DNA from: Acetomicrobium sp. S15 = DSM 107314
Lineage (GTDB): Bacteria; Synergistota; Synergistia; Synergistales; Thermosynergistaceae
Direction: 5' to 3'
Length of the DNA stretch: 34,846 nt
NCBI RefSeq assembly: GCF_016125955.1
Contig: NZ_JADEVE010000028.1
Span: 1 to 34,846, forward strand
Under the pieces are notes generated by a model, which was not told where the DNA came from, made no database searches, and saw only the letters and a program-made list of their open reading frames with translations. Below, one piece after another: positions 1 through 34,846 of this stretch (the stretch's first letter is position 1; each line of letters begins with the position of its first letter). Made by a program: the position numbers and the translations under genes.

Positions 1-118
1 TGCCGGTCGCGCCTGCGTGCGGCGTCGACCCTGTCGCCGGCCCCTTCCGCGGCCGCTCCGGCAATCCACACAACACCCCCCCCGCCCCTCCTCTTTTTTG
101 CATCTTGGGAGGTATAGC
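1..118. other. Window edge, GC/C-rich, no gene assigned
   Basis: The first roughly 90 bases are far richer in C and G than the rest of the window and include a run of C residues near 77-85. All three forward frames can be read through most of it as proline/alanine- or arginine-rich peptide, and none resembles a family I know. It could be the tail of an upstream gene or a contig-edge artefact. A ribosome-binding site (GGGAGG) near 106-111 serves the gene starting at 119. Confidence 0.4.
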
Positions 119-1048
119 ATGAAGCCGCGAGATTTAGTGGAGGCATCCCTGTTGGTGGCCTTGTCGGTAGTACTGTTTATGGCCTCGAATTACTTACCCC
201 TGCTTGGGATGGTCGTGTCGCTCTTTTGTCCCGTGCCTCTGGTTATAATGGGGTTGCGCGCCTCTGTTCGCGGTGCGATTTTGGGCGCAGCCGTAGCCTC
301 TCTACTTGTGACTGCCCTCGTCGGGGTGATGGGAGGGGCGCTCTTCCTTTTTGGCTTCGCCATCCTGGGTGTCAGTCTCGGATATTTTGCGCGCCGCTTC
401 GGCAGGGCCACGGAGATATTATTCTATGGTGTGCTCGTGTCGCTGGCGAGCAAAATCTTATTGATAGCTGTCGTCAAGGCGGCAACTGGTGTGAATCCCA
501 TGGCCATGGATCCGAGCGCTTTGAAGGAAGGAATGGGATGGGCTGCGGGATTGTTCGAAGGGATGGGGCTTTCGGCCGACTCACTTCAAAAGCAGATAGA
601 CCAAATGAGCCAGATCTTGCATCTCATGTTTCCAGCAGTGTTGGTTATGGCCTCCGCGCTGGATTGCGTATTGAGCTACGCAGTGAGCGCTTTTGTGCTC
701 AAGAGGATAGGGAAGGGATGGTTGCCGCCGATACCCAATTTTGGCGGTTGGCGCTTCCCAAAGAGCCTTTTTTGGGCCTACCTCGTTTCTTTCCTCTTTA
801 CGTTGTTGGGAGGCGGCAAGGGCTTCCTCTTTTTGGTAGGTTTGAATTTAAGGCTCGTGGTAACTATGCTTTTTTTCTTGGAAGGCGCTGCCGTGTTGTG
901 GTATTTTCTCGCCCGTAAGGGCCTTCCGACAGCGTTGCGCGTAATGGCATGCGTCTTTGTGGTCCTTGTGCCATTTTTGTCGAACGCGTTGGTGATCTTG
1001 GGCATTGTCGATCTGTGGTTGGATTTGAGGTCTCGTTTCGGGAAGTGA
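119..1048 (+). CDS. DUF2232 (YybS-like) integral membrane protein
   Basis: A 309-residue, very hydrophobic protein with roughly eight membrane segments. The first, near residues 8-30, follows a short basic start (MKPRD). A less hydrophobic stretch at about 125-170 contains small acidic and Gln/Met-rich motifs. Length, topology and position directly before rplI and dnaB match the DUF2232/YybS family, which sits in the rpsR-rplI-dnaB neighbourhood of many Firmicutes-like genomes and whose function is unknown. I place the start at the ATG at 119 because GGGAGG lies 7 bases upstream. An in-frame upstream extension to 17 would be arginine/proline-rich and has no ribosome-binding site. The family call rests on topology plus context, and no biochemical role can be claimed. 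Confidence 0.75.
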   Translation: MKPRDLVEASLLVALSVVLFMASNYLPLLGMVVSLFCPVPLVIMGLRASVRGAILGAAVASLLVTALVGVMGGALFLFGFAILGVSLGYFARRFGRATEILFYGVLVSLASKILLIAVVKAATGVNPMAMDPSALKEGMGWAAGLFEGMGLSADSLQKQIDQMSQILHLMFPAVLVMASALDCVLSYAVSAFVLKRIGKGWLPPIPNFGGWRFPKSLFWAYLVSFLFTLLGGGKGFLFLVGLNLRLVVTMLFFLEGAAVLWYFLARKGLPTALRVMACVFVVLVPFLSNALVILGIVDLWLDLRSRFGK

Positions 1049-1149
1049 TGCCTATTGCGGTATCGCATCATTCTTCACTGATTGAAACCGTTTTATTGTA
1101 GTTAAAGCCGCAAAGCCGAAATGAGCGAGGCGAGAGGTGAAATGAATAA

Positions 1150-1596
1150 ATGAAGGTGATATTGAAGCAGGATGTGGAAAAATTGGGCAGGCGCGGCGAT
1201 CTTGTGGAGGTGGCCGATGGCTACGGCCGCAATTTCTTGATTCCACGAGGTCTTGCTGTTGAAGCGACCGAAGCAAAGTTGAGAGAGTGGAAGAGCATCC
1301 AAGAGGGGAAGGCAGCGCGGGAAAAGAGATCTGAGGAGGAGGCCAGAGCGAAGAAGAAGAACCTCCAGGGCAAGCGGATAACGGTCAAAATGAGCGCCGG
1401 AGAGAAGGGCAGGCTCTTCGGCAGTGTCACCACAGCCCAACTGGCCGAGGCTATAGAGGAGCAATTGGGAATTAAAGTCGACAAGAAGCTCATCAAGATC
1501 GAGGAGAACATCAAGCAAATCGGCGTATTTCCGTTCAAGGTCAGGCTTTATCCCGGTGTTGAAGCCGAGCTCTCCGTGAAGGTGGAGGCAGGTTAG
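1150..1596 (+). CDS. rplI: 50S ribosomal protein L9
   Basis: Ribosomal protein L9, 148 residues, the usual bacterial length. The N-terminal 23S rRNA-binding domain is unmistakable: it opens MKVILKQDVEKLGRRGD and continues through the conserved GYGRNFLIPRGLA signature at about residues 25-37. A lysine/glutamate-rich connecting helix runs over about 50-75, followed by the C-terminal domain with GSVTTAQLAEAI near 92-103. The ATG at 1150 has AGAGGTGA about 9 bases upstream. dnaB follows one base after the stop codon, so the two are almost certainly cotranscribed and translationally coupled, the arrangement seen in many bacteria. Confidence 0.98.
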   Translation: MKVILKQDVEKLGRRGDLVEVADGYGRNFLIPRGLAVEATEAKLREWKSIQEGKAAREKRSEEEARAKKKNLQGKRITVKMSAGEKGRLFGSVTTAQLAEAIEEQLGIKVDKKLIKIEENIKQIGVFPFKVRLYPGVEAELSVKVEAG

Positions 1597-1597
1597 C

Positions 1598-2935
1598 ATG
1601 GCGCTCCCTTTAGATCGAGTTCCTCCTCATAATTTAGAGGCCGAGCGCGCTGTCCTCGGATCATGTCTGCTGAGCCAAGATGCGCTGATCGTGGCCGTTG
1701 AGGGGCTTTCCCCCGCTGATTTCTATGATATGCGTTATAAGCAGGCCTTTGAAATGGTCAGCGATATGGTACGAAAGGGGAAGCCCGTAGATCCTCTCAC
1801 GTTTTTGGAAGAGGCGAACCGCAGGGAAATGGCGGATCGTTTGGGCGGTCAAGCTTTTGTGGCCGAGCTTATCGATGCCGTCCCCACGACGGCTAACGTG
1901 GAATATCACGTGCAGATAGTGCGCGACAAAGCGATCCATCGCCGTCTCATCCAAGCGGGCGGAGAGATAGCGAAGCTCGGCTATGCCGAGGATAAGGAAC
2001 TGGATGAGGTTTTGGACGAGGCGGAGCGTACCCTCTTTGAGGTGACCCAGAGGGGAAGCGGCGTGTCTTTCCGCCATGTAGGGGCCATATTGAGCTCTAC
2101 CTTTCAAGAGATAGAGGCGCGCTTCCACCAAGGCGGGCACATTACAGGCGCTCCCTCCGGCTTTATAGATTTGGACAGGTTGACCGGCGGTTTTCAGCCC
2201 GGGAGTCTCAACATCATAGCGGCCCGCCCCTCCATGGGTAAAACTGCCCTTGCGCTCGGCCTCGCCATGCACACTGCCTTGGAGTTCAGATCTCCGGTCC
2301 TCGTGTTCAGCCTGGAGATGAGCGCCGAGCAGCTGGTTCAACGCATGCTCGGCGCAGAGGCTCGCGTTAACATCCACGACTTGAGGACCGGTGCCTTCGC
2401 AGATGAGGCGTGGGACGACCTGGCCGAGGCAGCAGGAAGGCTCTCTCAGGCCCCGATATACATAGACGACAGTTCGCTCCTTTCAACGATGGACCTGAGG
2501 GCTCGCTGCAGGAGGTTCAAGGCCAAGTTCCCGGACTTAGGGCTCGTGGTGGTGGATTACCTGCAGCTCATGTCTTTGCATCGGCGGACCGAGAGCAAAC
2601 AGCAGGAGGTGGCAGAGATTTCGAGGGCGCTCAAAGGCATAGCCAGGGAGCTCAACATCCCAATACTTGCCCTGTCGCAGCTATCTCGCGCCGTCGAAGC
2701 GCGACAGGACAAACGCCCACAGCTCTCTGACTTGAGAGATAGCGGCGCCATAGAACAGGACGCGGACCTCGTAATGCTCCTCTACAGGCCAGGTTACTAT
2801 TCGTCTGTGCCCGAAGACGAAAGCATGGCCGAACTGATAGTCGCCAAACATCGTAATGGGCCGACGGGCGTAGTCCGTCTCATCTTCTTGAAGGAATACA
2901 CCCGTTTCGTCAACGCGGAGCGGCTGTTAACTTGA
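1598..2935 (+). CDS. dnaB: Replicative DNA helicase DnaB
   Basis: Hexameric 5'-3' replicative helicase, 445 residues and full length. The N-terminal DnaB domain (about 8-110) opens with PPHNLEAERAVLGS. A linker follows, then the RecA-like ATPase domain from about 180. The Walker A loop is ARPSMGKTA at 209-217, with K215 as the phosphate-binding lysine. The Walker B strand is LGLVVVDYLQLM, with D320. The conserved segment LSQLSRAVEAR at about 359-369 and the DSGAIEQDAD motif at 381-390 are intact. There is no sign of an intein, which is common in this gene elsewhere. It is expected to load at oriC with DnaA/DnaC-type partners and to bind primase. The start lies one base after the rplI stop, so coupling is likely. 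Confidence 0.98.
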   Translation: MALPLDRVPPHNLEAERAVLGSCLLSQDALIVAVEGLSPADFYDMRYKQAFEMVSDMVRKGKPVDPLTFLEEANRREMADRLGGQAFVAELIDAVPTTANVEYHVQIVRDKAIHRRLIQAGGEIAKLGYAEDKELDEVLDEAERTLFEVTQRGSGVSFRHVGAILSSTFQEIEARFHQGGHITGAPSGFIDLDRLTGGFQPGSLNIIAARPSMGKTALALGLAMHTALEFRSPVLVFSLEMSAEQLVQRMLGAEARVNIHDLRTGAFADEAWDDLAEAAGRLSQAPIYIDDSSLLSTMDLRARCRRFKAKFPDLGLVVVDYLQLMSLHRRTESKQQEVAEISRALKGIARELNIPILALSQLSRAVEARQDKRPQLSDLRDSGAIEQDADLVMLLYRPGYYSSVPEDESMAELIVAKHRNGPTGVVRLIFLKEYTRFVNAERLLT

Positions 2936-2943
2936 AGAATTCG

Positions 2944-2959
2944 TCCGCCCTTCGGCGGA
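2944..2959. other. Short hairpin between dnaB and the ParB-like gene
   Basis: TCCGCC (2944-2949) pairs with GGCGGA (2954-2959) around the 4-base loop CTTC. No T-run follows, so this is unlikely to be a factor-independent terminator. It sits in the 47-base gap between the dnaB stop and the GTG start at 2983 and could act as an RNA processing or stability element. The function is inference only. Confidence 0.45.
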
Positions 2960-2982
2960 TCGCCTTGTGGGGGTGATCTTCT

Positions 2983-3858
2983 GTGGAGGGAGAATATAAA
3001 GTCGACGTAAAGCGGATACTCGGCTTTCGCCTCAAAGAGAATCAGGCCGAAGCCCCTAAGGGCGGGAGAGAGCTCGCTAATTTGCCGATAGGCGATATAA
3101 GGCCCAATCCGTCTCAGATGAGGCAGAGGATCGACGAGGGTGACCTTGCGGAGCTGGCCGAATCCATAAAGTCGCTGGGAGTGATTCAACCCATCGTCGT
3201 CAGGCCCGTGGAAGAAGGATATGAGCTGGTAGCTGGGGAGCGACGCCTCAGAGCGGCGAAGATGGCCGGCCTTGAATTCATTCCTGCGATAGTGATCAAT
3301 ATGGACGACTTGACTTCGAGCCTCTCGGCCCTCGTGGAGAACATTCAGCGGAAGGATCTATCGGCCATAGAGGAAGCGCGCTGTTTGGCCGACCTGCTTC
3401 GGGCTACGGGCTGGACCCAGGTGGAACTGGCGAAAAGGCTCGGTCGATCACAGGCCGCGTTGGCCAACAAATTGAGGCTTTTACAGCTCGACGAAGGCGT
3501 TCAAGAGATGGTAGTCGAGGGCAAACTATCCGAGCGGCAAGCGAGGGCACTCCTCTCCTTGCCGGCTGAGACACAGCGCGAAGTGGCAGATATGATCTGC
3601 AGGAACGAAGTAAAAATAGAAGACATAGAGCGCACCGGCCGCCGCAGTCGCAAAAAAGAGAGGCTCGTCGAGTTAGGTCAAAAGGGAGAGCTGGGTGACA
3701 TATTGCTTCAGAAGCTTTCCGAGGTGGTGCAGGAAGCCAGGAAGAGCGGTATACCCGTGGCCTGGAGGATTAAGGAGTTTGCTCACAGTCGCCTCGTCAT
3801 GGAGATCACGGTCGACCTAAAAAAGGATGAGACGACAGATGACTCCAAGAGCCGGTGA
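2983..3858 (+). CDS. ParB/Spo0J/Noc family DNA-binding CTPase, Noc-like
   Basis: A 291-residue ParB-family protein. An N-terminal ParB domain (about 33-125) carries the CTP-binding signature ELVAGERRLRAA with the G-E-R-R box at 85-88. The ENIQRKDLSAIEEA segment is at 119-132. The helix-turn-helix is at about 145-167 (TQVELAKRLGRSQAALANKL). The ANKLRLL ending of the recognition helix and the SERQARALL segment resemble nucleoid occlusion protein Noc more than Spo0J, as far as I recall those sequences. No parA lies beside it, which also fits Noc or an orphan ParB. It is expected to bind palindromic sites and spread as a CTP-loaded clamp, affecting chromosome segregation or division-site choice. 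The start is GTG at 2983, with GGGGTGA about 6 bases upstream and a stop codon immediately before. Confidence 0.85.
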   Translation: MEGEYKVDVKRILGFRLKENQAEAPKGGRELANLPIGDIRPNPSQMRQRIDEGDLAELAESIKSLGVIQPIVVRPVEEGYELVAGERRLRAAKMAGLEFIPAIVINMDDLTSSLSALVENIQRKDLSAIEEARCLADLLRATGWTQVELAKRLGRSQAALANKLRLLQLDEGVQEMVVEGKLSERQARALLSLPAETQREVADMICRNEVKIEDIERTGRRSRKKERLVELGQKGELGDILLQKLSEVVQEARKSGIPVAWRIKEFAHSRLVMEITVDLKKDETTDDSKSR

Positions 3859-5665
3859 AGGTAAATCAACCCTATGCCCCAGTAGGTTCTATGTTTTTAT
3901 CTGTTTCTTCGCCTCGTTAGCGTTGCCGAATATAGTCTTTTCCGGTGGTTTCTGGTTCCAAACGCTTCATTTGATGAAGTGGGTGTTTTCCTTAGTCCCC
4001 ATCGCCGTTCTTTGCGTTGTGGCAGGGTATCGCCTTTTTAAACATGGGCCTGAAGGTTTAAACTTCTTTTTGGATCCCTTTGGCGTCCTGTGGCTGGTGC
4101 TGTTGCTTTTTGTGTCTCTTCAGCCATTTTGGGCACCCATAAAGTCCCCTCCCACCTTTATCAGGGAGTGGTTCTTTTTTTCTGCACTTTGGGCGGCATA
4201 TCTGCTTTTTTACCATTCTTTTTGTAACAAATACTTAGTGCCCATCGTTTTGGGGGGTTCGTTCAACGCCGCTTTAAACGTGGTTTTTGCCGAACTTCAA
4301 TTGTCAGGTTTAAATGGCCCTTTCCCTTTCATTGTTCCCGCTTCTGGGAATTATATAGGAAATACAGGTCAACAGAACATGTTAGCCTTGTGGGTAGCGT
4401 GTGGTCTGTTGGGGGGCATTTACGTTTTTTTAAAGGTCTTAGATTTGAGAAGTGAGATCTCGAAGCGGCTTTATCGCTCGATTTTTGCCTTAAACCTTGT
4501 CCTGTTTTTGGTTAACAGTTGGGGCCTGTGGTCTTCTACGAGCCGTTCGGGCCTTCTCGCCCTTGCTTCAGGCTCCTTGGCGCTTCTTTTTCTCACCAAA
4601 AGAAGTTTTAATCGTAGGAGTTTTATGTGCGTAGCATTATGTTGCCTTATGTTTTTATGCATGTCTGTTCCAGTTTATTATATTAATAAAGAAAGACTGG
4701 AACTTTTATCGCACAAAGTGAGCGAAGTTGGCCTTGCAGGCAGGAAGAGTATATGGGCTACGTCCTTGACGATGTTTTCGCAAAAACCTCTATCGGGTGT
4801 TGGGTTGGGTCACTTCAAATGGAATTACTTGGAGGCCCAACGGTTGATGTTTGACCGCTTCCCCGATATGGAATGGAAATACACCCTTTGGGCGCACAAC
4901 GAGGTCCTTCAGTGGCTGTGCGAGACCGGTATAGTAGGAGGGGCTTTTTTGATAGGTATGGCGGCCTGGTGGCTCCACAATATTCACAGGGCTGTAAAAG
5001 ATGACAGAGGGATTTCACTGGAAGCTATATGGGCTGTGGGTATGCTTTTTCTCTTCTGGATGGACGCCCAGTGGACGAGGCCCTTGCACCGCATAGAGGA
5101 TGCCCTATGGATGAGCTTGGCTTTCGCCTTGGCCAATAAAGAACTTCTGCCAAGGTCAGCCCCTTGGGCTAACGTCAACAGGCTCGGCCTCTTTAGGCTC
5201 TTCGGCCTCGGTATGGCAGTTGTGGCGATCTTTGGCCTTCTATTTCTGGCCGATGGCTTGGCTGGAGACAGAGCCTTAGCGCTTGCGACTGAAACCAGCG
5301 ATTTCGAGCTAAAAAAGGAGCATTTAGAAAAAGCGCTACGCTCTCCCATGGTGAGTGACTTAGCGGAGAGGCAGCTAGCATATCTTCTTATCGAAGCGGC
5401 AGAAATTACAAAAAGCGAAGACGACGTCGAAAAGGCTATCGCTACCATGCGCAATTATTTTTATAAAGAACCCCAGGCAAGAGACCTCAAAAAACTCCTC
5501 GAGCTATATGCCCGCATCGACGATACAGAGGGTCTAAAGGAAATGGCTCGGTATTTAAAACCAGGCCTTTATAGGATTGAACCAAGGGAACATACGTCTG
5601 ATAGTACGTTGTATGTCCCCCTGGATTATATGTCTTTATTGAGCAGCGTCGAGCCCGCGCCTTAG
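3839..5665 (+). CDS. O-antigen ligase / polymerase-like membrane protein (Wzy_C domain) with C-terminal soluble region
   Basis: A 608-residue protein with about eleven hydrophobic segments up to roughly residue 485, followed by a charged helical region of about 120 residues that may form TPR-like repeats. The middle holds the hallmark of O-antigen ligases, Wzy polymerases and PglL-type glycosyl ligases: a GRKSIWATSLTMF segment, then GVGLGHFKWNY, then a WAHNEVLQWLCETGIVGG box in a large periplasmic loop. Such enzymes move lipid-linked glycans onto lipid A core, polymer or protein; the acceptor here cannot be told. I prefer the ATG at 3839 (AAGGATGA lies 8 bases upstream) over the ATG at 3827, which has no spacing. 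The gene overlaps the end of the Noc-like gene and, tail to tail, the end of metY. Its T-rich codon use (many TTT and TTG codons) differs from both neighbours, hinting at transfer. Confidence 0.75.
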   Translation: MTPRAGEGKSTLCPSRFYVFICFFASLALPNIVFSGGFWFQTLHLMKWVFSLVPIAVLCVVAGYRLFKHGPEGLNFFLDPFGVLWLVLLLFVSLQPFWAPIKSPPTFIREWFFFSALWAAYLLFYHSFCNKYLVPIVLGGSFNAALNVVFAELQLSGLNGPFPFIVPASGNYIGNTGQQNMLALWVACGLLGGIYVFLKVLDLRSEISKRLYRSIFALNLVLFLVNSWGLWSSTSRSGLLALASGSLALLFLTKRSFNRRSFMCVALCCLMFLCMSVPVYYINKERLELLSHKVSEVGLAGRKSIWATSLTMFSQKPLSGVGLGHFKWNYLEAQRLMFDRFPDMEWKYTLWAHNEVLQWLCETGIVGGAFLIGMAAWWLHNIHRAVKDDRGISLEAIWAVGMLFLFWMDAQWTRPLHRIEDALWMSLAFALANKELLPRSAPWANVNRLGLFRLFGLGMAVVAIFGLLFLADGLAGDRALALATETSDFELKKEHLEKALRSPMVSDLAERQLAYLLIEAAEITKSEDDVEKAIATMRNYFYKEPQARDLKKLLELYARIDDTEGLKEMARYLKPGLYRIEPREHTSDSTLYVPLDYMSLLSSVEPAP

Positions 5666-6925
5666 ATCTTCGATTATGTCTTCGATGTCCTCAAGACCGA
5701 TGCTTAGCCGTATCAGCCCCTCGTCGATGCCGCTGCCTTTTCGCTCTTCGGCCGAAAGCTGCGAGTGGGTGGTGGTGGCCGGGTGAATTGCCATGCTCCT
5801 CGCGTCGCCCAAGTTTGGCACTATTGAGAAGAGCTTTAATCCGTCGAGGAAACGCTTGCCCGATTCGAGCCCTCCCTTTATGCAGAAAGCAACCATGCCA
5901 CCGTAACCGCCTCTCAGAAACGCTTTGGCGAGGTCGTGCTGCGGGTGGCTTGAAAGCCCCGGGTATAAAACCCACTCCACCCCTCCGTGCGACTCCAAAA
6001 ATTGCGCCACGTCCATGGCGTTCTTGCTGTGACGCTCCATGCGGAGCGAGAGTGTGGCGAGCCCAAGGCACAAGAGGTGGGCGTTATGTGGTGAAAGACA
6101 GCCGCCCAGATCCCTCAATATGCAGGCTCGAAGCTTCGCCGCGAGAGCTGTCTTGCCGAACTTTTCACAGAACACGACGCCGTGATAGGCCGGGTCGGGC
6201 TCGGTGAATTCGGGCCATTCTCCCAATTCGGCCCAGCGGAAGTTTCCGCCGTCCACCACGACACCTCCTATGGCATTGCCGAAGCCGTCTATGTATTTCG
6301 TGGTGGAGTGGACGACGATATGGGCACCCCGTTCGAGCGGTCGACACAGGGCCGGCGAGGCGAAGGTGTTGTCCACCACCAAAGGTATGCCGTGTCTTTC
6401 GGCAACCTCTCCCAACTCTTCGAGCGGAGGGATGTTCAAGCCGGGATTTCCTATCGTCTCTGCGATTATACAGCGCGTGCGGGGCTTGATGCTCCTTTCT
6501 ACCTCGTTTACGTCGTTGATATCTACGAAGCTCGTGGTTACGCCGAACTTAGAGAAGAGGTTTTTGAGTAGCGTTATCGTGCCCCCATAGGACGAGCGCT
6601 CGGCCACTATGTGGTCGCCCTCCTTGCAGAGGAGCATGACGAGGTGGGCGAATGCGGCCTGTCCCGACGACGTGGCCACCGCCGCCGCACCTCCTTCCAG
6701 GGCAGCGATCTTTTCCTCAAAAGCTGCGACGGTAGGGTTTGATATCCTTGAGTATGTGTGCCCTGGCTTTTCCAAAGAGAAGAGGGCCGCGGCTTCGTCT
6801 ACGCTCGGCAGTTTATACGCTGCAGTGGCGTATATGGGCAGGGCGAACGCGCCGGTGGTCGGGTCGTAATCCCAGCCGCAGTGCAGAGCCTTTGTCGTGA
6901 ATCCCTTGTATTCGGCTTCCTTCAT
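5636..6925 (-). CDS. metY: O-acetylhomoserine sulfhydrylase (Cys/Met metabolism PLP enzyme)
   Basis: A PLP-dependent gamma-replacement enzyme of 429 residues that joins sulfide, or methanethiol, to O-acetyl-L-homoserine to give homocysteine or methionine. Conserved features are YSRISNPTVAAFEEKIAALEGG (about 58-79), SSGQAA near 86-91, ETIGNPGLN near 156-164, DNTFASP at 185-191 and the Schiff-base lysine K210 in STTKYIDG. A roughly 430-residue length and the long region around 235-260 favour MetY over the shorter MetB/MetC enzymes. I choose the ATG at 6925: AGGAGG lies about 8 bases before it, whereas the ATG at 6931 sits almost on top of that site. It lies 70 bases downstream of glnN on the same strand and may be cotranscribed. 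No S-box-type leader fits in the short gap. Confidence 0.92.
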   Translation of the reverse strand: MKEAEYKGFTTKALHCGWDYDPTTGAFALPIYATAAYKLPSVDEAAALFSLEKPGHTYSRISNPTVAAFEEKIAALEGGAAAVATSSGQAAFAHLVMLLCKEGDHIVAERSSYGGTITLLKNLFSKFGVTTSFVDINDVNEVERSIKPRTRCIIAETIGNPGLNIPPLEELGEVAERHGIPLVVDNTFASPALCRPLERGAHIVVHSTTKYIDGFGNAIGGVVVDGGNFRWAELGEWPEFTEPDPAYHGVVFCEKFGKTALAAKLRACILRDLGGCLSPHNAHLLCLGLATLSLRMERHSKNAMDVAQFLESHGGVEWVLYPGLSSHPQHDLAKAFLRGGYGGMVAFCIKGGLESGKRFLDGLKLFSIVPNLGDARSMAIHPATTTHSQLSAEERKGSGIDEGLIRLSIGLEDIEDIIEDLRRGLDAAQ

Positions 6926-6995
6926 TTCCATTCCTCCTCAGTTCGGACGGCATGGGCGAAGAGTTGCACCCGCCACCCACGCCTTTGTTATGGGG

Positions 6996-9104
6996 TCAGT
7001 GTATCACTAAAAGATCTCTATATGGCGGAAACGGCTGCAGGTCGTCGGCTATCCACGATTCTGCGGCGTCACTCAAGGAGCGGATCTCGTTCATGAGCTT
7101 TAAACCATCTCCCGTTATGAGAGAAGCGCTATCTTCGAGTTCTTCCATCTTGATCTTCTTGCGGAAGTTTTTCAATTCTTCGAGCTTTTGAAGGAGCGCC
7201 TCTTTTATACCGCATAGGGTTTTCATGTGCCCCTTCCAAGTTTCCAAGCCATCGTCCAACAGACTTGCGGCTTTTTCGAGAGCGCTCCCCTCTTGGGTAA
7301 TTTGCCGCGATATGCTGGGCAATATGCCGTGGCGTATCATGTCATCCATTACGGCCATCTCGATGTCGACGGTCTTGACGTATTGCTCGAGCCGCGTTTC
7401 GTAGTAAGCCGTAATTTCCCTGTCAGTCATTACGTTAAGCCCGGAGAGCAGATCCCTATTTTCCGGGATCAGGTAGTAGGCAAGCGCTTCCGGCGTTGCG
7501 TTGGCGATAGGAAGCCCCCTGCGCCGTGCCTCTTCGTGCCATTCCGGGTCGTAGCAGTTGCCCTCAAATCGTATCGCCATGCTCTCTTTTGCAACATCTC
7601 GCAGGACATCCAAAGTTGCGTCTGCTATATCGGTATTCCCGAGTCGGCTCTCGATCCTGTTTGTAACCTCCTCTATTCCCCAGGCCCAGATAGTAAGGAG
7701 CATTGTAAGAGGACCGGCGATTGACTGAGACGCGCCGGTCGCGCGAAACTCGAACTTGTTGCCTGTGAACGCCAACGGGGCTGTCCGATTGCGGTCAGAA
7801 TTTTCTTTCTTTATGGACGGGAGCTTATTCAACCCCAAGTCCATCAATCCTTTGGTCGGAATCTCATCGGGGAAACCCTCCTCCAATCGATTCAACACAT
7901 CCGTCAAGGCATTGCCTAAATAAACGCTCATGATAGCGGGCGGCGCCTCGTTTCCGCCTAACCTATACATATTTCCTGGAGATGCGACAGATGCCCTAAG
8001 TAGCGAGCTATACTTGGATACGCCTAAAAGCAGACCGCCCAAAAATGCCAGAAATTGCACATTCCTGCGCTGGCTCGTGGACGGTTCCAATAGGTTATGC
8101 CCATCGCTATCCATGAGCGAGAAATTGGTGTGTTTACCGCTTCCGTTGATGACGGCAAAGGGCTTCTCATGGAGGAGGAGTCTCAAGCCGTGACAGCGGG
8201 CGATCCTTTTCATTGTGCTCATCGTGATCTGGTTTTGATCTGTGGCGAGGTTTGCCTCCGTGAATTGAGGGGCAAACTCGAACTGGCACGGGGCAACCTC
8301 ATCGTGGCGCGTCTTAATGGCGATGCCGAGCTTGTGGAGCTCTTGTTCGGCTTCCTCCATATATGCCAAAACGCGCGGGTGTATTGCGCCGAAATAATGG
8401 TCCTCGAGCTGCTGCCCCTTAGGAGGGAGGCATCCTATAACCGTGCGTCCGCAGAGGACAAGGTCTGGGCGCCTGCGCGCTAACTCTTCATCTATCAAAA
8501 AGAATTCCTGTTCCGCCCCTACGGTCACCTTGACCCAACGGATGCCCCTATTGCCGAAGAGTCGCAACATGCGCATGGCCCGCTCTTCGATGGCTGTTAT
8601 TGCCTTGAGGAGCGGCGTCTTCATGTCGAGTGGCGTCCCATCCCAGGACAGGAAGACGGACGGTATACAGAGCGTCCCCCCGTTTTCCGTGGGTATGATG
8701 AAGGCCGGGCTCGTGGGGTCCCATGCCGTGTAGCCGCGTGCCTCGAAGGTGCTGCGCGTGCCTCCAGAAGGGAGAGACGAGGCGTCGGGCTCACTCTGAA
8801 TGAGCTCGCCCCCCGTGAAAGCCTCTAAGGGCGTTCCTCGCTCGTCTACAGAGAGGAAAGCCATGTGCTTTTCCGCCGTCAGCTCTGTTCTCGGGTGAAA
8901 CCAGTGGGCGTAGTGCGTAGCTCCTAACGATATCGCCCACTCCTTCATCGCTGCCGCCACGACGTCAGCTATGCGGCTATCCAGCTTTTGTTGCCCTCCG
9001 TTGATGGCGCTGGTGAGTTGTTCAAATACATCCTTGGGCAAGCGCTCGCGCATTGCCTTTTCATTGAAGACATGGCGCCCGAAATATGATGTCGGTCTTT
9101 CCAC
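6996..9104 (-). CDS. glnN: Glutamine synthetase type III
   Basis: Large-subunit glutamine synthetase (GSIII) of 702 residues, close to the usual 700-730. It condenses ammonia with glutamate using ATP in the cytoplasm. The family's N-terminal domain opens PTSYFGRHVFNEKAMRERLP (about 4-23). ATHYAHWFHPRTELTAEKH follows (about 62-80). The catalytic-domain glutamates lie in GAEQEFFLIDEE (about 196-207), with NGSGKHTNFSL near 320-330 and a GNKFEFRATGASQS segment near 450. The start is GTG at 9104, since GGGGGTGG lies just upstream and the family N-terminus begins there. An ATG at 9191 would add 29 unrelated residues overlapping the promoter. Its own promoter lies at 9133-9162, with a palindrome further upstream. 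The LysO-type exporter genes precede it on the same strand. Confidence 0.96.
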   Translation of the reverse strand: MERPTSYFGRHVFNEKAMRERLPKDVFEQLTSAINGGQQKLDSRIADVVAAAMKEWAISLGATHYAHWFHPRTELTAEKHMAFLSVDERGTPLEAFTGGELIQSEPDASSLPSGGTRSTFEARGYTAWDPTSPAFIIPTENGGTLCIPSVFLSWDGTPLDMKTPLLKAITAIEERAMRMLRLFGNRGIRWVKVTVGAEQEFFLIDEELARRRPDLVLCGRTVIGCLPPKGQQLEDHYFGAIHPRVLAYMEEAEQELHKLGIAIKTRHDEVAPCQFEFAPQFTEANLATDQNQITMSTMKRIARCHGLRLLLHEKPFAVINGSGKHTNFSLMDSDGHNLLEPSTSQRRNVQFLAFLGGLLLGVSKYSSLLRASVASPGNMYRLGGNEAPPAIMSVYLGNALTDVLNRLEEGFPDEIPTKGLMDLGLNKLPSIKKENSDRNRTAPLAFTGNKFEFRATGASQSIAGPLTMLLTIWAWGIEEVTNRIESRLGNTDIADATLDVLRDVAKESMAIRFEGNCYDPEWHEEARRRGLPIANATPEALAYYLIPENRDLLSGLNVMTDREITAYYETRLEQYVKTVDIEMAVMDDMIRHGILPSISRQITQEGSALEKAASLLDDGLETWKGHMKTLCGIKEALLQKLEELKNFRKKIKMEELEDSASLITGDGLKLMNEIRSLSDAAESWIADDLQPFPPYRDLLVIH

Positions 9105-9132
9105 TAAAACCACCCCCTGTGCGTGATGGCTA

Positions 9133-9162
9133 TTTATACCATACGCTGGGGGAATTATGCAA
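9133..9162 (-). promoter_or_regulatory. Sigma-70-type promoter of glnN
   Basis: Read on the minus strand, a -35 box TTGCAT (9162-9157) is followed after 18 bases by a -10 box TATAAA (9138-9133). The start codon of glnN lies about 28 bases beyond. Directly upstream of the -35 box is a T7A6 tract (about 9165-9177) that resembles an UP element. Transcription from here would produce glnN, and perhaps metY, independently of the exporter genes. Confidence 0.65.
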
Positions 9163-9221
9163 GTATTTTTTAAAAAAACCTGCAAGTCCAACCATGAGAT
9201 TTGACGAATGGTATGTAATTA

Positions 9222-9235
9222 TTGTGTATACACAA
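9222..9235. promoter_or_regulatory. Perfect 14-base palindrome, candidate operator
   Basis: TTGTGTATACACAA is a perfect inverted repeat in the 133-base gap between the exporter gene and glnN. It contains the TGTATACA core often seen in operators of FadR-type GntR regulators. It is about 60 bases upstream of the glnN -35 box. No regulator gene is adjacent, so the binding protein is unknown. Confidence 0.45.
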
Positions 9236-9237
9236 CT

Positions 9238-9852
9238 TCAAGCGCCGAATACCCTTTCGACTATGTGGTACGACAGCGGCACCATCACGGGGACTAAGAC
9301 CGAAACTACCACGCCCGATGCGAAGGAGAGGAGCGCTATCTCCCCTCCGGCGCTCTTGGTTATAAACGGCAAAGCCACGTCCATCGCCGTAGCGCCGGCT
9401 ATGCCTACGGTCCCATGTTTGCCGAAAAGCCTTACCAGAAAGGGCGCAGCGGCTATGACCAGGCATTCTCTCATGAGGTTCACGAGGAAGCCTATCGTGG
9501 CCGAGGTCGGATCGGCCATCTCCTTGAGCAGGACGGTCGTAATGCTGTAGTAGCCGCTTCCTATGCCGGAGGCAGTGGCTAATGGAAGGGATGCGCCTGC
9601 CATCCATCCGGCCAAAAAGCCGCCTGCCGCGCCTCCCAAGAGGCTTGCGAAGGGCAGAAATATCTCCCTCCCCTTTAAGCGGAGAAGCTCTCCGAGCGAC
9701 CCCTTGAGTGCCATATCGGCCCCTATGAAGAAGAACAGAAATAACAGAAGCCACGAAACTATCTTGTCAGATACGGTAAAAGCCCACTCCGCCAAGCCGC
9801 TGTATCCTACGAGGATGCCAGACGCGAGGAAGGCAAGCGCTCTAAGCTCCAT
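9238..9852 (-). CDS. lysO: LysO-type (DUF340) lysine exporter, large C-terminal part
   Basis: A 204-residue membrane protein with about six hydrophobic segments. It matches the C-terminal two thirds of the DUF340/LysO family (E. coli YbjE exports lysine and thialysine). Visible family features are FFIGADMALKG near residues 40-50, the GIGSGYYSITTVLLKEMADP segment (about 105-124) and the IAGATAMDVALPFITKSAGG segment (about 151-170). In E. coli this family is one chain of about 300 residues. Here the N-terminal part is a separate upstream gene overlapping by 11 bases. That two-gene form also occurs in other anaerobes, so I read it as natural rather than a frameshift. The ATG at 9852 has AGAGGAG about 10 bases and AAGGA about 3 bases upstream. 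The lysine substrate is inferred from the family. Confidence 0.82.
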   Translation of the reverse strand: MELRALAFLASGILVGYSGLAEWAFTVSDKIVSWLLLFLFFFIGADMALKGSLGELLRLKGREIFLPFASLLGGAAGGFLAGWMAGASLPLATASGIGSGYYSITTVLLKEMADPTSATIGFLVNLMRECLVIAAAPFLVRLFGKHGTVGIAGATAMDVALPFITKSAGGEIALLSFASGVVVSVLVPVMVPLSYHIVERVFGA

Positions 9853-10123
9853 CTTCCTTGTCTCCTCTGCCCGCCACCAGCCGGGAGAGCAGGCCGCTTC
9901 CCAAGACGGATCCGGCGCATATTGCTGTCGACTGCAATCCTATCTCTTTCAGGTTGGCTAAAGCTTCTCTGTGACCTCCCACTTCGATCCCCACGACGAA
10001 GAGCAGAGCGTAGATCAAGGTGGTGAGGACCTTGCCGGAATTGTTGACGAGGGCGCGGGGTGCCCTCGTCTTTCCTGCGTATACGCCCAAAAGGAGGGCC
10101 AAGAGGAAGAAAAAGACGCTCAA
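9842..10123 (-). CDS. LysO-type (DUF340) exporter, small N-terminal part
   Basis: A 93-residue membrane protein with three hydrophobic segments. It corresponds to the N-terminal part of DUF340/LysO, with motifs LLGVYAGKTRAP and the ALLFVVGIEVGG segment around residues 30-45. I take the start as TTG at 10123: AAGGAG lies 7 bases upstream, the hydrophobic family N-terminus begins there, and the TTG overlaps the TGA stop of the upstream flavoprotein gene (TTGA), a typical coupling arrangement. An ATG at 10162 would add a polar 13-residue leader and a longer overlap. It probably pairs with the 204-residue product to make one exporter. Confidence 0.75.
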   Translation of the reverse strand: MSVFFFLLALLLGVYAGKTRAPRALVNNSGKVLTTLIYALLFVVGIEVGGHREALANLKEIGLQSTAICAGSVLGSGLLSRLVAGRGDKEDGA

Positions 10124-10671
10124 GCGAGTCTCCTTCCGAGGTCTTTCGCCTCGGAAAGCCACTCCCCTTTACCGATTTCGCCCGCTTCATAAACCCCTGT
10201 GGCCAGAATCCTTCCTACCTGTAGCAGATCAAGGAAAGAGCACGACTTGTCGTATGAAAAGAGAAGGCCATCGAAAGCCGACAGGTCTTCCTCGCCGGCT
10301 GCAGCCACGAGGATCGCCTTTTTGCCGGCTAAGCTCTTTTCGGCCTTCGGCGAGCCGAATGGCAGCAACCTGTCCCATAGAAGTTTGATCTGCCCGCTCC
10401 ATGTATACCAATAGAGGGGAGTGGCGAAGATTACGGCATCTGACGAAGCGAGGGAGTCATAAATGGCATCCATGTCGTCTTTTATGACACAGGGCCTTCC
10501 CTTCTCCCAGCAGCGCCTGCAATCTATACATCCCTTTATCGAGAGGCGTGCCAGCTGCACGAAGGACGCTTCGTACCCTCGTTCTGCGGCTCCTTCCGCC
10601 ACGGCGCGAGCCAGTGTCGCAGTATTGCCGTTTTCCCTCGGGCTGCCCAACAGAGCCAGTATACGTTTCAT
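10120..10671 (-). CDS. Iron-sulfur flavoprotein (Isf-like) / NADPH-dependent FMN reductase family
   Basis: A 183-residue flavodoxin-fold protein. The FMN phosphate loop GSPRENGNT is at 9-17. A compact cysteine motif C48-x2-C51-x2-C54-x6-C61 follows, then VIKDDMDAIYD and the TPLYWYTWSGQ segment. The CX2CX2CX4-7C spacing is that described for archaeal iron-sulfur flavoprotein Isf, where it holds a [4Fe-4S] cluster. A related group of flavodoxin-family reductases carries similar cysteines, so the cluster is a prediction. A role in electron transfer or in reducing oxygen or peroxide in an anaerobe is plausible. The start is ATG at 10671 (AGGAGGTG about 6 bases upstream). It heads the minus-strand group and is divergent from the DUF72 gene. 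Confidence 0.8.
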   Translation of the reverse strand: MKRILALLGSPRENGNTATLARAVAEGAAERGYEASFVQLARLSIKGCIDCRRCWEKGRPCVIKDDMDAIYDSLASSDAVIFATPLYWYTWSGQIKLLWDRLLPFGSPKAEKSLAGKKAILVAAAGEEDLSAFDGLLFSYDKSCSFLDLLQVGRILATGVYEAGEIGKGEWLSEAKDLGRRLA

Positions 10672-10717
10672 GACCCACACCTCCTGATGATGGCTTGTGC
10701 CGTCGTTAGCGAGGAAC

Positions 10718-10747
10718 TTAAGAGGTAAAATCTACACGAAGTATAAT
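10718..10747 (+). promoter_or_regulatory. Promoter candidate for the DUF72-queD pair
   Basis: A perfect TATAAT (10742-10747) lies 18 bases after a weak -35 (TTAAGA, 10718-10723) in the divergent intergenic region. Transcription starting near 10755 would lead into the DUF72 gene at 10785. The -35 element is poor, so this rests mainly on the -10 box. Confidence 0.5.
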
Positions 10748-10784
10748 ATATCACGAGGTGTTGCGGGGAGGATTTTTTGAGGAC

Positions 10785-11744
10785 ATGGCCGAGTTTCGGA
10801 TAGGAACTTGCTCGTGGGCCGACAGGTCGCTGCTTTCTTCCGAATGGTACCCTAAGGGGGCGAATGGCGCCGCCTCCAGGTTACGCCACTACAGCCTTCA
10901 CTTTAACTGTGTCGAGGTGAACAGCACTTTCTATGCCATACCGGCGCAGAGGGAAATCTACCTGTGGATGGCTCGTACGCCTCCCGACTTTCTCTTTTCC
11001 GTCAAAGCCTTTGCCCTTCTGACGTTGCACGCCCTACCGATCGAAAATTTGCCTCGATGGCTCGGTGGTCAGGTTAAGAACGGGAAGAAGCTCGTCACGC
11101 TTTATGATTTTCCTCGGGCGACTCGCAAGAGGGTTTTGGATGCCTTTTTGGAACTCGTTGCAGTTCTTCACAGCGCTGGACGGCTCGGTTATCTCCTGTT
11201 CCAACTCCCACCTCGGATACGCTTTGAGGATCGGTGGCTGCTCTACCTTAAGCGTATTCGAGAGCTGACACTGCCGCTTCCCATAGCCGTAGAGGTTCGG
11301 CATCGTTCATGGCTCGAAGAGGGTACGTCCGAACGCTTCCTCGGTTTTTTGCGGGATGAAAACGTGGCTTACGTCGCCGTTGACGAGCCCGAACTCCCCT
11401 GGACTGTCCCGCCTTTGTGGCCGCTCACAGCAAGCTGGGGAACGGTTGTGAGGTTTCATGGCCGCAATGTATCGGGTTGGCGCAAAGCCGGCGCTTCGGT
11501 GGAGGAGAGATTTTCTTATCTTTATACCGTCGAAGAGTTGACCAAGTGGAAAGACCAGGCCCTCTTAGCGGCGCAGAGCGTGCCCAGGATTTTTATCATG
11601 TTCAATAACTGTTATCGCGACTATGCCGTTAAAAATGCCCTGCAGATGAAAGCGATGCTGGGACTTGCTCCCTGGGGCGAGGCTGCCGTGCAAACGAAGC
11701 TGTCTCCCTTGGATGGCGGTCCGAGCGGTTCTGAGGATCTTTGA
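10785..11744 (+). CDS. DUF72 (YecE-like) protein
   Basis: A 319-residue protein of the DUF72/YecE family, predicted to adopt a TIM-barrel-like fold. Family marks are the start FRIGTCSWAD, the WYPKG motif near residue 21, the HFNCVEVNSTFY motif (about 40-51), FLFSVKAF near 70, LLFQLPP near 140 and VEVRHRSW near 170. A central W-x-G-T-x-V-x-R-F-H-G-R-N motif and a C-terminal FNNCYRDYAVKNA segment are also present. The biochemical function of the family is not established. I prefer the ATG at 10785, just before the conserved N-terminus (GGGGAGG is 13 bases upstream). A GTG at 10758 would add nine residues and is the alternative. QueD follows 26 bases downstream, suggesting cotranscription. Confidence 0.85.
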   Translation: MAEFRIGTCSWADRSLLSSEWYPKGANGAASRLRHYSLHFNCVEVNSTFYAIPAQREIYLWMARTPPDFLFSVKAFALLTLHALPIENLPRWLGGQVKNGKKLVTLYDFPRATRKRVLDAFLELVAVLHSAGRLGYLLFQLPPRIRFEDRWLLYLKRIRELTLPLPIAVEVRHRSWLEEGTSERFLGFLRDENVAYVAVDEPELPWTVPPLWPLTASWGTVVRFHGRNVSGWRKAGASVEERFSYLYTVEELTKWKDQALLAAQSVPRIFIMFNNCYRDYAVKNALQMKAMLGLAPWGEAAVQTKLSPLDGGPSGSEDL

Positions 11745-11770
11745 AAACAAGACGTTCGGGGGTGGTGTGA

Positions 11771-12136
11771 GTGCTCTTGAGGCGAGAATTCACCTTTGAT
11801 GCTGCTCATCGCCTCTCTAAATATCATGGCAAGTGCGAGCGGCTTCACGGCCATACGTACCGCCTCGCCGTGACCTTGGAGGGAAAGCCGGACAACGAAG
11901 GCATGCTCTTCGACTTTGTAGAGTTGAAGGGTGTGGTTCAGGGCGCTGTTTTGAGCGAGCTCGACCACGCATATTTGAACGACATAATCGATCAGCCTAC
12001 GGCGGAAAACATCGCTATGTGGATATGGCGACGCCTGGAGGGATCGGTTAGGCGGCCCAACTGCGATCTCAAGTCCGTGCAGGTATGGGAGACGGCAGAT
12101 TGTTCAGTGACCGTGGAGGCCGGCGATATGAGTTAA
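11771..12136 (+). CDS. queD: 6-pyruvoyltetrahydropterin synthase / 6-carboxytetrahydropterin synthase family
   Basis: A 121-residue QueD-type protein that converts dihydroneopterin triphosphate to 6-carboxytetrahydropterin in the queuosine/7-deazaguanine route. Zinc ligands H13, H27 and H29 are visible in AAHRL and LHGH. The catalytic cysteine C22 lies in GKCERLHGH. The DF-E motif (near 49-51), D65-H66 and PTAEN (76-80) complete the family signature, with the substrate-binding glutamate near WETAD. The length fits bacterial QueD. The start is GTG at 11771, after GGGGTGGTG. Other queuosine genes (queC, queE, queF) are not in the window, so the pathway assignment rests on this sequence alone. 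Confidence 0.9.
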   Translation: MLLRREFTFDAAHRLSKYHGKCERLHGHTYRLAVTLEGKPDNEGMLFDFVELKGVVQGAVLSELDHAYLNDIIDQPTAENIAMWIWRRLEGSVRRPNCDLKSVQVWETADCSVTVEAGDMS

Positions 12137-12304
12137 GGCACTGCGATTTTTTAAGCGAATCAAAACGTACGCACAAATAGGATTTGGGACCTGTGGCGCC
12201 TTGACAGCACTTTTCTCGTTGTATACACTATGGCAGTTCTTGCAGGGCGGCAAGGCGAAGCGTAGGAAACAATCTAAGCGATCGGGAATCGAGGATCCTC
12301 GACG
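12137..12304. other. 168-base gap before the TRAP/OFOR operon, promoter-bearing
   Basis: This gap holds the promoter annotated at 12201-12229. One forward frame is open from 12132 to beyond the gap and would encode a basic peptide with one hydrophobic segment. It has no good start codon with a ribosome-binding site, so I do not call it a gene. Confidence 0.5.
12201..12229 (+). promoter_or_regulatory. Sigma-70-type promoter of the DUF1850/TRAP/OFOR operon
   Basis: A perfect -35 TTGACA (12201-12206) is followed after 17 bases by TACACT (12224-12229), with an overlapping alternative TATACA at 15 bases. It lies about 75 bases upstream of the DUF1850 start. No long gene-free gap occurs from there to the terminator at 20617, so this may drive the whole eight-kilobase operon. 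Confidence 0.65.
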
Positions 12305-12808
12305 ATGCCAAAAACAAAGCGACTGTTGTTTGTTATCGTTTTATCTTCGACCGCGGTTGTATTTTTTTGCCCGGTCTCTGTGTTGACGATAAGAGATGCG
12401 AACGATACTATCGTTTATGCCGTAACTATCGGAATAAACGATACTTTTTCAATAAAGTTTACGCATTCGGTCGCAAAAAGGCCGGTGGTGGAGACGTTCG
12501 GCTTTAGTGCCGGGAAGAAGATAACGTTGCTGGAGACCGAGTATGATTCCTTCGGTGCGGGTTTGCCTTTTGAGGTGAAGGGCGGGCAGAGATTTATCGC
12601 AAAAGATGGCAAATTTAAGATCGTCGGCTATAATTACGAGGTTCCCGATCTCGTAATAAGGGTGGGCAGGTTTGCAGATCACCTCTTTGTTTTCCGTGGT
12701 GAGGAGATAAGGCTGGTGGATCTCGCAAAAGCAGGAGAGGCGCTCGTGTTTTCTGTGGAAGAAGTGCCGCTTCTCTGGTATGTCTCTGAGAGGTTTTTGC
12801 AACGATAA
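12305..12808 (+). CDS. DUF1850 protein, TAXI-TRAP accessory
   Basis: A 167-residue protein with an N-terminal hydrophobic segment (about 7-24) that acts as an anchor or uncleaved signal, so the rest is probably outside the membrane. The family marks are FSIKFTHSVAKRPVVETF (about 48-65), ETEYDSFGAGLPFE (about 77-90) and a C-terminal EE-PLLWY-like segment. DUF1850 proteins are almost always encoded beside fused TAXI-TRAP permeases, and this one is immediately upstream of such a permease; its molecular role is unknown. The 3' end leads straight into the ribosome-binding site of the permease gene. No receptor gene precedes it here, which is unusual for the arrangement. Confidence 0.85.
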   Translation: MPKTKRLLFVIVLSSTAVVFFCPVSVLTIRDANDTIVYAVTIGINDTFSIKFTHSVAKRPVVETFGFSAGKKITLLETEYDSFGAGLPFEVKGGQRFIAKDGKFKIVGYNYEVPDLVIRVGRFADHLFVFRGEEIRLVDLAKAGEALVFSVEEVPLLWYVSERFLQR

Positions 12809-12839
12809 CACAATATTGAGTGGGGGAGGGGGAATTAAA

Positions 12840-14795
12840 GTGAGCGATACGGAAAACAGGGATCAAAAGCTGGTCACAGAAGATCAAACCATAGACGTAG
12901 AAAAGATATTAGAGAAATACGATCGCGAGTCCGTATACCGCAGGCTTACAGGGTTTTGGAAGTGGGTCATTTCGCTGGGCGCTGTGGCATTTTCTGCATT
13001 TCAGCTTTATACGGCCGCCTTCGGCGTGTATCCGGCGCAGATACAGCGATCCGTGCACCTCGCCTTTATGCTCTTTTTGGTGTTTTTACTCTATCCTGTT
13101 AGCAAAAAGAGTTCCCGCACGGAACTTCACTGGACGGATGTAATCCTTGCGCTTTTTGGGGTAGCTGTAGGCGCTTATATAGTGGTAGAATACACCCCTC
13201 TTATGTATCGAGCGGGATTACCTACAACTCTTGACCTCGTCTTCGGCGCTTTGGCCATCCTGTTGGTCTTGGAGGCGGCGAGGAGGATAGTGGGCTTGCC
13301 GATCGTGATCGTGGCTGCGGCATGTCTTCTTTATGCCTTATACGGCAGTTATATCCCCGGCATGTTCGGCCACCGTGGCTTTCCGCTGCGCAGGGTGATA
13401 ACTCACATGTATGTCACCACTGAGGGTCTCTTGGGACTGCCCATGGGCGTATCGGCCACCTTCGTGTTCATGTTCATCCTTTTCGGTGCCTTTCTTCATA
13501 AGACCGGCCTCGGGAAGTTCTTCATAAACTTGGCGATGGCAGCCACCGGCCATCAGGTGGGCGGCCCCGCCAAGATAGCCGTCGTAGCCAGCGGCATGTT
13601 CGGCACCATATCGGGCAGCTCTGTGGCAAACGTGGTCACCACTGGAACATTTACCATCCCTCTCATGAAGAGCATAGGATATAAACCTCATTTTGCCGGT
13701 GCCGTAGAGGCTGCGGCGTCTACCGGAGGCCAACTCATGCCACCGATCATGGGGGCGGCGGCCTTCGTCATGTCAGAATTTATAGGCGTCCCCTACATCC
13801 GCATAGCAGCAGCCGCCATAGTGCCGGCCATTCTCTACTATTTGGCCGTCTTCGTCATGGTCCACATGGAAGCCTTGAAGCTGGGCTTGAAGGGTCTGCC
13901 TCGCGAACTGTTACCGAACGTGTGGAAGACCTTAAAAGACGGTGGGCACCTGCTCATACCGGTTGCGGTGCTGGTCTACTTCCTCGTCAAAGGATATACA
14001 CCGCTGCGTGCGGCTTTTATGTGCATCATCATTACGATAGTCATAGCCATGATGCGAAAGAATACCAGAATGAAACCACGAGATCTGTATGAGGCGATGG
14101 AGAATGGCGCGAGGAGTGCCTTGGGTGTGGCATCGGCGTGTGCCTGCTCCGGATTGATCATAGGTGTGGTTACACTCACCGGTTTGGGTCTGAAGATCGC
14201 CAACGGCATCATCTATCTGGCCGGGGGGGTTTTCTTTTTAACGTTAGTCTTCACAATGCTCGCTTCCATATTGTTGGGGATGGGGCTCCCGACGACTGCG
14301 AAGTATATAGTGTTGGCCAGTATGGCTGCTCCCGCGCTGCAGAAGTTCGGCCTGCCACCTATTGCCGCTCATATGTTTATCCTCTACTACGGCATAATAG
14401 CGGACCTCACACCGCCCGTCGCCCTGGCAGCGTATGCCGGAGCGGGCGTAGCGGGGGCCAACCCTATGAAGACAGGCTGGACAGCCTTGAAGTTGGCTCT
14501 GGCCGGTTTCCTCATTCCATACATATTCGCCTATGATCCGGTTTTGCTCCTTATAGGGGCTACTCCGCTTAAGGTAATAGTCGCATCGACGACTGCCATA
14601 ATAGGCGTTTTCGCCCTCGGGTTTGCGACCTCCGGCTATTGGCTTAGAAACATGGCCCTATGGGAGCGCGTCATCCTCTTCGGAGGGGCGCTTGCCCTGA
14701 TAAAGCCGGGAGTATTGACCGATGGTGCGGGTATTTTGATAATGGCTTCTATCTATATCTATCAACGCTTGAAAGTCAAGAGGGGATCTGTTTAA
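12840..14795 (+). CDS. TAXI-TRAP transporter fused 4TM/12TM permease
   Basis: A 651-residue permease combining the small (DctQ-like) and large (DctM-like) subunits of a TAXI-type tripartite carrier. A cytoplasmic N-terminal tail with EKILEKYDRESVYRRLTG leads into about four hydrophobic segments (about 40-150) and then the large DctM-like domain. The conserved segments are GTISGSSVANVVTTGTFTIPLMK and EAAASTGGQLMPPIMGAAAFVM (near 260-320, each quoted only in outline), GMGLPTTAKYIV near 500 and DLTPPVALAAYAGAGVAG near 540. Such carriers use a sodium or proton gradient to import organic acids delivered by a periplasmic receptor. The start is GTG at 12840, after GGGGAGGGGG. The paralogue at 31887-33827 has the same architecture. 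The OFOR genes follow 27 bases later. Confidence 0.94.
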   Translation: MSDTENRDQKLVTEDQTIDVEKILEKYDRESVYRRLTGFWKWVISLGAVAFSAFQLYTAAFGVYPAQIQRSVHLAFMLFLVFLLYPVSKKSSRTELHWTDVILALFGVAVGAYIVVEYTPLMYRAGLPTTLDLVFGALAILLVLEAARRIVGLPIVIVAAACLLYALYGSYIPGMFGHRGFPLRRVITHMYVTTEGLLGLPMGVSATFVFMFILFGAFLHKTGLGKFFINLAMAATGHQVGGPAKIAVVASGMFGTISGSSVANVVTTGTFTIPLMKSIGYKPHFAGAVEAAASTGGQLMPPIMGAAAFVMSEFIGVPYIRIAAAAIVPAILYYLAVFVMVHMEALKLGLKGLPRELLPNVWKTLKDGGHLLIPVAVLVYFLVKGYTPLRAAFMCIIITIVIAMMRKNTRMKPRDLYEAMENGARSALGVASACACSGLIIGVVTLTGLGLKIANGIIYLAGGVFFLTLVFTMLASILLGMGLPTTAKYIVLASMAAPALQKFGLPPIAAHMFILYYGIIADLTPPVALAAYAGAGVAGANPMKTGWTALKLALAGFLIPYIFAYDPVLLLIGATPLKVIVASTTAIIGVFALGFATSGYWLRNMALWERVILFGGALALIKPGVLTDGAGILIMASIYIYQRLKVKRGSV

Positions 14796-14822
14796 GGTTG
14801 TTAAAAAGGGGGAGGTTATAAA

Positions 14823-15983
14823 ATGGCAACATCAACAACTGAGCGAGCCCAGAGGGTGCTAACGGGCACTCACTTCATGCTGGGCAACTATGCGGTGGTA
14901 GAAGGGGCGCTCGCCGCTGGATGCGATTTCTTTGCCGGATATCCCATAACGCCGGCCAACGAAATCTCGGAGCGCATGTCACAGCGCCTTCCGACCGTGG
15001 GTGGCAAGTTTTTACAGGGCGAGGACGAGCTCTGTTCCATCTACGCCCTGTCGGGCGCATCGCTTGCGGGGGCCAAGGCTATGACAGCTACGGCAAGCGC
15101 CGGGTATAACTACATGCAAGAAGGGATAGGCTATGCTGTAGCTGTGGAAGCTCCCATAGTTATCGTTGACGTCCAGAGATGCCGTGGCGAAAACTTCGCC
15201 TCTCAGGCCGACGTGATGCAGATGAAATGGGGGCCGAGTGGCGATCACGAGCTCATAGTCCTTGCTCCGTCTTCCGTGCAGGAGCTCTTCGACTTCACGA
15301 TAAGGGCCTTCAACCTCGCCGAGGAGTTCCGAAACCCTGTAATAATTATGTCCGAGACGACGATAGCCTTAATGAGAGAAAGGCTCGTCATACCGCCGGC
15401 GGAGGAGATAGAAATAGTGAACAGGCGATACACATCCCTGCCGCCAGACAAATACCTTCCCTTCAAAGCTAATGAGGAGTACGGCGTTCCCGACTTCGCG
15501 CCTTTGGGAGAGGGATACGGCGCTATCTATTCGCTAAACCCCCATTCCGAGGAGGGGAGCATCGACTGGGATCCCGATGTGTTTGAGCGGCTCTATAAGC
15601 GTATAACCGGCAAAGTTACGCAGCATAGGAACAAAATCTGCAAGACGCAGGCCTTTAAGATGGATGATGCTGATGTAGCGCTCATAGCTTATGGCAGCGA
15701 AGTGCGTCCATGTATAGACGCGATGGAGATGGCCAGAGCTGACGGTATTAAGGTTGGGGTTTTGAAGCTCGATACTGTATGGCCGGTGCCTGAAGAGCAG
15801 ATAATTCAAGTGGCTAACCACGTGAAGCTCGCCATCACGGTTGAAATGAACATTGGCAAATATACGAGAGAAGTCGAACGCCTCTGCTGTGCAAAGTGCA
15901 GGACAGCGGTGGCCACCAAGAACAGAGGGCTCGTTCACTTCCCCGAGGAAGTCTATGCAGTCATTAAGGAGGTATGGCGATGA
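14823..15983 (+). CDS. 2-oxoacid:ferredoxin oxidoreductase, alpha subunit
   Basis: A 386-residue alpha subunit of a 2-oxoacid:ferredoxin oxidoreductase (KorA/VorB type), which converts a 2-oxoacid and CoA to acyl-CoA, CO2 and reduced ferredoxin. YPITP at 40-44 is the substrate-side motif of the pyrimidine-binding domain. EDEL near 67-70, AMTATASAGYNYMQEG near 86-101 and VDVQR at 115-119 are conserved, and the C-terminal transketolase-like domain ends near 375. After VDVQR the usual GGPSTGLPT-type loop is absent: the chain reads CRGENFASQADVMQ instead. That loop helps shape substrate choice in the family, so 2-oxoglutarate specificity should not be assumed. The ATG at 14823 follows GGGGGAGG. 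The beta-subunit gene overlaps its stop codon. Confidence 0.9.
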   Translation: MATSTTERAQRVLTGTHFMLGNYAVVEGALAAGCDFFAGYPITPANEISERMSQRLPTVGGKFLQGEDELCSIYALSGASLAGAKAMTATASAGYNYMQEGIGYAVAVEAPIVIVDVQRCRGENFASQADVMQMKWGPSGDHELIVLAPSSVQELFDFTIRAFNLAEEFRNPVIIMSETTIALMRERLVIPPAEEIEIVNRRYTSLPPDKYLPFKANEEYGVPDFAPLGEGYGAIYSLNPHSEEGSIDWDPDVFERLYKRITGKVTQHRNKICKTQAFKMDDADVALIAYGSEVRPCIDAMEMARADGIKVGVLKLDTVWPVPEEQIIQVANHVKLAITVEMNIGKYTREVERLCCAKCRTAVATKNRGLVHFPEEVYAVIKEVWR

Positions 15984-16810
15984 GTCAGCCAATTAACCCA
16001 TTGAGAAAATATATCAGAGAAGGGAAGCTTCCGCATTTCTTCTGTCCTGGATGCGGCTGTGGACAGATATTGAACGCTTTTCTTCAGGCTTGCGACGAGC
16101 TGGGCATGGATCCGTCGAGAATGGTGATCATCGGTGGTGTGGGTTGCACGGCCAGGATTCCCGTATATCTGAAAGGAGACGTACTCCACGGAGTTCACGG
16201 CAGGACGCTTGCCTGGGCCACTGGCATAAAGCTTCACAAACCGCAGACTAAGGTAGTAATCTTCGCCGGCGACGGTGACGTTGCCTCTATAGGCGGAAAT
16301 CACCTGATACACGCCGCCAGGCGCAATTTGGACGCCTTGGTGGTGGTCGCCAACAACTTCAACTACGCCATGACCGGCGGCCAAGTTGCCCCCATGACGC
16401 CTTCGCAGGTCAGAACTATGACCACTCCCTTCGGTAACCCCGAGCCTTCCTTCGACATCTGCGAGCTCGTCGTCACCGCTGGGGCTACATACGTGGCCAG
16501 AGAGGTTACGGGTCGTCCCGTGCAACTTGAGCGCACGCTCAAAAAAGCGCTGACCCATGAGGGGTTTGGTCTCGTCGAAGTGCTCTCTCAATGTCCCACC
16601 AATTATGGAAGATATGCCCTGAGGAGCGGCGATCCGGCCGTAACGCTCAAGTGGATCATGGATCGGTGCATAACCAAGGCACAAGCCGATAAGCTATCCG
16701 AGGAAGAGAAGGCCGGCAAATTCGTTGTGGGCGAGTTTGTGGATTTCAAGCGCCCGATATTCCGCGGCAGCTCCGTTTATGACTTGGAATCTTGCGAATG
16801 CTGCGAGTGA
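15980..16810 (+). CDS. 2-oxoacid:ferredoxin oxidoreductase, beta subunit (TPP-binding)
   Basis: A 276-residue TPP-binding subunit. The [4Fe-4S]-related CPGCGCG motif is at 22-28. The TPP motif runs from AGDGD (96-100) to NN at 125-126, followed by NYAMTGGQVAPMTP. GVGCTARIP near 53-61 is typical of KorB/VorA. I place the start at the ATG at 15980, because AAGGAGG lies 7 bases before it and the ATG overlaps the alpha-subunit stop (ATGA). The ATG at 15974 is too close to the ribosome-binding site. The extreme C-terminus is cysteine-rich (ESCECCE), which is not a usual feature of this subunit and could bind metal. It forms the catalytic core with the alpha subunit. Confidence 0.92.
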   Translation: MSQPINPLRKYIREGKLPHFFCPGCGCGQILNAFLQACDELGMDPSRMVIIGGVGCTARIPVYLKGDVLHGVHGRTLAWATGIKLHKPQTKVVIFAGDGDVASIGGNHLIHAARRNLDALVVVANNFNYAMTGGQVAPMTPSQVRTMTTPFGNPEPSFDICELVVTAGATYVAREVTGRPVQLERTLKKALTHEGFGLVEVLSQCPTNYGRYALRSGDPAVTLKWIMDRCITKAQADKLSEEEKAGKFVVGEFVDFKRPIFRGSSVYDLESCECCE

Positions 16811-16824
16811 GGTGAAGGTGCGAG

Positions 16825-17376
16825 ATGAAGCCGATAAATATAAGGATTTGTGGCTTTGGCGGACAGGGGATAGTGCTTTCGGCGATCATATTGGGGACGG
16901 CCGCCGTGACGAAGCGCGGTCTCTACGCCGTGCAGACGCAGTCTTATGGCTCTGAAGCCAGAGGCGGGCAGTGCCAGGCAGAGTTGATCGTTTCAGATTC
17001 CCCGATAAACTCCCCCGCAACTCAGAATAAAGACATTTTGGTGGCTATGTTCCAGAGCGCGCTCGATGCGTACCTTCCGAGCCTCAAACCTAACGGGATC
17101 CTCATCGTAGATCCGGCGATGGTCACTGATCTGCACAATACGACGGCTCGGGTGTATTCTGTGCCGGCCACCGAGACGGCGGTTAAGCTGGGCAACAGGA
17201 TCTGCGCTAACATGGTGATGCTCGGCTATTTCCAGGAGGCCACTGGCCTCATCACGAGGGATGACGTGGTCGAGACGATGAAAGAACTGGTCCCCGAGCG
17301 TTTTCACGAGCTCAATGAAAGGGCTATAGATGCAGGCGTGGAGCTTGCTAAGGGAACCAAAATAGATATCTTTTAG
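16825..17376 (+). CDS. 2-oxoacid:ferredoxin oxidoreductase, gamma subunit
   Basis: A 183-residue gamma subunit of the same oxidoreductase. The N-terminus NIRICGFGGQGIVLSAIILG (about 5-24) and the QSYGSEARGGQCQAELIVSD segment (about 39-58) are classic for this domain, which contributes to CoA binding and subunit contacts. A C-terminal segment with TRDDVVETMKE and NERAIDAG closes the fold. The family length of about 180 residues is matched. The gene starts at the ATG at 16825, 14 bases after the beta-subunit stop, with AAGGTG upstream. The acyl-CoA synthetase genes follow immediately, before the ferredoxin subunit, so the oxidoreductase genes are split by the synthetase pair. Confidence 0.92.
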   Translation: MKPINIRICGFGGQGIVLSAIILGTAAVTKRGLYAVQTQSYGSEARGGQCQAELIVSDSPINSPATQNKDILVAMFQSALDAYLPSLKPNGILIVDPAMVTDLHNTTARVYSVPATETAVKLGNRICANMVMLGYFQEATGLITRDDVVETMKELVPERFHELNERAIDAGVELAKGTKIDIF

Positions 17377-17392
17377 GCCGGTGATTGGTGCG

Positions 17393-18514
17393 ATGAAACT
17401 TTACGAATTTCAAGGCAAAGAGCTCTTCAGAGAAGCCGGCATACCAGTTCCTCGCGGCAGACTTGTTACGAGAGAGGAAGAATTGGGGCTTGTCGAGTTT
17501 CCGGCAGTTCTGAAAGCTCAGGTTCTCGTGGGAGGGCGCGGGAAGGCTGGCGGAATAAAGGTCTGCAAGACGCCTGAAGAGGGGAAGAAGGCGTTTGAAA
17601 GCCTTTTGGGCGCCTCGATAAAGGGCGAAAAGATTTGCGCTTTGCTGGCAGAAGAGACTGCGGATATCAAGAGAGAATTTTATCTGTCTATCACTATACC
17701 CAGCGGCAGCAAATCCTTTTTGCTCATGGGGAGCGCAACCGGGGGGGTTGAAATAGAGCAAGTTGCCCAAAGCGCTCCCGAAGCGTTGTTTTCGTTACTC
17801 ATAGATCCCATAGTCGGCGTAATGGATTATCAGGTTCGCTACGTTGCCAAGCGCTTCGCCTGTGAAGTTGAAGAAGCGAGGAAGGTGCTGACGGGTCTGT
17901 ATCGGGCCCTGAGAGAAAACGACGCAACACTTGTGGAGATAAATCCTCTCGCTGAGACGCCTCGAGGGTTGTTGGCGCTGGATGCCAAGGTCGTGTTGGA
18001 CGATAAAGCGCGTTGGAGGAGAAGCGAGCTCTTCGAAAGGCTTGCAGAACAACAAGCCGCTATCGGAGGCCAAGCTGTAAGCGTTTCCACTGACACGATT
18101 ACCTATGTGCCTCTTGATGGTACGGTTGGCCTCATATCCGACGGGGCTGGCACGGGAATGCTCACGCTCGACCTCATAAGCGATGCCGGGGCAAGGGCTG
18201 CGTGCTTCTGCGAGATGGGCGGCCTTACGAGCCCTGAGGTTATGTACTCCGCCCTCGAGAAGACTTTAAACAATAAGAATGTCAAGGCCATCATAGTGGT
18301 GTTGATAGGCGGTTTCAACCGCATGGACGAGATGGCAGAAGGCATCGTGCGCTACCAAAAGGAGAAAGGGCTTCCTGTCCCTATCGTCGTGAGGATGTGC
18401 GGCACAATGGAAGAAGAGGGGAAACGCATTATGAGAGAAGCTAATCTCAAAACATATGATGACTTATATGAAGCAGTGCATGAAGTTGTGGCTTTGGCTG
18501 GGAGGAATAGCTGA
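17393..18514 (+). CDS. sucC: Succinyl-CoA synthetase beta-like subunit (ADP/GDP-forming acyl-CoA synthetase)
   Basis: A 373-residue SucC-family beta subunit with an ATP-grasp nucleotide-binding domain. The N-terminus MKLYEFQGKELFREAGIPVP is typical. KAQVLVGGRGKAGGIK (about 42-57), the VEINPLAETPRG metal-binding motif (about 183-194) and LDAKV complete the ATP-grasp part. The ligase domain reads SDGAGTGMLTLD, FCEMGGLTSPEVMYSAL and VLIGGFNRMDEMAEG. In E. coli SucC the matching places read NGAGLAMGTMD, LDVGGGA and FGGIVRCD, so acid- and CoA-site loops differ here. The reaction class (acyl-CoA plus NDP and phosphate to acid, CoA and NTP) is secure, but succinate as substrate is not. The start is ATG at 17393 rather than GTG at 17381, which lies inside the likely ribosome-binding region. 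The alpha-subunit gene overlaps the stop by one base. Confidence 0.85.
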   Translation: MKLYEFQGKELFREAGIPVPRGRLVTREEELGLVEFPAVLKAQVLVGGRGKAGGIKVCKTPEEGKKAFESLLGASIKGEKICALLAEETADIKREFYLSITIPSGSKSFLLMGSATGGVEIEQVAQSAPEALFSLLIDPIVGVMDYQVRYVAKRFACEVEEARKVLTGLYRALRENDATLVEINPLAETPRGLLALDAKVVLDDKARWRRSELFERLAEQQAAIGGQAVSVSTDTITYVPLDGTVGLISDGAGTGMLTLDLISDAGARAACFCEMGGLTSPEVMYSALEKTLNNKNVKAIIVVLIGGFNRMDEMAEGIVRYQKEKGLPVPIVVRMCGTMEEEGKRIMREANLKTYDDLYEAVHEVVALAGRNS

Positions 18515-19386
18515 TGGCTGTGCTGGTGAATAGAGATACAAACGTGCTCGTCCTCGGGATAACGGGACGCTCCGGTCGCCTTCAGACGAAGGTCATGCTC
18601 GATTATGGAACCAAAGTTGTGGCAGGCGTGACTCCGGGCAAGGGAGGGCAAATGGCAGAAGGCGTGCCCGTCTACGACTTCGTAAGCGAGGTATTGAAAG
18701 AACACAGGATAGACGCGGCTATCAGTTTCGTTCCTGCCCGCTCAGCTAAGGACTCGTCGTTTGAAGCCATCGACAACGGCATCAAATTCTTGGTGCTAAC
18801 GATGGAAGAGATCCCAGACCACGATGTCCTGGAGATCCTCTCTTATGCCAAGGCCAAAGGGACCACTGTCCTCGGGCCTGGTGCAGCTGGCATCATATCC
18901 CCGGGCAAGTGCAAGCTCGGGGCTCACCCGCCGAGAATGTTCACGGAGGGGAACGTGGGCGTAGTGTCCAAAAGCGGCGCTCTCTCCTATGAAGTGGGTA
19001 AAACTTTGACCGAAGCCGGCATAGGGCAGTCTACCGTCATCGCTTTAGGAGGAGGCCCTCTTTGGGGGCTCACCCAGAGGGATGCAGTGCGCCTCTTTCA
19101 GGAAGACCCCGAAACCGAAGTCATACTGCTTTTGGGAGAGATCGGCGGGACGACCGAGGAGGAGGCTGCTGAATTCATAGCCCAAAACGTCACCAAACCG
19201 GTTGTGGCGTTGATAGTTGGCAGGGCTGCCCCTGAGGGCAAATCTTTGGGGCATGCCGGGGCGATAATCCAAGGCAATCGCGGCACTGCTCAATCTAAGA
19301 TTACTGCGTTGTCCCGTGCCGGCGCGAAGATAGCCACAACTCCCAAAGAGGCAGCACAGATTATAAAAGAGATAAGAGGTGAATAA
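18514..19386 (+). CDS. sucD: Succinyl-CoA synthetase alpha-like subunit
   Basis: A 290-residue SucD-family alpha subunit carrying the phosphohistidine. H247 in the conserved GHAGAII box becomes phosphorylated in the family. The CoA-binding Rossmann domain has GITGRSGRLQTK (15-26) and a GVTPGKGG segment. GEIGGTTEEEAAEF at 208-221 is well conserved. Other signatures deviate: GPGAAGIISPGKCKLG (121-136) where GPNCPGIITPGECKIG is usual, and GGGPLWGLTQRDAV (179-192) where GGDPIPGTNFIDAL-type sequence is usual. With the beta subunit it should make the ligase heteromer. It starts at the ATG at 18514 (TGATG overlap with the beta-subunit stop), so coupled translation is expected. A different short acid than succinate is possible. 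Confidence 0.86.
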   Translation: MAVLVNRDTNVLVLGITGRSGRLQTKVMLDYGTKVVAGVTPGKGGQMAEGVPVYDFVSEVLKEHRIDAAISFVPARSAKDSSFEAIDNGIKFLVLTMEEIPDHDVLEILSYAKAKGTTVLGPGAAGIISPGKCKLGAHPPRMFTEGNVGVVSKSGALSYEVGKTLTEAGIGQSTVIALGGGPLWGLTQRDAVRLFQEDPETEVILLLGEIGGTTEEEAAEFIAQNVTKPVVALIVGRAAPEGKSLGHAGAIIQGNRGTAQSKITALSRAGAKIATTPKEAAQIIKEIRGE

Positions 19387-19387
19387 T

Positions 19388-19585
19388 ATGGCCGTTTATA
19401 TAGATAAGAATCTGTGCAAAGGGTGCGGACTGTGCATCCACTTTTGCCCGAAGAATGTCTTCGATATAACCGATGAGATAAACAAAAAAGGATTCAACGT
19501 AGCCGCGCCGACGCGGCAGAAAGATTGCATACGGTGCAAGCTCTGTGAGAAGTCTTGTCCTGACCTCGCTATTGTAGTTGAATGA
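19388..19585 (+). CDS. 2-oxoacid:ferredoxin oxidoreductase, delta (2[4Fe-4S] ferredoxin) subunit
   Basis: A 65-residue bicluster ferredoxin with two classic motifs, CKGCGLCIHFCP (about 10-21) and CIRCKLCEKSCP (about 46-57), each CX2CX2CX3CP. Such small subunits (KorD/VorD) carry electrons from the TPP site of four-subunit 2-oxoacid oxidoreductases to soluble ferredoxin. It is encoded after the synthetase genes, one base past the sucD-like stop codon, and must be counted as the fourth subunit because no other is present. The start is ATG at 19388, with AGAGGTGA 5 bases upstream; a GTG at 19379 lies inside that site. Confidence 0.93.
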   Translation: MAVYIDKNLCKGCGLCIHFCPKNVFDITDEINKKGFNVAAPTRQKDCIRCKLCEKSCPDLAIVVE

Positions 19586-19603
19586 ATAATTAAGGAGGTG
19601 CGC

Positions 19604-20596
19604 ATGTTGGCTGCTTCTGATCGTCGTGTTTATGTGGTCGAACCCGAAGGGCCGGAGGAGTGGTTTCAGGAGCTTAAGAAAGAGGCAGAGGTGATATTCC
19701 TCTATCCGGAGAAGGCACTGACGCCTGAAGAGGTGAGGAAGGTCGTAAGCGATGCCACGGCAATGATCATCACATCGCGCTGTGGTGTATCTGCTGAGGA
19801 CATGGAGTACGCTAAGAACTTGGGGATTATCTCTAAGTGTGGCGCCAAACCCTCCAACGTTGATATTGATGCCGCTACGAAGAAGGGCATCGCCGTGACG
19901 TTTACGCCTGGAGCGAATTCCACCACCGTGGCGGAATTCGCAGTTATGATGATGATGGCTTGCTTACGCCGGTTGAACTTGCTTATCGACATGGTAGCTC
20001 ATGATGAGTGGCGCTCTCCTTACACGATGGGGCGCGAACTCAGAGACAAAGTAGTGGGGCTCATCGGTTATGGGGCTATAGGCCGCGAGGTTGCAAGGAG
20101 GCTCGAAGGCTATGACTGCCAGGTGTTGGCTTACGATCCCTATTACAAAAAGGGCGATGAGCCGAAGTGCGTGACTTTTATAGATGACCTGAAGCGCCTG
20201 ATCACACAATCCGACGTGATCTCTATTCACTGCATGCTCACGGACGAGACGTATCATCTCCTCTCTGACGAGGAGTTCGCCATGATGAAATCTACGGCTG
20301 TTGTGGTGAATACTGCTCGTGGGCCGATTATAGACGAAGAAGCCCTGGCGAGGGCTCTTAAAGAAGAAAAAATATGGGGCGCTGCCATAGACGTATACGC
20401 CGAGGAACCGGCCAAATCAACTCATCCTCTCGTGGGTTTGAAAAATGCCATATTAACGCCCCATGTGGCGGGCTGGACCGAGGAAACGATCATGAGAGAG
20501 GTAGGTGGCGCCGTAAAATCCGTGCTCGCCTACCTGAGGGGTGAGGAGATCCCCGGGTTGATCAACCCCGATTACGCAAAGCACAGACGAGCGTAA
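19604..20596 (+). CDS. D-isomer-specific 2-hydroxyacid dehydrogenase (SerA-like, single-domain form)
   Basis: A 330-residue NAD-dependent dehydrogenase. The Rossmann motif GYGAIG is at 155-160. D178, at the end of the next strand, suggests NAD rather than NADP. The catalytic triad is R239 (NTARGP), E268 (AEEP) and H287 (LTPHVAGW). The size matches PGDH-like enzymes without the regulatory ACT domain. It is annotated by homology as 3-phosphoglycerate dehydrogenase-like, but its position as the last gene of an OFOR/acyl-CoA-synthetase operon suggests a catabolic D-2-hydroxyacid or 2-oxoacid substrate instead. The start is ATG at 19604, with AAGGAGG 5 bases upstream; a GTG at 19598 overlaps that site. 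A strong terminator follows. Confidence 0.88.
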   Translation: MLAASDRRVYVVEPEGPEEWFQELKKEAEVIFLYPEKALTPEEVRKVVSDATAMIITSRCGVSAEDMEYAKNLGIISKCGAKPSNVDIDAATKKGIAVTFTPGANSTTVAEFAVMMMMACLRRLNLLIDMVAHDEWRSPYTMGRELRDKVVGLIGYGAIGREVARRLEGYDCQVLAYDPYYKKGDEPKCVTFIDDLKRLITQSDVISIHCMLTDETYHLLSDEEFAMMKSTAVVVNTARGPIIDEEALARALKEEKIWGAAIDVYAEEPAKSTHPLVGLKNAILTPHVAGWTEETIMREVGGAVKSVLAYLRGEEIPGLINPDYAKHRRA

Positions 20597-20616
20597 AAGC
20601 ATATACGAAAACCTGC

Positions 20617-20663
20617 AGAGCCCCTCAACCCTTTGACCGAAGGACTGAGGGGCTCTCTTTTCT
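20617..20663 (+). terminator. Rho-independent terminator of the OFOR operon
   Basis: AGAGCCCCTCA (20617-20627) pairs perfectly with TGAGGGGCTCT (20646-20656). The 18-base loop contains a further short CTTT/AAG pairing. The tail CTTTTCT (20657-20663) follows directly. It lies 20 bases after the dehydrogenase stop and marks the end of the long plus-strand operon. Confidence 0.9.
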
Positions 20664-21259
20664 ACGGCAATACTGAGTATCTGTCCGTATTTGACCCCCA
20701 AATAGCGCTCGCCGCCTCTAATTCAACGGGCAGTAGCATTCATTTCTAGACGAACCCATGCATTCTTGTCTGCTATAAATTGATAATAAGGAGTTGATCG
20801 GAAAGGGGCTGTTTCTTTGGTCTTGATGCACCTCCAGATGTGTCTGTATGAAAAACGAAGCAAACTTGAGAAATAGCAGGAAAAAATTGAGAAATATGCC
20901 AATTCAAACGCCTAAGCCCAATCTATTGCCTAAAACACTCTATAATCAAGCTTGACACTTTGGACCAGAAGTGCTTTTCTATTAGATAATTTAGGTGAGG
21001 AGTTGCAATATAAACAGAATCCAAATGAATTATAGCACTCAAAGGTTTCCATCGCATTTCATCAAAGGTGAATGTCATCATTTGGCACGTCGAGTTTGCG
21101 CGTTAACAATTTCTGTAGCTGGAGCTTTGGAGTTAAGGGAGGATGGTGATTTTTCGAAGAGTAAGAACTAGGGTGTCGGGAGTGCACGATGAAACGATGG
21201 TCAGTGGGTTTGCTTTCTGGCAGAAAGCCCTTTGGATAGCCCAAATAGGAGGGGTAGCC
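20664..21259. other. Gene-free interval of about 600 bases before dctP
   Basis: I see no convincing gene, tRNA or insertion sequence here. The first part is still GC-rich; from about 20740 on it is A+T-rich. It holds the direct repeat at 20866-20896, an isolated TTGACA (20952-20957) without a well-spaced -10 box, and a weak open frame from 21143 that runs into dctP. It may be decayed DNA at the left edge of an accessory block plus an unmapped dctP promoter. Confidence 0.5.
20866..20896. repeat. Two direct copies of TTGAGAAATA, 21 bases apart
   Basis: TTGAGAAATA occurs at 20866-20875 and 20887-20896. The 21-base period equals two DNA helical turns, so both copies face the same side. It could be a pair of regulator half-sites upstream of dctP, or chance in A+T-rich sequence. 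Confidence 0.4.
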
Positions 21260-22267
21260 ATGAAAAAAATCTTATGCTACGCGTTTTTGATTGTTGTGGC
21301 AAGTGTTTTTATCTGTGGTAGCTCTAAGGCCACAGCTGCAGATCGGGGTAATTATAAAATTAGACTGGCTCATGTTGAACCGGAAGAAAGGTCACTGCAC
21401 AAATGTTGCCTTGATTTTAAGAACTATGTTGAAGATCGCTCAGGCGGGAAGATTATTGTTGAAGTTTATCCGAATGCACAATTGGGCGGCGATCGTCAGG
21501 CTTTAGAGACGGTTTCTCTTGGGGCGCTTGAGATGACTGCTGCAGCAAGTGCGGTTCTGTCTAATTACGATCCTTCTTTTGGTATATTGGATCTGCCATT
21601 TATATTTAAGGATCGAGAAGCTACCGTACATGCCTGTGATGGCAAAGTTGGGCAAATTCTTAACAGTAAATTGCCTGCATTTGGCATGGTTGGGTTAGGG
21701 TTCTCGGATTATGGTCAACGTCACATTACTAATAATGTTAGGCCGATCCATGAACCTAAAGATTTAAAAGGCATTAAAATGCGTGTGATGGAAAATCCGG
21801 TATATGTCGATTTGTTCCGCACTTTAGGTGCGAATCCTACGCCTATGAGCTTTGGCGAGCTGTACACTGCTTTGCAGCAAGGCACGGTTGACGGTCAAGA
21901 AAATCCTCCACCCTTGATTTATGCATCGAAATTTTACGAAGTACAAAAGTACCTTAGCCTTACTGGTCATACGTGGAATTTCAACGTGATAGCAATTAGC
22001 AAGGCATTCTTTGATTCTCTGCCAGAAGAGCTTCGGACAATTGTTGTTGATGGGGCTAGAACACAAATAGTTGAGCAGGAGCGCGTGATAGAGGCGCAAA
22101 TTCAGGAAGAGTATGTTGTTAAACTCGAGCAAGAAGGAATGATCGTGAACGAAATTACTCCAGAAAACAGACAAAAATTTGTTGAGGCAACACAACCGGT
22201 CCGAGATAAATATCTGAAAGGTTTTTCTGAAGAGTTATTATTGGCTATGGACGAAGCAAATCAATAG
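21260..22267 (+). CDS. dctP: TRAP transporter solute receptor, DctP family
   Basis: A 335-residue periplasmic receptor. A signal peptide (about 1-27: basic KK, hydrophobic core, ATAA end) is followed by a mature chain beginning near DRGNYKIRLAH. Family marks are PNAQLGGDRQALE (about 76-88), LDLPFIFKD (near 112-120), the KGIKMRVMENP segment with the conserved arginine that pins the substrate carboxylate, and MSFGELYTALQQGTVDGQENP. The class is secure and the ligand unknown. The ATG at 21260 has AGGAGGGG upstream; an in-frame ATG at 21143 would precede the signal peptide with an unrelated basic stretch. dctQ and dctM follow, giving a complete three-part carrier of the DctPQM layout. Confidence 0.94.
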   Translation: MKKILCYAFLIVVASVFICGSSKATAADRGNYKIRLAHVEPEERSLHKCCLDFKNYVEDRSGGKIIVEVYPNAQLGGDRQALETVSLGALEMTAAASAVLSNYDPSFGILDLPFIFKDREATVHACDGKVGQILNSKLPAFGMVGLGFSDYGQRHITNNVRPIHEPKDLKGIKMRVMENPVYVDLFRTLGANPTPMSFGELYTALQQGTVDGQENPPPLIYASKFYEVQKYLSLTGHTWNFNVIAISKAFFDSLPEELRTIVVDGARTQIVEQERVIEAQIQEEYVVKLEQEGMIVNEITPENRQKFVEATQPVRDKYLKGFSEELLLAMDEANQ

Positions 22268-22319
22268 TAGCTATATCCATTATAGCTATATTAAATAGAT
22301 TTTACTAAGGTTAATTATC

Positions 22320-22865
22320 GTGACAAATCAGGCCAATTCTTCAAAGAAAAAGAAGGTTGAAGGACAAGATGAAAAAGGGTCAACCCGGAGCTTCTTAGGG
22401 GGCTCTGCGTTGACCCTCCTATTTGAGAGATTCTTGGTGTCGAGCTTCTTATTTAGCTTAATTTTAGTATTTGTTCAAGTTATTATGAGATATATTTTTA
22501 ACTATTCCCTATCTTGGAGTGAGGAACTTGCGCGTTATATATTCGTTTGGCAAAGCTGGTTAGGTTTTTGTCTTGCGCTTAAACATGGAAAGCACATTCG
22601 AATAGATGTGGTAAGCCATCGGTTGAGCCCAAGGTTGAAAATAGTTTTCGAGACAATAGCTTGGTCGTTGAGTTTAATAATGGTTTTATTTTTGGTTATA
22701 AATGGGTTTAAACTCCTCCGCTTATTGGCATCACGCGGTCAGGTTTCTCCAGCTCTAAGAATGCCGATGAGTTATGCATATGCGGCTGTGCCAGTTTCTT
22801 GTTTATTAGGAAGCGTGCTCATTGTTGTGTATATTATAAGTCTCTTCACGTCTCGGAAGGGGTAA
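22320..22865 (+). CDS. dctQ: TRAP transporter small permease subunit, DctQ family
   Basis: A 181-residue membrane protein with four hydrophobic segments. A polar, lysine-rich N-terminal tail of about 30 residues precedes the first. The family signature lies after helix 1: VQVIMRYIFNYSLSWSEEL (about 53-71), then ARYIFVWQSWLG and the KHGKHIRIDVV segment. The C-terminal SPALRMPMSYAYAAVP segment is also typical. The start is GTG at 22320 with only a weak AAGG upstream, so the N-terminal tail is less certain than the rest. Base composition here is strongly A+T-biased. The gene lies between dctP and dctM. Confidence 0.92.
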   Translation: MTNQANSSKKKKVEGQDEKGSTRSFLGGSALTLLFERFLVSSFLFSLILVFVQVIMRYIFNYSLSWSEELARYIFVWQSWLGFCLALKHGKHIRIDVVSHRLSPRLKIVFETIAWSLSLIMVLFLVINGFKLLRLLASRGQVSPALRMPMSYAYAAVPVSCLLGSVLIVVYIISLFTSRKG

Positions 22866-22870
22866 GAATA

Positions 22871-24154
22871 ATGGTTGAAGCTGCCCTGCTTTTTGGAAGT
22901 CTCATTGTGTTCATCTTTCTTGGTGTGCCAATTGGTATTGCCATCGGTTTAGCAACGCTGTTCAACCTTACATTTATAAGTGACTTGAATCCAATAATAA
23001 TCACGCAGAATGCGTTTGCGGGAATTGACTCATTTCCTTTGTTGGCAATTCCATTTTTTATACTGGCAGGTACTGTGATGCAAACTGGTGGAATCGCTCG
23101 TCGTTTGTTAAACTTAGGAAGTGCTTTAATAGGAACTGTTACCGGTGGGCTTGCCATGATTACTGTGATAACATCCATGTTTTTTGCTGCGCTCTCGGGA
23201 TCGGCTTTGGCCACAGTCTCTGCCGTAGGATCGTTTATGATACCTGACATGAAAGAAAAAGGATACGATGAAAGTTTTGCTGCTGCAATCACCGCAGCGG
23301 CGGGGACTATAGGTGTAATTATTCCACCGAGCATTCCATTCGTGATTTATGGAGTAGTGACTGGTACTTCTGTTGGCGACCTGTTTCTTGCCGGAATTTT
23401 TCCAGGCATATTGATAGGAATTGGGCTGATGATTACAAGTTATGTTATCTCAAAAAAGAGGGGATATGTAGGTCAGGAGATAAATGTAAGCTTTAACAAA
23501 GTTATGAAGGCACTATTTGATGCAAAATGGGCAATTATGGTTCCATTAATAATTCTTGGAGGCATTTATGCAGGTATTTTTACACCTACAGAAGCTGCTG
23601 TTGTAGCTTCGGTGTATAGTATTTTGATTAGTGCTTTTGTTTATCATGAATTGACTTTAAATTCTTTATATAAGGCATTTTTAGAAGCTTTTATGGTGAA
23701 TGGTATAATAGTTTTTATAGTTGGTCTTTCAACATCTTTTGCATCTTACTTGAGCATGCAACAGATTCCAATTAAGATGAGTGAGGCACTTCTTACTTTA
23801 ACAAGTAATAAATTTATTATATTGGCCTTGACAAATGCTATTCTTCTGCTAGTTGGTTGTTTTGTCGATAATATTCCAGCCACTATTATTTTATCTCCTA
23901 TATTTCTCCCAATAGTCACCAAATTTGGCATAACTCCGATACAGTTTGGCATTATAATTACTTATAACTTAGCGATAGGATTTATTACACCTCCATATGG
24001 ACAAAATCTATTTGTGGCTTCGGCTATAGGAGGAGTTTCAATTGGGAAAATCTTTCGTGGCATAATCCCATTCTTATTTAGTATGATTATAATATTAATG
24101 CTTCTTACATTTGTTCCATGGTTTTCTGTCGGAATTTTACGTCTATTGCAGTAA
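22871..24154 (+). CDS. dctM: TRAP transporter large permease subunit, DctM family
   Basis: A 427-residue permease with about twelve hydrophobic segments, the usual DctM length. Marks of the family are FLGVPIGIAIGLATL (about 15-29), DSFPLLAIPFFILAG near 52-66, SGSALATVSAVGSFMIPDM, AAAGTIGVIIPPSIPFVIYG (about 142-161), ILGGIYAGIFTPTEAAVVAS (about 229-248) and a late GFITPPYGQNLFV segment. It uses an ion gradient to import the solute delivered by DctP. The start is the ATG at 22871, with GGAAGGGG upstream. A longer frame opening at 22799 overlaps dctQ and lacks a ribosome-binding site. Codon use is A+T-rich like dctQ, and an aminotransferase gene follows 39 bases later. Confidence 0.94.
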   Translation: MVEAALLFGSLIVFIFLGVPIGIAIGLATLFNLTFISDLNPIIITQNAFAGIDSFPLLAIPFFILAGTVMQTGGIARRLLNLGSALIGTVTGGLAMITVITSMFFAALSGSALATVSAVGSFMIPDMKEKGYDESFAAAITAAAGTIGVIIPPSIPFVIYGVVTGTSVGDLFLAGIFPGILIGIGLMITSYVISKKRGYVGQEINVSFNKVMKALFDAKWAIMVPLIILGGIYAGIFTPTEAAVVASVYSILISAFVYHELTLNSLYKAFLEAFMVNGIIVFIVGLSTSFASYLSMQQIPIKMSEALLTLTSNKFIILALTNAILLLVGCFVDNIPATIILSPIFLPIVTKFGITPIQFGIIITYNLAIGFITPPYGQNLFVASAIGGVSIGKIFRGIIPFLFSMIIILMLLTFVPWFSVGILRLLQ

Positions 24155-24193
24155 TGGTTTGTGTTAGCATAACAATAAACGGAGGTGCTAATT

Positions 24194-25480
24194 ATGGAAG
24201 GTCAAAAATTACTGGAAGACGCAAGGAAACATTTATCACCAGCTTTATCTAAGACAACGCAGTTGGTAATGGAACGTGGGGAAGGTCCATACGTATATAC
24301 ATCTGAGGGAAAGCGATATCTGGATTTTGTCTCAGGGATTGCGGTATGCAGCCTTGGGCATTGCCATCCAAAGATAGTGGAAGCGGCTAAGAAGCAGGTA
24401 GAGAAATTGATACATGGATCGTTCAATCTTGGGTATTATCCTTCTGCTCTCGAGTTGGCTATAAAACTGGCTGAGGTGACTCCGGGCAATCTCGACATGT
24501 TCTTCTTCTCCAACTCTGGTGCTGAAGCTGTAGAGGGCGCCTTGAAGCTAGCCCGATGGAATACTCGTAAGCCGGTCTTTATCGCATATAAGGGTTCGTT
24601 CCATGGGCGCACCTTCGGAGCTTTGTCAATGACTGCTTCCAATGCCTCTTATCGGGAGCGGTATGCGCCGTTTTTGCCAACTGTATACCACATGCCTTAC
24701 CCTTACTGCTTCAGATGCCCCTACAATGCCAAGCCTGAAATGTGCGACCTCGAATGCTTCAAGGAGTATGACAGGCTCTTTCACTACGTCACTACCCCTT
24801 CCGACGTAGCAGCGATTTTGATCGAACCTGTGCAGGGAGAGGGTGGATACATAGTACCGCCGGTGAGGTATATTAAGGCGCTCAAGGACTTGTGTGAGAA
24901 AAATGAGATCCTGCTCATATTCGACGAAGTGCAGACGGGCTTTGGGCGGACGGGAAAGATGTTCGCAACTGAACACTTCGGTGTTGTACCTGACATAATG
25001 TGCCTGGGCAAAGCTATAGCGTCGGGATTTCCGCTGTCTGCAGTGGCGGCAAGTTCGGAGTTAATGGGGAACTGGGCACCAGGAGCTCACGGAGGTACAT
25101 TTGGAGCCAACCCGGTGAGCTGTGCCGCTGCTGTTGCTACCCTTGATGTCTTTAAGGAGGAAAAAGTGCTCGAAAATTGTGTGCGCGTGGGCAAATACTT
25201 CAAAGAGAAGCTCGATGGACTTAAAGTAAAATATCCGCTGATAGGAGACGTGCGAGGCCTGGGAATGATGCTAGCGGTGGAAATCGTAGACGGAAGAGGA
25301 AACCCTAATCCCGATGCCACAAAGAAGATAACCGAATTCTGTTTCGAGAACGGGCTCCTTTTCTTCATTTGCGGCACTTATAAAAATTGCATAAGGTTTA
25401 TGACATCGCTTAATATCGGTGAGGAAATAATCGACGAAGGTCTTGGTATTTTCGAAAAAGCATTGGCAAGCGTAGTTTGA
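24194..25480 (+). CDS. Class III PLP aminotransferase (GABA/omega-amino-acid transaminase type) or related racemase
   Basis: A 428-residue fold-type I PLP enzyme of class III. Features are SNSGAEAVEGALKLAR (106-121), GSFHGRTFGAL (134-144), the FDEVQTGFGRTG segment (243-254) and the Schiff-base lysine K273 in LGKAIASGFPLS. An inserted cysteine motif C172-x2-C175-x8-C184-x3-C188, in the context PYCFRCPYN, is shared by archaeal and anaerobic-bacterial members of this family, some of which are amino-acid racemases rather than transaminases. The substrate is therefore open: GABA, a beta-amino acid, ornithine or an L/D pair. The start is the ATG at 24194, with GGAGGTG upstream. It sits between dctM and a sodium/solute symporter but is less A+T-rich than the Dct genes, so the block is mosaic. 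Confidence 0.88.
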   Translation: MEGQKLLEDARKHLSPALSKTTQLVMERGEGPYVYTSEGKRYLDFVSGIAVCSLGHCHPKIVEAAKKQVEKLIHGSFNLGYYPSALELAIKLAEVTPGNLDMFFFSNSGAEAVEGALKLARWNTRKPVFIAYKGSFHGRTFGALSMTASNASYRERYAPFLPTVYHMPYPYCFRCPYNAKPEMCDLECFKEYDRLFHYVTTPSDVAAILIEPVQGEGGYIVPPVRYIKALKDLCEKNEILLIFDEVQTGFGRTGKMFATEHFGVVPDIMCLGKAIASGFPLSAVAASSELMGNWAPGAHGGTFGANPVSCAAAVATLDVFKEEKVLENCVRVGKYFKEKLDGLKVKYPLIGDVRGLGMMLAVEIVDGRGNPNPDATKKITEFCFENGLLFFICGTYKNCIRFMTSLNIGEEIIDEGLGIFEKALASVV

Positions 25481-25570
25481 TTTTTTTTTATTGATAATAC
25501 ATGTCGGAATCGTTTGAGACAAAGGGGTAAACGTAGACAAAGGTAGGTGTTGTTCAGCGAAGGGGGGAAC

Positions 25571-25597
25571 ATGAAACGAACGGAATACATGCTATAG
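25571..25597 (+). other. Tiny leader reading frame or frameshifted start of the symporter
   Basis: ATG at 25571, preceded by a run of G, reads MKRTEYML and then stops at 25595-25597. The symporter frame runs past it with the codons for IDIG just before its ATG at 25606. One extra base after the second ATG (25589-25591) would fuse the two as MKRTEYM-x-IDIGMIAFYF, a natural symporter N-terminus. It is either a frameshift or a short coupling peptide. Confidence 0.35.
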
Positions 25598-25605
25598 ATA
25601 TTGGG

Positions 25606-27000
25606 ATGATAGCTTTTTATTTTGTAATTGTCCTGGTCATAGGAATGTATGCTAGTAAGAAGGTTCGAAACTTCGACGATATCTCTGTAGCTGGTCGGCG
25701 ATTTGGCACCTTTTCTGCAGCAGTGGGGAGCGCCTCGAATGTCGCTGGTGGTGCTAGTACCGTAGGCACCGCAGCCGATGGTTTCAAGATTGGGCTGTCT
25801 GGTGGTTGGTTTGGCGTCGCGACGGCCCTTGCTGGTCCAGTGACGGCATGGTTTATGGGTATTGTAAAGAAGGTAGCGGATAGACATCGATTTGTCACGG
25901 TGGGGGATTTTCTTGGCTACAGATATTCCAAATCCGCTAAAGTAATTGCCGGCGCAGTGAACGGGATTTCTTACGCTGGTTTCGTTGCTGGTCAGGCAGT
26001 TACGTTAGGTGCGGTTCTTTCCTCTGTTATAGGTTGGGACTTTAATGCGAGCATAGCGGTTGGTTCTTTGGTTTGTATCGGATATACAATAGCTGGAGGT
26101 CTTCCTGCGGCGGTTTATACCGATTATCTTCAGTTGACAACAATATGGCTGGGTATGGCTGTAGTTGGATTACCTGTGGCGTTGGGCATGGTCGGAGGGT
26201 TTGGGGCCTTAGTTACCTCTCTGCCAGCCGAGTTCTTTGATATCGGGCGAGTGGGAGTAGGCTCCGTGCTTGGAGTTTTGATTCCCACAGCCCTTTCCAG
26301 TTTTGTTCTTCAGGCAGCTTACGCATATGCAATTTGTACCAGGAACCCATCTATGGCCGTAAAGGCGCGCTATCTCCAAAGCGGCCTTTATATAGTGCCA
26401 ACCCTTGCTGCCTTATTGATAGGAGTGTGCGGGCTTGTTTACTTTGGGAGTTTGGATAACCCGTCTCAGGTCTTGCCTAAGATGATCTTGGAGATATTTC
26501 CATCGGGCGTTGCTGGTTTGGTTTTAGCGGCAGTGCCGGCAGCCACGATGAGCACATTTGATACCTGTCTTACCTGCTCGGTAAGTTCTTTTGTGCAAGA
26601 CGTTTATAAGCCGTTGATTAACGCCAATCCATCTGAAAGACATACGCTGATAGTAACGCGCGTACTGATGGTAGTTGTCGGTTTGTTTGCCATGCTCGTT
26701 GCAATGGCTTTTCCACGCATCATCCCGCTTATCCTGTGGGGTTACGCATTTGGCGTGGGGGCTCTGTTGGCGCCTACTCTTGCAGCGTTCTTCTGGCCTC
26801 GTGCCACTAATGGAGGTGCCTTGGCTGCCATGCTTGTCGGTGGCCTGACGCAGCTTAGCTTGACTATATGGAAAGTCCTACCTGCCGCTATTCCTCCAGT
26901 ACTCGTCAGCCTGCCGATTTCTGCGATAGTTCTATTTGCGGTCTCTATGATAACCCAACCTCCCGACCCAAAGGTTATAGATGGAATGAGGTGGAAATGA
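25606..27000 (+). CDS. Sodium/solute symporter (SSS family)
   Basis: A 464-residue membrane protein with about twelve to thirteen hydrophobic segments and the SSS layout. The opening IAFYFVIVLVIGMYASKKVRNFDDISVAGR fits in outline. A glycine-rich SNVAGGASTVG segment, FVTVGDFLGYRYSKSAKV near 97-114, YTIAGGLPAAVYTDYLQ near 159-175 and AAVPAATMSTFDTCLTCSVSS near 308-328 are the conserved cores. The last one and the TDYLQ motif are linked to sodium coupling in this family. The solute is unknown. The ATG at 25606 has no clear ribosome-binding site, and an upstream strong site serves an out-of-frame 8-codon frame, so the N-terminus may be a few residues short. It follows the aminotransferase and precedes the amidohydrolase. 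Confidence 0.88.
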   Translation: MIAFYFVIVLVIGMYASKKVRNFDDISVAGRRFGTFSAAVGSASNVAGGASTVGTAADGFKIGLSGGWFGVATALAGPVTAWFMGIVKKVADRHRFVTVGDFLGYRYSKSAKVIAGAVNGISYAGFVAGQAVTLGAVLSSVIGWDFNASIAVGSLVCIGYTIAGGLPAAVYTDYLQLTTIWLGMAVVGLPVALGMVGGFGALVTSLPAEFFDIGRVGVGSVLGVLIPTALSSFVLQAAYAYAICTRNPSMAVKARYLQSGLYIVPTLAALLIGVCGLVYFGSLDNPSQVLPKMILEIFPSGVAGLVLAAVPAATMSTFDTCLTCSVSSFVQDVYKPLINANPSERHTLIVTRVLMVVVGLFAMLVAMAFPRIIPLILWGYAFGVGALLAPTLAAFFWPRATNGGALAAMLVGGLTQLSLTIWKVLPAAIPPVLVSLPISAIVLFAVSMITQPPDPKVIDGMRWK

Positions 27001-27046
27001 GGGGTCTGGCACAGAAGCGAAGGGGGTGAAGGAGAGGTTGTCACAG

Positions 27047-28600
27047 ATGTATCTGGATATCTTAATCACAGGTGGCAAGATTATAACCCTTGATCCCAAC
27101 AAACCTGAGGCTGCCGCAGTGGGTATAAAGGATGACACGATAGCCCTGGTTGAGGATTCAGCCCAGAGTTTGCACGAAGCTATGCCCGTTGCCAAGCACA
27201 TCGACCTCCGAGGTGCTGTCTTGCTGCCTGGTTTTATCGATACCCATGTTCACTTGTTGAATACCGGTATCTATCAACTCCTCGGCGTGGATTGCACAGT
27301 TGCCTTAACCATAACCGAGGTTTTGGAGCATATATCCAAGAAGGCCAACGCCATCCACACAGGAGATTGGATCTTAGGATATGGATTTGATCATGAGAAA
27401 ATTAAAGAAAGGCGCTATCCCACAGCGAATGAACTTAGCGAGGCTGCCCCTTATAACCCTGTCTTTGTCCAAAGGCGGGATGGTCATTCTGCTGCCTTAA
27501 ATTGGGAAGCGATGAAGCTGTTTAAGATCTCGGCTGGACAACCTGGAGTTGACACGGATGAGAGCGGTCGTGCCATTGGTGTGGTGAGGGGAATGGCCAA
27601 CACCAAGGTAATCGAGAAGCTTAATCGGATTTTGGTGACACCTTCACTATGTGAGCGTGCGTATTCCACTGCGGCTCTTGAGGCGTTAAAAGTAGGGCTT
27701 ACAACTGTACATGCACTCGTAGGTGGCAAACAGACAGATCTTAGCACTTCGTGGCTCATAGAAAATGGGTTAACTCTTCCAGTTAGAACTGTAGTATATG
27801 ATGAGACTACCGATGTCGACAGGGTGAAAGCAGAAGGATTGAACCGAATTGGTGGTTGTTTGCTCATCGACGGCTCTGTTGGTAGCTGGACCGCAGCGTT
27901 GTATGAGCCGTATAGCGACAATCCATCTTCTTCAGGCGTGTTGTATTGGGACGATGATTGCCTCTTCCAATTTATACACAAGGCTCATCAGGAAGGTCTC
28001 CAAGTCAGCATGCACGCTATAGGCGAGCGCGCTATAGATCAGCTTTTATCCGCTTATGAAAAAGCAATAAAAAAGAGCCCCAGGTGGGATCATCGACATC
28101 GCGTGGAGCACTTCTTGTTTCCTACATGGGAGGCGGTAGACAAAGCTGCTGAGCTTGGGTTAGTTCTGGCGATGCAGCCAGCGTTCGAATACTTTTGGGG
28201 CGGGGTAGGCAACATGTATGGTTCTCGGTTGGGTCCGGAGCGAGTGACCAGGACTAAACCAATTCGCACTGCACTGCAAAAGGGCATACGCGTGGCTGGA
28301 GGTTCAGATAGCTACGTAACTCCGATGTGGCCATTGCTGGGCATACATGCCACAGTTAATCACCCTAACGATGCTCAAAGAATTTCGGTCTTGCAGGCTA
28401 TTGAGCTATTTACCACAAATGCGGCCTACGCTGCTTTTGAAGAGGATAAAAAAGGCATGATAAAAAGGGGTTATTTGGCTGATTTTGTAATATTGGCGGA
28501 AGACCCAAGGGTCATACCATCTGCCAAAATAAAGGATATAAGTGTATTAATGACCATTGTAGGCGGCAAGCTTGTCTACTCTGCATGTCATTTTAGGTAA
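27047..28600 (+). CDS. Amidohydrolase, YtcJ-like (amidohydro_3 family)
   Basis: A 517-residue metal-dependent hydrolase. A small beta-sandwich N-terminus (DILITGGKIITLDP) comes first. The TIM barrel carries THVHL (66-70) with the HxH metal pair, then MHAIGERAID with another histidine, HRVEH and a late GGSDSYVTPMWP with the catalytic aspartate. The end rejoins the sandwich with KRGYLADFVILAEDP. This matches YtcJ-type enzymes, which hydrolyse N-acyl or N-formyl amide bonds, though many members have no known substrate. The start is ATG at 27047, because AAGGAGAGG lies 9 bases upstream; a GTG at 27026 would coincide with another G-rich stretch but adds a weakly supported leader. Its place between two symporters, near an aminotransferase, suggests use of an imported amide or acylated amine. 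Confidence 0.88.
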   Translation: MYLDILITGGKIITLDPNKPEAAAVGIKDDTIALVEDSAQSLHEAMPVAKHIDLRGAVLLPGFIDTHVHLLNTGIYQLLGVDCTVALTITEVLEHISKKANAIHTGDWILGYGFDHEKIKERRYPTANELSEAAPYNPVFVQRRDGHSAALNWEAMKLFKISAGQPGVDTDESGRAIGVVRGMANTKVIEKLNRILVTPSLCERAYSTAALEALKVGLTTVHALVGGKQTDLSTSWLIENGLTLPVRTVVYDETTDVDRVKAEGLNRIGGCLLIDGSVGSWTAALYEPYSDNPSSSGVLYWDDDCLFQFIHKAHQEGLQVSMHAIGERAIDQLLSAYEKAIKKSPRWDHRHRVEHFLFPTWEAVDKAAELGLVLAMQPAFEYFWGGVGNMYGSRLGPERVTRTKPIRTALQKGIRVAGGSDSYVTPMWPLLGIHATVNHPNDAQRISVLQAIELFTTNAAYAAFEEDKKGMIKRGYLADFVILAEDPRVIPSAKIKDISVLMTIVGGKLVYSACHFR

Positions 28601-28712
28601 CATATTGCTATAAACAGCCTATAATGATCAATGACTATATTGGTAGCAAATAAGCTATGATAATTTGTTAATTGCTGTATTTTAACAAAATATAATAAGG
28701 AGGTTTGAAACA

Positions 28713-28919
28713 ATGAGCACAATTGCATCCAGAAAAACCAGAAGTAAGGTGTTAATAGCTATTATTATTCTTGTAGTCATTCAAGGTAATTTCTTACCTC
28801 CATATCTGCCTAACTTTATTGTTTTTGGCTGGATTCCTTTTCAATTGTTGAATTATTGGCTTTACGCAGTAGAGCTTTCTGTTTTAGGTTGGCTGTTGGC
28901 AAGGCAGATAATAAGATAG
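28713..28919 (+). CDS. Small membrane protein, DUF3311-like, symporter partner
   Basis: A 68-residue protein with a basic N-terminus and two hydrophobic segments (about 13-26 and 46-63). A proline-containing loop with LPPYLPNF lies between them, and the end is basic. Tiny proteins of this shape (DUF3311 and relatives) are commonly encoded directly before sodium/solute symporters. The AAGGAGG 9-16 bases upstream of the ATG at 28713 is a strong start signal. The next gene begins 35 bases after its stop. Assignment to DUF3311 rests on size, topology and position. Whether it stabilises or modulates the symporter is not known. Confidence 0.75.
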   Translation: MSTIASRKTRSKVLIAIIILVVIQGNFLPPYLPNFIVFGWIPFQLLNYWLYAVELSVLGWLLARQIIR

Positions 28920-28954
28920 TCCTTTTGAGAAGCGATACAAAGGAGATGATCGTT

Positions 28955-30445
28955 ATGGGTCGCGGCGTTTGGGTTTTGGTTGGATTGGGAATCTATGTCG
29001 TTGGCGTTATTTGGCTGTCTGAAGTTGCTCACAAGAGAGCGCAAGCCACTACCGAAGATTATTTTGTCGCAGGCAGAAGTGTCCCAACGCTCATGATGAT
29101 AGGCACGATTGCTCTTTCCATATGGAGTGCCTTGGCGTTTTACGGATGGCCTGGGGCAACTTATCGTGCGGGCATAGGGTATCTTGCCGGTGCAGCGGGT
29201 GGTTGTGTGATGGGTATTTGGGCGGTTCTAATAATGTATAAGCTTTGGTTATTGGGTAAACAATATGGTTATGTGACCCCTGGGGATTTTATGTCTGATC
29301 GTTATTACTCTCCACTTTTTAGATGGATAACATCTTTAATATGTGTAATTTTTATAGTGCCTTACATCTCTGCTCAGATAATTGGAGCATCGTCAGGCAT
29401 TGAAGTCGCGAGTGCTGGTTCTGTCAGTTTTTGGCTTGCTGCTGGAATACTATCTATTATTTTGATATGGCACGTTCTTTGGGGTGGCGCCAGGTCCATT
29501 GCCTTTGCTGACACGCTCGCTGGCTTTGCGGGTGTGTTTATTACAGTGACAATGATATGGTTTGTGCTTTCGGCAAATTTCCAGGGTGGATTACAAGAGG
29601 TTGCTTCTAAGGTCATGTCTCACTCACCTGAGGTGCTGTCTCATTCAGGCATTTATGCAAGCGGCGTTGGTGTACTTGGAATATCTGTAAGTGCCGGGGT
29701 GGCTATTATAGCATGGCCCCATATTTTCGTCAGATCTTATTTTGCATTTTCAAAACAAACCTTTAGAGTAATGGCATGGGTATTCCCATTACTTGAAATG
29801 TTTATGTTTTCGTGTTTTGTAATTCAAGGTTCTTATTTAGGACGGGCATTATATGGGCCTGGTCTTGACTCGAGGACTTCGGACATTCTGCTTCCAAAAA
29901 TGGTTAGCGAATATTCTCCATTTTTGTTTTCCATTTTAGTAGTAATAGGCGTATATGCTTATGCGATGTCGACAGCTGATTCTCAGCTTCTTGTGTCGAG
30001 CTCAATTCTTCAAAAAGACATCTACGATCAATTAAAGCCTGGAGCAAGCGAAAACGAGCGCCTGCGATTCGCAAGAATATGGATATTGGTGATGATGTTG
30101 GTAGTGCTACTTGTAGTCACCTTTAGGCCTGCCTTGTTGGTAAATTATGCATATGCGTTTTCGTCTCCTGCGTTCGCCCAATTACTTCCTCCTCTATTGG
30201 GTGGCCTTTATTGGCAAAGGGCCACGAAAGAAGGGGCCATAGCGGGTACAGTTATTGGCTTAGTTGCTGTATTGGTGACTCAATTTGTAAGAAATCCCGT
30301 TCCAATAGTACATCCTGTTTTGTGGGGGTTATTGCTCAATATTTGTGCATATATGTTGGTCAGTTGCGCAACACCGCCGCCGCCTCGGGAAGTAATAGAA
30401 AAAATACATATCTTCTTGGACAAGAAAATATGGGAAGAAGGTTAA
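28955..30445 (+). CDS. Sodium/solute symporter (SSS family), second copy
   Basis: A 496-residue membrane protein with about thirteen hydrophobic segments. The N-terminal region reads TTEDYFVAGRSVPTLMM, the hallmark after helix 1. The YVTPGDFMSDRYYSPLFRW segment (about 105-123), a GGARSIAFADTLAG core and YAYAMSTADSQLLVSSSILQKDIYD (about 330-355, quoted in outline) are conserved. It is only distantly similar to the symporter at 25606, so this is not a recent tandem copy. The ATG at 28955 has AAGGAG 9 bases upstream; the ATG at 28946 lies directly on that site. Its base use is A+T-rich like the DctQM genes. It forms a pair with the small membrane protein before it. The solute is unknown. Confidence 0.88.
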   Translation: MGRGVWVLVGLGIYVVGVIWLSEVAHKRAQATTEDYFVAGRSVPTLMMIGTIALSIWSALAFYGWPGATYRAGIGYLAGAAGGCVMGIWAVLIMYKLWLLGKQYGYVTPGDFMSDRYYSPLFRWITSLICVIFIVPYISAQIIGASSGIEVASAGSVSFWLAAGILSIILIWHVLWGGARSIAFADTLAGFAGVFITVTMIWFVLSANFQGGLQEVASKVMSHSPEVLSHSGIYASGVGVLGISVSAGVAIIAWPHIFVRSYFAFSKQTFRVMAWVFPLLEMFMFSCFVIQGSYLGRALYGPGLDSRTSDILLPKMVSEYSPFLFSILVVIGVYAYAMSTADSQLLVSSSILQKDIYDQLKPGASENERLRFARIWILVMMLVVLLVVTFRPALLVNYAYAFSSPAFAQLLPPLLGGLYWQRATKEGAIAGTVIGLVAVLVTQFVRNPVPIVHPVLWGLLLNICAYMLVSCATPPPPREVIEKIHIFLDKKIWEEG

Positions 30446-30813
30446 AGTTACTTGAGTAGAATGACAGACTGACTACATACTTAAATAGTGAATAAGATTT
30501 TAGACATCCCATTTCCCTAAATTTATCTCTGGATGATGCTTATAGATTGTTAAGCACAACCTGCGATTTGCGCATCTCTTAAATCGTTAATGAGAATGGC
30601 AGTTCTATGCATTGTTGTGCCCAAGAGCATAATGGTTACCCTTCTTAGCCACAGCTGATCGACTGAGCTGTGGCTAAGTTTGGAAATGGCTCGATAACTC
30701 TAAATTGATATTTCGTATTAATAATCTCTCAGGAGCTTGGGCATTGACTGGACGGCAGACGTGAGGTATTTTAACTGAACCAAAATAGGACACGAACGGG
30801 AGGGGTGGAGCAA
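30446..30813. other. Gene-free interval of about 370 bases before the TAXI receptor
   Basis: This is A+T-rich up to the hairpin at 30644-30678, with no gene, tRNA or repeat that I recognise. After the hairpin a TTGATA at 30705-30710 and TAATAAT at 30718-30724 are too close to form a standard promoter. A ribosome-binding site (GGGAGGGG) near 30798-30805 belongs to the receptor gene. It may be the right edge of the accessory block. Confidence 0.5.
30644..30678. terminator. Perfect 13-base-pair hairpin, possible terminator
   Basis: CTTAGCCACAGCT (30644-30656) pairs without mismatch with AGCTGTGGCTAAG (30666-30678) around a 9-base loop. Only TTT follows, so termination would be weak, and it lies about 200 bases past the symporter stop. 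It could also be an operator for the receptor gene downstream. Confidence 0.45.
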
Positions 30814-31770
30814 ATGGTGAGGAAGAAGGGGTTATTAGTTCGGGTCGCAGTGCTGGCATCGGTTGTCTTTATGGCGAGTTCAGCTTGGGCGGTAACGTTT
30901 ATCAACCTCGCCACGGGGACGACTGGAGGGATGTATTACCCTGTAGGTGCTGCTATGGTCAAGATTTGGAATGAGAATATAGCTGATATAAATGCCAATG
31001 TTCAATCCACCGGCGGAACCGTCCACAATATCCAATTGATGGGCAATGGAGAGGCGGAGGCAGGTTTCATGGATCACAATTATTACAGCGCCTACAATGG
31101 CTTGGGCAAGTGGGAGGACAACCCTCAGAAATACATAAGGGGAATGGTCCCTCTCTATCCCGAGCCCGTCCAGCTTATGGTAGCGCCCAACAGCGGCATA
31201 AAGAGCGTTTACGATCTAAAGGGTAAAAAGGTATCTATAGGAGCCGTGGCCAGCGGCACAGAGGTTACGGCGAGACAACTTTTGAACCTTGCCGGCATAG
31301 ACCCAGATAAGGACATAAAGGCGGAGAACTTAGGTGTGGGAGACACCGGAAGGGCCTTCGCGGACAGGCTCATCGATGCCGCGATAATGATGGGAGCGCT
31401 GGGTCAGGCTGGGGTGGTGGAGGCTACCACCCTGGGGGTGGCTTATCTCATCGACATCCCCGACGAGGTCATCAAGAAGGCAGTCAGTCAGTATCCTTAT
31501 TGGTTCCCCTTCACCATACCGGCCGGCACCTATAAGGGCCAAGAGGAGCCGATCAAAACCTACGCAGGTCCTAACATCATAGCCGTTCACGAAAAGCTCA
31601 CTGAGGATTTAGTCTACCAGATGACGAAGACACTTTTTGAACACAAAGAAGACCTCATCGCAGTTACACCTCAGATGAAACATATGGTGCCCGAAAACGT
31701 CGAGCAGATCGTGATACCCTTACATCCTGGCGCCGAGCGCTATTACAAAGAAATAGGTGTCCTAAAGTGA
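30814..31770 (+). CDS. TAXI-family TRAP solute receptor
   Basis: A 318-residue periplasmic binding protein of the TAXI type. A signal peptide (about 1-26, MASSAWA end) is followed by the defining start FINLATGTTGGMYYPVG, where the GTxxGxYYP motif is typical. VQSTGGTVHNIQLMGNGEAE (about 61-80), a DLKGKKVSIGAVASGTEVTA segment and a late LTEDLVYQMTKTLFEH motif also fit. Known TAXI proteins bind glutamate, 2-oxoglutarate or related acids, but the ligand here cannot be read off. The start is the ATG at 30814, after GGGAGGGGTGGAG. The fused permease follows across a hairpin-bearing 116-base gap. No DUF1850 gene is beside it, unlike most such pairs. Confidence 0.94.
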   Translation: MVRKKGLLVRVAVLASVVFMASSAWAVTFINLATGTTGGMYYPVGAAMVKIWNENIADINANVQSTGGTVHNIQLMGNGEAEAGFMDHNYYSAYNGLGKWEDNPQKYIRGMVPLYPEPVQLMVAPNSGIKSVYDLKGKKVSIGAVASGTEVTARQLLNLAGIDPDKDIKAENLGVGDTGRAFADRLIDAAIMMGALGQAGVVEATTLGVAYLIDIPDEVIKKAVSQYPYWFPFTIPAGTYKGQEEPIKTYAGPNIIAVHEKLTEDLVYQMTKTLFEHKEDLIAVTPQMKHMVPENVEQIVIPLHPGAERYYKEIGVLK

Positions 31771-31807
31771 TAGAAAGTCGTTGACTGCTTGACGCGAACA
31801 GTCCTTA

Positions 31808-31847
31808 GGCCCTATGCTTCCTGTATTCGCGCGGGGAGCATGGGGCC
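31808..31847. promoter_or_regulatory. Intercistronic hairpin between receptor and permease
   Basis: GGCCCTATGCT (31808-31818) pairs with AGCATGGGGCC (31837-31847) with a single G-T wobble and an 18-base loop. No T-run follows. Hairpins after receptor genes often protect the upstream mRNA or lower read-through, giving more receptor than permease; that role is inferred here. Confidence 0.5.
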
Positions 31848-31886
31848 GTATTTATACCGGTGCATATTGAGGGAGGAATCGACAAG

Positions 31887-33827
31887 ATGTCAGGATCTTC
31901 AGTCGAGGAAAGCCAGCAAAAAGTCGAGGAAGTAATCGAAAAGTACGACGTAGAAAGCCGCTACAGGAGATTGAGCGGTTTGTCTGGCCTTTTCGTATCG
32001 GGTTGGCTCGTGGCTATGTCGGCATTTCACTTTTACACGGCAGGCTTGAGCACTCTCCCTACGTCCATACATAGGGCGGTACACCTGACCTTTGCCATGG
32101 TTGGCGTCTTTTTGCTTTACCCCGCCAGAAAGAGCTCAAGCAGGCGATCGATACCGTGGTATGATTGGCTGCTGGCAGGATTATCGGCCCTCGGATGCGG
32201 GTATATAGTCTTTTTCTTCAACGACATCGCGAGGCGTGGGGCGGCCGTCTTCCCTCACGATCTATGGCTTGGGATAATGACGATAGTTTTAGTCCTCGAG
32301 GCTGGTCGTCGCGTCTCTGGCAAGGTTTTGCCGATGCTCTCTATCTTGTTTTTGCTCTATTGTTACTTTGGGCGACAAATGCCTGGTGTGTTTATGCACC
32401 GCGGGTATTCGATAAACCGCATCGTCCAACATATGTATCTCGTCCCCGAGGGCATATTCGGCGTAGCCCTCGGGGTTTCGAGCACCTTCGTATTCATATT
32501 CATATTGTTTGGGGCGTTCCTTTCCAGGTGCGGAGGAGCGCGCTTTTTCACCAACTTGGCTTTAGCGCTGGCAGGGCGCTCGCCAGGCGGACCTGCCAAA
32601 GTCGCTATAGTGGCCTCTGGACTTCTGGGCACGATAAACGGTTCCTCTGTGGCAAATGTGGCCACCACCGGAGTCTTTACCATACCGCTCATGAAGAGGG
32701 TGGGTTACCGTCCCGAGTTCGCCGGGGCAGTGGAGGCGGCGGCCTCAACCGCCGGGCAGTTCATGCCACCGATAATGGGGGCAGGGGCTTTCGTAATGAG
32801 CGAATTTCTGCAGGTGCCTTACTTAAGGATCGCAGCGGCTGCTGCGATCCCGGCTGTAATCTATTACTTAGCCCTCTATTTCAATGTCCATTGCAGAGCG
32901 CAGAGGCGAGGGCTAAAGGGACTTCCAGAAAAAGATCTGCCCAATGTGATAGGTGTCCTGCTTCATGACGGTCACCTCCTGATTCCGTTGGGCGTGGTGC
33001 TCTATGCACTGCTTTCCAAATATACCCCGCTTGCCGCGGCTTTCTGGGGTGTGATATCCGTGTTCGCCGTGAGCTTCTTGAGACCCCACACGAGGATGAA
33101 TATAAGGGATTTGTTGAAGACCATGGAAGAGGGCGCGCGCAGCGCTCTCGGTGTTGCTTTGGCGTGTGCCATGGTTGGGTTCATAGTAGGGACGTCGTCG
33201 CTCACAGGATTGGGCTTTGTTATCTCCAACAATATCATCGAACTTGCTCACGGGAGACTCTTTTTTACCCTCCTTTTGGGCATGGTGGCATGCCTGGTGC
33301 TCGGAATGGGGCTTCCGACGACTGCAAATTACATCGTCACCAGCACGATTATAGCGCCGGCCTTGATAAAGATGCACATCCTTCCCTTGGCGGCTCACAT
33401 GTTTGTGTTTTACTTCGGCATAATGGCAGACCTTACGCCTCCCGTGTGCCTGGCGGCATTCACCGGAGCTGGCATAGCAGGGGCAAATCCAACACAAACA
33501 GGCTTCCAGGCCGCGAGGATTGCACTTGTGGCGTATCTGTTGCCCTTTACGTTCATTTATTCTCCCGCCATCCTGCTCGAGAGCCCTAACTTGCCATACT
33601 TGGCGCTGTTAATAGCGTCCGCTGCCGTCGGTGTAGTTGGTATTTCAGGAGCCCTCCAGGGATGGTTGCTCTGCCGGTTGGGACTTCTCATCAGGGGTTT
33701 ACTCCTCGCTTCTGGCGTGGCGGCGTTCTTTCCGCAGGCACAATATAAGGCAGCAGCGCTGATCGTTCTCACTGCCGCCTTCTTCACCTTGTGGTGGCGC
33801 GCTCGTGCCTCAAGCGAAATATCCTAA
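31887..33827 (+). CDS. TAXI-TRAP transporter fused 4TM/12TM permease, second copy
   Basis: A 646-residue fused permease, paralogous along its length to the one at 12840-14795. A cytoplasmic EEVIEKYDVESRYRRLSG tail is followed by a four-helix DctQ-like part. The DctM-like part carries GTINGSSVANVATTGVF, EAAASTAGQFMPPIMGAGAF, GLPTTANYIVTSTII and DLTPPVCLAAFTGAGIAG. The shared N-terminal tail, EKYD-ES-YRRL-G in both copies, indicates a common origin. It is coupled with the TAXI receptor before it. The ATG at 31887 has GAGGGAGG 10 bases upstream; a GTG at 31860 in the same frame would add nine residues. The 3' end overlaps the end of the convergent ROK gene by 18 bases, leaving no room for a separate terminator. 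Confidence 0.94.
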   Translation: MSGSSVEESQQKVEEVIEKYDVESRYRRLSGLSGLFVSGWLVAMSAFHFYTAGLSTLPTSIHRAVHLTFAMVGVFLLYPARKSSSRRSIPWYDWLLAGLSALGCGYIVFFFNDIARRGAAVFPHDLWLGIMTIVLVLEAGRRVSGKVLPMLSILFLLYCYFGRQMPGVFMHRGYSINRIVQHMYLVPEGIFGVALGVSSTFVFIFILFGAFLSRCGGARFFTNLALALAGRSPGGPAKVAIVASGLLGTINGSSVANVATTGVFTIPLMKRVGYRPEFAGAVEAAASTAGQFMPPIMGAGAFVMSEFLQVPYLRIAAAAAIPAVIYYLALYFNVHCRAQRRGLKGLPEKDLPNVIGVLLHDGHLLIPLGVVLYALLSKYTPLAAAFWGVISVFAVSFLRPHTRMNIRDLLKTMEEGARSALGVALACAMVGFIVGTSSLTGLGFVISNNIIELAHGRLFFTLLLGMVACLVLGMGLPTTANYIVTSTIIAPALIKMHILPLAAHMFVFYFGIMADLTPPVCLAAFTGAGIAGANPTQTGFQAARIALVAYLLPFTFIYSPAILLESPNLPYLALLIASAAVGVVGISGALQGWLLCRLGLLIRGLLLASGVAAFFPQAQYKAAALIVLTAAFFTLWWRARASSEIS

Positions 33828-34691
33828 TGCGACCGCCGCGGCGCCTATTATTGCGGCATCGTTGCCCAGGAGGCTAAGGCGGAGGTCTAATGCTTCCCTG
33901 AACGGAAGCGCCAGGTAAGGGATAACGTGAGGTCGCAAACTCTCAAGAAAGCCCTCACCTCGGCTCAGGCCACCGCCTATAACGATGGCCTCGGGGTCGA
34001 GCATGTGCGCGACAGATGCCAAAGCTCTCCCCCAGGCGTCAAGCGCCACGTTCCAAAGGTCTGCAATGACGGGGTTCCCCCTCTCTTGCCATAGACGGGG
34101 GAGGTCATCGGGAATGCCCCATGAGCGGGCAAGTCTTTCTAAGGCATCGGCGCCGCAAATGGCTTCCAGGTGTCCCCTTCCGCCGCACCCGCAGTATTCA
34201 TCTCTGCCGATTGCGATGTGGCCGGGTTCGCCCGCCATGCCATGAGCGCCCTTCAGGAGCTTTCCGTCGAGGACTATCCCGCCGCCTACACCTGTGCCTA
34301 ATGTTATAACCACATAACTTGAAAGGCCCTTTGCGGCGCCTACCCACCCCTCACCCAGGGCGTAGCAGTTGGCATCGTTTTCGATTGCTACGGGCCTGGA
34401 AAGGCGTTCCTCGAGTAGCGCCTTCAACGGCACCCCTTCCCAGTTGGGAAAGTTAGGCATCTTTTTAATATGCTCCCTAAAAGTATCGAGCATTCCGGGC
34501 ACGCCCAGCCCCACTGGAACGACCTCTCCGGCTGGAGAGAGTGCTTCAACGAGACGTGCAACCTGAGCGCACACCTCTTCCTGGCGCCTGCCAGGCGCAG
34601 TCGCTTCTTCCAAACGCTCCTGAATAGCCCCATCAACTACAAGAGCTGCCTTTGTGTTGTGTCCGCCCAGGTCTATCCCTATAGCGCGCAA
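33810..34691 (-). CDS. ROK-family sugar kinase (glucokinase-like)
   Basis: A 293-residue ROK protein without a DNA-binding domain, so a kinase rather than a repressor. The phosphate loop is DLGGHNTK (7-14). D106 in IENDANCYALGE is the catalytic base. LGTGVGGGIV (131-140) and H158 in EPGH follow. The zinc motif usually reads CxCGxxGC; here it is C167-G-C169-GGRG-H174, with histidine replacing the last cysteine. Glucose, mannose, N-acetylmannosamine or another hexose are possible substrates. The start is TTG at 34691, since AGGAGGTG lies 5 bases upstream and the family N-terminus begins there. It follows 11 bases after the partial gene at the window edge, on the same strand. Confidence 0.9.
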   Translation of the reverse strand: MRAIGIDLGGHNTKAALVVDGAIQERLEEATAPGRRQEEVCAQVARLVEALSPAGEVVPVGLGVPGMLDTFREHIKKMPNFPNWEGVPLKALLEERLSRPVAIENDANCYALGEGWVGAAKGLSSYVVITLGTGVGGGIVLDGKLLKGAHGMAGEPGHIAIGRDEYCGCGGRGHLEAICGADALERLARSWGIPDDLPRLWQERGNPVIADLWNVALDAWGRALASVAHMLDPEAIVIGGGLSRGEGFLESLRPHVIPYLALPFREALDLRLSLLGNDAAIIGAAAVALGYFA

Positions 34692-34702
34692 AGGCCCACC
34701 TC

Positions 34703-34846
34703 CTAACGGCCGTGTAATCCCCTGGCTGCTACGAAAGCTATCCCGTGCTTGGTCAGGCTTTCAGCGGTGCGGTTTAAGGCTATGTGCTTGAGCATATAAT
34801 TCTTCTCGAGGCTTTCCCAATGACCGGAGGCTATGACCTCCTCCTT
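34703..34846 (-). CDS. C-terminal fragment of an unrecognised protein
   Basis: An open frame entering from the right edge and ending at the TAG at 34703-34705. The 47 visible residues are amphipathic and helix-like, with ASGHWESLEKNYMLKHIAL and a basic, glycine-containing end (ARGLHGR). I do not recognise the family. The short distance to the ROK gene, with the ROK ribosome-binding site starting at its stop codon, suggests cotranscription and perhaps a sugar- or phosphate-related role, but that is a guess. Confidence 0.6.
   Translation of the reverse strand, partial: KEEVIASGHWESLEKNYMLKHIALNRTAESLTKHGIAFVAARGLHGR

Follow-up and report, generated by a model that had tools for sequence, protein, structure and literature searches.

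The locus and its variant alpha subunit

The window, by which we mean the whole stretch of 34,846 nucleotides that was analysed, comes from Acetomicrobium sp. S15 = DSM 107314. It encodes a 2-oxoacid:ferredoxin oxidoreductase (OFOR) with alpha, beta and gamma domains (PF01855, PF02775 and PF01558; the CxGC motif of beta reads CPGC), followed by a two-subunit ligase of the SucCD type:

12305..12808 (+): DUF1850 protein, first of the putative transcription unit, overlapping the start of the TRAP permease (PF08905, 72 bits)
12780..14795 (+): TRAP transporter fused permease, 27 bp before alpha (TIGR02123, 777.9 bits, cut-off 320.65)
14823..15983 (+): OFOR alpha with a variant substrate loop (NF006412, 428.2 bits against a cut-off of 411; PF01855)
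15084..15104 (+): TATASAG (alpha residues 88-94), replacing TATSGPG
15177..15212 (+): variant loop RCRGENFASQAD, R119-D130 of alpha
15974..16810 (+): OFOR beta (NF007207, 251.9 bits, below the cut-off of 364)
16825..17376 (+): OFOR gamma (PF01558; TIGR02175, 81.2 bits, cut-off 81.1)
17381..18514 (+): SucC-like ADP-forming acyl-CoA ligase, ATP-grasp subunit (NF001913, 336.9 bits, below the cut-off of 370)
18514..19386 (+): SucD-like CoA-binding subunit (TIGR01019, 343.4, below 353.2; NF004230, 342.6, over 336)
19598..20596 (+): D-2-hydroxyacid dehydrogenase family, 211 bp after sucD (PF02826; PGDH, 252.5, below the cut-off of 454)

The spacing of the genes suggests that DUF1850 through sucD are transcribed as one unit. 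The dehydrogenase, for which PGDH was the best named model, is a possible supplier of the 2-oxoacid. Two more TRAP systems lie downstream, at 21143-24154 and 30805-33827 (DctP-type by profile; TAXI-type by similarity clusters), adjoined by a class III aminotransferase (24185-25480) and by two possible sodium symporters, encoded by long ORFs at 25606 and 28856. Beta ends in SCECCE (16790-16807); Cys-rich tails also occur in several Synergistota relatives and are mostly absent from members of other phyla.

The alpha ORF (14823-15983, +) encodes 386 residues. It had been predicted from the letters of the DNA that the GPSTG-type loop is absent after VDVQR while the flanking motifs are conserved. 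The first part is correct: V115-D116-V117-Q118-R119 is followed by CRGENFASQAD, where KorA-type relatives have a GGPSTGLPT-type stretch as far as the Asp, and the loop is also four residues shorter, with a spacer of 10 residues from R119 to D130 compared with 14 in the GPSTG relative L003 (GGPSTGLPTLPAQG). The second part holds for YPITP (residues 40-44) and Arg119, which are intact, but not for AMTATASAG, since GPSTG relatives mostly read TATSGPG at this site, and some TASSGPG or similar. Beta and gamma also depart from their GPSTG relatives. Beta reads GVGCTAR and YAMTGGQVAPMTP instead of GIGCSSR and YGMTGGQxSPTTP, with YAMTGGQVAP at the site where the relatives read YGMTGGQxSP, and gamma reads SYGSEARGG instead of [SA]YGPEARGG.

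YPITP, T43 and R119 (equivalent to StOFOR Arg344) nevertheless place alpha in the OFOR superfamily. It resembles the KorA-type alpha of model NF006412 (PRK08659) in its full-length match over the cut-off, its YPITP and its Arg119, and differs in the shorter CRGEN loop and TATASAG; the GPSTG-carrying alpha of L066, a paralogous operon in the same genome, scores 571.3 with this model. Against the 2-oxoglutarate synthase alpha model (NF007206), the window alpha reached 269.6, with a cut-off of 579. Four further alphas of the genome (L002, L004, L006 and L008) also lack an exact GPSTG, and L003 and L005 are separate GPSTG OFORs. A search of plasmid records returned 61 matches to alpha, all below 60% identity, and no close relative among them.

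The loop had also been expected to lie close to the substrate in related enzymes, and to alter substrate choice. According to the accessible part of a report on StOFOR1 (PMC5020499), Arg344 and Thr256 hold the substrate carboxylate, and Ser41, Thr349, Asp468, Lys49(beta) and Leu123(beta) surround the substrate side chain. By alignment, R119 of alpha corresponds to Arg344 and T43 to Thr256, and in beta R61 corresponds to Lys49(beta) and M133 to Leu123(beta). The Thr of GPSTG aligns with StOFOR1 Thr349, which puts this site beside the substrate side chain in that related enzyme, as anticipated. This Thr has no counterpart in the variant alpha. The expected change in substrate choice fares less well: the loop site adjoins the substrate, but the accessible part of the same report describes no significant difference for T349L (PMC5020499), so the missing Thr is no proof in itself. 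We conclude that the loop by itself does not prove altered specificity. N239, at the position of StOFOR1 Asp468 (Leu in KorA), was discarded as a mark of the variant alphas, being common to L066, L082 and L110.

Two structural models of alpha showed a good fold with a poorly resolved loop (mean pLDDT 41 and 62 for residues 121-130). The single-chain model from the wider alignment had a mean pLDDT of 90.4, against 62 in the loop, and homology to solved enzymes would position the loop over the cofactor. The nearest solved folds were 6n2n from Magnetococcus (Z 47.2, rmsd 2.3, 369 residues aligned) and 8ys5 from H. pylori (Z 45.4, rmsd 2.1, 367 aligned). Both are 2-oxoglutarate enzymes that match alpha and beta in sequence as well as alpha in fold; they differ in having GPSTG-type loops, without counterpart in the window alpha.

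Distribution of the variant-loop clade

We assembled a clade set of 40 loci from 37 genomes, in which the loop was readable at 37 loci and missing from three. One scan of genome contigs yielded 24 loci, 23 in the clade and one (L060) with GPSTG; for L058, L061 and L062 only the C-terminal part of alpha was visible. The loop reads RCRG[ED]N[FY]A[ST][QH]xD in 36/37 readable clade alphas, so CRGEN is not a chance variant. The 37th, from a Bathyarchaeal host, reads RIRGAEQPTHAD and retains R121-G122, the pair that is invariant in 23 aligned sequences. In a maximum-likelihood tree of 75 rows, from which near-copies of one locus and matches shorter than 300 residues were left out, the variant-loop alphas formed one clade: 33 rows fell on one side of a branch with 100/100 support. 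The stem measures 0.86 changes per site, and the sister group was not resolved in this tree.

The clade is rare and scattered over distant phyla. Whole-genome searches with a clade profile found it in 16/185 Synergistota, after four of the 20 alphas passing E 1e-120 were excluded (403–423 bits, GPSTG loops). Outside Synergistota it was found in 1/63 genomes of the class of Dethiosulfatarculus, 1/291 in a sample of the Desulfosarcina bin's class, 5/154 of the class that includes the L041 bin and 1/295 in a sample of the order to which Ruminococcaceae D5 belongs; each of these four sets counts its centre genome among its own matches and contains some unscored candidates. Host labels include Synergistales, Bacillota, Atribacterota, Desulfosarcina, Bipolaricaulota, Aminicenantes, Bathyarchaeota, Methanomicrobia and Caldisericaceae. 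These hosts are mostly metagenome bins whose single assignments may err; in the tree, for instance, the Aminicenantes row adjoins an Atribacterota one. Two hosts, Dethiosulfatarculus sandiegensis and Yanshouia hominis, are nevertheless named strains. Such a patchy spread suggests horizontal transfer of the module.

The gene order alpha-beta-gamma-sucC-sucD was found at all 32 clade loci where the contig extends at least 2.9 kb beyond alpha; at the remaining eight the contig ends too soon for the operon to be read. Among 19 GPSTG OFOR loci serving as a control (up to about 6 kb on each side, some contigs being short, such as L143, which stops right after beta), SucCD genes were present only at L066 and L142, which belong to one small tree group with L003 and L082. 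The L040 contig has two gamma-SucC-SucD sets (54-2680 and 4584-9122) with a 2-hydroxyacid dehydrogenase and a GntR regulator between them, and only the second has alpha and beta within the contig.

Motif changes in the co-encoded ligase

The ligase departs from succinyl-CoA synthetase (SCS) in both subunits. Window SucC has the loops EMGGLT and GGFN, and in window SucD GPGAAG replaces GPNxPG and GGGP replaces GGDP. Across the clade the GPNxPG site is GP[GD]xxG in 32/32 SucD and the GGDP site is GGGP in 31/31 readable sequences, while the GIV site of SucC is changed in all 32 (GFN in 28, GLT in two, GMT in one and GLN in one; Asn in 29/32). The conserved Asn of GPNxPG and the GIV motif are thus both lost, whereas Asn and GGDP are present in the five solved SucD chains compared. 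What the clade ligase shares with SucCD is both subunits, the GHAGA region and SucD Tyr159, kept in 31/31 readable sequences.

In the accessible part of a study of SCS and related ligases, the distal carboxylate contacts Tyr167 and the GIV motif backbone, and the small-subunit Asn belongs to a highly conserved set binding phosphate, Mg and the C1 carboxylate (PMC11489063). In our reading of the alignments, these sites probably map to SucD GPNxPG, SucD Tyr159 and SucC GGFN. Since both the oxidoreductase and the ligase depart from the standard substrate motifs, the acyl group is probably other than succinyl. The original prediction had both enzymes handle one unusual acyl group; the altered ligase pocket motifs, inherited together with the variant alpha, agree with this, and the shared acyl group is what we infer from them. 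The loop observation is in fact stronger than first stated, because the loop marks out a whole clade and the partner ligase has changed along with it.

These ligase marks also occur outside the clade. L066 and L142 share the Asn at the GIV site, which was therefore rejected as a clade mark, and L142 also lacks the SucD Asn. L066 looks like a succinyl system, though it is no proven 2-oxoglutarate control: it keeps GPSTG, its SucD passes both cut-offs (405.1 against 353.2), its SucC passes NF001913 (397.9, cut-off 370) but not TIGR01016 (365.1 against 375.55), and genes for a thiolase and a succinyl-CoA:acetate CoA-transferase lie nearby. Its OFOR nonetheless falls below the 2-oxoglutarate models (415.4 against 579; 318.3 against 364), so failing those models says little.

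An ordinary 2-oxoglutarate:ferredoxin oxidoreductase with a succinyl-CoA synthetase, in which the motifs drifted and the substrate stayed the same, is an unlikely explanation that nonetheless deserves weight. Both of the closest solved folds belong to 2-oxoglutarate enzymes, and the retained SucD Tyr, which in the accessible description of SCS contacts the C4 carboxylate of succinate, leaves room for a succinate-like product. In five clade genomes (G193, G195, G200, G202 and G204) no second match to the clade profile exceeded 300 bits, and hence these genomes gave no sign of a separate KorA-type enzyme. Drift, however, would have to account for changes in the loop, TATSGPG, beta, gamma, SucC and SucD that were then strongly conserved across phyla. 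The Acetomicrobium genome moreover has its own GPSTG OFORs (L003 and L005) and a second OFOR-SucCD operon nearer to the canonical models. We found no verified 2-oxoglutarate enzyme with the variant loop, and the solved 8ys5 and 6n2n, when aligned, are of the GPSTG type.

L050, L054 and L056 form a subtype (tree support 95/41) with GLT or GMT in SucC, GPDTPG in SucD and [FY]GMTGGQ in beta, and may use a different substrate from the GFN majority.

Neighbouring genes and candidate substrates

For each neighbour family between one and six members were annotated, and BLAST clustering added the rest; as many contigs are short, the counts over the 37 clade loci are lower bounds. We found a TRAP TAXI or fused permease at at least 12/37, a GntR regulator at at least 11/37, and an aminotransferase family closest to aspartate aminotransferases at at least 8/37, in or beside the operon in six (L052, L054, L056, L063, L065 and L118). 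Asp-type racemases occur at at least 6/37, 2-hydroxyacid dehydrogenases at at least 5/37 (window included), hydantoinases and Amidohydro_3 proteins at at least 4/37 each, PALP and DUF917-type proteins at at least 3/37 each, and Glu/Asp-type SDF symporters at at least 2/37. The L054 aminotransferase best matched 1bkg (308.9 bits), a chain named aspartate aminotransferase that we take to be the Thermus enzyme, and the best matches of the L054 racemase were aspartate racemases. For the two aminotransferases scanned, the best of the 25 models shown for each reached 392.5 and 428.6 against a cut-off of 550, and none passed.

Two neighbour signals were set aside: a PEPCK-like family at 6/37 loci, whose scanned member scored 93.7 against a cut-off of 369, and clusters c8, c10 and c15-c17, judged to be artefacts from antisense frames in G+C-rich loci. 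Methyltransferase genes also accompany the clade. The L056 contig carries the operon, a B12-binding protein and two MtmB-family genes (3764-5131 and 13552-14922; open frames of 455–456 residues, no in-frame stop), the second assigned to PF05369 and the first clustering with it; at L043 two MTTB-family genes (1392-4338) lie directly upstream of clade alpha.

The aspartate-type aminotransferase and racemase, together with the TRAP transporter, suggest that the 2-oxoacid is small and acidic, with oxaloacetate as first choice, ahead of 2-oxoglutarate or sulfopyruvate. By judgement rather than computation, we regard oxaloacetate as the leading single candidate, though a tentative one; 2-oxoglutarate ranks second and is doubtful, sulfopyruvate is improbable, and the remaining probability goes to other substrates. 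The Glu/Asp-type symporters and the hydantoinases fit glutamate, and with it 2-oxoglutarate, as well.

Sulfopyruvate, which would be converted to sulfoacetyl-CoA, draws on the racemases of L049, L051, L052 and L055, which exceed the cut-off of the cysteate racemase model CuyB, but those of L054 and L118 fall below it. CuyB was ruled out as specific evidence for cysteate by a Synergistota-wide search, in which NF052483 matched 106/185 genomes at E <=1e-45 with 36 over the cut-off; the model may be over-calling. In the neighbours that were scanned we recognised no enzyme specific to sulfonates other than the racemase. Five of the 37 loci carry 2-hydroxyacid dehydrogenases, the family to which SlcC presumably belongs, and SlcC and ComC interconvert sulfolactate and sulfopyruvate in the part of their description available. 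The SucCD family is known to include ligases for sulfoacetate and 3-sulfopropionate, and HpfY carries an Asn in its GIV site (GIN), like 29/32 clade SucC (mostly GFN), according to the accessible part of PMC11489063. In that same text HpfZ has His for SCS Tyr167 where the clade keeps Tyr (31/31), so the HpfYZ pairing of His with Asn is absent (PMC11489063). SqwKL and HpfYZ, compared here by description only, are likewise ADP-forming SucCD-family enzymes, but follow aldehyde dehydrogenases and not an OFOR in the accessible text (PMC11489063).

The neighbours vary, and the allantoinase and threonine-ammonia-lyase types do not fit any single substrate. Very mixed neighbourhoods might indicate a broad module acting on several 2-oxoacids, which we hold to be a remote prospect, as the pocket residues are strongly conserved over distant hosts. 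A small, uncharged substrate, for example 2-oxobutyrate or glyoxylate, appears the least probable of all: the L120 PALP is closer to threonine ammonia-lyase (330.2, cut-off 378.75) than to threo-3-hydroxyaspartate lyase (289.5, cut-off 452), and the hydantoinases of L045 and L118 exceed the allantoinase cut-off, but each of these families is found at only 3 or 4 of 37 loci, and the new Arg121 and aspartate-type neighbours indicate an acid. Three other substrates were rejected by model scores: branched-chain (VorB, 270 against 399) and aromatic (indolepyruvate model, 88.1 against 650.9) 2-oxoacids, for both of which the neighbourhood points elsewhere, and oxalate (38.7 against 500), where alpha keeps YPITP in place of the YPIRP given for the oxalate enzyme in the accessible part of PMC5020499.

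Our best explanation, which we put at about even, is an altered-substrate OFOR-SucCD module for a small acidic 2-oxoacid. As a derived catabolic module, probably spread horizontally, it has in our estimate the same even prospects. Alpha-beta-gamma would oxidatively decarboxylate the 2-oxoacid to an acyl-CoA with reduction of ferredoxin, and the co-encoded SucCD-type ligase would convert the acyl-CoA to the free acid and ATP. T43 and R119 would hold the carboxylate as usual, and we propose that the new R121 in the shortened loop meets the distal acid group. The leading route would run from aspartate through oxaloacetate and malonyl-CoA to malonate and ATP. Oxaloacetate oxidation to malonyl-CoA offers no obvious advantage over the pyruvate route, which counts against this explanation. 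A parallel in overall plan is 4-hydroxyphenylpyruvate oxidation by HpdDEFG with HpdJ/HpdK, which in the available part of its description also leads from an amino-acid-derived 2-oxoacid through an OFOR to acyl-CoA and ATP; it differs in its aromatic substrate and in having a phosphotransferase and a kinase in place of a SucCD ligase.

In a literature search that covered few subscription papers, we found no oxaloacetate:ferredoxin oxidoreductase forming malonyl-CoA, no sulfopyruvate oxidoreductase tied to sulfoacetate and cysteate, and no link of sulfopyruvate, ferredoxin and sulfoacetyl-CoA. The module may carry out an undescribed energy-conserving step, in which ferredoxin-dependent oxidation turns oxaloacetate into malonyl-CoA (or sulfopyruvate into sulfoacetyl-CoA) and a dedicated ligase then makes ATP, a possibility that we consider real but rather doubtful. 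In the reverse direction its first step would amount to a reductive carboxylation.

Model-based names for these genes are 2-oxoacid oxidoreductase and succinate-CoA ligase, suggesting 2-oxoglutarate oxidation. If the acyl group differs, part of anaerobic amino-acid catabolism is mis-annotated in several phyla, and a further reaction would yield reduced ferredoxin and ATP. The joint signature of RCRGEN in alpha, GP[GD]xxG and GGGP in SucD and mostly GFN in SucC finds the clade easily.
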